Part shown: one piece after another, positions 1 to 64,000 of the stretch
Position numbering within the stretch: the stretch's first letter is position 1
Layout: each line of letters begins with the position of its first letter
Assembly (NCBI RefSeq): GCF_025602895.1
Contig: NW_026516206.1
Span: forward strand, 1,157,193 to 1,221,192
Direction of reading: 5' to 3'
DNA: 64,000 bases
DNA from: Polychytrium aggregatum
Taxonomy: Eukaryota > Chytridiomycota > Chytridiomycetes > Polychytriales
Notes under the pieces: model-generated
What the model saw: only the letters and a program-made list of their open reading frames with translations
What the model was told of the DNA's origin: nothing
Database searches by the model: none
Program-made: the position numbers and the translations under genes

Positions 1-823
1 GAACGGATACGGAAATGGAGGAGGACCGGGGATGCGAATAGACACAGCGAGCAGACGCACAGCGAGAGTGGTTGGGAAATTGGAATGAGTTGGATTCTTC
101 TTTCCACCAGCGAAGCGACGGGCCGATGGGATGGGCAGCGGCTCGGAAGGGAAACGGGTGAGAAACGGGTGGGAAACAGATGCAAGAAAAGTTTGGCGAG
201 GCGGGCTGAGATATATCGGCGGGCTTGGGGAGAAGGAACGGCGACCAGCAAAGGAGAAAAAAACCAGCGAGAGCGCGGCGAGAGGCGGCTTTGGCACGGG
301 CGAGAGCACGCGGGCGAGAAGAGATGCTCTCGCGGCGTGCACACACACACGCGCACGCGGTGGGAGGGACGGAGACAAGGCCGGCGTGCTTGTCCGCGGC
401 AAAGCGGTTCGGACGCGGCCGACAAGTACTTCTGAACCACTTGCGCACAGGGCGGAAGTGGTGCGCAGCACTCACCGCCGCTTGTGCACCCGCGCCTGTG
501 CCGCTTCTGTGGCGGCTGTGAGTCTTCTGCGACTGTTGCGCCGCTGTTTCTGCTGCGAGACGCGTTCTGTGGCATCTGCGGCCTTGCTGCCGCACCCTCC
601 AATCAGCGTGCTGTTGCGCATCCCAACTCTGTTTCCCCGCCGACGATTGGCTGCGGCGAGAACGCACGCGCCTCGGCAACGGCGCGCGTGCATGTCAGGG
701 CCAGCCAATCGATTGCCGTGTCGCTAATCACGTGTTCAACACACACACGTGGATGATGCGCAGCTGGTTGTGGCGCATGGTCGGCTGCGCGCGGTCCAGA
801 GTGCCGTTGTCAAAAGGCCCTGG
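1..823. other. GC-rich promoter-like flank, no convincing gene
   Basis: No open frame here looks like a protein; all are low-complexity and Arg/Ala-rich. The last 230 bases carry CCAAT boxes in both orientations and a CACGTG E-box. The block is cut off from the downstream Sel1-repeat gene by the transposon inserted at the TA at 824-825, so it is plausibly the original upstream promoter of that gene. This is inference from position and motifs. Confidence 0.4.
599..734. promoter_or_regulatory. CCAAT-box cluster and E-box
   Basis: CCAAT at 599-603, ATTGG (reverse CCAAT) at 646-650, CCAAT at 705-709 and CACGTG at 729-734. Clustered CCAAT boxes in both orientations are typical of HAP/NF-Y bound fungal promoters. 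The transposon begins about 90 bases further on. Confidence 0.4.
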
Positions 824-825
824 TA

Positions 826-851
826 CAGGCAATCCAATAAAAAACGGGACA
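826..851 (+). repeat. Left terminal inverted repeat, copy 1
   Basis: Begins CAGGCAATCC and ends AAAAACGGGACA. It pairs imperfectly with the right end (4536-4562 reversed) over the A-run and CGGGACA. An AATAAA hexamer lies inside it at 836-841. Confidence 0.8.
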
Positions 852-909
852 CCCGGGTTTTTGACCATTCATCGAATATTTTGTTACCCAATGTTATCGC
901 GCGCTGGCC

Positions 910-1755
910 ATGACCATTCGCCACACATCCGACTTTCGCACCGCCGCATTGCGATGCTACGCCCTCATCCATAGCCTGCGTAAGGTCGCCTCCATATTCA
1001 GTGTATCCAAGAGCACCATCCATCGATGGCACCGAGGATGCAAGCTGGATGACCCATCCCGGGTCCCAGCTCGCAGATCCACTTTCTTCGAGCAGGCATG
1101 TCCAGTCATTCGCACCCTGATTGAACAGGACCCGTTCCAGACTGGTCCTGTGTTGCGATGCAAGCTCGAGTCCATCCTCCAGAGGAAAGTATCACTCTCA
1201 CTCTGCCACACTGCCATCCACCGAGCAGGTCTCTCACACAAGAGGGCAACACACCTCTACAAGTCCAAGCGACTGGATGAGCGGGTGGCACAGTTCAGGG
1301 ACCGGGTCCGCTCCATCGACCCGCGATTCGTTTTTGTCGATGAGACGGGGATCAGGAGATCCATTTTCCCTCTCTACGGATACTCACCGAAGGGTGCTCC
1401 GCTTCGCCAGCGCAATCACATGAAACACAAGTCTGTCTCGGCTGCATTTGCCATCAACCACTCTGGTGTGCTGCATCGCATGTACATCCCCACATCATTC
1501 AAGACACACTCGATGGTCGAGTTCTTTGATCGAGCGACCTTCCCAGACGACTCTGTGATTGTGATGGACAATGTCAGCATGCACAAGACAATGGCTGTCC
1601 TGGACTGCATCGAGCGCCGAGGATGGTCAGTGATCTTCACCCCACCTGCCTCGCCCGACTTCAATCCCATCGAAAACTTCTTTGGAATTGTGAAGCGTCA
1701 ATACAGGAAGATGGCAGCGCTGAATGCGTCCGAGGGTTCAGAGTCGGGATGGTGA
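910..1755 (+). CDS. IS630/Tc1-mariner-like DDE transposase, C-terminus frameshifted
   Basis: This is the probable transposase for the element, cutting and joining at TA targets. The N-terminal ~60 residues hold a helix-turn-helix (LRKVASIFSVSKSTIHRWHR) that would bind the terminal repeats. The catalytic triad is visible as D in FVFVDETG, D in VIVMDNVSMH and E in SPDFNPIENFFG, the usual Tc1/IS630 context. The frame stops at 1753-1755 after SEGSESGW. A second frame continues VGMVTLFESAVRRVLPDVF to a stop at about 1838, so the last ~28 residues have been lost to a frameshift. Relative to copy 2, one Arg codon is missing just before FVFVDE. Start chosen at the first ATG, which is shared with copy 2. 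Activity is uncertain. Confidence 0.85.
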   Translation: MTIRHTSDFRTAALRCYALIHSLRKVASIFSVSKSTIHRWHRGCKLDDPSRVPARRSTFFEQACPVIRTLIEQDPFQTGPVLRCKLESILQRKVSLSLCHTAIHRAGLSHKRATHLYKSKRLDERVAQFRDRVRSIDPRFVFVDETGIRRSIFPLYGYSPKGAPLRQRNHMKHKSVSAAFAINHSGVLHRMYIPTSFKTHSMVEFFDRATFPDDSVIVMDNVSMHKTMAVLDCIERRGWSVIFTPPASPDFNPIENFFGIVKRQYRKMAALNASEGSESGW

Positions 1756-2090
1756 CCCTGTTTGAGTCTGCCGTGCGGAGGGTGCTTCCAGATGTCTTCC
1801 CACGGCTGATTGAGCGAGCGATGCGCTTCTGGGGTTGAGTTCCCTCCAATCAAGCCGCCATTTTCGCGTTCACATCCCTGGCTTGAACCTCTCGGCGATT
1901 TTTGAACAGGTCGCTTCCCCAACCAGCCCGCGCAGACGGGTTCCTGCTCTCGGGTATAAATGCCACACCTTCGTCCTGCTACTTTCTTCCCTCATCCTCG
2001 CCTTGATCTGATCATCGCGCCATTGTACGATAAAGAGAAGTCTCTGCTCTGACCAGTACCACTGGCAGGCATCCAGCATCCTCTGCCCCC
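1756..2090 (+). other. Spacer between transposase and Fanzor, with Fanzor promoter
   Basis: The first ~80 bases encode the out-of-frame transposase tail. The rest is non-coding 5' sequence of the Fanzor gene, conserved in copy 2, with a TATA box at 1955-1960. Confidence 0.6.
1955..1960 (+). promoter_or_regulatory. TATA box of Fanzor copy 1
   Basis: GGGTATAAATGCC, 131 bp upstream of the Fanzor ATG; the same motif is conserved at 46319-46324 in copy 2. It implies a promoter separate from that of the transposase. Confidence 0.55.
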
Positions 2091-4463
2091 ATGCCTCCGA
2101 AGCGTAAGGGTGCCGGTGATGGCCAGCCTCGGCCACCCAGGCCCAAGAAAGCCAAGTCACAGTCGGAGCCTGTCTCTGGTTCGTATTCTGATCCCACGCA
2201 TACTTGTTCGTCTGTTGCTCCGTCGCTCACCACCACTGCTTCTGCAGATCCAATGGATGTCGATCCCACCGAGCCTGGTCCATCTACTTCCTCGAGTACT
2301 GGCAAGCGATGTCGCCAGTGCGATGGCACCGATCACGAACGTTGCAACACCAGCAAATGTCCCAAATACCGGCCCCTCAAGAGTTCTGTCGTCCCTCTCG
2401 TGGATGGAAGGTCATCGGCCCCTCAATACAGCTGCTTCAAGCAGACGATGGATGGCTGTTGTCTCAATCCCGCTCTCCGCGACAAGATCCAGGCCACCGT
2501 CGAGGCCATGACCCAGATCCAGTTCGAGGCATCCAGGCTGCTCAACCTGCACATCCTCCGGTGCATCGAGCAGGATCTTCCCGTCCCCGTCATCTCCAAG
2601 TCCACCCCTGCTTTCGTTCGCCAATGCTTCACGATTGTCGAGGCCGGTGCCCTCTCGCCGACCGGGGACAATGAGAAATACAACGAGCATCTGGTCGCTT
2701 CCTTTCGCGACTACCAGACCACTCGGCACGCAGACCTGCCTCCGGCCCCTCGTCTGCCTGATGGTGCCCGCAGTCAGCTTCTCACTCTCGCTGTCAATGC
2801 CTATGCCACCAACTGCACCACCCACCTCAACCTGGCCTACTGGCGACTCCTTCGTCGCTTCTGCGCTGCCGTCTTCCCAGCCAACAAGCATAAGCACGAA
2901 GCCATCGAGGTCTGTCTCGAGCTCTTCGAGAAACCAGGGCAGACTCCACCCAAGGCCGATCTCGAGTTCCTCTATCCAGACTTTGGCCACGTCCTGGACG
3001 AGTTTCGGTACAGCAACGACCAGGACCGCTTCCGGGCCCTCCATCGCCTCTCACACCATGTGAGAATCCTCGCCCGAGACAAGATGGTCGACAATGTCCA
3101 CAAGTGGATCGACTGTGACATGCCCGCCCTCCGAGTCACCGAGCTGCAGCGCCAGGCCAAGCTGGACGAGCTCACTGCCCAAGGCATTCCCTCCGACGAC
3201 AAGAGGCTCACCACGGCCAAGTCGGAGCTCGGCACCACCAAGTCCAAGATCAACAAGCTGGCCGCCAGGATCAACTGGGCCCTCAAGCAGCTCGCCGTCG
3301 ACACTCCTCCGGCCGTGTGCCCGATAGTTCCTCTCTGTATTGCAAGGGCCAAGTATGTCAAGATTGACACGGTCACTCTCTGGGAACTCCTGGGTCCAAA
3401 GAAGCGCCTTGGACTCACCAGGGACATGCTCAAGGAAGAAGGTGAGGACGGTGTCAACAACCAGGATCGTCTCTGGCGCAGTTGCTTCAAGCTGCGTAGT
3501 TCCCTCTTCCAAGAGCGGGTCAGGGACAAGAAGCTGTTCAACTACGAGATCAGCACCGATGGCATTGGATGCACCATCGGCCTCGTCAAGTTTGTGCCTC
3601 GAACCGATCACACCGAGACCATCGAGCCTCCTCCGACTGCCGAGCAGCGTATCCAGGCCCACATCGGTGACCCAGACCCCGATCGCACCACTTGGATTGG
3701 CATCGATCCTGGAGTCGGCTCCATCTTCACGGCGGTCATCCAAGCACCGGGCCACCAAGACGAGGTGGTCTCATTCTCCAATGCCCACTACCAGCACATG
3801 TGTGGCCATACGTCCAACACCAAGTGGCACAACACCATGAAGTATCGACTCAGCATCGAGACCTGGATGTCGACCACCCCCTCGCCCAAGGTGTCGTCCT
3901 CGGAGGCCTTCCTTGTCCATCTCACCCATGTCCTGCGACCGGAGCTGCGAGTGCAGCTCGACTTCCACCTTGGCAAGAAGGCCCGTCACCATCGCTTCAC
4001 GGGCCACAAGAGGCGCCAAGTGGCCGTCGACAGGATGTGCAAGGCCGTCCTGAAGCACGCCCCGATACGGACCGATGTGGTGATCGCCTTTGGCAATGCG
4101 TCATGGCGTCAAGGCAAGGGCTATGCATCCAGCCCTCGGAGGCAGCGGTTTGCTCGGTACTTTGAGCAGTTCGAGCACCACCGTTGCCGGCCCAATCACC
4201 ATCATGGAAGCATCAAGGTGGCCTCGACGAACGAGTTCAACACCTCGCAAGTGTGCTCCAAGTGCCTGGAGCCAGTTCGGTTGGAAGGACTCGATGCGTC
4301 CAGTGTTGCGAATTCCCACTTTGTCAGGAGCTGCAAGAATCCCAGCTGCCGGACAGTGTGGAATCGCGACGTCAATGCGGCGCGCAACATGATCACAGTA
4401 TGCAGGTCGATTGTGGAGATCGGAGAGCGACCGGTGGTCTTCACTCGGAGGCTGCCAAAGTGA
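2091..4463 (+). CDS. Fz: Fanzor (eukaryotic TnpB-like RNA-guided nuclease), copy 1
   Basis: A 790-residue intronless ORF. The N-terminal ~70 residues are basic then Pro/Ser-rich. A small zinc-binding motif follows, with C74, C77, H82 and C90. The C-terminal third is a TnpB/Fanzor RuvC fold: RuvC-I D539 in WIGIDPGVGS, a zinc ribbon with C722, C725, C748 and C753, and RuvC-III D760 in NRDVNAARNM. The canonical RuvC-II glutamate position reads VVIAFGNAS (A666). E715 in NEFNTSQVC, just before the ribbon, is the likely substitute, as reported for Fanzor proteins with a rearranged active site. Family members use an RNA from the element's 3' end to guide DNA cleavage. Start is fixed by agreement with copy 2. 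The ORF is intact although the linked transposase is broken. The family call is secure; activity is inferred. Confidence 0.92.
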   Translation: MPPKRKGAGDGQPRPPRPKKAKSQSEPVSGSYSDPTHTCSSVAPSLTTTASADPMDVDPTEPGPSTSSSTGKRCRQCDGTDHERCNTSKCPKYRPLKSSVVPLVDGRSSAPQYSCFKQTMDGCCLNPALRDKIQATVEAMTQIQFEASRLLNLHILRCIEQDLPVPVISKSTPAFVRQCFTIVEAGALSPTGDNEKYNEHLVASFRDYQTTRHADLPPAPRLPDGARSQLLTLAVNAYATNCTTHLNLAYWRLLRRFCAAVFPANKHKHEAIEVCLELFEKPGQTPPKADLEFLYPDFGHVLDEFRYSNDQDRFRALHRLSHHVRILARDKMVDNVHKWIDCDMPALRVTELQRQAKLDELTAQGIPSDDKRLTTAKSELGTTKSKINKLAARINWALKQLAVDTPPAVCPIVPLCIARAKYVKIDTVTLWELLGPKKRLGLTRDMLKEEGEDGVNNQDRLWRSCFKLRSSLFQERVRDKKLFNYEISTDGIGCTIGLVKFVPRTDHTETIEPPPTAEQRIQAHIGDPDPDRTTWIGIDPGVGSIFTAVIQAPGHQDEVVSFSNAHYQHMCGHTSNTKWHNTMKYRLSIETWMSTTPSPKVSSSEAFLVHLTHVLRPELRVQLDFHLGKKARHHRFTGHKRRQVAVDRMCKAVLKHAPIRTDVVIAFGNASWRQGKGYASSPRRQRFARYFEQFEHHRCRPNHHHGSIKVASTNEFNTSQVCSKCLEPVRLEGLDASSVANSHFVRSCKNPSCRTVWNRDVNAARNMITVCRSIVEIGERPVVFTRRLPK

Positions 4464-4562
4464 TCTGTTTTATTTCTTGTGGCTTTGCTTGACGCGAGCA
4501 CAGCACATACTACATGTTCATGGAAACGGCTATATTGTCCCGTTTTTTTTCTGAATAAAGTG
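4464..4562 (+). ncRNA. Candidate Fanzor guide RNA (omega RNA) scaffold region, copy 1
   Basis: The 99 bases between the Fanzor stop and the right terminus differ from copy 2 by only one substitution and one T in a T-run. Fanzor and TnpB guide RNAs are known to span the 3' end of the ORF or UTR and run out of the element, so the flanking host DNA supplies the guide. Here the guide would start at TACAATCGACTTGCC. No stable hairpin is obvious by eye, and the 5' boundary is unknown and may lie inside the ORF. Confidence 0.4.
4536..4562 (+). repeat. Right terminal inverted repeat, copy 1
   Basis: TGTCCCG followed by a T-run and ending AATAAAGTG. Reversed, it begins CACTTTATTC and shares AAAAAACGGGACA with the left end. 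AATAAA at 4554-4559 could act as a polyadenylation signal for the Fanzor mRNA. Confidence 0.75.
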
Positions 4563-4750
4563 TACAATCGACTTGCCATCACGACTCGATCGTTGCGTTC
4601 ACGCTGTTCCTGTCCTGTGCGGCGTGGCTCGCTTCAGTTCGTGGCTTTGCCGCTGGCCGGGTTCCGATCCGCTTTGCTCTTCGTCCTCCTTCGTCGACGG
4701 TCTCGCATCCGTCGTTATCGATCTCCACTCCGTCGACATTATTATGCACC

Positions 4751-6274
4751 ATGACAACTGGCGCCGGTTCTCCTCATGCGCTCGATGTGATCTCTCCTTC
4801 CGACAACCGCTGCCCTGATATCTTCACCGTCGTCTGCTTCAACCACAGCTTCCAGTCCGCCCTCGACTATGCTACAATCAAAGCCCTTCTCTACGTCTGC
4901 CGGCGAGCCCAGCCCCTCCTGAGCTCCAAGATGTCTCGCCTCCACGATTGGTGTCAGACGACTGATCTCCGTCGCCCCGATGGATCGTTGCGGATTCGGC
5001 TCACCCCTGCCGACCAGATTGCCCTCTCGCTCCATTGCGATGATCAAGCCACCCTCGACCGTTCCTGGCTCGTTGCTCTGGCAGAGCAGAAAAACGCCTC
5101 TGCCTCGTATCTCCTGGCCCAGATCATGCAACACGAGATCGATCAGGAAGTACAAGTTGAGGATGGGTCTGAAAGGAGGAGGGCCCGGTATCAGCAATTG
5201 TTTCAGCACCTTGAGAATGCAGTCCGCTCAGGCCATCGAATCGCACAGTTCCATCTGGCTGGCTGCTATCACGATGGCACCGGTGTCGACCAAGACCGCA
5301 CCAAAGCTGTTGAATTGTATCGAGACCTTGCCGAGAGTGGATTGCCTCAGGCTCAAGTTGGACTCGGTCGATGCTACGAAGGCGGCGAAGGTGTCGATCG
5401 AGATTTCAACACCGCCATCGAGTGGTATACCAAAGCCGCTGATCAGGGATGCGATGATGGCCAACTCGACATTGCGTTCCTTCGGGGCTGGTTCTCACTC
5501 ATCGGTCATGGCGTCGAACAGAGCGACGAAACTGCCTTCCACCTCTGGCAGGAGGTCAGCACCCAGTCCAACAGCCCAGTCCACAAGCCCATCGCCACCC
5601 ATATGGTTGGATGGATGCTCTATCTTGGCCGGGGTACCCAGCAGGACAAGCAGCGAGGAATCGCGATCATCCGCGATAACAAGTCAGACGAGTTCCCTCT
5701 CGGCGAAGATAATGGCCTGGCCTGTGGCTGGAACTACACACTGAAATCATCCGACTCGCCCGCATCCCGCACGTTCTTTGAGCTGTGTCAGCTCGGATCG
5801 GATCGTGACTGGCTGTGCAAGCATCTCAAGGCTGTGTGTCTGATCAACAGATTCGGAGCCCAGGTGGAATCGGGACAAGCAGCGAGCATCTTTGAGCAAC
5901 TTTCCAACGACGGCCACAGCGACAGCCAGTTGTGGATCGGGGATTTATATAGTTCCGGTGGTGGGGAGTCGGAGGCATTCGAATGGTACAGCAAATCGGC
6001 CAACAAGGGCAACTCGTATGGCGAGTGGATGGTTGGCTTTTGCTATTACGATGGGATCGGCGTCGCCCAGGACTACGTCAAGGCAGCCGAATGGTTCCGC
6101 AAGTCGGCCGAGCAAGGAAATCGATATGGACAGTATTGGCTCGCCAACTGCTACGAGTACGGCGAAGGTGTCGCCAAGGACATTGACACTGCCATCGTCT
6201 GGTGCCGCAGGGCTGCAGAACAAGGAGAGCAAGATGCTGCCGTCAATCTCGGGTTTCTCTGCCGGTCGTCCTGA
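4751..6274 (+). CDS. Sel1-like repeat protein with F-box-like N-terminus
   Basis: A 507-residue protein from a single exon. The N-terminal ~50 residues (DIFTVVCFNHSFQSALDYAT and following) look like a degenerate F-box-type helical region. From about residue 155 there are Sel1/TPR-like repeats of ~36 residues, with signatures such as AGCYHDGTGVDQD, GRCYEGGEGVDRD, GFCYYDGIGVAQD and ANCYEYGEGVAKD, each followed by A..WY.KAA..G. Sel1 repeats form helical solenoids for protein binding; no catalytic residues are seen. AATAAA lies ~125 bp past the stop. The transposon inserted 188 bp before the start codon has probably displaced its original promoter. Confidence 0.85.
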   Translation: MTTGAGSPHALDVISPSDNRCPDIFTVVCFNHSFQSALDYATIKALLYVCRRAQPLLSSKMSRLHDWCQTTDLRRPDGSLRIRLTPADQIALSLHCDDQATLDRSWLVALAEQKNASASYLLAQIMQHEIDQEVQVEDGSERRRARYQQLFQHLENAVRSGHRIAQFHLAGCYHDGTGVDQDRTKAVELYRDLAESGLPQAQVGLGRCYEGGEGVDRDFNTAIEWYTKAADQGCDDGQLDIAFLRGWFSLIGHGVEQSDETAFHLWQEVSTQSNSPVHKPIATHMVGWMLYLGRGTQQDKQRGIAIIRDNKSDEFPLGEDNGLACGWNYTLKSSDSPASRTFFELCQLGSDRDWLCKHLKAVCLINRFGAQVESGQAASIFEQLSNDGHSDSQLWIGDLYSSGGGESEAFEWYSKSANKGNSYGEWMVGFCYYDGIGVAQDYVKAAEWFRKSAEQGNRYGQYWLANCYEYGEGVAKDIDTAIVWCRRAAEQGEQDAAVNLGFLCRSS

Positions 6275-6931
6275 TTTCGAGTTCCTCCCAGTATCCTTTG
6301 GCAGCCCTGGGGACACGAGCTCCAATCAATCAAGTCTGTCGAGCACACGGGTCTCCCTTCCATGCCGATTCATGTCATGTCTGACATTCAATTCATTCAA
6401 TAAATGCATTGCTGATGCTAACTGACAACATTGAAATGATGAAATGATTCAACCAGCGAGTGGGCGGGATCCGACGATCGATGCTCGTCCTACAGCCATG
6501 AATAGTGAGTACGATACAAGCCATCGAAGCTATAGGGTGCCCGTGAAAACGGATAGCGATTCGGTATTTCCACTCAAGTGACACTGCGAGGAGCTCCTGG
6601 AAAATGACCGGTCCCCTTTCGCCTTACCTGTGATCATCCGAGCTCGCTCGGACCAGTGGTTTTCATGAAGTGGGCCCTGGTGGAATATCATCTTCTGCCC
6701 CCATCCATCCGCCTCTGCTATTGCTATCTTCCCAGATCAGTTCCCTTTGTATCCCTCTTTCAAATAATCATGTCGTTGCATGTGAACAGTGATGTTTTGA
6801 ATCAACTTCATTGTGCAAAGGACACGCCATGATACAGACGGACATCTTCCTTGCTGTTTGAATCAAAGCACATTGAGCAATACCGCATGAAACAATCCTC
6901 AATAAACTAACGACTGACTTGGCTTGGAACA
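6275..6931. other. Convergent intergenic region
   Basis: 3' flank of the Sel1-repeat gene (plus) and of the ubiquitin-RING gene (minus). It contains an AATAAA around 6399. No gene or repeat is apparent. Confidence 0.5.
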
Positions 6932-8660
6932 TCAGGCTTTGTTCACTCTCTGGCGACAGCAAGGGCATTTCTTGTCGTGGATGAGCCATTGATCGATGCA
7001 TTTGCTATGAAACTTGTGACCGCACTCGAGATCCGGGGTCAAGCCCTTCTCAAAGCAGATGGCACAGGTGCCGTCCGGTTTCCCTTTTTCAAGAGGAATC
7101 ACTTCGAAGAGGAGACGTTTCCACTCGATGACGTTCGACTGGTTGTCTGTGGGATTGTATCGAGTATAGTTGTCGCCAACTTGCTCCCAGTTGCGACTAA
7201 CCACATCTCCGGCTGCCTTCATACCAGAGAAACGCCACGAGCAGTTTGAGAAGGCGGCCGTCACTGGCTTGACATATCGTTTGCACATGGGACAGGGCGG
7301 GATCTTGTTCTTGTCGTCCTCGTCAAAGAAATCAACGTCGTTGAAGCCAACCTGGAGAATGACCCATTGCTTGTACGCTCCGCAGCTGGCATTGTCGCAC
7401 TTTCCCTCCAAGTTCATCCCATTTGTTGCATATCGCCAACGTGGGGCCTCCGATGACCATTCTTGTACTTGACGAATTGTCGAATCGGAAACGTCCACAA
7501 AGTCCACCATCGCACCACCACCTCGGAGTCTCAAAACGATATGGAGAGTGGATTCCTTTTGTATTCCATAGTCGGCGATTGTGTGATCATCTTCGAGCTG
7601 CTTGCCGGCGAAAATCAGGCGTTGTTGGTCAGGTGGGTTACCCTCCTTCTCTTGAATCTTGCATTTGAGATCGTAAATGGTCATATTTCCTCGGACCTCG
7701 AGAGGAACTTTCTTTCCGGTGAGAGTCTTGATGAAAATTTGAATATATGCTGAACCATCACTTACGTTGCGATAATACACTTCTACACGGGACAAAGAAC
7801 TGAGACCGCTTCCAGACACAGTTCCTGTGGTATCCAGAGCTTGGCCCCACAGCCTCAGGCCCTGGTCGACATTTGATATTCCAGTCTGGGCTCGGATACA
7901 GTCTTGAAGCTTGGTTATAGGGTCCGTCTTGAGCATGTCTACAACTATGCTCCTGTCGCCATATTGAACGCAGAGCCGAATCGAGTTTTCTGAAAGAAAA
8001 ATAGGATGAAGGTGAGTCCAAATCCAAGAGTGAGCTGCTCGATTTTCCCAATCGTTACCTGACATTTCTCGGGATTGAATAACGGGGCCATCCGTGATAC
8101 CGAGGTCGGAGAGCCTGGCCGAGGCGTGGATGGCTTTGTTGTTGTATGACAACTCAAACCTGTCCGAATCCTGGCCAGTCACCTTGGCTATGGCTTGCTT
8201 CAGGGCCGCTACATTTGAGGTTTCCTCGACCCGGACCTTCAAGGCTTGGCCGTCAAAGAGCAGCACATTCACTGTGAAAACTGTGGAGTGGATCGTCAGG
8301 TGGAAGTTTTGCGAAGCGCCGTTCAGTCCCGCTGGGTCAGGCGTTTCGTATCGAAGCCGAACGATTCGCAAACCTACCTCTGAACCGGTATTGGACATTG
8401 GGCTCTGTCATGGCATAGTAATCAAAGTTGAAGCTCGGAGAGCGGGTCTGTCTTGCGTGGAACAAGACAATGTCGCCTGCTTGGGCTTCCAATGCCATCT
8501 CCTGCGATTTGAGCTGGCTGAGGAGAGCCTCGGCGAGGTTGCCACCCTTCCTCAGTCTCACTCGCGTGACATGGCCAGGAGGAGGATAGGACTGGTGCGG
8601 CCAGAGCGGAAGGGTCGTGGAAACGCAGGAGACGATGACGGGGTCACTGGACGACGGCAT
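6932..8660 (-). CDS. UBL-UBL-ubiquitin-RING fusion, putative E3 ubiquitin ligase
   Basis: Three exons (8660-8378, 8271-8059, 7989-6932) with GT..AG introns give 517 residues in frame. After an ~95-residue N-terminal region come two diverged ubiquitin-like folds (beginning near [15 protein letters not shown] and [16 protein letters not shown]). A canonical ubiquitin follows at about 248-323 ([11 protein letters not shown] to LRLRGG). Then comes a ~150-residue domain with CxxxC and CPMC pairs ([16 protein letters not shown]) and a C-terminal RING-H2 (474-517: [17 protein letters not shown]). A RING recruits E2 enzymes, so this is a likely E3 ligase carrying its own ubiquitin. LRLRGG is followed by G-A-M, so cleavage by a deubiquitinase is possible but unproven. 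The 69-nt second intron reads through in frame, so splicing there is inferred from the domain break it would otherwise cause. Confidence 0.85.
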
Positions 8661-9072
8661 GGTGGCGGTCTAGCTATTCCTCGATCTCGGTCGGTGGACG
8701 AGGAAGGCTGATGGAGGGATGTCGAGGGAACAGAGGCCGTTTTTGTTTCCGCAGCAGTCGGAGGCGGAGTCGGGGGGGGGCATTTTGGGGAACGGCCTGC
8801 GGGGGGGGGGAGAAAATGCGCGTGCACCACATGACCAGGCAAAGTCCCTGCTTTGGATGGTGCTCGCGAGTATTCCGAAGTCGCCCAGACAGCCTCATGC
8901 GGTTCGGCGACGCGTTTTGGGATCATTCAGTGAGGTGGACCCGATCAATGATGATACCGTGTGGCATGACTTGGGATTTCATCCCATCCTTGCCCACTCT
9001 TTGCCACATCGCTTTCCTCGTCTTCCGCCACCACCCGCGGCCTGCTTCTCGTCTTCTTGTACCTCTACATGC
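8661..9072. other. Divergent intergenic promoter region
   Basis: Lies between the ubiquitin-RING gene (minus) and the kinase-Sel1 gene (plus). Contains two G-runs of about ten bases near 8775 and 8805. No further gene. Confidence 0.4.
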
Positions 9073-10466
9073 ATGGCAAGCCAGGCAACTGAGCATCCGA
9101 TCTGGAAAATCGCATTTGAGGCCGTCACGGACTGGTCAACCGAACCCATCGCCAGTGGCGGCTTTGGCGAGGTGTTCACGGCCTCATACTACGGGACCAG
9201 AGTGGCCGCCAAGAGGCTTCATTCCCGCTTCAATGACCAGGCGCTCGTCTACTTTGAGCGGGAAATTGGCATCTGGCATCGTCTCAGTCATCCACACATC
9301 CTGCCCCTGCTTGGTGCTTGTGACAAGGATGCCAGCGGCAAGTCCATCCACCCGTTCATGGTGTCGCCGTTCATGCCCAACGACACCCTCCTCAAGTTTG
9401 TCTCGGATCCAAGCAACCCCCGTTCCGTCGAGGAGAAACTCCGACTCCTCTACCAAGTCGCCGCGGGCATGTCTTACCTCCACGGCAACAGAGTTGTCCA
9501 CGGCGATCTGAAAGCCGTCAACGTCCTCCTGGACGCCTCATTCAACTCGGTCATCACCGACTTTGGCCTCTCCCGAACGAAACACACATCTGCATCAGCC
9601 GCATGAGTCAAGGTCTCCAGCTCTTCTGGCGGCACCCCAGGCTATATGGCGCCCGAGATGCTGGACGATGAGCCAGCCGGCACCTCGAAGAATACTGACG
9701 TTTTTGCGTTCGCCATGACCATGTACGAGGTGCTCAACGATGGTAAGGAGTCCTGGGTCACCAAGGACAATGCTCCGATGAAGCAAGCCCAGATCATATC
9801 CCAGCTACTCCAACACAAGCGTCCCAAGCAGTTCCCTGGCATCCCAGACGACATTTGGGCTCTTATCGACCGCTGCTGGGCCCACGAACCCACAGACAGA
9901 CCCTCGTTCCCGGACATCCTTGTCGCCCTCAAACCATACGACCGTCCTGTACAGCCACCGGCTTTCCCGGCCGCCGATCATGTTGCTGTTCAGGCCAGCG
10001 GCATCGATACCAGCCGCTCTCCGCCCCAGTCCAGTCATCTTGATGAGCTCCATTTTGACGACATTGCCGATGCTCCACATCTGTCCAGTCAATTGGTCTC
10101 CCGTGCCAAGCGAGGCGACCCAGCAGCCTGTCTCGAGGCGGCCAAGTTCATTTCGGATGGTCTGACTGTCCGCCACGGAGATTGGAAGCTCGCAGCCCAG
10201 TTTTATAAGGCCGCTGCCGACGGTGGATTGGACAGCGCTACTACAGTGGGGAAGGTGTTTCCCAGGATCCTCGCAAGGCATTCGAATGGTCCCGCAAATC
10301 GGCTGAATAAGGAAATCGTTACGCACAGTTCCATCTTGGCATCTTCTATCAAAACGGCTGGAGCGTCCCCAAAGACGTTGACGCCGCCATATTCTGGTAC
10401 CGCAAGTCGGCTGACCAGGGCCACGAATACGCCATCAACAGTCTCAAGGTGCTTGGGATTCGATAA
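9073..10466 (+). pseudogene. Broken protein kinase-Sel1 repeat gene
   Basis: Start at MASQATEHPIWK. The kinase domain shows a glycine loop (IASGGFGEVF), the VAIK-type lysine (VAAKRL), an HGDLKAVNVL catalytic loop with the aspartate, DFG (ITDFGLSR) and an APE motif (GTPGYMAPEM); it resembles tyrosine-kinase-like serine/threonine kinases. An in-frame TGA at 9604-9606 falls in the activation segment between DFG and APE, after which the same frame carries on through the C-lobe (DRCWAHEPTDRPSF). The tail has Sel1-like repeats (GDWKLAAQFYKAAADGG), then a frame break near 10240 and an in-frame TAA at 10308-10310 (GAA-TAA-GGA). The second repeat ends at 10464-10466. Both nonsense codons are explicable as C-to-T changes (CGA, CAA). 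A short intron around the TGA was considered but no good sites were seen. A sequencing error cannot be excluded. Confidence 0.75.
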
Positions 10467-11558
10467 TTGAACTCCAAAAGAAGATTCCCTTGGCAGCAGT
10501 CCTGTCGGAATAGAACAGGCATTCAAGCTTGAATGAAAACCAAATCCTATTGCGTCGATACCAAGCAACGCGCTCGCAGAGTTTTATGGTTGAGCGGCAA
10601 TCGCCATATTGTGTTGCGTTTGACATTCAGTATATTATCAATGTAAAGGGTAGTGATGTCCTTTTGTATTCGCTGGTGGCTCATGACTACGGCTGATGAA
10701 CACCATGCTCGACGATTGTGAACAGCAAAACTCCCACCAGATTTATCTCGGATACTGAGCGAATGGTCCGAGCGTTTCAGATCACTCTTGGGAGCCAGTT
10801 GGATGTGAACACCGAAGCGACTCGAGGAAGGGTGGGAGGATCGGCAGGAAGATGTGATGGGATGCCATCGTTGACGATCGGTTACCCCCTCTCACATATC
10901 CACTCGAGTCACTGCAAATTGATCGTGTTTTGGAAGTGGGTGAGGAGGGAAGCAGCGTTGATGCTGTCCGAAACACGCTATACAACAAATATGAAGGAGA
11001 ATGACAAGCTATGGAACAAGTTCAGGATTCACGAGCATGCAGACTGGGTGGATGGATATCGGTGGCCACCCAGGCGCGGGGGCGGAGCGGGCTGGAACGC
11101 ACGGGTGAGCGCATGCGAGGGAGGGAGGGGAGCTGGATGGAAGGAGCAGGAGCTACAAGGAGAAGAAATAGAAAGAATGAAAGAGAGATATTGAGGGAAA
11201 GGGGGAAAAAACGTAGCCAAAGAACAAAGGCGATCAATGTCAAATTATTGTACGATAACAGAGCCCCTCACGACAAGGTGCTGAAGTGGCGAGGCAAAGA
11301 CGGGTGCAGTCGTGGCCGAGGCGGTGGCGGTGGGCAGAGAGCGAGAGAAAGAGATGTAGAAGGGAGGGGGCAGACATGTGATCTGAACGAGACACAGAAT
11401 TTGAACGAGACACGAAATCTGAAAGGGACACGGGATCCAAATGGGCCAGTAGATCGTAACGGCTGTCCCTCTGTCGTTTCAGAAAGGTCGCCCTCGAGGG
11501 TGGGCTGGAATGCGGCAGCGGACCCTTGGTGGTCTGAGGCAGAGAGAGGTCATGCTAT
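10467..11558. other. Intergenic, low-complexity AG-rich DNA
   Basis: No convincing gene. Open frames are Arg/Glu/Gly-rich with no domains. An imperfect ~18-bp tandem repeat (GAACGAGACAC-type) lies at 11382-11438. Confidence 0.4.
11382..11438 (+). repeat. Imperfect ~18-bp tandem repeat
   Basis: Three diverging units of the form TGAACGAGACACRGAAT in the 3' flank of the APSES gene. Confidence 0.5.
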
Positions 11559-12987
11559 TCAAGAGTGGGTGGGGACTTGCTCAAAAATCTCGTGGACGGC
11601 TTCTTCAACGCTGTATTCTCGGGCGAGCTGGATCGCTCGATCCAGGGGAATCCTGCAGGTCGAGAGGGGGGAGAAAGGAAAGCGGAGCGGGTCAGCACCA
11701 AGCCGAAACCGAGTGAATTGACCCAAATGCAGGATCCTGTCCATCAAGATGCAGGACAAGAGACTCACCAGGTGCCCTGGTATTTGCCGTAGCCGCCCTG
11801 GACCTTTTCGTGCTCGCCGCCGTGGATCTCGCGCTCCAGGATCTTGGTTCGCCGGCCCTTTTCGATGCCAGCCACCTTGAGCAGATGGGTGGCGTTGACG
11901 TATCCATCGACTCTTCTTCTCATGACAGCCACGCCGTTGGCAACGATTTCCCAGACGGGGACATTGGAGTAGGTGGCTTCGTAGACGCCCTCGCGCGGGG
12001 GGAGAGGGGTGGACGAGGTGCGGTCGCGGCGCTTGGGGGGCGGGGTGCGTGCGCCAATGTCGTCCGAGGTGTTCCGTCTGCGGTTGGACCCGACGACGGG
12101 GGGCCGATAGGACATGACGGGGGTGCTGGCGGGGGAAGGGTGGGCATAGGGATGGTAGGTGGCAAAGGGAGCGTGGTGGTAAGGGTGGGGATGGACTTGG
12201 GAGGGCATGGCCGAGGGGTGAGTGGGCTGGTAGTACTGGTACGGATAGTACGAGTACTGGGGCTGAGGCGCACCCTGCGGATGGCCGTACGGGTTGTGGG
12301 AGAGAGCGTTGACCATGGAGCCCTGGTGCTGGGGAGCCGCAGAAGGAGACGGGGTAAGCGCAAGCGGCGACTGTGAGGCATGTGCAACGGATGGGTGCAT
12401 AAAAGACATGGAGAAGGCAGCGTCCGGACGAGTGTGGTGCTTACCACCTGCGGGTGCATGGCCGGAGGCGTGTGGGAGAGCGGCGACGTTGTCTGGGTTG
12501 GAGGCGAGGCCAGACGCTGCTGGGCGGTCTGCATGACTTGGTGGCTGGCAGCGGCTTGAGGCTGGGCAGCGTACTGGGCCGTGTGGTAGGGGTTGTAGTA
12601 GGCCGGAGTGGCCATGGCGCTGGCATGGTGCGGGGAAGGCGCAATCGACTGGCTCGAGATCGGGGGAAGGCCCGCGTATGCCGACGGCTGGCCGGGCTGG
12701 GCGGAGCCGTCCTGGGCAGTGGCATCGGGCCAGGCCACAGGGTACGCCGACGGCATGGGCGGTGCATAGATCGAGGACGGGTACATTTGGTCGGGGGCTT
12801 CAGGCAGGGGCAGAACAAGCTGCTCGGGCTCGGATTGATGGACGCCGTTGGGCTGGCCTCCAGCAGATTGACCGTTGGCTAGGTGGTCCTGGTGGTCTTC
12901 GTGGCCGGGACGGCCGAGCGAGGGATGGGTGCCGGGAACAGCGTTGGTTAAGGGACGCTGGTTGTCGGGCGAGGCGGGCTCGGTCAT
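11559..12987 (-). CDS. APSES (KilA-N type) transcription factor, Mbp1/Swi4-like DNA-binding domain
   Basis: Three exons (12987-12445, 12370-11769, 11652-11559) join in frame to 412 residues. The first ~280 residues are Pro/Ser/Tyr/His-rich and disordered. The C-terminal ~110 residues are an APSES domain: VPVWEIVANGVAVMRRR, DGYVNATHLLKVAG, then [17 protein letters not shown] and GTWIPLDRAIQLAREY. Sequence identity in [20 protein letters not shown] places it with Mbp1/Swi4/Res1-type factors, which bind MluI-box-like sites in cell-cycle promoters. Those relatives carry ankyrin repeats after the domain; here the frame stops soon after IFEQVPTHS. It is either a short APSES protein or a gene whose 3' exons I could not recognise. 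Confidence 0.85.
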
Positions 12988-13765
12988 AGTAGCTGCAGCG
13001 AGAGGGAGAAAGAGGGAGAAGTGGGATCGTAGGACGGAGATTGCAGATGATCAGTCGTTTGGATGAGATTTGATGAGATATGATGCGATATGGTGAGATA
13101 TGGATTGAGTAGCAGACGACGATTGGGAGAGGCAGAGTCGGATAGCGATCGGAGCGATGGCAGCGATGAGGGGAAGGGGAATACAGGAGAGCAACAACAA
13201 CAACGAGGAGGAGGAGGCAGAAAGAAGGTCAAGGTGAGAGAGATAGAGAGAGAGAGAGAGGGGAGTGCGGCTCAACAAAAAAAATTTGTTTGACCCCTGC
13301 AGACCATCAGGCCAAAAAGCAAACAATGGGGCCAAGGCGGAAGAGGGAGAAAGACTGGCAGGGCCTGTCCACAGCGAGCGCTGCCGCCTGCCGCCCAGGG
13401 CAGCGACGGAAAGAGGCATCGGCTGGCTGGGGACTTGCAGCTGCCGGGGAGTCTTGTCTCGCACGGCTGCTGGAGGTCCTGTCATGCAGCAGCATCGCCA
13501 GCGATACAGCTTCGACAGGCCAAAGCAGGTGCCATTCAGGGACTGGGAGAAAGGCGGCGCAGGCCGAGCCTGCAGACCGGCAGATTGGCCGCCAAAGGCA
13601 AGAGAAGAAGCAGAAAAAAAGGATTCGACAGCCAGGGCTCCCACAAGAGGACATGTCCTGCAGCTTTGTCTATACCCGGCCATTGGACCGGCCACGGTTG
13701 CAGGCATGGACAAGCTGCAGAACAGGTTGCAGGCAGGACAAGTTGCAGGCATAGACAAGTTGCAG

Positions 13766-13795
13766 GACGACGACGACGACGACGACGACGACGAC
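13766..13795 (+). repeat. (GAC)n microsatellite
   Basis: About ten GAC triplets in intergenic DNA, preceded by three imperfect copies of a GACAAGTTGCAGG unit. Confidence 0.8.
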
Positions 13796-14329
13796 AGCAT
13801 GGAGCAGGCAGGACGAAGGAAGGGAGAAGAAGGGATGGGGGGAATGGGAGGGATGGCGAGCCAGGCGTTTACATACGAGTGTTTGGAATGCCACTCGCGG
13901 CAGCGGAGGCCACTTACAAAGTGAAACTGCTTTGGTGCAGGAGGAAACTCGGGTTGACGTGGTCGAGAGCGTGGAAGAGAACGGTCCGGAGCGAGTTTGG
14001 TGTTTCTTGTGGGGGGCAGAGACAACGAAACGGGCGGCGGACGGGGGCGGGGCGACGGCGGAGGCCACGGCGGCGAGAAGGGCGGCGAGAGCGGGTTGGT
14101 GGCGAGAACAAGCCAGAAGGCGGCGAGAACGCACACCGAGGCCACTCCGAGGCCGCAGCGAGGCCGCAGCGAGAACACCCCGAGCACCCGTGGCGAGACC
14201 CGCGCGAGAGCGACACGCCCACGCAGCGACACGGCCGACGAACGCACACAGGCGCACACGTCGCCGTCGAGGGCGTTTCCGTTTTTCTTTTCCGCCCTCC
14301 GCCGCAGTCTGTGTGTGCTGCGCTTGGGC

Positions 14330-14371
14330 GATTCGATCCGGCTGGCTGAGGTGATTCGATCCGGCTGGCTG
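14330..14371 (+). repeat. Tandem 19-bp direct repeat
   Basis: GATTCGATCCGGCTGGCTG occurs twice, at 14330-14348 and 14353-14371, ~70 bp before the leucine-rich-repeat gene. Confidence 0.8.
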
Positions 14372-14442
14372 GGAGAGGCATGCCATGATTCTGTATCGTC
14401 CATCAACACGCATCTGTTTCGATGGCCCCTCCATCACCCACA

Positions 14443-16101
14443 ATGAATATCACCACCACCACCACCACCACCACCACCACCACCACCATCGATATCCTCG
14501 ATATCCTCGTGTTCTCCGATTTCGTCACCGTCGAGATCCTCTCAAAGCTGCTTCTCATCAGCAGAACTTGCCATGTCCGCTTCCGCTCGTCCTTTGGCTG
14601 GCGCAAGTGCATCGCGTTGCTACTCTGCCATCCCGTCGCCGACTTGCCTTTGCAGCTCGGTTGGGATCCGTCCTCGGCCGCCAAGCAGCCTCTCCATCCC
14701 AACCACGGCCCATCCGCTCATGCCTCGCATCCATCCTCAACTCTTCAACAGCACCGACGCGATGGCGAGCGTCTGCTTGCCCTTGGCCTCGACCATCTCC
14801 TGCATCGCACCACCACCGTCCCGCACGCCCTCGAGCACGGATTCTGGGCCTGGGCCGTCGGCCATCCTCCAATCTTTGCCTCAACCATGGCGCTCTGTCG
14901 CCGCAACCACGAGTCTTTCTTCAGCCGGTGGCTCAACGGCTCATCCGTCCATCCCACCGTCGCATCGGCCATCCGATCTGTCGCCTCCCTTCCAGCTTCG
15001 TCTGCGGCAGTGCAGCCCACCGCTCTCCGCATTCTATACGACACGGGCTCATGCCATTCGCTCCCCGATTGCATCGGCAACCTTGCCTCGCTCCATACCC
15101 TCACCATCACTCTGGTCCAGCTCCAGTCGCTGCCAGAGTCCCTCGGAAACCTCCGCCTTCTCTCGGTCCTGATCGTCAATCTGAACGCCCTGCGCGCCGT
15201 TCCACTCTCCATCGGCTTCCTCTCCAACCTCAGATACTTGGACCTCAGCGACAACTGGATCGAGTCGCTGCCCGACTCCATCGGCATGCTGCCCCAGCTG
15301 CGGCACATCAACATTTCACAGAACCGCTTGACGCTCTTGCCAGCCACTTTCGGCAATCTCACTCAGCTCACAAAGTGGATATCGCACTCCAACTCCATCC
15401 TCCGTCTCCCGTCATCCATCGGCCGACTCGCTGCACTCCAGGAACTTCAGCTCTCGTCCAACTGTCTCGACGGTCTTGTCGACTCGATCGGCGGTTGGGT
15501 GTCGATGGTCGAGCTCGATCTCAGCCACAACCACTTGTCGCAGCTCCCCGACTCTTGGTCCAGCCTATCGCAGCTCACTGTGCTGGTCCTGGAGCACAAC
15601 CAACTGACCCATTTGCCGGACTCGCTGGGCAAGCTCCCGAGCCTCGTGCGCCTCGCCCTCGACCACAACTGCATCGTTTCGCTCCCAGACTCGATCGGCC
15701 AGCTGCGTTCGCTACGCCATCTCTCTGTCGTCCACAACAGCCTGACGACCGTGCCCGAGTCTGCATCTGGACTTTGCTCCCTGAGCGAGCTGTTTCTTGG
15801 CCACAATCGGCTGCAGGACCTGCCCGAGTCGCTCGGCAAGCTGCCGCAGCTCATCCACCTGGACCTCGACATGAACATGCTGTCGACTCTGCCCTCTTCG
15901 ATCGGCTGTCTCGGACGACTGCAGGTCCTCAGCGTGCGCAACAACCGCCTCGACGCCCTGCCGGTCTCGTTCGGGGAGCTGCATTCTCTGCGGAATCTCC
16001 AGCTCGACAACAACCGCTTCGCGAGCATCCCGCCAGCACTCGCCCACCTGCCGCAACTGCGGGTGTACTCTATCGACGACAACCCGGTGTGTCTGTCGTG
16101 A
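14443..16101 (+). CDS. Leucine-rich-repeat protein (SHOC2-like repeats)
   Basis: Single exon, 552 residues. The start (MNI) is followed by about 12 threonines encoded by an ACC triplet run, then a predicted helical F-box-like region (IDILDILVFSDFVTVEIL). Residues ~190-550 are some 15 leucine-rich repeats of 23 residues with the pattern LPDSIGxLxxLxxLxLxxNxL, the typical small-GTPase/SHOC2-like class. This gives a curved binding surface; no enzymatic domain is seen. An upstream in-frame ATG at 14422 would add seven residues. ACC-run length is likely to vary between strains. Confidence 0.85.
   Translation: MNITTTTTTTTTTTTIDILDILVFSDFVTVEILSKLLLISRTCHVRFRSSFGWRKCIALLLCHPVADLPLQLGWDPSSAAKQPLHPNHGPSAHASHPSSTLQQHRRDGERLLALGLDHLLHRTTTVPHALEHGFWAWAVGHPPIFASTMALCRRNHESFFSRWLNGSSVHPTVASAIRSVASLPASSAAVQPTALRILYDTGSCHSLPDCIGNLASLHTLTITLVQLQSLPESLGNLRLLSVLIVNLNALRAVPLSIGFLSNLRYLDLSDNWIESLPDSIGMLPQLRHINISQNRLTLLPATFGNLTQLTKWISHSNSILRLPSSIGRLAALQELQLSSNCLDGLVDSIGGWVSMVELDLSHNHLSQLPDSWSSLSQLTVLVLEHNQLTHLPDSLGKLPSLVRLALDHNCIVSLPDSIGQLRSLRHLSVVHNSLTTVPESASGLCSLSELFLGHNRLQDLPESLGKLPQLIHLDLDMNMLSTLPSSIGCLGRLQVLSVRNNRLDALPVSFGELHSLRNLQLDNNRFASIPPALAHLPQLRVYSIDDNPVCLS
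14451..14485 (+). repeat. (CAC)n triplet repeat inside coding sequence
   Basis: About twelve uninterrupted triplets, read as polythreonine at the N-terminus of the leucine-rich-repeat protein. Confidence 0.9.
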
Positions 16102-16144
16102 TTGCCAGGGCGCCGAACGAGTGGGTCTGGGAATGCGACGCGAC

Positions 16145-16204
16145 CAACATCATGCCGAGCATCATGACGAGCATCATGATGAGCATCATGACGAGCATCA
16201 TGAA
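16145..16204 (+). repeat. 12-bp tandem repeat (GAGCATCATGAC)
   Basis: About five units with A/G variation, each containing ATCATGA. Too short and unspaced for any array of immune type. Confidence 0.8.
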
Positions 16205-16219
16205 GTCAACTTGGCCCTC

Positions 16220-16294
16220 CACACAACACACAACACACAACACACAACACACAACACACAACACACAACACACAACACACAACACACAACACAC
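16220..16294 (+). repeat. 7-bp tandem repeat (ACACAAC)
   Basis: About ten near-perfect heptamers, ending in ACACGCCACAC. Minisatellite. Confidence 0.9.
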
Positions 16295-16526
16295 GCCACA
16301 CAAAGCGCACAAGGACACGCCGCTGTATTGGCCAGTGTACACCCATGTACAATGCGTTCCGCGGCCGTGTGACTCTGTGCGCGGCGACACACGCGGCGCT
16401 TCGGACCAAAAGCGGCGCATCGCCTCCCTGGGCCGCTTTTCTTCTCCCAGTCTTTCGTCTCCTTCGCTCTCATCTCCTTTGCTCTCATCTCCTTCGCCCG
16501 CCTGCTCCAAACCCCTCTCCTTCGCC

Positions 16527-17831
16527 ATGCAGATCAAGCTCTCTGCCGTCGCCGCCCTCCTGGCCCTCTCTGCCGGCTTCGTCTCCGCCCAGACCTGCAC
16601 CCCCGATGACCTGATCGACGACTACCACTACCGTGTCCTCGAGGGCAACTACAAGACCAACGGCGGCGGCATCGCCGGTGCTGTCGGTGCCACCGTCAAC
16701 ATTCCTCCCAGCGGCGGCATGGAAATCGTCGCCGGCTTCGACAACAGCCTGTTCACCACCGGCGCCGAGCTCGACACCCACCCCGGCACTGCCCCGACCT
16801 ACAACTACTGGTGAGCTTTATGCCGCTGATTGCTGCCATGTCCGGCCAATGTGTCCTGCCGCTGTCCCCGTCCGGTTCTCCAGCAGAGAGTTCTCTCGCC
16901 TTCATGGAGCACCGCCTGCCGTACCGAGCTGGAATGCTCCTGCTCACATCTCTGTCTTGTCTCGTTCTGGTCGATGGGGCTTTCCCGTGACCCAGGTTCA
17001 CCCAGTTCGTGAGTATCGTTTCCATTGCCTTTTACCTTTGGCTTTTACCTTTGGCTTGTACCTTTGGCTTTACCTTTGGCTTGCATCCACCGGCATGGCC
17101 ACTCTGGCCACTCATGGCACCCAAACTGACTGCAACACATCCCGCCTGCTTCCCTCACCACCAACAGAACCCCCAGATCTGCTCCGACCTGACCACCTAC
17201 ACCTCCATGGAGCTCGAGATCATCGCCGACCCCGGCATCGACTTCAACATCACCCTGACCCAAAAGTCCGCCGATTGCCTGACCCGCGCTGGCCATGTCG
17301 GTGAGTGGACTGACGAGCCTGTGACCTCTGGACGTCACTCCCAGCCTCTCGCTGCCTTCCGTGCTGCTCAAAGTGATCTCCAGCCGCCCGAGCATCGTTT
17401 TGGTGACTGGTTCTAACCCCCATTTCAACTCCTGGTCTCCGTTCCCCACAGACTCCCAGTACCACCTGCTCAGCTCGCTCCTGACCCCCAACGGCCAGCT
17501 CCAGACTCTCCGTCTGCCCCTGTCTCTGTTTGCCACCAACCTCGTTGGCCAGCCCTATGACTTCCAGCACGCCAAGGACTTGACCCTCGTCAACCTTCAC
17601 CCTCAGGGCGCCAAGCTGGTGCTCAAGAACTTTGTCATTCGCGGTGACTGCAACAGCTCGGCCACCCCTGGTCTGCCTCCCGCAACTGCTTCCGCCAGCG
17701 CCGCTTCGAGCTCGGCCGCCTCGGCCAGCGCCAGCGCCAGCCCCAAAGCTTCCTCGGGTGTCGTTGCCTCTGCTCCCGCCTTTGGCTTTGCCATCGCGGC
17801 CCTGACTGCTGCTGCCGCCATGCTGTTCTAA
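16527..17831 (+). CDS. Secreted, probably GPI-anchored protein with a 13-nt microexon
   Basis: Four exons: 16527-16810, 16996-17008, 17168-17300 and 17452-17831, all with GT..AG borders, joining in frame to 269 residues. There is an N-terminal signal peptide (MQIKLSAVAALLALSAGFVSA). The ectodomain looks like a beta-sandwich (ELEIIADPGIDFNITLTQKS, YDFQHAKDLTLVNLHP, LVLKNFVIRGDC), weakly reminiscent of galactose-binding/CIA30-type folds. A Ser/Ala-rich stalk and a hydrophobic C-terminus (FGFAIAALTAAAAMLF) follow, as expected for GPI attachment. The 13-nt exon encodes FTQF; without it the frame breaks. Likely a cell-wall or surface protein; function unknown. Confidence 0.8.
17028..17084 (+). repeat. 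Tandem TTTTACCTTTGGC repeat within an intron
   Basis: About four units of 11-15 bases inside the second intron of the secreted-protein gene. Confidence 0.75.
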
Positions 17832-18382
17832 TCGGCTACTCTGTCGAGTAACATCAATGCTGCCCGGCCAGACTCAATGCTGCCCGGCCAGACTCAATGC
17901 GGCCCGGCCAAGCCCGAATCTTATTCCCGCGGCTTTCTTCAGACCCAACCCAACTTATTTTCTTGTTTCAGTGCTTGCTCGCCTCTTGCGGTCTCTTGCT
18001 CCGGCCAGCGCCCGCTCCCTCTGCCATGCTCTGCCTACCATACTCTGTCGGCCCTACCCTGCTCTCCTCACTACAACACATCCATCCTCCGTGCCTATGC
18101 CCACCTTTTACACTCATCTCACCGTATTTTTTAGACCCCTGCTTATCTATGCCTGTTATCTTAGATCCAGAGTTGGTTTCTGTAATCGCACGCGATTGCC
18201 ACCAGACAAAAGAATATGACGAAGCGCACATATGCGAATGCTGCGACTACTGGATTCACTTTCACGTCAATCGTATGTTGGAATGTCTATTTTCGGCTCC
18301 TCGGCATCCATGTGGCACCCAATTACATTTGTGATATCGTCGAGAGTGTCCAGCTTTCTCGTTCTCCACAAATCGTCGGCCG
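17832..18382. other. Convergent intergenic region
   Basis: 3' ends of the secreted-protein gene (plus) and the EED-like gene (minus). Holds a threefold 20-bp repeat at 17854-17913; otherwise nothing recognisable. Confidence 0.5.
17854..17913 (+). repeat. Three tandem 20-bp units
   Basis: TCAATGCTGCCCGGCCAGAC repeated three times just after the stop of the secreted-protein gene; the third unit has two changes. Confidence 0.85.
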
Positions 18383-21163
18383 TCATGGTCCCGTGGTGGC
18401 CATGCCAGCTGCTTTGGCATCTTTGGCTTCTTTAGCTTCTTTGATGGCTTGGGCCTTCACGGTGCTCTCGATCTCTGCCATACCTTGTGCCCACGATTTC
18501 AGCGTCGAGTCTGGGATGTAGTCGTATCGCCAGATGAGAGAGTCGTCGCCTGTGTACATGAGACTCCTGCGGAGAGAAGATCGAAAGAAGAAAGGTAGCC
18601 GCAAGGATTAGGGGGGGGGAGGAGAGCAAGGGCGCCATTGGCTCATTCACATGGAATCCGATTGCTTCCAGCACGCGACGCCGAATTGTCGATGCGGCCC
18701 CTTCCCCAGCTCCGCTCCATTCTGTCGAAACCATAACCGGCCGACCGGCCGAGCTTACCTTCCGTTTTTCGAAAAACTGCAACACCACACAGCCCTGGTC
18801 GACCGCTTGTGATGGAGCTCGGCCGCGCAGGTTCCGGTTGTGAGGTCGTAGATATACACAGCTCCGTCGGTGCTTCCGGCGGCAACGTACTCTTGATCGG
18901 GACTATCGGTGGGCACGAGAAGATCAGAAGCTCCAGGGGTTAGCTATGGACGGGAACTCGCATTGATATCTTGCTCTCCACTCTCCCCTGCGACTCTCGG
19001 CGGTTCTCATGGAGTCAGCGCGCACATCAAGCCCCCCCCCACAGATACAAACATGTGTGCGGTTGTTGGCAACAGACCTGATGTCGACATGGCAGTTGTG
19101 GTCCCCGCATTCCTTCATCATGAATTGGTGGATGATCTGCTCAAAAGATTTCAGTCCGGCCCGTCTCAGCAACACATCCAAGGTTGACCTCAGCTGCCAG
19201 GAAATCGACATCAGAGTACGCGTGGTTTCAGGAAAGCATCGAGTGCAACGGCAGTCCCATTCTTCCCCTCCCCCAGCTGGTTGGACTGAGTATTGAGGGG
19301 ATGGGGATGAGGCATCGCCACGAGGAGCTCAGCGCAGAGAGTTGGCCCATGTGCAATCGAGCGCATCTGTCGTCCAGCTTTGGGTTCTGACTCATCTGCT
19401 CACCTTATATGACTTGGGGCACCACACTAGCACGGAATTGTGCTTCGAGCGTGAGAATACAAGGTGGCCCATGTACTTGATTGTGGCTTGATCCATTGCC
19501 CGTGGGTGTCCGTCAATGGCATGTCCGTCAATGGCATGTCCGTCCGTAACACGCCTGTAAGTGCTTGTCCTCGATGTTTGGCGCATGAGAGTGCCTGATT
19601 GCTCCATTTTCACCACTCATTTCTGCCCATCAAGCTGCAGTCTCAGAGTGTTTGGTTCTCCCCCCACGGCATCCACAGCGACAGTGGCGCACTTACCCGT
19701 GCCTGCATCGAGGCTCACTTCGTGCACTTTGTGATCCTCGGACTGGATCGGAGTGAACTTCGTGGCTGCCTTTTTGTCAAGCGCATGGACGCTGGACGGA
19801 ATGGTCCATTCGGCCAAAGATCCGTCGGCAGCTCCGGTGACAAAGGCGTAGCCCTTGGAATGAACGTCCTGAGTTTGAGCGACAGCAGAGTGGGTATGCA
19901 ATCGTCAGAAGGACTGGTCCGCGAGTTGCATCCCCGTGAACAATCTTGGGCTCCGTGTCCTGTCTGTAGATCGCACTCATGCCTCTCACCATTACGGTTG
20001 CGTTGGTCTTGAAGATACACAAGCAACGTCTCGCCGACAAGTGCCACAGCTGGACGGTCGAGTCGGACATGAGCGAGAACAAGAGCTCGCTGTCGATCGG
20101 GTGGGCATGGAGTTCGACGATGCTGATCGGAGTTGTAGTGACATCTGGCAAGAGCAGCTCGAGTCAGTCTCGTCTGCGGATACGGAGCCGTGCCATGCAG
20201 TGCCGATACAAACGGATCTGTCGGCCGCGCCGTTCTGCAAAGCTCCATGAATGCTTATGCGCATATTGCTCTGCCAGTCGCAGCACGAATGGAGCACGAG
20301 CCCCTCCTCTCTTCCCAACGTGCCACTTCCCACTGACGTACCACTGTTTGTATCGATGCAATCGGTCTCCTTGCTCATTGCAAGGCTCAGCAGCCGGATG
20401 CATCCGTCGCTGTCGCCCACGGCGAGGACAGTCTCGAACTCACGGCGCACCCAAGTACATGTCACGAGCTTGAATGGTGACTATAGACGGTCGATGGCCA
20501 GGCAGCGTTGAGTCAGAACATTAGAAAACCGTGGTCCGGCATAGCGCCAAGCAGAGCCCAAGCTGACAACAAAAGACAGAGTCAACCCCATGTTGAGGAC
20601 AAACGGCATAGCAAACCACATGCCTTTGGCGATCTGCCGGGCTTGGGCTTCACCGTGAACTGCGAGATGATGTCGAGGTGATCTCCGCAATGTTCGTTGT
20701 CGTAAAAGTTGACCTGCCAGCGAAAACGATGAGGAAATGGTTATACCATCCAGCAAGGCAGAGATCGGATGTCATCTGATCGACAGCAGGGGCCAAAGCA
20801 GCGTCACAGCAGGACAGTCCGGGGCTGGGATCTGTGGGTTTGGGGAGATTGGCGGTGCTTGTCTGTTTCCCCCCCCCGCCCTCGATTGCCTCCAGGCCTG
20901 GTGCGGTTCTTGAGAGCATAGAGGCGCACCTGTTGCTCGCTGAGAGTCGCATAGATGTTGCTGGTGTCAATCTCCTCGAGAAAGGCGATGCCACTCATCA
21001 TGGACGGATACTTGTTGTAGCAGCATCGGTAGATGGGCTGGCCATGGTTCTCCTTGACGATACGCCGGAGGTGGAAATTGGCAAAGATGTTGACGGGCTT
21101 CTGCTCCTCTGGCTGCTCCTGCCCCTTGCGCTGCGGCTGGCTGGGCTGGCTTGCTGATTGCAT
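18383..21163 (-). CDS. EED: EED/ESC-like WD40 protein (putative PRC2 subunit)
   Basis: A multi-exon WD40 gene. Exon 1 (21163-20930) contains LRRIVKENHGQPIYRCCYNK and ATLSEQQ; it joins exon 2 (from 20713) as ATLSEQQ-VNFYDNE, matching the start of animal EED. Later blocks include CTWVRREFETVLAVGDSDGC, ELHAHPIDSELLFSLMSDST with VQLWHLSARRCLCIF, YMGHLVFSRSKHNSVLVWCP, SPDQEYVAAGSTDGAVYIYD and YTGDDSLIWRYDYI. Their order and wording follow EED, the beta-propeller that binds methylated H3K27 and stabilises the Polycomb methyltransferase. Not every exon boundary between 20600 and 18900 could be fixed, and the start could be upstream at 21262. Other WD40 proteins are a fallback, but the HGQP and SVLVW blocks favour EED. 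Confidence 0.65.
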
Positions 21164-21973
21164 GCTGATCTGGCTGGCAGGCTCGGGGTGCGACGGCAGC
21201 AGGCAGGCGGCGATGGAGGACAGGGACGCAGCGAAGGACAGACAGCCCAGAGCCGAGCACAAAACCTGCCCCCCTCGCGCACGTGGGCATCTTCATGCCC
21301 AACACTTGGATCCAGTACTCAACGGCAGCAACATCAGCAGCGACATCAGCAGCAACATCGACATCGATAGCGACATCAGCAGCGACGTATCAACAGCGGC
21401 ATCGACATATCAGCAGCGGCATCGCCATTTGCATCGCCGTCCGCGTCTGCCTGTCGCCATTGACGTCGATATCGACTGCCCTGAATCGCAATCCCACCCC
21501 AGGCCGCCTTTCCCGTTTTTTGTCTGTCCTGCCACGGCCGGTTCTTTGCGGAGCGGCGGTACCGACCGTCCCTGGCCGTCGACAATCCGCTCTTCTGGAT
21601 ATCTGCTCGCGCTCGCTCGCCCGTCCGCTCCACGATCCGCCTGCTTTCGCTTCTGCATCCAAGGCAACACGTTTTGTCCTGTTGCTTGGCTGGGCTGAGG
21701 ATTGCTACTGTCCGCAAGCCCGTCCGTGTCTGCCGAGTCTGGCCCGTGCATCTCGTCGATCCAGACACTCTCCGTTCCGCTGGGCCATCTGCAGCCGTCG
21801 TTGTTGCTGCCCCTGGCGCAATGGCTTTTATCGGGACCTGCCTTTCGTCCTGCTGTTTTCTCGAAGAGCATCCCCGGGATCCGCTCCCCGGCCGCCCGTC
21901 ATCGGGCTTGCACCAAGAGATCGACCTGGATCCAATCCCGTCGCTTCCCCAGCAGCCCCAGTCGACGCTGCCC
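21164..21973. other. Divergent promoter region, EED-like / NRPS-like genes
   Basis: 810 bases between two divergent genes. Contains an ACATCAGCAGCG-type triplet-rich repeat tract at 21328-21428. Long open frames on both strands are compositionally odd and unsupported. Confidence 0.45.
21328..21428 (+). repeat. ATCAGCAGCGAC-type imperfect tandem repeat
   Basis: Repeating ACATCAGCAGCG / ACATCGACATCG units in the shared promoter region. Confidence 0.7.
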
Positions 21974-24900
21974 ATGACAACCACAGGGGCTTCAGAGCCC
22001 TGGCTGCATCCTCTCGAAGCCTTTGTCAACCTCGCGGCCTACGAACCCACCAGCCTGGCCATCTTCACAAACGAATCTGGCTCGCCCGAGACTGTGACGT
22101 ACCTGGAGGCATGGGAGCGCGCCTATGCAATCGCCCAGGGCCTGCAAGCCCTGCCGGACTGGTCCGACGACGTCAGCGTCGTTGCGCTGCATGTCGAACC
22201 CGAGGTGCACTGGGTGCTTTTCACCTACGCCCTGTGGATTCTTGGCAGGTAGGGCCGAGTATTCGCCTGTGCAAGCGGCATTGTTGTGTGGCGGACCCAG
22301 GCTGGCGGCTTTCTCGGCTCTGGTGGCTTGCCTCCACTCCCGCCTGCGATTTGGCCTGTGGTTCAAGGCAACACCAGTGCAGTCTTGCAATGCCTCGGCT
22401 GCGTGGGTCTGCCAGCTCACACCCCGGGACGGGCCTGGTTCCTGGTCCACAGCGCCGAGCACGGCGGTTGCCAAGCTGGCGGCTGGGCAGCTCCCGGGCG
22501 ATTCGCTGATTGTTGTTAACTGTCTGTCGTTACCGCGTCCTTGCGCTGGCTCCAGAAAGGTCATCAACTTTGCTCTCAACTGGCCAGCATCGATCCGGAC
22601 CATCATCTGCCACCGGTGGGTCTCGTTGCGCTGCTGCCTGCTTGCGGCTGGATAGAGGGCAACGTCCGTCCATCCGGCTCCCCTGGCATCGGGACCCCTG
22701 GCCTGCTGCCGACCCTGGCACATCCGTCCTCAACCGCTTCCTGACATCCGCCCTTCATTGCCGCCCTGTCCCAGACTCAACATCAAGTTTATCCTCTACG
22801 AATCCAGCAAGCCCGGCCCCACCCCCGATGTTCACATGGTCAGCGCCAGCTCCCTGCCTCGGCTCAGTACCGTCCCGCCTCCCTCGCTCGATCTCTGTGC
22901 TCCTCTCCAAGAATACGTGGGCTACATCAGCACCTCAGGAACGACTGGTATGGCGAACAAGTTGTCGATTTGCAACATGGCGACTGCCGCTTTCGTTCGA
23001 GTCTGTACTGACTCGTAGCTTTATCAACTCTGCGCACTTACTGCATCGCTGGACTCAGGCATCCCACGAACGTAAGCACTGCCCAGCAACCAAACCAACC
23101 GCTGGCGCCGATGCGGTTTCCAAGTTCTGTCCCGTCTGCGACAATCATTTTTCTGCTCCGCTCGACCTTACACTCTCGCATCGATCAGGTTCCCTGCTCC
23201 CCATAGGATGGGAAACACCCTCAAGCCATCCTGGCCCGGAAGGTACATCTCCAACGGCGTATTCCAGGTCCGTTTCCGGCGTCTGCATGCTTCAGCAGCA
23301 AGCCACAATGCGCTGCTTGCATCTCCAAGACCGTGTGCCACCCGCATTTTCTCGCAATTTGTTGGACAGAATCGGCTCACCATCTGTATCCGCGCCTTGC
23401 TATCCAGGCACCGTCCTTCTCAGTGACCATGGGTTGGCTGCTGTCCAGTGCCAACGTCAAGGGTTCGCTCTGGTTTCCTCGGCTGACTCCAAACGTCGTC
23501 GACAAGGTCAAAGAGGCTATCGCTCTCTTGAACTCTGGCATGCAGCTGCTCTTCCAGGTCGGCATTCATTTCACAAACAGCCTTGATACACTCTGGCTCG
23601 ATCTCTGACGTGTGGCGCCTTTTCCCGTCCATGAGCAGTCTCCGTCGTTCATGAACATGACCTTCCGAATGGCACAATCGATGGACAAGAGCGCCAAGTG
23701 GCCTGCGGTCAAGAGCATCGTGATGGGCGGCGAGATGCTGCCGCCTGTTCTCGTGCACCAGGCCCGTGAACTGTGTCCCAACGCACTCATCCGCAGCATA
23801 TACGGATCGAGCGAGGCAAGCACTCCAAATCGATTCCGTTATCTATTGCGACGAGCTGCCCGACAGCTTTGCTCTTTGCCACATTGCTTTGCCCGATACC
23901 GTCGCTCTCGGCATGTGGTGATGTCGCTAACCTCCGAGTCGAATCCCACTCTAGACCGGCGCCGTCGGCATTGCCGCATACTTTGTTCTGTCGCCCGCCG
24001 AGCCGGTTCCCACTCGCCTGGTGTATACCCTCCGCATTCCAAACGTGCGGATCGCCCTTGTGGACAATGCTGGCCAGCGCTTGGGTCCGGAGACCAAGCG
24101 GGGAATCCTGTGCTTTGCAATCGAGCGCAACGATCCCAAGGGCGACCATCCTGATTTTCACACGACCGGGCCACAAGATCCCCTTGCTTCTTTTGGGTAC
24201 TTTGCAGACGGAACACCCCGCATCTGCACCATGGACGATGCAGAACTGGTTCGGGAGAGCGAGTTCGTAATCCACGGCAGGTAGGCTGAGACTGCGATTG
24301 CGGGTTGAGACTGTGGTGGACAGTGCCGTGATGATGCACACTGTATTGGAGTGTGCCGCGATGATGTACAGCATCTCCGCACAAGAATGGACTGCTGTCG
24401 GACCATATCCACCGATCGCTGCGGTACTTGCAGTGTGCTATGTTGTGCTGGACCAAGTCGCCGCTTACTCATCCGATCGCCTGTGGGCTGCTCCAGATCC
24501 GGCCGCCGTGTCAAGGTCAACGGCATCAATGTCGATTTGGGTGCTCTCGAGAGCTTGCTGCTGGCCGAGATGCGTAAAGAAATCACTCACTGCAACATCA
24601 CCCAGACTGCGGATCTCAAGATTACGATGCTCTATGTCCTCGCTCGCTCCTCCAGCACCAAACTGACTCCTTCGCACATCTTGACCAAGACCGAGTACAT
24701 ATTTGCGCTCCAGAACATCCCCAAGATCCCAATCCACAACTTTCTCGAGCTGACAGAGATCCCCTTGAACGGCTCTGGCAAGACGGATCTGAATCGGCTT
24801 CAGCGGCTCGCTGAGCAGGCCAGCTGCCACGGACTGGCCATGGGCTTTCCGCCGCTCGAGCTCAACAGCGACACTGAATCCAAGATTGCCGCCAAGGTTT

Positions 24901-26882
24901 CTCGTCTGGGATCCGAGATCGTGGGCATCGACGCCTACGGCGGGCGAAACTACTACATTGCCGGCATCGGTTTTGACTCGCTGACGGTCGTGCGTTTGGC
25001 GATCGCCATCAAGGAGGAGTTTGGCGTCGAGATCTCGCCCATGACTCTGCTATCCCACGGCATGACTCCGCAGATCGTTGCCAGTATCATTCAAGAGAGC
25101 CTCGACGACCGCCCCTTCAACCCCCCAGCCACCGACCTGACTTTTGAGGTGGTTCAGCTCGACGATGCATCCATCTCGGCAGAGCGCTTCAGGCCATACG
25201 CCGCCACCGAGCGTCCTCGCGCGATCCTGTTGACAGGTGCGACGGGCTTCCTTGGCTCTTTCCTGCTTTTCGAGCTGGCTGAGAGGTTCCCTGACACCAG
25301 TATCGTGTGTCTGGCCCGCGCCGAGGACGACCGCAAAGCCTTGGAGCGGGTGCGAGCCAACTGCCACGCACTCGTCTTGGAGTCGCGCACCGAAGGCAAG
25401 ACCAAGTACGATATCTGGGACCGGGTCACGGCCGTCCGCGGCGATTTGGGGCAGCCGCTCTGGGGCCTGGCGACGGACGTCTGGCTGGAGCTCGCGAGGT
25501 CGATCGACCTGATCGTCCACAATGGCGCCGAGGTGCACTGGCTCCATTCCTATGAGAGACTCAAGTCGCCGAATGTGCTGGGGACCTTGACCGCCCTAAA
25601 GCTGGCCACCACCGACCACCTCAAGGCAGTTCACTTCATCTCGACGATGGGCGCCATCCCCCTGCTCAGCCGCGGCGGCGGGCGGTACAGGGAGGAGATA
25701 TATCCGTCGCCAAACATCTCTGGTGGATACGGACAGACCAAGTGGGTCTCGGAGCAACTCGTCAGTCGTGCTCGTTCTCGCGGAGTACCAGCAACGGTCG
25801 TTCGGCCGAGCATCATCACTGGCGACAGTGTCTATGGAGGTAGGTCTGCCGCCACTCAGGCTTGCCGGCATGTACTCGGATGCCGGGATTGTGGAAGACG
25901 ACAATGTGTCTCGTGGAGGTGGTGGCTCTTGACTGAAACGGCGATCACGGCCGCAGTGTCCAACTCGGACGACTATATCTGGCGCTTCATTCGAGGGTGC
26001 ATCGAAATGAAAGCCACCCCGTCCCAAGTCAGCAATGTCTACATGAGCATGAGCCCGGTGGACTATGTGGCCGCCGCCATTGCCGAAATTGTTGCGTTTC
26101 CTGCAGCGCTGGACAAGTTTGTATTCCACATCAGCTGTCCTCGGAGCAGGTAAGCACCGCCCACTGTGGGACCGAAACTGGCCAGGACTCCCAAGCGAGG
26201 GGAGGTTGAATGAGATGTCGAGGTTGTGCTCAGCGATGCCGAGTGCCGCTGCGATCTTGGACACACGATGCATCTGGTTTGGCCATCGGACGGCGGCTTG
26301 CGAGAGTCAAGAAGCCATGACCCAGGATTGCCTTCCGTCCACGTCACACTCTCTGTCTGGGGTCTCGACCTGTTGACTCTGTCCTAACCATCTATTGGCA
26401 TGTGCTATTGCGATGCTGCTGGGCTCCATCGAAACTGCCGGGCTCCGCCAACTGTCCTACATTCGAACGGCTTCATCGGCCCAAATCCAACACCGCCCAC
26501 GACTATTGATGCGCTCCCCAACCACAGCATCAGTCAAAAGGCAATGTTCGAGCAGGCCAGCGCCATGGGGTGGCAGCTTCTCTTTGTCACCGCTGACCAG
26601 TTCGAGTTCCTGCTCCGGCAGGCAAACAACCCCAAGCTCAACATCCTCTATCCCCTCATGGTCTTTGTCGGCACCATGGACTTTCATTCCGTCGACGACA
26701 GCAACACACGCTCGATTGTCTCGGCGACCTGTCCCGAGGTCTCCGAGAGCTTTGGAAGGTGTCTGCAGTACCTCGCCCACGTTGGATACCTGCCACCCCC
26801 AGCCAACCCCGCTGCTGCCATGCACAAATCCATTGAATACCCCGAGGTTTCCGTTTTCAGTCGAACAGGCCGCCATCAGTAA
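21974..26882 (+). CDS. NRPS-like A-T-R enzyme (adenylation-carrier-thioester reductase)
   Basis: A multi-exon gene. The start MTTTGASEPWLHPLE opens an adenylation domain. Its motifs are YISTSGTTGMANK (P-loop, ~22920), SIYGSSEA (~23810), YFADGTPRICTMDDAELV and the A10 lysine in PLNGSGKTDLNRL (~24770). A carrier domain follows with the phosphopantetheine serine in GIGFDSLTVV (~24970). Then comes a reductase with ILLTGATGFLGSFLLFELAE (NADPH-binding), the YGQTKWVSEQL active-site Tyr/Lys and VRPSIITGDSVYG. The stop is at 26880-26882 after an intron beginning at ~26151. Such enzymes activate a carboxylic acid, tether it and reduce it to an aldehyde or alcohol. There is no condensation domain, so it is not a peptide synthetase proper. 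Lys2-type aminoadipate reductases share this order. Substrate unknown. Introns in the first 2.5 kb are numerous and only partly resolved. Confidence 0.8.
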
Positions 26883-27892
26883 CATCTTCCCCATGGTGTG
26901 GACCAAATCGGCGATACTCGGGTTTCCACCTGGTCTCCTGTCACTGGCGATCCGTGGGCATCGTCCTTGCCCACTTACGAGCCCGAGGAGCAACCATCGC
27001 TGCCTCACCACAACCGTATTGTCGCAAAACATCACACCACGGACGGCAAAACGAACACCGATCCACACAGGACTGGAAGAGGTAGAGAAATACATACACA
27101 TTCCAGCAATTTGGCTCACACAAGAATGCAGACAGAGGGAACAGCATACACGCATCAGAACAGATTGTACATTGCCGCAGTGTCTGGCCTGAGCTGATAT
27201 GATATCGATGGACTATCGTTTGTCAGCCGACTTCCCGTGGCAACGATCGACTGGCACGCCGAGATCATGTTCCTCGTTGCGATGGGCAGGTGTGAATCCA
27301 AGCCCCCAAATAGCGACAGCCCTGCCTCAGCGGAGCGCCCACTTTGGTTTGGGTAAAATGTATATCGAGCGGTGGATGAGTGTGTATTCACATCCAAGAA
27401 ATATGATATAAAAACAAGCGACCTGTTTCCCTCCGAGCCAAAGAGTCAACAAAGGTGTCAAGAGAAACGAGGGAGAATCGAGTGGGAGGGGCAAAGAGTG
27501 GATGAACAAACGGAGTGTTGGCGATGTGGCCCTCCGAGGCGAGATAATACAACTAGACAGATTGGCGGTCTGGCTCCAATGAAAGGGCAAGGGATAAGAT
27601 GGCGAACGGCGGCTGAGACCGAGTGGAGCGAGAGTGTGTGAATGTATAGAAAGTGTAGGTGCCAGAGAGTCAGCAGGCAGGTAGGCATGGGCAGTGGAGG
27701 CTGGCACTGTCGGTCGATCGAAGACGCGGAGGAAGAAGCAAAGGGTGTTATTAGAATTATCCGTCAAAATAGTGTGGTGCGCTCGGAAGGGTGTGCGCGG
27801 CGGGCACCTTCGCTTGTACATCCAGCATCGTTCAAGGCGGGCAAGATTCGAGGCGGTTGTGTGTGGCCTCGTCCGGCCGTGGCGGTTGTGCT
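26883..27892. other. Convergent intergenic region
   Basis: 1 kb between the 3' ends of the NRPS-like gene (plus) and the PHD-finger gene (minus). No supported gene, RNA or repeat. Confidence 0.5.
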
Positions 27893-30800
27893 CTACTCGT
27901 CGTAGACTGACGGCGGAAGCTTCAGCAGCGAGTCCCACTCAGTGCGGGCGGCGCCGGGCAGGTGGAGCGAGGGGATGCCCTTGAGCGAGTCCTTTGGTTG
28001 GGCCGACCACAGCGGCGACAGCAGCGCAGAGGGATTGGCTGGGGTGTGGTTGCCGATGAAGCCATCGCCGTTGGCACGCAGACCGCCGTTTCTTCTGGGC
28101 TTGTCGATGCGACCGTGGCGAGACTGCGTCCCATTCGAGACCGATTTGGATACGCCATGGTGGCTGCCGTTCTTGAACTTGAATGCCTCAAGGGAGGGCG
28201 ACTTGTACGGCTTCAGAATCGGACTGTACTCGAGTCCCTTGTGCGAGCCCACGAGCGTCGTTTCGAGGCTGCCCGTGTTCATGCGCACCGCCTTGGCCAC
28301 GTCCTTCATTTTGGTTCCGATGCTCATGCGGCGCTGGCGGCGCGAACTGTAGGCATAGATGGGAATGCGCTCCCATCGGTTGTCGTCGAGATGGCTCTTG
28401 TCGTCTGGAGCCTCGGTCCTGTCCGAGTCCGAGTCCAGGGCCTCGGTGTCTACCCAGTCGTCCATGGTGATGAACGACTCAGTAAGGGACGAACTCGAGG
28501 CCGCCTTTTTGTCCTGTAGAGTGCCCGAGATGGACGACGAAGTCGACACAGGCACCAACGAGTCTGTCGACGACCTTGCAGCCTGGGCATGAGTGCCATT
28601 CTCAGTGGGCCCGGCGGCGGCCTTGCCAAGTGTGGCTGAAACGGGCAGATCGACCGCCAGGGGCGCCACGGCCGAGAAGATCGTTGATGGGGCAGCCGAT
28701 GTTTGCAGATGCAGTTTGGAGCCCTGCTGGGCCGATGCCGATGCCGATGCTGACGCCGATGTCGATGCTGCAGCCGCAGCCGCAAGACTAGTGAGGCCGA
28801 GGAGTGAGGACGACAGATTCGATAGCGGCGGCTGGCCTGGCACTGCAGCGGCAGCCGTACTCGCGCCAACCTTCGCGGTCGACTTTGTCGCTGATTTGGA
28901 CGACCCAGAGGGTGAGGATTTGTCGCTTGAAGGGGAGGGGGCACCTCTGGCGCCAGGCTTGCCATTTGCCGCCGATATCTGGGCAGCAGTCGCTGTGAGA
29001 TCGAGATTGGCGTTGGCCAGAGCGGCTGCCGTGAACTCTTCGAGGACCTTTGCAAAATCGAAGCCAATATATGGGGGCTGGGCCGGATCGGTGCTTGTGG
29101 ACGCCCCACTGGATCCGTCCTGTGCGGGAGTCAAGGGTCCGGCAGTGAGCTCGGTGAAGCAAACACACAGGCTCGGGGGATCTCATGCGACCGGGCACAG
29201 CACATACGATAGATGACACAACCACAAGCGAGGCAATCCGCACAAGACACAAACATACCATCTTCATTTTCGGGAGTGGCACCGGCGGGAACCCAGCCAG
29301 AGATGGAAGGCCAAAGCTTGCGAACGGATTCATGTTGATGCCGTTCAAGGCCGACATCATCGCGCGCACCTTTGGGTCCAGGTTCATGCCGTCCCACAGC
29401 TTCTCGAGCTCGCGCTTGCGGAGCTGTGTAAGCGCTAGAAGCGTGCCGGGCGCTGTCGCTGCCATCGCCGCTGCCGCAGCGGCCATCGGGTTGACTCCAA
29501 GCAGAGGCACCGGCCGCTGCTTCAGCAACAGGTTTACGGCTGCCTGGGCCTGGGCCTGCGCTTGTGCAGGGCTCTGCGGGGGTTGATTCTGGGTACCTGT
29601 CGGTGTCGACGCTGTTGGCTGCTGGGTGGTGGTCGGGAAAGCCATCGAGCTCCCTGGAGCTGGGAGGAGATTGGCAGCGGGGGCGAACAGGGACTGGGGG
29701 ATGCCAGAAGTGGCCGCAAGCGGGTTGATCAGCAGACGAGCGGCATTGATATTGGATGGATTCGGATGCGGGACGGCCGAGGGCCGGAAGCCCGGCGGAG
29801 TTGCAGCGCTTGTGTTGGGGCGGCGGGGCTTTGGGGCAGCGGGCTTCTTCTTGAGCGAGGACGACGACGACGATTTGGAGGACGCGTTCTGCTGCGGCCG
29901 TTGGAAAGTCATTGTCTCGGTGGTAGTGGTGATTTCGCCGTTGGGCCCGATGTGCGACTTTTTGAAGTCGAAGGACACGGACGCAGCCGGCGCAGGTGTC
30001 GGCGTCGGGGGTGCGGGGACGGGCGGAACCATGATGTTGGGCGAGGGAATCGTTGCAGGCGTGGCCGCCACTAGCCCGGCCGAGGATGCCATCGCAGCCG
30101 AGATCTGACTCGACAGCGCGGCCGAGGCTATCAGCTCCGGGAACTTTGCAGACAGCAGTGCCTGTGGGGCATCGATCATGGTAGACTTGGAGTCCTGGGC
30201 GAGGTACATTCCGGCCTCTTGCAGAATGTGTTCCGGCAAAGTTGTGTCGATGGCAATCTGGTCCAGCTCGCCACCGACCACCTGCGACAGGATCGTGCTT
30301 GGCGACGATGCGGTGCTGGCGATCGATGCTGAGTGTGCCGTGAGGACACTTCCATTGGAGATTTGGCTGAGCGGCTCTGCAGGAGTGCCGACGTGGCTTG
30401 TTGTCGAGCGGCTGCCATAGGGGTCGTCGACAAGGACATCCATATCCGCAGATGCCGCCTCTGCACTCGACATCGCTTCCTCGGTGCCGTCCGCCTCGGG
30501 GGTGCCCTGTGCGTTTGCTTCGTCGTCGGCCGTCTCGGTGACTTGGTCTTCGGGCGAGTCCGACTCGGTCTTGGGCGAAAAGCTGTCGGGCAGCGAGAGT
30601 AGATTGACAGGCACCTCCGAAAACGACACGCGCTTGCTGATGATGAGGGGCGACTTGCTCTTCCAGAATGACGACACTTGATCATCGCTGTCACTGACGT
30701 CTGGGTCCTCGCTGCCGGAGTAAAAGTCCTCATCGGAGCTCCACTGGGCTCGCCGCCGCTGGTCCTCCTGCTGTTGCTGCTGCTGCAGCCGTCGGATTTC

Positions 30801-33800
30801 GCGTTCAACCGGGTCGAGCCGGTCCTCGTCGTCCAGATCGTCTTCATCCTCTTCCTCGTAGCCATAACCCTCGCGACTATCGTCCTCGTCCTCGTCCTGC
30901 AAGTGGCCTTCGTCGTCGTCCGAGTCATCATCCGAGTCGTAATACCGGTGCATGCTCGCAAATTCACCGTCTTCATCACTGCCGCTGATGGCGACGAGAT
31001 CCTTGATTGAGTCTTGACCGTCGTCGTCGTCGGTGGTGGTGGCACCAAAGCTCGAAGCAATATCACTCAGTTCGCTCTCGCTCTCGCTGTGGAGCGGAGC
31101 CGTCGGCGAGTGGGCGGCTTGGCCGGATGCAACCTGTGCCCTGCTTGCAGCGCCGCTTGATCGCCTTCCCGAGCTGACAGCTTTGGTGAATTCGTCGGCA
31201 ATCAAAGCAGCCGTCGTTGCCGGCGTCGTCACCAAAGAGTCACTGGATGACGCTTGTGAGAGGGAAATTGAGGGTGACGACACTGCGGCCATCTTTGCGG
31301 CTTTGGCGGCCGACTTTGTCGAGGCACTAGAGAGGCGCCGCTGACGATCTGTAGATTTCGGCCGACCTCTTGTTGGAACGGCGCCATCGTCGTTGGTTTT
31401 GGAGCGATGAATGACCTCCTTGAGCGTCTGGCTTACTTTGCCGCTACTCTTCTTGGTCTCTGAGGCAGTTGGCAGTGTATTTGCCGCTGATCCTCGTTGC
31501 TGTAGGGCCGAGGTGCCAAGCAGCCCGCCTTTGACTTTGGCGGAGGCGTCTTTTCCAAGAACCTTGTCTCTGATGCCGGACTTTGTTTGTTCCCCTGATC
31601 GGGCAGACCGTGCAGGCGTCGACTGGTCCTCAAAGAGCGGCGGGTGGGTCTGTGTGGGGAATGGGGTTCCGGGATGGAGCGCTGTCGGAGGAGCAGCCAT
31701 CTGGCTTGTTGGTGTGAATGGCGTTGGCTCGTCGTCGTCAATGTCGACAATATCGACCTCTTCGTCCTCGAGATCCGGATCCAAGTCCATTTCTCCAAGA
31801 TCCTCCTCGATCAGCGACCGTTTCGTTGGCTGCACCGCCGATATCAGCTTGACACTCTTGATTTGAAGTTCCTTGGCCTTGGTGGAGCTGGCTTTCCGGG
31901 CTGCAGCCTTGAGGGTCTTGGTGTCGTCGGCTACGGCCGACTTTGGTGTCCGGGTGCGGGGCTTGCCGACCGGGGTCGTGGGTTTGGGTAGCACTTGTGC
32001 CTTGGCCAAGTCGGCAACGGGCATCTTGGTCTTTGGCAGCCTCGGGGCAGTGACAGGGGTGGTTGCTTTGAGAGCGGCGTTTGGCAACGGGTCTGGCTTT
32101 GGCACATCGAGAGGTAGTTGACCAGGCTTTCTTGACTTGGCTGAGGCCCCGTTGGGTTTGCGCTGAAGGGATTTTACCGGAGTGGCGACAGGGACAGGCG
32201 AGGCTTTCGGGGTATTGCAGGTGCAGTCTCCGTCGCAAACGGGGCAAATGTCGTCATCGAGATCGAGGTCTTCGTCGGGCACGGCCTTGATAGGCTTGTC
32301 GATTGGCTTGTCAACGGGCGAGGTCTCGGCCGATGATGCCACATTCACAGGAGGGGCTGGGAGTTGGTCGATGGCAATTAGGGCGTGTCGTCGGAACTGG
32401 GTGCAAGCTACACGGGACTGCTTCTGGACAGGAAACATGGCGTTCGCTGTCGGATATATATACCTTTCCCGGCAACACGAAGCATCTTCCCTGAAGTAAC
32501 GGCCTTTGACTTGGGAGCCACTGGGCTTGTATCGAGGTCAGACAGGTCGCTCGGAGGCGGCAACACGATTGTTTTGGCCGACAGGAAGCTGCGGCCGGGT
32601 CGTTGGTTCAGATCGGGAGTGAGTGTGGAGTCATCGGGCCGGCCAGCGTATCGAGCGAGACATGCCGCGGGTGGAGACGGGGATACGAATGAGTCATCGT
32701 TCATTTGTGTGTAAGTGCTTGTCGCGGATAGGGAGCCAGCGCCAGCATTCGATGGGGGGGGGTACGGATGGTCCGAGAATTGTGGGGCAGATCTCTGAAC
32801 GAAGAGCGTGGTTGCTCACGCAGACTGGCGAAGAGGGAGGCAAAGGATCCCGTACCTTCCGATCGACTTTCCGGCCTTGCTTTCGGTCTTGGTATTCTTG
32901 GACTTGCACACGGCGCAGATATACTGCGACTGGCTCGGCGGCAGTACAATGCACTTTTCATGAAACAGATCTGAGATGCGATAAACATAGAGAAAGAAGC
33001 GTTAGCTCGAATGTCGATGTTGGTTGGTAAGAGTGGTCCACAGCGAGGCCAAAGTCAAGGGCGGGAAGCATCGTGCTGTCCGAAAGAGCGACCACACGAC
33101 CAGACGGGCAGACATGGCACTGCACGGCTGTGCGGGCTGATCTGCGGAGCGGAGAGGATGAATGGCGGCAGGCAACGAGTCGGATGGGATCAAGCGCAGA
33201 TGGGGCGACACAGCCGGGGAGGGATGCTGGCGCGCCCGCAGAATAGCCTTGCCAGCGATGCAAACGAGATACGATGATGCCAATGATGCGGATGATGCGG
33301 ATGATACCAAGGGTGCAAACAGTGCAAACGATGATGATCCACGCAGATCAGTCGCTGCATCCAACACCCAGATCGATGGCCGCGGGCAAGAATAGGTTCA
33401 AAAGAGGCATGGACTCTTGCAGGCAAGGGGAATGTAAAAGAGGATTCCATAGGATGGAGCAGTGCGGATCGCAAGCGCATCGGAGCCCGAGCTCGGCGGA
33501 GCGTCCTTGATGCAGTCGTTGGCTACGTCGTTGGGCCATCGGATCGGCCGCGACAGAGTCTCTGCAGCGCCACTCGCTCTTTGCTGGCAAAACGTCCTCA
33601 CCTTTACAATCGGAGCAGGTGACGATGGAATGTGCCCCTCGGCTGGGATTGCCGCACAGACAATTCAGCGGCCGTTGAGCCGCGGCTTTGGCCGGGGTCG
33701 CTTTCCTTGGGCCTCGTTGTTTGCCAACGATACTGGTGGTTGGTGATGGCGCAGCCAGAGGAACAGCCGGTGGTGCAGCAGGAGCGGGAGCTGTCGCAGC

Positions 33801-34307
33801 AGCGGCCATGCCCAGGGCGGAGCCGACGGCGGTCACGGCGGCAGCAACCGACTTGCCACCGATGGTCGGGGTGGGAGAGCCAACGAGATGCTGCAGGCTG
33901 GTGGGAACCATCTTTCCAGAGTGACGATGTGGTGTCGCGGGAGCGGATCGAGGCAGGATCGCCGACAGGTTTGGATAGACAAAATCAGGGGGGATGGATT
34001 TGCCGGCCCGGGCCGACTTACTGGCCTTCTTTGGCCGAGAGTCGGCATCGACACCCAGTTTGCGTTTCCGGCCTGGGGCGGCAGCGACGGTCGGTGTAAA
34101 GAGCGGCTGAGGATCGCCTTCGGGGTCGTCGGAATCCTCGACCGACGAGTCCGACTCCGAGCTCGAGCCGCTGGTGGTAAAGTCGCTCTTGTGGCTGGTG
34201 CGGCGCTTGGGGCTGTCGTCGTCGTCGGAGAGTGACGACCCCGAGTCGCTGCTGTCGCCTGTGGTTGCTGATTTGACGAGCATTCGCAGGATCTTGGCTG
34301 CGTTCAT
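27893..34307 (-). CDS. Large PHD-finger protein, putative chromatin regulator
   Basis: Multi-exon. Exon 1 (34307-33602) begins MNAAKILRMLVKSATTGDSS and ends LNCLCGNPSRGAHSIVTCSDCK. Exon 2 (32970-32856) continues DLFHEKCIVLPPSQSQYICA and VCKSK. Spliced, they form a complete C4HC3 PHD finger, the fold that reads histone H3 tails. A third exon lies around 32700-32450. The long exon from ~32440 to ~29265 has a second cysteine cluster (DDICPVCDGDCTC), Lys/Pro/Ala-rich stretches, acidic tracts (DDDSDDDEGHLQDEDEDD) and a Q-run. A last intron (donor ~29265) leads to the final exon ending PPSVYDE at 27893. About 2000 residues, mostly disordered. No enzymatic domain seen. Nuclear role inferred. Confidence 0.75.
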
Positions 34308-35150
34308 GGTGGGCAGAGTATGGCTGGGAGATGGGCGGCTGCGGGTGACTGAGTGACGGAAAGATTTCGTGTGCTGTGGAGAAAGAGAGGAGATGGAGAC
34401 AAGGTTCGAGGACGCATATGATGTTGGAGAGCGGAGAGTGAAGGGTAGTCGATTGATGGATGTTGGTCAGAGAAGAGCGACGGGAAAGGCAATGGGAGTC
34501 GCCAAATAGGAAAGATGCCCATCGGTCAGCGGATGAGACACAGGCAGATTTGCAACAGCGTTGGCACGGCAGTGCAGACCGACCGACGAACAAAGCTATC
34601 GAGGTAGGCCAGCACAGTGGAGACGGGATGGAGCAGCACAGGAGCCATCGAGCGGCCCCGAGGTCGAATAACCACGGCGGAGTGTTCCGACGGCTGAGCG
34701 ACGATCGTGTGGACAGACACCTGCCCGGCGAGAGGAGAATGCTCAAGGCGAGAACGGCAGGCTCACCTTTGCAGATCAGCAGTCCAGCACAAGGACAGGT
34801 ATATTTACAGGAGTGGTGATGGGGAGGGCGATTACACCAGGTGCGGTGTGGTTGCGCTTTGTGTATTCGCGCCGGATCGACGATGCGCTGGCGATGAGTC
34901 AACGACGAGTCGACGGCGGGTCTGCGGTGGGATCGGCGGTGGATCGGAAGCAGAGAAGGCGGTGGCCCGAGCACAACAAGGCCGAGGATCGAGTGGAGTC
35001 GGCCGGCGTGGTCCAAGATGCGAATCAGTCTCGGTCCGTGTCCATAGCCCCGGATCGAAGAAACATCGGCGACAACAAAAAAATGCAACCGCCGCCTTTC
35101 CGTTTTGGGCCGCCCAATCGCCGCCCCGCTGGCTCGAGCCGGCTCCAGCC

Positions 35151-35222
35151 GTGTGTGTGTGTGTTCTCTGTGTGTGTGTGTTCTGTGTGTGTGTTCTGTG
35201 TGTGTGTGTGTGTGTGTGTGTG
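35151..35222 (+). repeat. (TG)n microsatellite
   Basis: TG dinucleotides interrupted by TTC at four places over 72 bases. Confidence 0.9.
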
Positions 35223-35239
35223 CCTATGTCGCCTGGTCT

Positions 35240-35309
35240 CATCCCATCACCCATCACTCATCCCATCACCCATCACTCATCCCATCACCCATCCCATCAC
35301 CCATCCCAT
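35240..35309 (+). repeat. CATCCCATCACC minisatellite
   Basis: Units of 10 and 19 bases (ATCCCATCACCCATCACTC) repeated over ~70 bases directly after the (TG)n tract. Confidence 0.85.
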
Positions 35310-35512
35310 GCCCTCTGCAGCACTTGGATCATGCACCCGCCACCCTCCTCCGCATAGACGCTGTTGCAACCCCATGCCGCGCAGACGAGCCGACAGAACC
35401 CGCCATTTTCTCTGTCCCAGACTTGCCGCTGTGCCTTGCTCGGGCCAGCCCTCCATTTCCCACCGCCAACCACTTGCCCGGCAAGGGAGCGGGCTGCCCG
35501 CCTCGAGAATAG

Positions 35513-35518
35513 TATAAA
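35513..35518 (+). promoter_or_regulatory. TATA box
   Basis: TATAAA 150 bp before the ATG at 35668. Confidence 0.5.
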
Positions 35519-35667
35519 GCTGGCTGCTGCTGCTGCTCCCGCCTTACCCCTGGGCAGACTTTGATTTGCGTCGAGCTCAGTCTACTTCCGACTCATTGTG
35601 TCCCACGCGACTGCCGACACTGTCCCTGCTCGACGACAAATCTCCTTTGCAATCTCTTTGGTGCAAA

Positions 35668-37863
35668 ATGAATTCGCTCCGTGACTCTGATATTGTCCTG
35701 GGCACTGCTCTTCGCCACAGCACACAGCGAAAGCCTGTCAACTACGAAATGGAGCGTCGGAGTCGCCTGGGCCAGTTCCGCCAAGCTAACGCGGAATCCA
35801 GCATCTCAGTACTCCCCGGCCCGGCCGACCGCATCACTCGATCCAAGGGATTCCAAAGGTATGAGGCTCGCCAAGATCAGTTCACTTCCATAGGTTTCAT
35901 TTTGATGATTCCCAAAGACGTGGTGTATGCTGCCTCACGACGGCTCGCATCCACTGTTTCACTGACGATGAACCCTCGTCACACCTATCTAGGTTCAGTT
36001 CCTCCCTATCGAGCTTCTCCATCAGCCGCCTGTTTGGCAGTCGCGTTGGCTCCTTCCTGAGAACGTCCATGCGCTCCTCCAAACTCAAGATCATGGAGGA
36101 CGAGGATGGCGAAGATGAGCGCGGTGTGTCTGCGTTTTCAATGTCCGTCTGCAGCTCGGCAGGATATGTCCGCGCTCCAAGACCGCTGGGTCCCAGGAAC
36201 GACCAGAGGTGCTCGCAGAGGGAAACCACGGTCGCTGTCGGCAAAGCCCCAGAGACCGGCATGGTTCACACTTGCAGGTACGCTGGCTGCCGTGACTGAT
36301 GGAAACCACAGCATGCACTGTGCAATGTCGGTGCCTGCTGCATGTCATCCTTGGTCTGACTCTGCACTATCGTTCCGCTGCACGCAAATCCCAGCGAATC
36401 GACTCTCGTCTTCACCAGCGACGTGCTGCCAGAGTGCACCGAAGATGCCCATCGCGTTCTGATGGAGCAAATCAATCGTCTCAAAGCCGAGAGAGACGTG
36501 GCCAAGAAGCAGCTCAGGCTGCTCACGAGCGTGTCTCTCGAAGGTGTGGATGCTCGCAACATCGATGCCATCTCCGAGTCACATTCGCACCTGCTCGGAT
36601 TTATGGCGATCCTGGCTGTGAATGGGCAGTGTGGCTACGCACTTGTTCTCAGCGAACCAGGGTGCCCGAGCATTGATTTGCGGCTGCCGCTGACACTTCC
36701 GCGGTTTCTTACAAAGATTCCAGCGACATTCCACAGGCTCTCAAATCTCTGAGAGTGCTTATCGACGCCGCTCTGCATGACTTCAAGGTCGGGAAGGGTA
36801 CGTCTCGCATCTACTGGTGCTGCTCCAGAAGGATTGTAGAGCGTCGTAGCTGTAGTTGCGTGAACTTGGTACGAGGAATTGCTGCCAGATTGGACAGCTG
36901 AAATGTCACGGCAAACACATCCACCATGTCCACTCTTCAGAGAAGAATTTGTTTGGCTTTTCGGAGGCTCTTCAAACAGCCAACGAAGTCTTGGGCAAGA
37001 TCGAGGTACGGAGGCACTCGTTCCTTTCACATACACATAGATGTTGTTCAGGTATTGATGAAGGCTGACCAACGTACCCCCGGACTTTCTAACAGGTTTT
37101 GCGCAAGAATCAACTCTCCTGCGCCTTGGAGCCACCGTCTCCACCGCACCCGCTCGCCCAGAACTCTGAGCCACTGTCCAGTCAGTTGATGGGGCAGATC
37201 ATGTGCTCCGACAGCGGCCCCGTATGTGGCTCTAGGGACGTTCTCGACTCAGTGATGGATGTAGACGAGCTTAATATTGAACCCACCAAGGTTCACAGCA
37301 ATTCAGCAGCTGCTGAATGTGGTCTATCCTCGACGGCTTCTGAAGTCGCTCATCTGGCGACGACCGTCGAAAGCGCCAATTCGTCTACACTTCAGTACCC
37401 CGTGCCTCCACCCAGATCCACCCGGATCTTCAAGACTCTCTCACAGACGATCGGCCTTCGAGTTAGTCTTGATCCCGACACACCTCCTCGCACTCGCAGT
37501 CCCTCTCCATCGGAGGCAATCAAGTCCCGATTCGGCTTCCGCGACTACTTTACGAACCAAGTCCACCCGACCGAGCTGAGCGATCTGAGTGCGGGCCGAT
37601 CGAGTCCAGCACAGCCCTCTGAGCCAGTCGCCCCCTCTACGGGTTGCGATGATATTGATGTCACGAGTGTCCCATGTGCCTTGGGTGCCCAGGGCAGTGG
37701 CATGTCCGTGGGCGAGGCCGTTGATGCGATTGAGACAATGGCCAAGAAGCTGCGAGAAAGCCGTAGCTGCTATCCGCCTCCGAAGACGGGCTGCAAGCAG
37801 CAGACAAAGGCCAGAGGGCATGTTTCTGGTCTGGCGGCTGTGCCCGAGGAGTCCGAGGCATAG
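35668..37863 (+). CDS. Unrecognised multi-exon protein with a coiled-coil segment
   Basis: I do not recognise this gene. Exon 1 (35668-35858) begins MNSLRDSDIVLGTALRHSTQ. It joins an exon from 35993 as FQR-FSSSLSSFSISRLFGS, followed by a Ser/Arg-rich and then acidic stretch (MEDEDGEDER). A later exon near 36420-36640 holds a likely coiled coil (AHRVLMEQINRLKAERDVAK and following). The last exon, from ~37097, is Ser/Pro-rich and ends VPEESEA. The middle splice sites were not all resolved. No catalytic domain or membrane segment is seen. The TATA box 150 bp upstream and consistent GT..AG borders support it as real. Function unknown. Confidence 0.55.
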
Positions 37864-38235
37864 AAACGTGTGGAAGTCGCCGCCTCACCCTTGAAATATG
37901 CACTTGGGTGACATGGCCATCACAAGATACTGACATGCAGACGCAGTATGCAATCGAAACACGCTTGGAGCGATACTTGGCTCGTGGAGGCGGGTTGATG
38001 GCGGACACCCTGAATGCGGGATAGCGCTGGTAACCAGAGGCGTGGTCGGATGCCACAGCCGGCGGAACACTGCAAAACCAAAGTTCGTCCAGTCCCGGAC
38101 TGCCGTGATCGGAGCATGCCAGATCAAGCCAGGCTCGAACCGCAGGTGGCTGGCCGCAGGCTGGCGGGCGAGCATCACCACACATCTCTGGGCTCAGGCC
38201 AGCATCCGCCTGCTCCAGATCGCACACCGCAGGTT
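37864..38235. other. Intergenic region upstream of ATP23
   Basis: 372 bases with no recognisable feature. Confidence 0.5.
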
Positions 38236-39519
38236 ATGGATCTCTCGCACGGCGACAAGCTCGCTGCCCAGGCAGCGTCCTGGATCAGCACCCTGCAGAC
38301 GGCGCTTCCGTCTTTCCATGTCTCGACGAGTCGTCGCGCGGGCCCGGCCGAGCCATCGGTGGCCTTCCTGTCAGCCCAGTCCACAACCAACATCCCCGAC
38401 GATGCAGCAAGCCAACAGCCGTCCCCAGCTGCCCCTGCGATCACCTCGACTCCGACAGCAGAAGCAGCAGCAGCCGAGGCGCGAAAGCGACAGGACGAGC
38501 GGGATCGAGCACAATGCGACAAATGGAAGGGCAGACTGCTCAAGAACAGTAAGACCATTCACGACGATCCATAACCAGAAATCGCCGGCGTGATCCCAAG
38601 CGGGTGCATCTGCGGTTCTGTGGGCTGTTTCTTTTTTGTTTGGATGGGGTGCGCCTATGCACAGTACTAACGTCGAGCCGATTGCCGCTGGATGCCAACA
38701 GGCCCTGTGGTCCGGTTCATGATGGACGAGTTGCAGAAGAGCAAGTGCCCGTTCCGGGACGACCTGTTTACCTGCATGCCCTGCGATGCGACACGAGCCG
38801 GAGGGTTCTCGCCCGAGATTGGGGTGAGTGCTTCAGTCGATGGGCATTCCATCACCCATCGGCATTTGCGGCCATTTGGACCCATCGAGGCGCTGACGAT
38901 TGGCTGCTGTGTTGTTTCTCCATCCAAGGTGGTGTTGTGCCAGAACCAGATGCAATCCAAGCAGCACATGGAGGATACCATGACCCACGAGTTGATGCAC
39001 GCCTACGACCACTGCACCGTCAAGGTCAACTGGAGCAACCCCGAGCAATACGCATGCGCCGAAATCCGAGCCATCACCCTCAGCGGCGAGTGCAAGTTCA
39101 CGCGGGAGTTGCGGAGAGGCAACTTTGGGTTCGGAAAGCATCTGCAGGTGAGACATATGGCGCACAGATCCAACCGCTCTTTCGAAATGTTCCGTCGCCA
39201 TGCTTGGGCTCCACCCGTGCAATCGTATCTTGGGTAAGGGCAATATCCTCATCGATGCCATTCCTGCCTGCCAGACATGCGTCAGACGCAGGGCCATCTA
39301 TGCCATGAAGCAAGTACCGGAGTTCCAGGAAGGGACGGTTGCGGAGGACGGTGAGTAGTCGTGCACTCGCAAGACAGCAATTTGGTGACTCGATCAGTCG
39401 TCGGATGAACACGATCTCGGAGAAAGGCACTGTACTGATCGTGATCGTGCGCGACAGCTGTACGATACGTCTGGTCAAGCTGTTTCAGCGATACCGCACC
39501 GTTCGACGAGATCTACTAG
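38236..39519 (+). CDS. ATP23: Mitochondrial inner-membrane protease ATP23
   Basis: Five exons (38236-38548, 38702-38823, 38929-39147, 39275-39350, 39458-39519) join in frame to 263 residues. ATP23 is a zinc metalloprotease of the intermembrane space that processes Atp6 and helps assemble the F1Fo ATP synthase. The HELMH zinc motif lies in MTHELMHAYDHC. Paired cysteines, conserved in the family, occur in KCPFRDDLFTCMPCD, YACAEIRAI and TCVRRRAIYAM, along with GGFSPEIGVVLCQN and the terminal PFDEIY. The N-terminal ~100 residues are Ala/Ser-rich and longer than in yeast. The start is the ATG before DLSHGDKLAAQ; an N-terminal extension in the same frame is possible. Confidence 0.93.
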
Positions 39520-39836
39520 ATCCCGTCAAAGGCCTCGCTCCAATGTGCGACAATCGCCTTCCTTCGAAAGGAGCGATCAATACAGATCATCAATGCCAGT
39601 TGCCGCATGTTCTAGAGCCACCGCTGCCGAAGTCGCGCTTGGAGCAGATGTGCAGGATCGATGTGCTGAGGGATGATTGGAATGCGCATTTGGCCATTGG
39701 TCTCATGACAAACTAGTGAGCGAGTGCATCAAGACAGCCCCCAGGTGCAGCTTGAAGTGCATTTTATTCAGCAATGGCGCTGGGTGGCGGTGTCTGTGAT
39801 GGCGCAAGCTGGGTCCATCACTTGGCTGGATGCGCT
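39520..39836. other. Convergent intergenic region
   Basis: Between ATP23 (plus) and the receptor gene (minus); nothing recognisable. Confidence 0.5.
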
Positions 39837-42800
39837 TCATCTACGGAAGTGGAATTTGAAGAAACTGTCTGCGGTCTCGGAGCGGGTGAACGACAGCTCA
39901 TAGAATCGCGACTCGGCCGTCAGCAACACCATCGTGTCCCCCGGCTCGTACTGGGCAAACATTCCGCTGATTTCCTCGAGCCGATTCTGCAAAGGTGATG
40001 GCCAAGAAGAACAAGTCAGCACCACATGACGCATTCGCTAATAAGAGCAGTTGGCTTCATTCCGTCTGGGCTTGGACGCTGGATGCCAACCTTGGTATCT
40101 TCGACACTCTGGCCGCCATTCATCATCAACAGATACTCTCCATCGAGTACGATAATCTTTCCTCTCGCGATGCTGAGGCGCATTGATCGTGGAGCCAAGC
40201 AGTCGATCGTGACGTGTGTGTACACCATCCCGTGCATAATCGACTCCTGATAGGCTTTGGCAATCTTGGAGTAGCTTGTAGCATCGTCGTCAACTTGCTT
40301 CTTGGGAAACTGGAGCATGACGACGACGAGCGGGGCCACGATGACTGTTGGCATAAATGTCATTATGGCCATGCGCATGTATACGTGTACGCCAAAGAAC
40401 TGAGGACTGAAGAGCGGCGGCACCAGGAGGATGGGCAACAGCACCATTTGCCTGCCGAGGAGCAAACCTATCGCATGTGAGTTTCGTGATGAAGATGTCT
40501 TCCGTTTGATCCAAGACACGATAGCACGACGACTGTTTACCCCGTCGAGAGCATGACCACCTGGTGCTCGGCTCTGTGCATGGAAAACGAGAGGTATATG
40601 TGGTGAGCCGGCTCGTCCGCTCCGACAGCCACCCAGCTAGATGCAATCGATGCGTCGATATGCTGGTGCGCTGGTCGTAAGGGTATCGAGGCAATGCAGT
40701 CCACGCACCGGAAGTTTGGGTTCCGCGACAGTTGCACCATTACATAGAACCCAGTTACAGATATGGCCAGATATAGGCTGGCGAGAGCAGCAAACACCGG
40801 GTTGATTGTGAAATCGGGTTGGCAGTATGTGTAAACGTTGAGGGGGTCGATATAGAAATCAAATGGCGCCTGTGGGAAAAGCGCCTCATTGATGCTGAGA
40901 GCGATCTGCAGCGAAGCAGGATGAGTCGAGGAGGCGACAGCCAAGCACAAGCTCAACAGATAAAGGGACAGACAAGCAAACAGACCAGTCCGACGATGAT
41001 GTTGCACGTAGACGGCCCCACTCTGATGGGCAGCGGGATGTCTCGATCCTCGATTGTTCGAACTGGGAGATACTTTGCGAATGCTGCACATGGGTAAGCT
41101 GCTGTTCAAGCCGGCAGCCGAATCGATATGCTCTGAGGGCCAAGTGCGATAGAGCTGCTCACCAAATGTCATCGAACTCAGGGCCCTGAATTCGATCGAG
41201 ACCAGAGCATCAGCACCGATGGAGGAATCAAAACGACTCCAATACCACCCCATGCTATTCTCTTGGCCGAGTCGCATGGTTGTGTGGTGATGATGTTTCC
41301 AACTTTGACGTTGGCGATCGATGTCCGGCTCTCTCACAAACAACCCTCCAAGTTCCGATCGCAGACTCTGCATTCAATGGATTGATAGGCGGCTCATTCT
41401 GAGAATAGTCGCGCAAACCTACCCCACACTCAGGCTGTAGCCGAGGATGATGACGGCCGGTCGAATCTTGCATATGGCCAGGCTAGGAGGCCCGATGAAG
41501 CAGAATATCGTTGAGTAGCCGACGATGCCTCCAAGCAGAACTAGAGGAAAAAAAGTCACGGTGCATTCGTCAGCCTTGCGGCAAAGGTGAATAATTTCTT
41601 GGAGTCAGCCGCCTGTTCCCCTTACGCTGGATCAGAGGAGTTTTTGTTTTTCGAACCCGAGGCCGCTCGGGATATCGAATAATGTACGCTAGAGCCAGGA
41701 AGCTTGCGGATATGCCCACACATGCCAGCACGACAACTGGCCAGAGAGCTTTGATTTCCTCGTTGAGACTTGAGATAGTAGGAAAGTCTGCAGGTGGCGC
41801 ATATATACCTGGACCACACCCGAGCGATGCTGATCAGCTCATTGAACATGCTCGCCCTGTCGCTTGCGTTGATAGAAACGCCGGCAAGCGTACTTGCCAG
41901 TAAGATTGGCAGAGACCGCTGGATCAGAGCGAATGTCCGGAACGGGGCAGTGATAGACACGTTAGAAACGGAGAGCATAGCGCGCTGGTGTCCGTTGAAC
42001 AAGTCCTGGCGCTGCAAACGAGGGACACTCACAGAGGTTGTTGAGATAGTACATTGCCCAGATGTCGTTTGCAGAATATAAGTACTCTGGGAAATCCGGC
42101 GATCGGCTGTAGTTCGATGACATGGTGAATTGTTGCACCGAGACAGCGTCATCTCCTGCACCTGCCTACATGAGGTCAATGTGTCCATGTTGACGTTAAT
42201 TGGATGATCAAACCACTGATATAGGTATCCGTGCCAAGCAACATACCACGAGGCAAGCGTACACGCCACTGTTGAATCAAAATTGGTTAATGTCGCTCCA
42301 CGATCCCCCTCTCTGGGCCATCGGCTTGCCTTGGGCTTACCCCGACAATCGATCTCCGTATTCTTCACAAGGTGCACGAATTGGTCAAGATAAGGTGGCG
42401 TGAATACTCTCTCAAGCTCAAAATCGGAGCAGCGACCGTGCTGATACATACCATCAAAGCTCAGTGTACCCATTGAGCCCAGGCGGCCCGTGGAGAACGC
42501 CGAGGGGCTGGTGAGGTTGCGAGGCAAATGGCCTTGCCTGAGTGTGTCAAGGGTGATGGATGGGTCGGCTTGAAGGATCTAGGACGGCTCGAAAGTCAGT
42601 CGCCATCGAGGAGGCGATGGTGCAGACACAGATGCGCGTCTTGCACCTTATCAAAGCCGTAGAATAGAGCCAGCGCACAGTCGAAAGCGAGGCTGGGCAG
42701 GACAAGGATGTGGTAGCGAAGTCAGCGGCAGCCCACAAAATGGCTCAATCACAGCGTCCTTGACCAAAACTAGTGTTTCCAGTTCGATTCATCGCGGAGC

Positions 42801-45101
42801 AGCTCATCCTCTGACAGTCGCATGAAGGACTGCAAGTGAAATAGATGTACATACGGCATCCCGGTCCAAGGGACTAATGGGGTCCACAGCGGCCCAAGAT
42901 TGTAAGTGGACCACGTTTCGTTGAACTTGTTCCACATCTGGTTGCTCGGCCAGGTGGTCACGGGGCCGTTTCTGCTCCATTAGAGTAGTAAGCAACAGCC
43001 AATGCTCATTTCGCTCAGGCAGTCGCTTTGGGCTTACATCGAGAAGAACGGATTCACATCCGATGGCGCGAGTGCTCTTCCAAGGTTGAATGTTTTGTTT
43101 TGTATTTCCGGGCTCGAGAGAGCGTAGTTCAAGAACTCAAAGGTTATGCCATCAGCCATGTACCAGACATACTGGGGCCCGTTTAGGCCATCGACTCTGT
43201 GCGGTGTGCAATGGTTAAGTGAGTGCGCGACTAAAACAGGCAAAGACACCAGAAAACAAGCGTGCACAGCCACTTACATTGCCTGTTGCGCGACGGGAGA
43301 ATGTGGGAATGATTCACCTCGATGTAAGCACTACGGAATGACTCGGCTCTGCAATAATGTCCTGAATATTTCCAATTGTCGCATACCTGCAAATATAGTA
43401 GGGCTGCTGCGGTCCAGTTGGTCAACAGGACAAAGATCCTTCCATTGGATTGCTTGAGCCTCTGCAGTGGCGTCGCCCAGTCATTCAAATAGGCATCGCT
43501 GTTGTCGCAAAACACATAAATGGTGTCCAGGATGGTAATGCCAAGGGTCGCCGCGCGCTGAATGAATCCCGGATAGAATATTGGCCCATAGTCATCGTAG
43601 AACGAGCACTGTCGAACGGGTTGAGCCGTATTACTGGGTGATGAGATGTACATGCTGCCTGCCTGTATTCGACTCATCAACGGTGCCGAACCTACCGTCA
43701 CCACCAAGACGATCCGTTTCCAGCCCATGGCGTACACCCAGTCAGCGATACCTGACAGCGGCAATCTGTTAGTGATCGGCAAGCGCCTTGACACCTTGTC
43801 GGGGGATTGTGGCATTCAGAAATGCCATGGCATCCCCAGCAATATGCAAGAGGCAGCTTACTTCCTCCAGCAATCTCGGCTGTGGGCAGGGGCCGAAAGG
43901 CTGTCGGATAATTGATTTTGTCTTCAATCTGCAAGTGCCAAGCATGGACGGTGAGCCCGAGCTGCCCTCATGCCCTTCACCATTGCCACGAGAACATCCT
44001 TACATTCATAATGCCAGAGAGCACTACACAAAACTGTGGTGATGGAGATCAGACTCGGGCTACTTATTGGTCGGCAGTGCAGCAGAGATCCGAGCACGCC
44101 ATACCGGCAAATTAAACTGGCCCGAGATCAAAGACTCTCCGCTGATACTGCTTTCGTCACCCAATCGACTGATGGTATCGCCTGAGGCAATAACTAGAGA
44201 GTAAGCATCACTTGTGCATAGTAATCGCCGAGAAGTCATATAGTCCGATTCCACTCATCTGTGCTGATCCAGGTGACTCACCAATGAATGCAGCATACTC
44301 CTCGGTCGCAATGGCATCCCGCGTCGAGATGAGCTGGCCAGGATAACATGGGACTGCGTTAGTATCCTGGCTGTGTGGGACGGCACAATCGTGGCTTTTA
44401 GCATCCAAACGCACCCCCTGTGCAGCAAGCGAGACGCTGCTGTAGATGTCGATGGTATCAATTTGAACTCGCTGTGCAGGGACGAGCCCATTTTTGCGTC
44501 AACATCATCAGCGTTGTTGTCATGCGTCTGGCGGTCACTGGAGAGCCAAGCCAATGGTAGCTCATGCAATTCCAATTGGCGCTTTTGCCACTCACGACTC
44601 CCGGTAGGTCATCGTTTCTGAATATGACACGCAAGATAGTGATCGCCGTAAATGTCAGCAACTATTCGCGTCGTCGGATTTGCCAAGCGAAACTGGGTGA
44701 TCTGCAGGCGAGGGATTGTGCCTTACTGTTCGTTGATGATGTCAGCTGCGGCTTGCACAGAGTAGAACCTGCGATCGTTGGATGCGAGATTGTTTGCATG
44801 TGAATGCAGAATATCAGATAGGCTTGGCAACACCGACGATTTGCGGTGTAAGGAGACGCACTCACAGCATCATGGCGTCCAACTGGTCTGTTGGAGTAGG
44901 ATATGGTCCGCTCGGGAGAACGAAGGGAGCCGAGAATTGCCCGAGCACGCCGATCTTGAGCACGCTGCTGGTGTTTTGTTTCATTGGATGAACAGAATAC
45001 ACGGGCGTGTATGACTTTCCCGTGAATGTAGCGGCGTTGATGGTCGCAAACTGAAGTGCTGTCGATAGGAGTAAGCCGATAGACCAGCCATGTCCAGGCA
45101 T
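39837..45101 (-). CDS. Multi-exon membrane receptor with class C GPCR-type ligand domain
   Basis: The start MPGHGWSIGLLLSTALQFAT is a signal peptide. The next exons carry a periplasmic-binding/ANF-receptor-like domain (SVLKIGVLGQFSAPF, RFYSVQAAADIINEQ, later MGWKRIVLVVTVGSAPLM). The 3' third has several hydrophobic helices (ACLSLYLLSLCLAVASS, INPVFAALASLYLAISVTGF, QMVLLPILLVPPLFS, TVIVAPLVVVMLQF). It ends in a cytoplasmic tail FAQYEPGDTMVLLTAESRFY and stops at 39837. A Venus-flytrap ectodomain followed by a multi-pass membrane region fits class C (GABA-B/glutamate-like) receptors, known to be present in early-diverging fungi. I see no cyclase or kinase domain. More than ten introns of ~60-100 nt are likely and not all were resolved. 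The Fanzor transposon copy 2 lies 191 bp upstream. Confidence 0.6.
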
Positions 45102-45292
45102 GATGTTGGCTCGTGTCCGTGTGTCTTGGATGTGGTTGTCGATAGGCTCGAAATCCACACGATGCGTTGGCGGACGAAGGTGCGGTGATATCGAAACACT
45201 CCCATTTGGATCAACCGGAATGTGAAGGGCATTTCATACCGGCGACTGTGATTCAGGGATGGTCCGTGCCTGGCCCGGTCGCCCACAGCTTA
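45102..45292. promoter_or_regulatory. Residual promoter of the receptor gene
   Basis: 191 bases between the receptor start codon and the left end of transposon copy 2 (TA at 45291-45292). Any promoter elements further upstream are now 3.6 kb away. Confidence 0.4.
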
Positions 45293-45318
45293 CAGGCAAT
45301 CCAATAAAAAACGGGACA
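45293..45318 (+). repeat. Left terminal inverted repeat, copy 2
   Basis: Identical to the left end of copy 1 (CAGGCAATCC to CGGGACA). Confidence 0.8.
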
Positions 45319-45376
45319 CCCGGGTTTTTGACCATTCATCGAATATTTTGTTACCCAATGTTATCGCGCGCTGGCC

Positions 45377-46183
45377 ATGACCATTCGCCACACATCCGAC
45401 TTTCGCACCGCCGCATTGCGATGCTACGCCCTCATCCATAGCCTGCGTAAGGTCGCCTCCATATTCAGTGTATCCAAGAGCACCATCCATCGATGGCACC
45501 GAGGATGCAAGCTGGATGACCCATCCCGGGTCCCAGCTCGCAGATCCACTTTCTTCGAGCAGGCATGTCCAGTCATTCGCACCCTGATTGAACAGGACCC
45601 GTTCCAGACTGGTCCTGTGTTGCGATGCAAGCTCGAGTCCATCCTCCAGAGGAAAGTATCACTCTCACTCTGCCACACTGCCATCCACCGAGCAGGTCTC
45701 TCTCACAAGAGGGCAACACACCTCTACAAGTTCAAGCGACTGGATGAGCGAGTGGCACAGTTCAGGGACCAGGCCCGCTCCATTGACCCACGACGATTCG
45801 TCTTTGTCGATGAGACGGGGATCAGGAGATCCATTTTCCCTCTCTACGGGTACTCACCGAAGGGTGCTCCGCTTCGCCAGCGCAATCACATGAAACACAA
45901 GTCTGTCTCGGCTGCATTTGCCATCAACCACTCTGGTGTGCTGCATCGCATGTACATCCCCACATCATTCAAGACACACTCGATGGTCGAGTTCTTTGAG
46001 CGAGCGAGCTTCCCAGACGACTCTGTGATTGTGATGGACAATGTCAGCATGCACAAGACAATGGCTGTCCTGGACTGCATCGATCGCCGAGGATGGTCAG
46101 TGATCTTCACCCCACCTGCTTCACCCGACTTCAATCCCATCGAGAACTTCTTTGGGGTTGAGTCCCCACCGATTTGGGGTTGA
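45377..46183 (+). CDS. IS630/Tc1-mariner-like DDE transposase, C-terminally truncated
   Basis: 268 residues, almost identical to copy 1 up to NPIENFFG, with the helix-turn-helix and all three DDE acidic residues present (FVFVDETG, VIVMDNVSMH, NPIENFFG). After that it reads VESPPIWG and stops. The ~55 C-terminal residues inferred from copy 1 are deleted and replaced by a GGGGTTGAG-type tandem repeat. It keeps the extra Arg before FVFVDE that copy 1 lacks. Probably defective. Confidence 0.85.
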   Translation: MTIRHTSDFRTAALRCYALIHSLRKVASIFSVSKSTIHRWHRGCKLDDPSRVPARRSTFFEQACPVIRTLIEQDPFQTGPVLRCKLESILQRKVSLSLCHTAIHRAGLSHKRATHLYKFKRLDERVAQFRDQARSIDPRRFVFVDETGIRRSIFPLYGYSPKGAPLRQRNHMKHKSVSAAFAINHSGVLHRMYIPTSFKTHSMVEFFERASFPDDSVIVMDNVSMHKTMAVLDCIDRRGWSVIFTPPASPDFNPIENFFGVESPPIWG

Positions 46184-46215
46184 GTTCCTCCAATTTGGGG
46201 TTTAGTCCCCCAATC
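46150..46215 (+). repeat. Three tandem ~23-bp repeats at transposase deletion site
   Basis: Units of the form TTTGGGGTTGAGTYCC occur three times, where copy 1 has a single CTGGGGTTGAGTTCCC. Confidence 0.8.
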
Positions 46216-46318
46216 ACGCCGCCATTCTCACGTTCACATCCCTGGCTTGAACCTCTCGGCGATTTTTGAACAGGGTCGCTTCCCAACCAGCCCGCAAAGA
46301 CGGGCTCCTGCTCTCGGG

Positions 46319-46324
46319 TATAAA
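46319..46324 (+). promoter_or_regulatory. TATA box of Fanzor copy 2
   Basis: GGGTATAAATGCC, ~128 bp before the Fanzor ATG, matching the one in copy 1. Confidence 0.55.
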
Positions 46325-46451
46325 TGCCACACCTTCGTCCTGCTGCTTTCTTCCCTCATCTCGCCTTGATCTGATCATCGCGCTATTGTACGATAAAAAA
46401 GTCTCTGCTCTGACCAGTACCACTGGCAGGCACCCAGCATCCTCTGCCCCC

Positions 46452-48824
46452 ATGCCTCCGAAGCGCAAGGGTACCGGTGATGGCCAGCCTCGGCCACCCA
46501 GGCCCAAGAAAGCCAAGTCACAGTCGGAGCCTGTCTCTGGTTCGTATTCTGATCCCACGCATGCTTGTTCGTCTGTTGCTCCGTCGCTCACCACCACTGC
46601 TTCTGCAGATCCAATGGATGTCGATCCCACCGAGCCTGGTCCATCTACTTCCTCGAGTACCGGCAAGCGATGTCCCAAGTGCGATGGCACCGATCACGAA
46701 CGTTGCAACACCAACAAGTGTCCAAAATATCACCCCCTCAAGAGTTCTGTCGTCCCACTCGTGGATGGAAGGTCATCCGCCCCTCAATACAGCTGCTTCA
46801 AGCAGACGATGGATGGCTGTTGTCTCAATCCCGCTCTCCGCGACAAGATCCAGGCCACCGTCGAGGCCATGACCCAGATCCAGTTCGAGGCATCCAGGCT
46901 GCTCAACCTGCACATCCTCCGGTGCATCGAGCAGGATCTTCCCGTCCCCGTCATCTCCAAGTCCACCCCTGCTTTCGTTCGCCAATGCTTCAAGATCGTC
47001 CAGGCCGATGCCCTCTCCCCGACCGGGGACAATGAGAAATACAACGAGCATCTGGTCGCTTCCTTTGGCGACTACCAGACCACTCGGCACGCAGACCTGC
47101 CTCCGGCCCCTCGTCTGCCTGATGGTGCTCACAGTCAGCTTCTCACACTGGCTGTCAATGCCTATGCTACCAACTGCACCACCCACCTCGACCTGGCCTA
47201 CTGGCGACTCCTTCGCCGCTTCTGTGCTGCTGTCTTCCCAGCCAACAAGCACAAGCACGAAGCCATCGAGGCCTGTCTCGAGCTCTTCGAGAAACCAGGG
47301 CAGACTCCACCCAAGGCCGATCTCGAGTTCCTCTATCCCGAGTTTGGCCACATCCTGGACGAGTTTCGGTACAGCAACGACCAGGACCGCTTCCGGGCCC
47401 TCCATCGCCTCTCACACCATGTGAGAATCCTCGCCCGAGACAAGATGGTCGACGATGTCCACAAGTGGATCGACTGTGACATGCCCGCCCTCCGAGTCAC
47501 CGAGCTGCAGCGCCAGGCCAAGCTGGACGAGCTCACTGCCCGAGGCATTCCCTCCGACGACAAGAGGTTCACCAAGGCCAAGTCTGAGCTCGGCACCACC
47601 AAGTCCAAGATCAACAGGCTGGCATCCAGACTCAAGTGGGCCCTCAAGCAGCTCGCTCTTGACACTCCTCCGGCCGTGTGCACGATGGTTCCTCTATGCA
47701 CTGCAAGGGCCAAGTATGTCAAGATTGACACGGTCACTCTTTGGAATCTCCTTGGTCCAAAGAAGCGCCTTGACCTCACCAGGGACAAGCTCAAGGAAGA
47801 AGGTGAGGACGGTGTCAACAACCAGGATCGTCTCTGGCGCAGTTGCTTCAAGCTGCGTAGCTCCCTCTTCCGTGACCGGGATATCAATCACAAGCTGTTC
47901 AACTACGAGATCAGCACCGATGGCATTGGATGCACCATCGGTCTCGTCAAGTTTCTGCCTCGAACCGATCACACCGAGACCATCGAGCCTCCTCCGACTG
48001 CCGAGCAGCGCATCCAGGCCCACATCGGTGACCCAGACCCCAACCGCACCACTTGGATTGGCATCGATCCTGGAGTCGGCTCCATCTTCACGGCGGTCAT
48101 CCAAGCACCGGGCCACCAAGACGAGGTGGTCTCGTTCTCCAATGGCCACTACCAGCACATGTGTGGCCATACGTCCAACACCAAGTGGCACAATATCATG
48201 AAGTATCGACTCAGCATCGAGACCTGGATGTCGACCACCCCCTCGCCCAAGGTGTCGTCCTCGGAGGCTTTCAAGGTCCATCTCACCCATGTCCTGCGAC
48301 CGGAGCTGCGAGTGCAGCTCGACTTCCACCTTGGCAAGAAGTCTCGCCACCATCGCTTCACGGGCCACAAGAGGCGCCAAGTGGCCGTCGACAGGATGTG
48401 CAAGGCCGTCCTGAAGCACGCCCCGATACGGACCGATGTGGTGATCGCCTTTGGCAATGCGTCATGGCGGCAAGGCAAGGGCTATGCATCCAGCCCTCGG
48501 AGGCAGCGGTTTGCTCGGTACTTTGAGCAATTCGAGCACCACCGACGCCGGCCCAATCACCCTCATGGAAGCGTCAAGGTAGTCTCGACGAACGAGTTCA
48601 ACACCTCGCCGATGTGCTCCAAGTGCCTGGAGCCAGTTCGGTTGGAAGGACTCGATGCGCCCAGTGTTGCGAATTCCCACTTTGTCAGGAGCTGCAAGAA
48701 TCCCAGCTGCCGGACAGTGTGGAATCGCGACGTCAATGCGGCGCGCAACATGATCACAGTGTGCAGGTCGATTGTGGAGACCGGAGGGCGACCGGTGGTC
48801 TTCACTCGGAGGCTGCCAAAGTGA
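46452..48824 (+). CDS. Fz: Fanzor (eukaryotic TnpB-like RNA-guided nuclease), copy 2
   Basis: 790 residues, the same length as copy 1 with about 50 substitutions and no indels. The open frame extends upstream to 46266, but the start is placed at MPPKRKG to match copy 1, where the upstream frame is closed. The N-terminal zinc motif (CPKCDGTDHERC), RuvC-I D (GIDPGVGS), C-terminal zinc ribbon (CSKC, CKNPSC) and RuvC-III D (NRDVNAARNM) are all kept, as is VVIAFGNAS at the canonical RuvC-II position and E in NEFNTSPMC. Most substitutions lie in the middle, between residues ~190 and 500. It differs from copy 1 at the two residues preceding the zinc ribbon (PM for QV). Confidence 0.92.
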   Translation: MPPKRKGTGDGQPRPPRPKKAKSQSEPVSGSYSDPTHACSSVAPSLTTTASADPMDVDPTEPGPSTSSSTGKRCPKCDGTDHERCNTNKCPKYHPLKSSVVPLVDGRSSAPQYSCFKQTMDGCCLNPALRDKIQATVEAMTQIQFEASRLLNLHILRCIEQDLPVPVISKSTPAFVRQCFKIVQADALSPTGDNEKYNEHLVASFGDYQTTRHADLPPAPRLPDGAHSQLLTLAVNAYATNCTTHLDLAYWRLLRRFCAAVFPANKHKHEAIEACLELFEKPGQTPPKADLEFLYPEFGHILDEFRYSNDQDRFRALHRLSHHVRILARDKMVDDVHKWIDCDMPALRVTELQRQAKLDELTARGIPSDDKRFTKAKSELGTTKSKINRLASRLKWALKQLALDTPPAVCTMVPLCTARAKYVKIDTVTLWNLLGPKKRLDLTRDKLKEEGEDGVNNQDRLWRSCFKLRSSLFRDRDINHKLFNYEISTDGIGCTIGLVKFLPRTDHTETIEPPPTAEQRIQAHIGDPDPNRTTWIGIDPGVGSIFTAVIQAPGHQDEVVSFSNGHYQHMCGHTSNTKWHNIMKYRLSIETWMSTTPSPKVSSSEAFKVHLTHVLRPELRVQLDFHLGKKSRHHRFTGHKRRQVAVDRMCKAVLKHAPIRTDVVIAFGNASWRQGKGYASSPRRQRFARYFEQFEHHRRRPNHPHGSVKVVSTNEFNTSPMCSKCLEPVRLEGLDAPSVANSHFVRSCKNPSCRTVWNRDVNAARNMITVCRSIVETGGRPVVFTRRLPK

Positions 48825-48922
48825 TCTGTTTTATTTCTTGTGGCTTTGCTTGACGCGAGCACATCACATACTACATGTTCATGGAAACGGCTATATTGTC
48901 CCGTTTTTTTCTGAATAAAGTG
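48825..48922 (+). ncRNA. Candidate Fanzor guide RNA (omega RNA) scaffold region, copy 2
   Basis: 98 bases from the stop to the right end, differing from copy 1 by one base and one T. Read-through into the flank would give a guide beginning TACATTGGATCAGGG, different from that of copy 1. Confidence 0.4.
48897..48922 (+). repeat. Right terminal inverted repeat, copy 2
   Basis: TGTCCCG, T-run, then CTGAATAAAGTG, as in copy 1 with one T fewer. Confidence 0.75.
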
Positions 48923-49438
48923 TACATTGGATCAGGGACGAGAGCAGTATCCTTTCGATTGCATGACTCGTAGATATCAAACTGCAGAGCAGGCACGCGG
49001 ACCAGTGCGTCAAATAGACATCCCAGCACCATGGCGGACATGCAATGGCTGTGTCTATTGCTGATCTCGTCGCTGGCAGGATGTGTCTTCAATAGTGTCC
49101 GAGGTCCAGAACAAGCGAGGTTGAAGGAGGAATAATGCTGCAGACCAACAATGAGGGCCAAGAGGCAACCGAGACAGCATACCACCATGAGCCCCCGGCT
49201 GCTCATATCCGATCCGATCAATCCATGACTCCTGTTGCTCGCCCAGATGCACCAGGTATCGTTTGCTTGTCCAGACTGCCGCATGGACGCCACAGCCAGT
49301 GTATTCAACCATGATGCCGGAAGGGACGGCCACTCATGGATGCGACATTATGCCTCTTCGAGGCCGGGACAGCCGTCTCAACTGCACCAATCGATCGCAC
49401 AGCTCCGGAGGGTGAACGTTGGAGAAGAAGACATCAGG
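48923..49438. other. Host DNA between transposon copy 2 and retrotransposons, possible gene fragment
   Basis: About 500 bases of non-repetitive sequence. A minus-strand frame (~49308-48940) reads NDTWCIWASNRSHGLIGSD and then a hydrophobic stretch, GLMVVCCLGCLLALIVG. It could be a piece of a membrane-protein gene split by the insertions, but no homology is clear to me. Confidence 0.3.
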
Positions 49439-49584
49439 TTTTTTTTTTTTTTTTGTTTTTTGTTACTATAGTCAACTTTATTCAAGAAGACAAGCCATCA
49501 GGTCCAACAGGTTGGTACCCCGGCACGTTGAGTACACAGGCAAGCCTATTTACTCCTGTTGCAGCCTAGTGCTGCCTCAGCTGC
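49439..49584 (-). mobile_element. 3' end fragment of a LINE (LINE-1 copy), with poly(A)
   Basis: The poly(T) tract (49439-49461) and following ~120 bases match the 3' end of the full LINE at 55754-55890, including its stop codon. It is cut at CAGCTGC, where the Ty3 LTR begins. Its other surviving piece is probably 55659-55753. Confidence 0.85.
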
Positions 49585-50003
49585 TGTGAGGAGTGAACAA
49601 GCGCAAGGACGAAGACCAAGTGCTTGGTATGAGCTTTATTAGCTTTTAGCCCCGAACACCAAAGAACAAGTTTTGTTCGAACTGGTGTTCAACATAGGCT
49701 CAGACATGCAGGGCTATTTATAGACCGGGAGAAGGTCGAGGGGCAAAAGTGGGCGAGAAGGGTGGAGCATCACAGAGAAGCGAGAAGGGGGTGCGAGAGT
49801 GGCTGGTGTGCAAGCGAGAGAGGCTTGGCACAGCCCGGGGACATGTGCCGAGCGGTGGGGGAGGCAGGAAACCAGTAGACGCGGGTGGCAACGGCGCGTG
49901 CTCATGCATGGGGGCAAACAAACACGTGGGGACTCATGATTGGTGCGGAGGGAGAGAGCATGCGGGACAATCTCATTGGTCCGTTGTGATGCTGGTCATC
50001 ACA
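49585..50003 (-). repeat. 3' LTR of the Ty3 element
   Basis: On the minus strand it runs TGTGATGACC to CTCCTCACA. It contains a TATA box (49722-49717) and an AATAAAGCTC polyadenylation-like hexamer. Confidence 0.93.
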
Positions 50004-50016
50004 CTATCTCCTCCTT
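50004..50016 (-). other. Polypurine tract of the Ty3 element
   Basis: AAGGAGGAGATAG directly before the 3' LTR; primes plus-strand DNA synthesis. Its last three bases are the pol stop codon. Confidence 0.75.
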
Positions 50017-53000
50017 AAACTACGGCGTGTTCCATCTTGAGTTCTCCTGGGGCCAGGCTTGTCTGGGTAGCGTCGGTGGTACTCCGCGGCCACCGTTGGG
50101 GCAAAGACAATGTCGGCGGGCTCCCAACTTCGATCGGTGACCGGGTAGCCTTTCCAATCGATGAGATAGTGCAGCTTTCCGCGCACGAACTTGGAGTCTA
50201 AGATCTCTTCGACCTCCCACTCCAAGTTCCCATCGATGACCACCGCAGGGGGCGGCGCTTGCACCCGACCCGGAAGCGAGTTCTTCTTGTAGGGCTCAAG
50301 AAGAGACACATGGAACACCGGGTGCACCTTTATGTCCTTTGGCAAGTCCAGGCGGAAAGCCAATGTCCCGACGGCCTCGAGGATGGTGAATGGTCCAATC
50401 CTCTGGTAATCCAGCTTCTTGCTTGGGCGAGTGGTGCTGATGTTACGAGTCAGCACCCAGACTTGATCGCCCGGACGCAAGTCGGGAGCCTGGGACCTCC
50501 GGAGATCTGAGAAGTGCTTGTAGTCAGACTTTGCCTTCTCAAGATTCTCCTTCAACAGTGCCAGGTTCCGCTGGAGATGTTCAACCCTCTCCGTGGCAGA
50601 GGGAACATCAGGGCCGCCAGCGATAACGGGGACTTCGAACCTTGGGTGGAACCCATAGGTTGCCAAGAATGGCGAGGCATGTGTTGACGAGTTCTCGAGG
50701 TTATTGTAAGAGAACTCGGCCAACGGCAGCAGCTCGGCCCAGTCATCTTGCTGATACGACGTGTAACAGCGCAGGTATTGGTTGATGACCTGGTTGACCC
50801 TCTCAGTCTGTCCATCGGTCTGGGGATGGAAGGCCGTGGACAGACTGGTTTGGATCCCGAGCTGCGTGCAGAGTGCCTTCCAGAACCGAGAGGTGAACTG
50901 ACTTCCTCGGTCTGAAACCACTGTGTCGGGGAGGCCATGGAGACGAAAGACATTGTCGAGGAACAGTGACGCAGTCTCCTCCGCCGACGGCAGTGAACGC
51001 CAGGACATAAAGTGTGCCATCTTTGTGAGGCTGCATACCACCACAAAGATGCAGGTGTGACCCTTGGACTTTGGCAGATCAGTGATAAAGTCCATGGTCA
51101 GTGTCCCCCAGGGTCGATCGGCTGTCTGGAGTGGCAACAGGAACCCAAACGGCTTGTGTCGCGGAGCTTTCGAGCGTGCACAGGTGTCGCACGTCGAGAC
51201 GTACTCTTTGACATCTTTCCGATAGGTTTGCCACCAAAACTGTCGCGATACCAGAGCCAGAGTCCGTCGGATGCCTGGATGACCCACAGCGACTGGGTCA
51301 TGGCACGACTTGAGCGCCGGAACTCGGCACGACTCTGGGACCACAATCCTGTTCTGGAAGGTGAGGTACTGGCCATTCCAGACGAACTTCGGGTCACGAC
51401 GGTATTTGTCTAGACCGGGATCCCGAGCCTGCTCTTCGGCTATGAGCTGCAGCAAGTCCACAGGGTCACTGCGACTTGCAACCGAAGAGCGGGCGTCTCT
51501 GCTTCGGAGCACGCGTATCACCGCGGCAGGATCGAGAAGCAGAGGCGGATCCCTCGACACGGAGGCCGACGAAGGGATGTAGTCCGAGCGACGAGACAGG
51601 GCATCGGCCTTGCCGTTCCTCGCACCAGGACGGTACTGGATGCGGATGTCGAACCGAGACAAGAACTGGGACCACCGTGCATGGCGCTGGTTTAGGATGC
51701 GAGCCGTCGCCAGGTACTCCAAGTTCTTGTGGTCGGTCAGAACGGCAACGGGATGCTGGGCGCCTTCGAGGTAGTGTCGCCACGCCTCGAAAGCCTCCTT
51801 GATCGCCAACAGCTCTTTCTCGTATATGCTGTAGTTACGTTCAGCATTCGAGAGTGTCCGCGAATGGAACGAGCAAGGATGAAGGCGATCATCAGCACCC
51901 CGCTGGGAGAGCACGCATCCAAGCGCAAAGTCCGACGCATCTGACTCTACGACGAACGGCTTGGATGGGTCCGGATGCACCAGAACGGGCTCCGAAACGA
52001 AGGCATCCTTCAAGGATCTGAATGCTTTATCGGCTTCGCGGGACCACTGGAAGCCATGCGTCTTCCGGAAGAGCCGAGTCATGGGCCCCGCGATCTTTGC
52101 GTATCCATCGATGAAGCGTCGATAGAAGTTCGCAAACCCGACAAAGGATCGAAGATCCGAGATGTTGCGCGGTATGGGCCAATCCAAGATCGCAGAGAGC
52201 TTGGATCGCTCCATACCGATGCCCTCGGGCGAGACCATGAAACCAAGGAACGAGACCGAGGTTTTGGAGAACTCGCACTTCTCCAGCTTGCAATACAGCT
52301 TTGCAGCTCGGAGCTTCGAGAGGACCTGCTTGACGTGCTCTACATGCTGCGACGGATCAGCACTGTAGATCAAGATATCGTCAAGATACGCAATTGCGAA
52401 CTGGTCCAACTCGGTGCGCAGGACGTCGTTGATGAAGTGCTGGAACGTCGCTGGCGCGTTGGTGAGCCCAAAGGGCATCACCAAGTACTCGAAGTGCCCA
52501 TATCGAGTACGGAAAGCTGTCTTCCACTCGTCCCCGGAGCGGATGCGCAGCAGATTGTAGGCTCCACGAAGGTCCAGCTTAGTGAACACCTTCGCGCCTC
52601 GAAGTCGGTCCAGCAGCTCGCCGATCAGCGGTAAAGGGTAACGGTTCTTTACCGTGATACCGTTCAGTGCGCGGTAGTCAACGCAAAGACGAAGTGAGCC
52701 GTCCTTCTTCTTGACGAAGAGGATTGGTGAGCCTGCTGGGGACGACGAAGGACGAACGAATCCCTTGGCAAGATTCTCGTCGAGATAGTCACGCAGAGCG
52801 TGAAGTTCGGGCTCGGACAGTGAGTACAGAGGCCCGAACTTTGGCGACTTGCCCGGCTCCAAGTCAATGGGGCAGTCATAAGGGCGATGCGGAGGCAAGG
52901 AGTCAGCTTCCTGTTTAGAGAAAACAGACAGGAAGTCCTTGTACTCCGCAGGCACTTCGACAGTCGCAGTGCTCGGCTCGTCAGTGGGCAGGACATGGAC

Positions 53001-54089
53001 CTGAAAGATGGTCAGGGGTTGCGTTCCATGCCTGCATGCATCCAAAGACTCGCGCATCGAGCGGTAATCAATGCTGCAGACGCGGAGAGGAGCGTCCGAG
53101 CTGAGAGGAGGGGCGTGGACAAGGTCAGAATAATGTTCGACGGTTACTTTATTCTGAACAATGTCCGAAGAACAAACAACAGGAGGAGGTACATCAAGGA
53201 GGGAAAGAGAACTGACAACAGAAGAAGGGGTTTGGGAAGAGCGAAGGGGTTCGGGAGGAACAAGACAAGAAGGGGAAGACGAAGGTGGGAGCGTAGGAGA
53301 GGAGCTTAGATCAATCAAAGGAGTGGAATCATCAAGAAGGGGAGTGACATTGGAGGAAGTGGAGCAAGACGAAAGAGAAGTAGTGCATGGAGAGGGGTCG
53401 GAATCAACAGAAGGAGGGAGACAAAGAAGACCGCGAGACCAGACAATCTTGGGCTCGGCGGTGCGCAACCAAGGAAAGCCAAGGATAAGTGGTTGATGTG
53501 GAGACCTGATCACATCGAACCGAAGGCGTTGCGAGACGTCCCCGAGAATCACCTCGAGTGGAGCAGTCTCGCGGAGGATGGGGCCAGACGACAGCGGCTT
53601 ACCATCCACGCCTTCCACTGCCAAGGGCGAAGCCTTGGAGCAGGTGGGGACAGAGTGTCGAGCAACAAAGTCCTCGTCGATAAAGTTGCCAGAGGCACCA
53701 GAATCGACAAGTCCTTCGCACGACAGAGAATCACCAGAAGGAAGACGAACAGCGACGGGAACAACCAACGAGCAACGACGAACAGACGAAACACAAGACT
53801 TTGGTTCGGTACCAGCTTCGGCACCAGGGTTGCGGCTAGCACAGACAGTTAACTTTGCCGAGGGTTGGCAGGACAGCTCAGGTATTTGCACCTGTGGATG
53901 AGGTGCAGTTCCCAGTGACACCAGAGGTGCCACGGGTACTATGCCAGAGCTGAGAGTGTCCGCCGGTCCAGAGGCAAGGCGAAGCTGTCCGCACATCACT
54001 GCTTCCCCAGTACTTACCAAAGGCACCTTACCAATGTCTTCACTTTCGGAAGGCGGTGGGCACGGCTCCGGTTCAAGGCCTTCACTTAG
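50004..54089 (-). CDS. Pol polyprotein with chromodomain (Ty3 element)
   Basis: The pol frame is open from the gag end to 50004 without interruption, over 1340 residues. Protease active site LVDSGASGNF (D about residue 108, counted from 54026); reverse transcriptase VDYRALNGITVKNRYPLP and YLDDILIYS (~547); RNase H DASDFALGCVLSQ; integrase zinc region (HPGIRRTLALVSRQFWWQTY, CDTCARSK); DDE residues in TMDFITDLP, VVSDRGSQFTS and HPQTDGQTERVN; and a C-terminal chromodomain (LEWEVEEILDSKF, LIDWKGYPVTDRSWEP), which targets integration to marked chromatin. It has no start codon of its own near the gag end and lies in the -1 frame relative to gag, so expression by ribosomal frameshifting is likely. 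All hallmark residues are present. Confidence 0.93.
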   Translation of the reverse strand, partial: LSEGLEPEPCPPPSESEDIGKVPLVSTGEAVMCGQLRLASGPADTLSSGIVPVAPLVSLGTAPHPQVQIPELSCQPSAKLTVCASRNPGAEAGTEPKSCVSSVRRCSLVVPVAVRLPSGDSLSCEGLVDSGASGNFIDEDFVARHSVPTCSKASPLAVEGVDGKPLSSGPILRETAPLEVILGDVSQRLRFDVIRSPHQPLILGFPWLRTAEPKIVWSRGLLCLPPSVDSDPSPCTTSLSSCSTSSNVTPLLDDSTPLIDLSSSPTLPPSSSPSCLVPPEPLRSSQTPSSVVSSLSLLDVPPPVVCSSDIVQNKVTVEHYSDLVHAPPLSSDAPLRVCSIDYRSMRESLDACRHGTQPLTIFQVHVLPTDEPSTATVEVPAEYKDFLSVFSKQEADSLPPHRPYDCPIDLEPGKSPKFGPLYSLSEPELHALRDYLDENLAKGFVRPSSSPAGSPILFVKKKDGSLRLCVDYRALNGITVKNRYPLPLIGELLDRLRGAKVFTKLDLRGAYNLLRIRSGDEWKTAFRTRYGHFEYLVMPFGLTNAPATFQHFINDVLRTELDQFAIAYLDDILIYSADPSQHVEHVKQVLSKLRAAKLYCKLEKCEFSKTSVSFLGFMVSPEGIGMERSKLSAILDWPIPRNISDLRSFVGFANFYRRFIDGYAKIAGPMTRLFRKTHGFQWSREADKAFRSLKDAFVSEPVLVHPDPSKPFVVESDASDFALGCVLSQRGADDRLHPCSFHSRTLSNAERNYSIYEKELLAIKEAFEAWRHYLEGAQHPVAVLTDHKNLEYLATARILNQRHARWSQFLSRFDIRIQYRPGARNGKADALSRRSDYIPSSASVSRDPPLLLDPAAVIRVLRSRDARSSVASRSDPVDLLQLIAEEQARDPGLDKYRRDPKFVWNGQYLTFQNRIVVPESCRVPALKSCHDPVAVGHPGIRRTLALVSRQFWWQTYRKDVKEYVSTCDTCARSKAPRHKPFGFLLPLQTADRPWGTLTMDFITDLPKSKGHTCIFVVVCSLTKMAHFMSWRSLPSAEETASLFLDNVFRLHGLPDTVVSDRGSQFTSRFWKALCTQLGIQTSLSTAFHPQTDGQTERVNQVINQYLRCYTSYQQDDWAELLPLAEFSYNNLENSSTHASPFLATYGFHPRFEVPVIAGGPDVPSATERVEHLQRNLALLKENLEKAKSDYKHFSDLRRSQAPDLRPGDQVWVLTRNISTTRPSKKLDYQRIGPFTILEAVGTLAFRLDLPKDIKVHPVFHVSLLEPYKKNSLPGRVQAPPPAVVIDGNLEWEVEEILDSKFVRGKLHYLIDWKGYPVTDRSWEPADIVFAPTVAAEYHRRYPDKPGPRRTQDGTRRSLRRR

Positions 54090-55063
54090 AACCGGGCCTG
54101 GTCGTTTCCCGAACTGAAGTCTTGCACTTCTCCATCTTCGTAAACGATGGTGCGGATGATCCTCGGGCCGGGAGGTCCAGGGGGCGGTCCGGTAGCTCTG
54201 GTAGATCCAAACTTGACGGGGCAGTTTCGTACCAAGTGGCCCTTCTTGCCACAGTACAGGCAGAGTCCAAAGCGGCGGCGGCGTTGTTTCTCCTCGGCGG
54301 TCAGGGGTCCAGAGACGGCAGAGTCCACTTGCATGGGCTCGGAAACAATGTAGGAGGGGTGCGGCGGAGCGAGGACGGGCGCGGGAGCGATGGCGGGAAC
54401 GGCAGCGGAGGCGGAACCAAAGGCGAACTGGGAAGACCGGTAGCGGGCAGGCGTGCTTCGGCGCTCTTGACGGCGCTCGCGGATTCGTGCATCGAGCTCG
54501 TTACAAAGCTCGATGTACTCCTCCAGATCTCGTGGCAGAGGGCGAACTCGCGAAAGTTCGTCTCTGACATCATCCGACAAGCCAAGTCGGAAGAACGAGA
54601 TCTTTGCACCGTCGTTCCAAGTCGTATCGGCGGCAATACGAAGGAACTCGGATGCATAGACTGCGCACGGGCGGTTGCCCTGAGACAGTGTGGTGATCAC
54701 TGACTCGGCAGTCCTGGCCCGATCAGGGTCGTCAAACACTTTGGAAAAGCGTTCTAGGAAATCGCCAAAAGAGTTGAGTCGGGGATCACCCATCTCAAGC
54801 ATCGGAGTCGCCCACTGGAGAGCCGGTCCAGTGAGCAGACTAATGACGAATCCGACCTTAATCGGGTCAGCAGGGAACCGGTGGGGCTGCATTCGTATAT
54901 ACAGTTTGCACTGATTTACGAATGCCCGGAACCCTTGCCGGTTACCGTCGTAACGGTCCGGCATCTGCACGCTGTACCCAGCGGCAGGAGCATCGCGAGC
55001 TGTCCGGAGCTCGGCGAGCTCGGCCTCCAAGGCACGGAGGCGGTCCACGAGGGCAGGATCCAT
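54086..55063 (-). CDS. Gag of the Ty3 element
   Basis: 325 residues starting MDPALVDRLRALEAELAEL. A retrotransposon Gag/capsid domain (FRAFVNQCKLYIRMQPHRF; TGPALQWATPMLE; FERFSKVF-like helices) is followed by a CCHC zinc knuckle, CLYCGKKGHLVRNC, for RNA binding. The frame is open back into the LTR, but this ATG is the first giving a typical Gag N-terminus. It ends GNDQARF, overlapping the pol frame by a few codons. Confidence 0.9.
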   Translation of the reverse strand: MDPALVDRLRALEAELAELRTARDAPAAGYSVQMPDRYDGNRQGFRAFVNQCKLYIRMQPHRFPADPIKVGFVISLLTGPALQWATPMLEMGDPRLNSFGDFLERFSKVFDDPDRARTAESVITTLSQGNRPCAVYASEFLRIAADTTWNDGAKISFFRLGLSDDVRDELSRVRPLPRDLEEYIELCNELDARIRERRQERRSTPARYRSSQFAFGSASAAVPAIAPAPVLAPPHPSYIVSEPMQVDSAVSGPLTAEEKQRRRRFGLCLYCGKKGHLVRNCPVKFGSTRATGPPPGPPGPRIIRTIVYEDGEVQDFSSGNDQARF

Positions 55064-55226
55064 GGCGGGACTGGGACTGGGACTGGGAAAAAAAAAAAAG
55101 CGAGGAGGTTCAAGAACAGGAGAGCGAAGAGGGCTCAGACACAAGTGTGCTTGAGGTTCGGACAGGACTAGGAAAGGGGCGGGGCTAGGAGCGGAAGATA
55201 CCAAGCAGGTGGTATCAGTAGAAGAG

Positions 55227-55238
55227 AGTTCGAACAAA
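55227..55238 (-). other. Putative self-priming primer-binding site
   Basis: Minus strand TTTGTTCGAACT, one base after the 5' LTR. It has no TGG for a tRNA 3' end. It is perfectly complementary to AGTTCGAACAAA in the LTR (minus strand from 55338), ~39 bases after the start of the TATA box, where transcription would begin. Confidence 0.55.
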
Positions 55239-55239
55239 G

Positions 55240-55658
55240 TGTAAGGAGTGAACAAGCGCAAGGACGAAGACCAAGTGCTTGGTATGAGCTTTATTAGCTT
55301 TTAGCCCCGAACACCAAAGAACAAGTTTTGTTCGAACTGGTGTTCAACATAGGCTCAGACATGCAGGGCTATTTATAGACCGGGAGAAGGTCGAGGGGCA
55401 AAAGTGGGCGAGAAGGGTGGAGCATCACAGAGAAGCGAGAAGGGGGTGCGAGAGTGGCTGGTGTGCAAGCGAGAGAGGCTTGGCACAGCCCGGGGACATG
55501 TGCCGAGCGGTGGGGGAGGCAGGAAACCAGTAGACGCGGGTGGCAACGGCGCGTGCTCATGCATGGGGGCAAACAAACACGTGGGGACTCATGATTGGTG
55601 CGGAGGGCGAGAGCATGCGGGACAATCTCATTGGTCCGTTGTGATGCTGGTCATCACA
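55240..55658 (-). repeat. 5' LTR of the Ty3 element
   Basis: Same 419 bp as the other LTR, with G/A and A/C differences. TATA box on the minus strand at 55377-55372 (CTATAAATAG). Confidence 0.93.
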
Positions 55659-55753
55659 CCATCGGACCATGAACATGAGCATGATCATGGATCCTTGGTA
55701 CCCGCGAGCCTCCCAGAGTCCCGACATCTTGGTCGACGGGGTGCAGGCGGCGG
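55659..55753 (-). mobile_element. Internal LINE fragment (LINE-1 copy)
   Basis: 95 bases identical in sequence to 56415-56508 inside the full LINE (encoding CTPSTKMSGLWEARGYQGSM), placed between the Ty3 LTR and the poly(A) of the full LINE. About 525 bp of LINE between this piece and the one at 49439-49584 are missing. Confidence 0.85.
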
Positions 55754-58700
55754 TTTTTTTTTTTTTTGTTACTATAGTCAACTTTATTCAAGAAGACAAG
55801 CCATCAGGTCCAACAGGTTGGTACCCCGGCACGTTGAGTACACAGGCAAGCCTATTTACTCCTGTTGCAGCCTAGTGCTGCCTCAGCTGCCCACAAGGTC
55901 TGAGACCAAGCGGGTGAACACATTTTCGAGCAGTTCCCACAAGGGAACAGCAGGATCGAGGGGGGGTCGGGGTGGAGGAATGACAAGTGCTGACACTATA
56001 CTACGCTGTGATGAGGGTGCAGGGAGAGACTGCAAGGGTGGGACTACACTGGGTGTGGGAGTGGGTGGTGGTGCTGGGTGTGCACCAAGTGCGAATGCTC
56101 GGAAGGCAGTGCGGGGAGCGGGTACATGAGCAGCAAGTGATCCAAGTGCGGGAGGGGTGCGACTGCGAGGGGGAGTGCGATCGAAACTGAGCAGGTCCAG
56201 CAGCTTGTCCACTGGTCCCACTCCGGCTATACCACTTTCCACCCAAGTCGGGTGGGCCGTCTTGAGGGCTGCGACCTTGCGGACCAGGACTTGATGCGGA
56301 TCCACACACTGCTGTGCGTGGGTCCTGGTCAAGTCGATCCCGGATCCGTGTCGAGCCAGGTTCTTGCACTTGCGGTAGCCAAATCTGAAGTGGCCTGGGA
56401 GAGCACCGAGTCGCCATCGGACCATGAACATGAGCATGATCATGGATCCTTGGTACCCGCGAGCCTCCCAGAGTCCCGACATCTTGGTCGACGGGGTGCA
56501 GGCGGCGGTGAGCTGCTTGGAGCGGTCGAAGCCGTTCTTCATGTGGTCCTCGAAGATGAGGGTCTTGATCGGGACGGGCTGGGGTCGGGGCGGTCCGGGC
56601 GGCGGCGGCTGGTGTCGGGTCTTGCCTCGGTAGATCTCCGTGGCCGTGAGGGAGTGGTCGGCCTCTTGTCGGCGGACCACCATGGCCCAGTGCGGATCGG
56701 CTCGGACTCCTTGGCCGAGGAACTGGTCGGGGTGGTAGGGCGCAATGATCTTGTTGCGCAGGATCATCGACAGCATCTTGTCGCCGTCAGAGACTTGGTC
56801 GTCCCAGCGGGCCCAGTTCTGCAGGGCCAGCATCTTGACACGGACCGACATCTTGGGAAGGCCGCAGTTGAGGTGCATGGCACCGACGGGAGTGCCGGGG
56901 CCGACGCGGAACATGGTGCGGAGGGCCGTCATCTGGGCGTCGTCGAGGCGGTCGCGCAGAGCTGGGTCGGGGATGTCCATGGCCATCCCGTATTCGAGGG
57001 TCGGCCGCACAAAGGTCTTGTAGACCTGGGTGATGGTCTTGGCCGAGACCTTGCCGAGGGTGATGCCGAGTCCAACCACGGTGTCGGTGACCATGTGGAC
57101 CTTGCGGAGGAGCTTGTCGAACTGGAGGTCCGGGCGGAATCCGTCAATGTCGACCATGACACCGAGGTAGCGGAACTGGAGGACCTTGGGCAGCTCGGTG
57201 CCGTACAGCTTGGCGGGATGGAGCTGGTCGACGTTGCAGGCCGAGTACAGCACCTCGCACTTGGGAGGCGAGAAGCGGTACCGGTTGTCGATGCTGTGGC
57301 GTTCGCAGATATCCAGCATGGCCTGGGTGCGGCCAGCCGGACAGATGAGGACACCGTCATCGGCAAACCAGAGCGAGTTGACCCGGAGACGGTGGTGGCG
57401 ACTCGAGGCAAGCACAAGTCCGTCCTCGGCTCGGAGCAGTCCAGGCAGGTCGTCAATGTGGGCACTGAACAGAAGGGGACTCAGGACCGAGCCTTGGATG
57501 AGACCCTTCTGCAGCCACACAGGCTGCGACGTGCGGCCCTTGCTGGCGACGCGGACAAGAGTGCGGTCGAACATGGCCCTGAGGACCCCGACGGCGACCG
57601 GACCAGCACCTCGGGTGGCGATCTTGTCCCAGAGGCGCTCCCGCCAGACAGTGTCGTAGGCGGCCTTGATGTCGAGGAAGACCAGGCTGTACTCGTCGTC
57701 GCGGATCTTGTTCATGCGGACAAGAGCGTCGAGCGAGTACACCTGGTCGAGGGTGCCTCGGTCCGGGCGGAAGCCTCCCTGGGCAATGTCCATGATGCCG
57801 ATCTCGCGGGTGAGGAACGGCAGCAGGACTCGCTCGGCGATCTTGCGGAGGACCTGGGTCAACCCGATGGGCCGGTACATGGCCGGATCGAGGATCGAAC
57901 CCTTGTTCTTGTAGACCGGGTGGATCAGGACAGTGTTCCACTCGGTCGGGACGACGGAGGCCTTGAGGGCGGCCAGCAGGATGGCCCGGAGCCAGGGAGC
58001 GACCACGGGAGCGACAGGGTGCAGCATCTCGGCCTTGATCTTGTCCGGGCCGGAAGACTTGCGCTTGGGGGACTTGACGATGGCATCGGCCACCTCGTCC
58101 GACGACAATCGGGGAATGGAGCGGTCCTCGGGGAGCAGGCGCGGAACAGTGTCCAGGGGTCTTGGGCCGACGGTCCGGTCAAAGGCGGCACCGGGGGTGT
58201 CCTGGGAGTGCGAGGAGACCTTGCCGTAGTGGACCACAAGTCGCTCGAGGGCCTCGTCCGAGTTGTCAAAGTGGAAGGCGTCGTCGAGCTCCTTGCGCTT
58301 CTTCATGGCGGCCAGGGACTTGGCGACCTCGGAAGCGTTGAGGGAGTGCAGCTTGTTCATGGCCAGGGTCTCGGCTGCTCGGCGGGACTGGACGATGAGG
58401 TTCTTTTCTTGTTTGCGGACAGCGCGGAGTTCGGCGCGCTTGTCCTCGGCGACGCGGAGGGAGAGCCCGGGCAACTTGAGCTGGTAGATGAGATCGCGGC
58501 GCCTCTCGCGAAGCTGCCGCATCTCGGGGATCAGGGCCGGGTCCTTCCAGACGGTCTTGATGGAAGCCTTGCCGATGGTGGAGTCGGCAGCGGTGGTGAT
58601 CAGGGCGATCATGATGGACCAGGCGCGGTCGATGCAGTCCTGGGCCGCACTCTCCGAGATCGGAATGACCGATCCCCTTGAGATTGGCCGGAGTGCAGCC

Positions 58701-59647
58701 TGGATGCGCTGCAGACCGCGTTCGCGCTCGTCCAGCAGCGCCAAGAGGTACTGGGCGCGGACGGCAGGATCCTCGAGCTGGGCGATCTTCCACTGCCATT
58801 GGTCGACCTTTGGGTAGTACTTTGGCTGTACCCGCAGAGTCGCCCAGATGGGGAAGTGGTCGGACTGGCCACGGAAGGCACCGGCAGTGTCGACCTGCAG
58901 CAGCGGGTCGTTGTTGGCCTGGCGATGCGACACAAAGATGTAGTCGATCGTTGTCCAGCTGGGACCCCGCTGCCGGGTGTGGGTCGGGATCACAGCTGGA
59001 GGCACAACGCGGAGACCGGCGCGGGAGACAGTGTCCTCGAGGATCTTCTCCCTGCCACGGAGCGGCGTGGGCAGTCCGCTCAGGGCACTGAGGTGGGCAT
59101 TGAAGTCACCCACCACAATGACCTGGGCGTCGGGGAGGGCGGCCTTGGTGTGGATCGACTGGAGGGCCTCGCGGTAGTCGTCCAGCTTGAGGCTCGGGGA
59201 CAGGTAGAAGTTGCCGATGTGGATGACGTGTTTGTATGTCACCCACATGGCGTCGCCCTTGTCGCTGACTTCAATGTTGGTGAAGTCGTGCGGGTCGATC
59301 CTGGCCGGGTTGTAGAGGATGGCGATGCCTCTACCGGCGCGGCAACGGGGACCAGGGACCTTGACGGCATAGCCACAGAGAGGGCTGCGGGGTTCGAGGT
59401 CGGCGAGGGTTTCTTGGACACCGACAAAGTCGATGTCGTTGGTGTCGATGAGGTTCTTGAGTTCAACGTCGTTGACGTTGATGCCACAGACATTGAAGGA
59501 AGCGACGGTCAGGGATGTCTGGGCCCTGCCGCCTCCCTGCGAGGGGTGTGGATTCATTGGAGTCGTGCAGCGCTGCTGCTGGCCCGGGGGCCCTCTCCTT
59601 CAGAGTCAGTGTCCATGACGGACAGCGGGACTCTGTAGGCGGGGTGA
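55754..59647 (-). mobile_element. Full-length single-ORF non-LTR retrotransposon (LINE)
   Basis: Minus strand: short 5' leader, one long ORF, a 3' UTR of ~115 bases and a poly(A) tract (55767-55754). The 5' limit is set by the LTR that begins at 59648. It was apparently inserted into, or joined to, an older copy of itself at GCAGGCGGCGG. Confidence 0.88.
55883..59557 (-). CDS. LINE endonuclease-reverse transcriptase
   Basis: 1224 residues. The N-terminal APE-like endonuclease has ASFNVCGIN, FVGVQETL, VVGDFNAH, TTIDYIFVS and SDHFPI, and nicks the target to prime reverse transcription. The reverse transcriptase has MYRPIGLTQVLRKIAERVL, FLDIKAAYDTVW, GLIQGSVLSPLLFSAHIDDL and SLWFADDGVLI (FADD catalytic pair). 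The C-terminal part has a zinc-knuckle-like motif, YRKCKNLARHGSG with downstream H and C. There is no RNase H domain and no separate gag-like ORF1 in the window. Start at MNPHPSQGGG, the first ATG after the leader. Fully open, so probably young. Confidence 0.92.
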   Translation of the reverse strand: MNPHPSQGGGRAQTSLTVASFNVCGINVNDVELKNLIDTNDIDFVGVQETLADLEPRSPLCGYAVKVPGPRCRAGRGIAILYNPARIDPHDFTNIEVSDKGDAMWVTYKHVIHIGNFYLSPSLKLDDYREALQSIHTKAALPDAQVIVVGDFNAHLSALSGLPTPLRGREKILEDTVSRAGLRVVPPAVIPTHTRQRGPSWTTIDYIFVSHRQANNDPLLQVDTAGAFRGQSDHFPIWATLRVQPKYYPKVDQWQWKIAQLEDPAVRAQYLLALLDERERGLQRIQAALRPISRGSVIPISESAAQDCIDRAWSIMIALITTAADSTIGKASIKTVWKDPALIPEMRQLRERRRDLIYQLKLPGLSLRVAEDKRAELRAVRKQEKNLIVQSRRAAETLAMNKLHSLNASEVAKSLAAMKKRKELDDAFHFDNSDEALERLVVHYGKVSSHSQDTPGAAFDRTVGPRPLDTVPRLLPEDRSIPRLSSDEVADAIVKSPKRKSSGPDKIKAEMLHPVAPVVAPWLRAILLAALKASVVPTEWNTVLIHPVYKNKGSILDPAMYRPIGLTQVLRKIAERVLLPFLTREIGIMDIAQGGFRPDRGTLDQVYSLDALVRMNKIRDDEYSLVFLDIKAAYDTVWRERLWDKIATRGAGPVAVGVLRAMFDRTLVRVASKGRTSQPVWLQKGLIQGSVLSPLLFSAHIDDLPGLLRAEDGLVLASSRHHRLRVNSLWFADDGVLICPAGRTQAMLDICERHSIDNRYRFSPPKCEVLYSACNVDQLHPAKLYGTELPKVLQFRYLGVMVDIDGFRPDLQFDKLLRKVHMVTDTVVGLGITLGKVSAKTITQVYKTFVRPTLEYGMAMDIPDPALRDRLDDAQMTALRTMFRVGPGTPVGAMHLNCGLPKMSVRVKMLALQNWARWDDQVSDGDKMLSMILRNKIIAPYHPDQFLGQGVRADPHWAMVVRRQEADHSLTATEIYRGKTRHQPPPPGPPRPQPVPIKTLIFEDHMKNGFDRSKQLTAACTPSTKMSGLWEARGYQGSMIMLMFMVRWRLGALPGHFRFGYRKCKNLARHGSGIDLTRTHAQQCVDPHQVLVRKVAALKTAHPTWVESGIAGVGPVDKLLDLLSFDRTPPRSRTPPALGSLAAHVPAPRTAFRAFALGAHPAPPPTPTPSVVPPLQSLPAPSSQRSIVSALVIPPPRPPLDPAVPLWELLENVFTRLVSDLVGS

Positions 59648-60438
59648 TGTTAGAGTCCGAAGGGGACTCAACGGCAAAAGAAGAAGTGAGCTCGAAGTGA
59701 GCTCAGGGAAGGCAAGGGTAAAGTCCGAAGTGGACTCGGAGAGGGAGCGAGGGAAGCAAAGATCCGTTCAAGATAAGACTAGTCTCGAAATGAGACGTGA
59801 GGAACACTCAGAGAATAAAGTAGAAGGCACTTTATTTAGTCCTATTTTGAACGCTGAGGTTCGACTACACATCGCGGGGGTCAGGCTATTTATAGACAAG
59901 TCCGGACTTGGCAGCGAAGGGCGGCCAAGGGAGGGAAAAGTGGGCGATCGAGCAGGGCGAAGGGGGCGATGCACGAACGAGGGCCGAGAAGGACCACCGA
60001 GACAGGCAGAGAACCAAAGCGAGGGAGGCGCAAGCAAAAGCGAAGCACCTGGCAGGAGAAACGTGCAAAGGCGAAGCAATGTGACTCAACGTCCAAGAAG
60101 CGGATTGGTCAAGTATAAGGTTGGGGCAAATGCATGCGAGATGAACAAGAGATCGGGGCGGTCAGGCAGGTCATGAGTCACCGGTGGTGGGACACATGAC
60201 CGGCAGCCGAATTGCAACCAATCGCAGCAAGGCGCGTGCACAAACAAACCGGCGCGTGCGAAGAAGACAAAGGAAGCGGAGCAGCGCGGGGAAACGGAAG
60301 TGCGGAAGGAGCGGAAATGGCAGGCAAAAGGCGGAAAATTGGAGGGGAACTGCAAAGCTACACACAAACAAACAGAAAGGCAAAAGAACAGCCAAGTGTG
60401 CAGTCAAAGTGGAGAACAAGCAGAAGCTATCCCTAACA
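59648..60438 (-). repeat. 3' LTR of second Ty3 element (791 bp)
   Basis: Minus strand TGTTAGGGAT to GACTCTAACA; TATA box on the minus strand at 59894-59889. The ends match the TG..CA rule. Confidence 0.8.
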
Positions 60439-60453
60439 TCATCCCCTTCCTTA
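60439..60453 (-). other. Polypurine tract of second Ty3 element
   Basis: TAAGGAAGGGGATGA immediately before the LTR; it overlaps the pol stop codon (TAA at 60453-60451). Confidence 0.65.
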
Positions 60454-63400
60454 GCGACGAACTCCGGGCGTCGCCTTCGGCTTTGAGGGATAGCGAAGGT
60501 GGAAGTCAGCAACAAGATCAGTGGCGTGGGAAACATTGGCAGCGGGCTCCCAAGACCGGTCAGTCTCGGAATAGCCCTTCCACTGAACCAAGTACTGTAA
60601 GCGACCACGGAAGAGCCGAGAATCGAGAACAGTCTCGACCTCAAACTCTTCCTGGGAGTCAACAAGAATGGGTGGAGGTTCGGGTTGGGTGAACTCGGGA
60701 ACAATGTCCTTCGTTCGGGGTTCAAGGAGGGATACATGAAAGACGGGGTGGACTTTGAGTGTGGAAGGGAGTTTAAGTTCAAAGGCAACGGGGTTGATGC
60801 GGCGAAGAACTTTAAAGGGGCCAAGCTTTTTCTGATCAAGCTTGTTGGAGGGACGAAGGGTGCGGATGTGGCGACGATCAAGAAAAACGAGGTCGCCAAC
60901 GGAGATGTCGGGAGTGGGGAGACGGGATTTGTTGGCCTGCAAAGTGTAGGACTCTTGGGCAACCCGGAGGTTGGCCTTGAGATCCTCGAGAACGGTCTGA
61001 AGTCGGTCGACACGTTCTTCGGCAGAGGGCACAACAGAAGGATCACGGATGATGGAGGGATCAAAAATGGGGTGATGGCCATGGACTGCAAAGAAGGGAG
61101 TCATGCCAGTGGAGGTGTTTTCCGAGTTGTTGTAAGTGAACTCGGCAAGGGGAAGGTGAAGGGTCCAGTCGTCTTGCAGGTAATTGCAATGGATACGCAA
61201 ATACTGCTCGATGACCTGGTTGAGAACCTCGGTCGAACCGTCGGTCTCGGGGTGGAAGGCAGAAGAAAGGGAAATCTTCGTCTTCAGAAGCTCATTGAAG
61301 CGCCTCCAGAAGGCCGAAGTAAACTGAGTTCCTCGGTCCGAAACAATAGACCGGGGACAACCATGCAAGCGGAAGATGTGGGAGAGGAAGAGTTCGGCGG
61401 TTTGCTCGCCTGTAACCAGTCTTCGTGGTGGGCACAAAGTGTGCTTGTTTGGACAGGCGGTCCTTAACCACGAAGATGGAGTCAAAGCCGTTCGAAGGTG
61501 GGAGATCCGTGATGAAGTCCATCGACAGGTCCCACCAACGTTCGGAAGGAACGGGGAGAGGGTGAAGTAAACCATAAGGGGAGTGACGGGACGGCTTGGC
61601 TCGCTGGCACGCTTCACAATTAGCAATGAAGCGACGCACAGACTTACGAAGCCGGGGCCAGTGAAAGTCCCGGGAGATGAGCTCAACGGTCTTGGCAAGA
61701 CCAAAGTGACCAGCGGCAGCGGAGCAGTGACGTTGCTCAAACACTTTGAGCTGGAGCTCGGGGGAAGGGACAACGATCAGGTCTTTAAAGTAAAGGAGAC
61801 CGTCACGGAAGGAGTAATCGCCATCAAGACGTTTGGCGTTAAAGTCAGAAAGGAGGGAACAAGAAAGGGTGGCAGCTCGAATCTCGGAAAGAAAGTCGGG
61901 ATTCGAGCCGATAACAGTGATGCTGTCGAGAGAAATAGACTCGAACAGCTGAAGGAAGTTGGTGGAGTGGAGGGAGTCACCAGGCTTTATCTCAAAGTCA
62001 GAACGGCGACTGAGAGCATCGGCTTTGGTGTTGAGGACGACCAGGGCGGTGGTAAATGCGAAAAGCAAAAGTCAGAAAGGAATTGGGCCCACCGGAACTG
62101 GCGGCGAGAAAGTTGAGAAGCGGCAGTGAACCGGGTAAGGTTCTGATGATCAGAGAAAACAAGAGTGGGATATCAGGGTCGGCAGCCATCAAGTAATGAC
62201 GCCAGGCAGGTAAAGGAATCGACAATGGCGAGGAGCTCTTTGTCGTGAGTGTCATAATTCACCTCGGCGGGACGGAATTGCCGAGAGTGAAAAGCAACGG
62301 GGTGAAGAGCGCCGTCAGGGTCAAACTGAGAAAGGACGGCACCCAAAGCAAAGTCAGAAGCATCGGGCTCGATGACAGCGGGTTTAGAGAAATCAAAGTA
62401 TCGAAGAATAGGTGCGGAAGTGAAGGAACGTTTAAGAGAATCAAAAGCCTCTTGGGCCTCGGGAGACCAAGAGAAGGTGGAGGATTTGGTAGTGAGGGAA
62501 GTCAAAGGACGAGCAAGTGCGGAAAAGTCCTTGACGAAGCGGCGGTAAAAGTTTGCGAAACCAATAAAGACTTGGATATCGCGAGCAGAAGAGGGAACAG
62601 GCCAAAGGGAAACGGCCTCGACCTTGGCAGGGTCCATTTTGAATGCCATCGGCAGAAATGATCATGCCGAGAAAGTCAACTTCAGAAAGGTCAAAAGAAC
62701 ACTTGGCCGGATTGACCTTAAGAGAGTGTTCACGAAGGCGAGAGAGAACAAGCTTAACATGCTCCTCATGCTCCATGGGGATCTTTTGAGAAGATCAGGA
62801 TGTCGTCAAGATAAATGACAACACAGACACCAAGGAGGTCCGAGAAGATGTCGTTCATAAAAAACTGAAAAGCAGCGGGGGCATTCGAAAGACCAAAGGG
62901 GATAACATTGTACTCTAATGAGCCAGATTTGCAAACAAAAGCAGTCTTCCACTCATCGCCCTTCTTGACACGAACCAAGTGGTAAGCATCAGGAAGGTCA
63001 AGGTGTGAGAAGACGCGGGCAGAAGAAAGTTTATCCAGAAGATCCTGGAAGAGGGGAAGAGGGTAGCGGTTCTTCTTCGTGATGGCATTGAGGCCCCGGT
63101 AGTCGACGCAAAGGCGAAGACCACCATTGGGCTTCTTCACGAAGAAGCAGGGAGCACCAACGGGAGAAGAGGATTTGGAGATCCAACCACGTGCGAGGGC
63201 GTTGGTCAGATACTCCGAAAGAGCAGATTCCTCGGCCGGGGACAAAGGATAGACTTTCCCCGGCTTTGGCAAACGAGGTTCCTTTCCATCCTCGGTCCGT
63301 ACAAACTCAATAGACAAGTCATACGGACGGTGAGGAGGCAAGGAAGAAGGAGGGTCAGACTTGAGGCTGAAAACGTCGCCAAACTCATTGTATTTGAGCG

Positions 63401-63959
63401 GGACACCTCGAGAGTCAACAGGGGTGCCAGACTCGGCATACACCTTCGTCGTGAGCACGGACCTTATCGACACCGTAGGATACGTCTCCGGCGAAGGAGG
63501 ACGGATATCCATTTGGGCAGCGAAAATGTCGAGCTTGTCTTCCCGTGCAAGACGGAGAAGACTCGCCGCATTAACGAGCTCAATGTCGGGCGAAGATAAG
63601 CCGTTGGCTCTTCAGAAAGCGAAGCAGAGTCAAGGCGGGAAGAAAGGGAAGGCGAAGTGCCAAAGGAGGGAACCGGTGTAAGGGAAGGACCGGAGGGAGG
63701 AGTCAAAGGCGAAGTGCCCGAAGGGGGAGGCGAATAGCCGGAAGGGGACGAAGTGTCCAAGGAAGGAAGCAGAGACATCCGCGAGGATGTGTCCATCAGC
63801 AAGGCAAGAGGGATCGGAGAACGAAAGGGAGAGGGACTTCCAATTGACAACTGGATTATGCAAGCGCATCCAGGGAAGACCAAGAGTGATGGGAGTGGTG
63901 GAGAGTCGAGTCACAAGAAAAGAAATCGACTCGGTGTGGGAACCAATGGTCAACGTCAC
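60451..63959 (-). pseudogene. Degenerate pol of second Ty3 element
   Basis: Domains appear in order on the minus strand but in shifting frames. Protease remnant near 63950-63800 (TPITLGLPWMRLHNPVV). Reverse transcriptase at 63512-62766 (VDYRGLNAITKKNRYPLP, VIYLDDILIF). RNase H at 62649-62173 (DASDFALGAVLSQF). Integrase from 62068, with zinc region (CEACQRAKPSRH) and MDFITDLPPSNG, then a shift near 61450 into SIVSDRGTQFTS and HPETDGSTEVLN. A chromodomain (FEVETVLDSRLF, LVQWKGYSETDRSWEP) ends at 60451. At least four frame breaks make it non-functional. Confidence 0.85.
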
Positions 63960-64000
63960 AGGAACGGTTTGGAAACGAATGAAACGGCCGAAGAAACCAT

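Follow-up and report, generated by a model that had tools for sequence, protein, structure and literature searches.

Positions 826-4562 and 45293-48922 of the window, the whole 64,000-nucleotide stretch of Polychytrium aggregatum DNA that was analysed, are two copies (A and B) of one IS630/Tc1-mariner-type element, each with a transposase ORF (ORF1) and a longer ORF of 790 codons (ORF2) (Table 1). A BLAST search with copy A recovered copy B as two alignments, of 863 nt (98.0% identity) and 2,734 nt (95.5%). TA at 824-825 and 4563-4564 flanks copy A, and the ends of copy B are identical, exact to the base, as a sequence-only reading of the window had claimed. Inverted ends with flanking TA, as for IS630/Tc1-mariner, are present in this element. 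In a DNA search of the same genome, 34 sequences among the best 39 of 1,306 candidates spanned all or nearly all of the 3,737 bases. TA was found at the left terminus in 34/34 and at the right terminus in 31/34 copies read at both ends; the boundaries recurred at the same TA, and no differing conserved ends were seen. At least 178 exact left ends are present in the genome, allelic copies included. Of 57 Fanzor frames scored in a protein search, 49 were free of internal stops. A search of the protein collection, in which 7,996 candidates were scored, gave no homologue at E 0.001, and two scans of viral contigs revealed no relative. The window takes up the end of a 1.22-Mb contig in an assembly of 64.7 Mb. 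The assembly size, chromodomain Ty3 elements and host genes mark the genome as likely eukaryotic.

Table 1. Features of the two element copies in the window.
Feature	Positions	Strand	Basis
Copy A left TA, with G ahead of it (GTA)	824..825	.	Sequence; one of the 6 left junctions, of 178, that lack TTA
Element copy A, 3,737 bases, CAGG...GTG	826..4562	+	BLAST, own-genome search, end reading
Copy A left end, inverted-repeat core AAAAAACGGGACA	826..853	+	Sequence
Copy A transposase ORF, 281 aa, IS630/DDE_3, C-terminal frameshift	910..1755	+	Profile match
Copy A Fanzor ORF, 790 aa; D539-P-G, E715, C722/C725/C748/C753, R759-D760	2091..4463	+	Profile, motifs
Copy A predicted guide-RNA (omega/reRNA) scaffold: final 67 bases of the nuclease ORF and the 3' non-coding end	4396..4562	+	Part kept in ghosts
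Copy A right end, inverted-repeat core and GTG	4536..4562	-	Sequence
Copy A right TA	4563..4564	.	End reading
Copy A predicted guide (host flank; length assumed)	4565..4584	+	Inferred from published Fanzor layout
Copy B left TA, with T ahead of it (TTA, predicted TAM)	45291..45292	.	End reading
Element copy B, 3,630 bases	45293..48922	+	BLAST, end reading
Copy B transposase ORF, 268 aa, shortened by loss of ~105 bases	45377..46183	+	ORF comparison
Copy B Fanzor ORF, 790 aa	46452..48824	+	Profile match
Copy B predicted guide-RNA scaffold	48757..48922	+	Homology to copy A

ORF1 matched the IS630 transposase profile NF033545 at 115.9 bits (cut-off 100) and PF13358 at 84.1 bits. Both window copies of this gene are damaged, by a 3-base loss and a 1-base frameshift in copy A (281 aa) and by the absence of ~105 bases in copy B (268 aa). 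The description of the two copies as complete therefore applies to their ends and to the nuclease, whereas the transposase is incomplete. A transposase frame of at least 300 aa was observed in 21 of the 34 copies, with 310 aa in 18 of those 34, and in 26/45 copies of a wider sample.

The 790-aa ORF2 protein matched PF07282, the TnpB/Cas12f-type C-terminal zinc ribbon, at 36.5 and 34.6 bits (cut-off 26.3), so the profile check left the proposed nuclease standing. The published Fanzor signature pairs DPG at RuvC1 with a glutamate that lies six residues ahead of the first CxxC (PMC10711439), and D-X(125,275)-[TS][TS]-xx-C4-X(5,50)-RD is a Fanzor pattern in print (PMC3627910). The copy A protein carries DPG at 539-541 and E715 six residues before the first CxxC (C722-x-x-C725), and fits the longer pattern with D539, T718-S719, C722/C725/C748/C753 and R759-D760. 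Among the long Fanzor frames, DPG was present in 39/39, ExxxxxxCxxC in 36/39 and CxxxxC-x5-RD in 38/39. The fingerprint and the zinc ribbon together support the assignment of ORF2 as a Fanzor-type nuclease. They also bear out the proposed pairing of a DDE transposase, which passes the IS630 NCBIfam cut-off, with a 790-residue TnpB-like protein, and the nuclease gene is intact in each window copy, as had been stated. The best sequence match among solved structures was the Spizellomyces Fanzor 8gkh, at a non-significant E of 0.49. An AlphaFold model built on 8 near-identical rows reached a pLDDT of 35.4, too low to judge a bilobed TnpB/Cas12-like fold. Length, host element and the best, non-significant, PDB match point to Fanzor1 over Fanzor2, a placement by features rather than phylogeny. 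Fanzor1 within mariner elements has been in print since 2013 (PMC3627910), in agreement with the sequence-only reading, which had called such an association known.

Fanzor frames of at least 785 aa were found in 30/34 copies and in 39/45 of the wider sample, and indels were almost absent from them. The frame was broken in 4/34 copies, compared to 13/34 for the 2.5-fold shorter transposase, a comparison that includes five copies (L029-L033) taken from the list of Fanzor proteins and hence favouring intact Fanzor. That Fanzor is broken less often than the shorter gene speaks for its use in each copy. Omega was 0.41 for all Fanzor variants and 0.54 for private ones; for the transposase it was 0.27 for all variants and 0.52 for those private to one copy. 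Values below 0.6 in both ORFs indicate purifying selection, also on private variants (0.52-0.54). A family that is by now a dead relic, its TnpB-like gene decayed and inactive, could explain the transposases below 300 aa (19/45 copies) and the median distance of 3.7% between copies. The length of the Fanzor frames and the selection acting even on private variants oppose this explanation, which we consider very improbable.

The left junctions showed a strong base preference. Among the 178 exact left ends (genome-wide, allelic copies included), 172 read TTA and 6 had another base before TA, against a background of T before TA at 207/1,526 flank TAs (13.6%; odds ratio of left junctions ~183). Copy A, at GTA, is among the six exceptions and counts against a retention role of Fanzor. 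At 30 unique sites, T preceded the left TA in 27, but the mirror image, A after the right TA, was observed in just 7. At the right junction, G preceded TA, or a mutated form of TA, in 45/45 copies, and a filled site therefore does not show TTA beside its own guide. Mariner-type transposition at TA provides no cause to distinguish left from right, and a two-fold transposase should also yield the mirror. The Spizellomyces Fanzor motif is CATA, and the bases CA are conserved ahead of the left end of its elements (PMC10432273). On the basis of this parallel and of the one-sided bias, we read TTA as the predicted Fanzor target motif, and the one-sided TTA is probably an imprint of that motif. Such a layout would fit TnpB-like retention, in that the putative motif would be present at an emptied site and is missing at the filled right junction.

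The family also includes ghost copies without ORFs, which keep both ends and a 3' module starting inside the nuclease gene. Twenty-one ghosts, chosen by likeness to the one beside copy L030, were examined. The left 98 bases were kept in 21/21 (some 2 to 7 bases short), and the module started at element position 3574-3581 in 20/21. The match reached 3724 or beyond in 13 ghosts, and 8 stopped at ~3686-3694, followed by a different right end. The ghost left junction, read by eye, was TTA in 15/19 unique cases. Diversity among ghosts was lowest in the first 68 bases of the module, the former end of the Fanzor ORF (0.072 versus 0.10-0.15 in the left part), and the later part (element 3643-3690) was conserved no better than the left end. 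Folds of the 3' module in single sequences were no better than those of shuffles (z -0.33 to -1.46). For 18 sequences, 28 base pairs were predicted, 3 of them with changes on both sides, and the covariation score was matched by 2/500 shuffles. From its retention in ghosts, the low diversity at its start and the covariation, the 3' module is predicted to be a guide-RNA scaffold. The 98 bases of the 3' end ranked 265th among 3,642 windows for conservation within the family, which weakens the view of the entire 3' end as much the best-conserved part. Three pairs of ghosts differed at 6/376, 1/380 and 1/255 positions, which is below the elements and above zero.

A target preference of the transposase could itself give TTA, with Fanzor as a passenger and with gap repair after excision, or recombination between repeats, giving the mosaics described below. 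For cut-and-paste elements, repair of the gap that excision leaves is an established process, and it would also produce internal deletions and ghosts. Ghosts too lie at TTA, as expected whether Fanzor is used or carried along, and the transposase is likewise under selection (omega above). Set against a passenger role are the preference that is not mirrored on the right and the lower count of broken Fanzor frames, subject to the five copies drawn from the Fanzor-protein list. We regard this alternative as rather unlikely. No copy moved by the same transposase but devoid of the 3' module was found, so a one-sided target preference of the transposase may still underlie the TTA bias.

Searches with joined flanks revealed no empty site for the 30 sites among the best 40 of 1,179 and the best 40 of 266 candidates, where an uninterrupted site would have taken first rank. 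The sequences that crossed junctions were the filled loci L017, L021 and L023 and the twin of L017 (right flank resembling the left end of the element). The copies may be old enough that missing empty alleles carry little weight. At 21/30 sites the same flank was also found at a second place, interrupted at the junction, and we take this second occurrence to be the other haplotype; C407 and C112 are contigs that run in parallel over ~70 kb. In 13 allelic pairs, mismatches were found at 19 of 17,343 flank positions and at 1,017 of 48,124 element positions. These counts leave out L042, whose extraction took the wrong side of the site and which is excluded throughout, the right flank of L010/L019, which has a Fanzor relic inside and differs at 18/610 positions, and, for the left flank of L004/L008, a difference of 37 bases in length. 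The element differences numbered 28 to 156 in 12 of the 13 pairs and just 1 in L007/L034, where no exchange was seen.

The differences between alleles are distributed in tracts. Those of L022/L035 are confined to ~530 to 1,600, and those of L031/L037 occur only past 1,200. Outside the mosaic tracts both alleles keep 12-16 site-specific variants, and private deletions distinguish the alleles. L036 is identical to L018, 116 kb away, over 747 bases, which accounts for 33 differences from the allele of L036. L025 is identical to L064, 36.6 kb away, over 1,620 bases; 69 alignment columns differ outside the shared tract, which rules out simple self-transposition for this pair. Linked copies share longer exact runs (849 non-allelic pairs, p = 3e-5). 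Among 977 pairs, 41 of them linked, each of the five strongest shared tracts joined linked copies (permutation p = 0.0002), in a test that includes three copies added, after the 849-pair test, because they were linked or allelic. L065, a truncated copy on the contig of the window, shares no long tract with its neighbours.

Mosaics could in principle arise in the assembly if long-read correction had mixed reads of the ~180-copy repeat. Only interspersed element sequence is affected, and a control repeat of similar divergence is lacking, both of which would suit such an artefact; the Ty3 and LINE copies of the window are ~100% identical, and a PF03184 search for a further control yielded no match, its own controls included. 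However, there was no drift to a consensus, the distance to the family majority being 2.41% for paired copies and 2.39% for other copies. The unconverted stretches with site-specific variants in both alleles, the private deletions and the near absence of indels from Fanzor frames also argue against mixing. Moreover, the copies joined by the strongest shared tracts lie on the same chromosome at distances of 36-116 kb, a linkage that mixed reads would not favour. We therefore judge an assembly artefact to be improbable. In the literature searched, which covered few subscription journals, we found no report of allelic mosaics of Fanzor elements and no paper on a Fanzor with insertion polymorphism.

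The reading that we favour, with modest confidence, is that a mariner-type (IS630) transposon with a Fanzor gene likely uses RNA-guided cutting, followed by repair, to keep its sites occupied. In this retention model, the transposase would insert the element at TA, and a guide RNA made of the element 3' end and host flank would be transcribed and bound by Fanzor. Where T precedes the left TA, an insertion would be defensible, as the emptied site or an empty allele would read TTA followed by the guide sequence. Emptied or never-filled sites would be recognised by TTA and the flank and cut by Fanzor, with repair refilling them from the sister, the homologue or, via template switching, another copy. 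Break repair with template switching would have made the mosaics. The model would account for the fixed sites, the intact Fanzor frames, the TTA imprint and the mosaics, and we infer each of its enzymatic steps, namely the TTA motif, the module RNA, the Fanzor-made breaks and the template switching, from sequence. More tentatively, the allelic mosaics could be a record of Fanzor at work, empty TTA alleles being cut with the flank guide and refilled from any reachable copy. If so, the family would never show an empty site and would be continually rewritten, and the genome would be a natural experiment that answers what Fanzors are for. The authors who first showed Fanzor activity called its biological role unknown (PMC10432273). 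With transposase, nuclease, ghosts, one-sided TTA and two-haplotype sites in one family, the retention question (TAM, guide, cutting and template) is open to direct tests. The one-sided TTA, the ghosts with a 3' module and the allelic mosaics are new here and all lie outside the window.

The retention proposed here resembles that described for bacterial TnpB of IS200/IS605 and IS607, where the emptied donor site is cut under RNA guidance and repair restores the element; those elements use an HUH enzyme or a serine recombinase, whereas the present element has a DDE transposase and a nuclease with the DPG/Ealt signature (PMC10711439, PMC10432273). A close parallel is SPu-1/SpuFz1 of Spizellomyces punctatus (Saito 2023, PMC10432273), which likewise has a Fanzor1-type nuclease between inverted repeats at TA, and ORF-less ghosts with the 3' RNA region. 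The link of target motif and left flank is already published for SPu-1, whose conserved bases before the left TA equal the motif CATA, compared to the predicted TTA here. SPu-1 is without an internal transposase, in contrast to the present element, which also differs in a predicted scaffold overlapping the ORF end and in its allelic mosaics (PMC10432273). PGv-1 and PUl-1 (Bao and Jurka 2013, PMC3627910) combine a mariner-type transposase with Fanzor1 and TA duplications, as here, but PGv-1 is described as single-copy with a third nuclease gene, whereas the present element has two genes and forms a large family. KolobokP (Kojima and Bao 2022, PMC9587614) resembles the present element as a DDE transposon with its own homing-type endonuclease, but it has a His-Me finger enzyme that is not RNA-guided and long terminal direct repeats.

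At 8 of the 30 unique insertion sites of the Fanzor transposon, a diverged Fanzor relic or a ghost (a short ORF-less copy keeping both ends and the 3' module) begins no more than ~155 bases from the junction between element and host flank. No Fanzor relics or ghosts were found in the remainder of the window. Insertions of the Fanzor transposon cluster next to older relatives.

At site L017, within bases 1-225 of the right flank, a ghost adjoins the element, and its initial bases are missing. Identical 11 bases, TATTCTTCGCA, lie on either side of this ghost, which could be a repair product.

Across the 45 copies of the Fanzor transposon, the opening four bases were more variable than the remainder (CAGG in 34, CGGG in 5 and others in 6). 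The variants were common to alleles, and this variation perhaps represents footprints of cutting.

The complete Ty3 retrotransposon in the window was scored in 16 copies at ~100% identity, and the LINE in 28 copies at 100% identity. Many LINE copies are close to contig ends, suggesting that this element is perhaps subtelomeric.

Retroelements in the window and sites with an adjoining Fanzor relic or ghost
Feature	Location
Complete Ty3 chromodomain LTR retrotransposon	window 49585-55539
LINE, endonuclease and reverse transcriptase	window 55883-59557
Second Ty3 integrase with chromodomain, fragment	window 60451-61575
Sites with adjoining Fanzor relic or ghost	flanks of L004/L008 (allelic pair), L009, L010/L019 (allelic pair), L017, L023, L027, L030, L031
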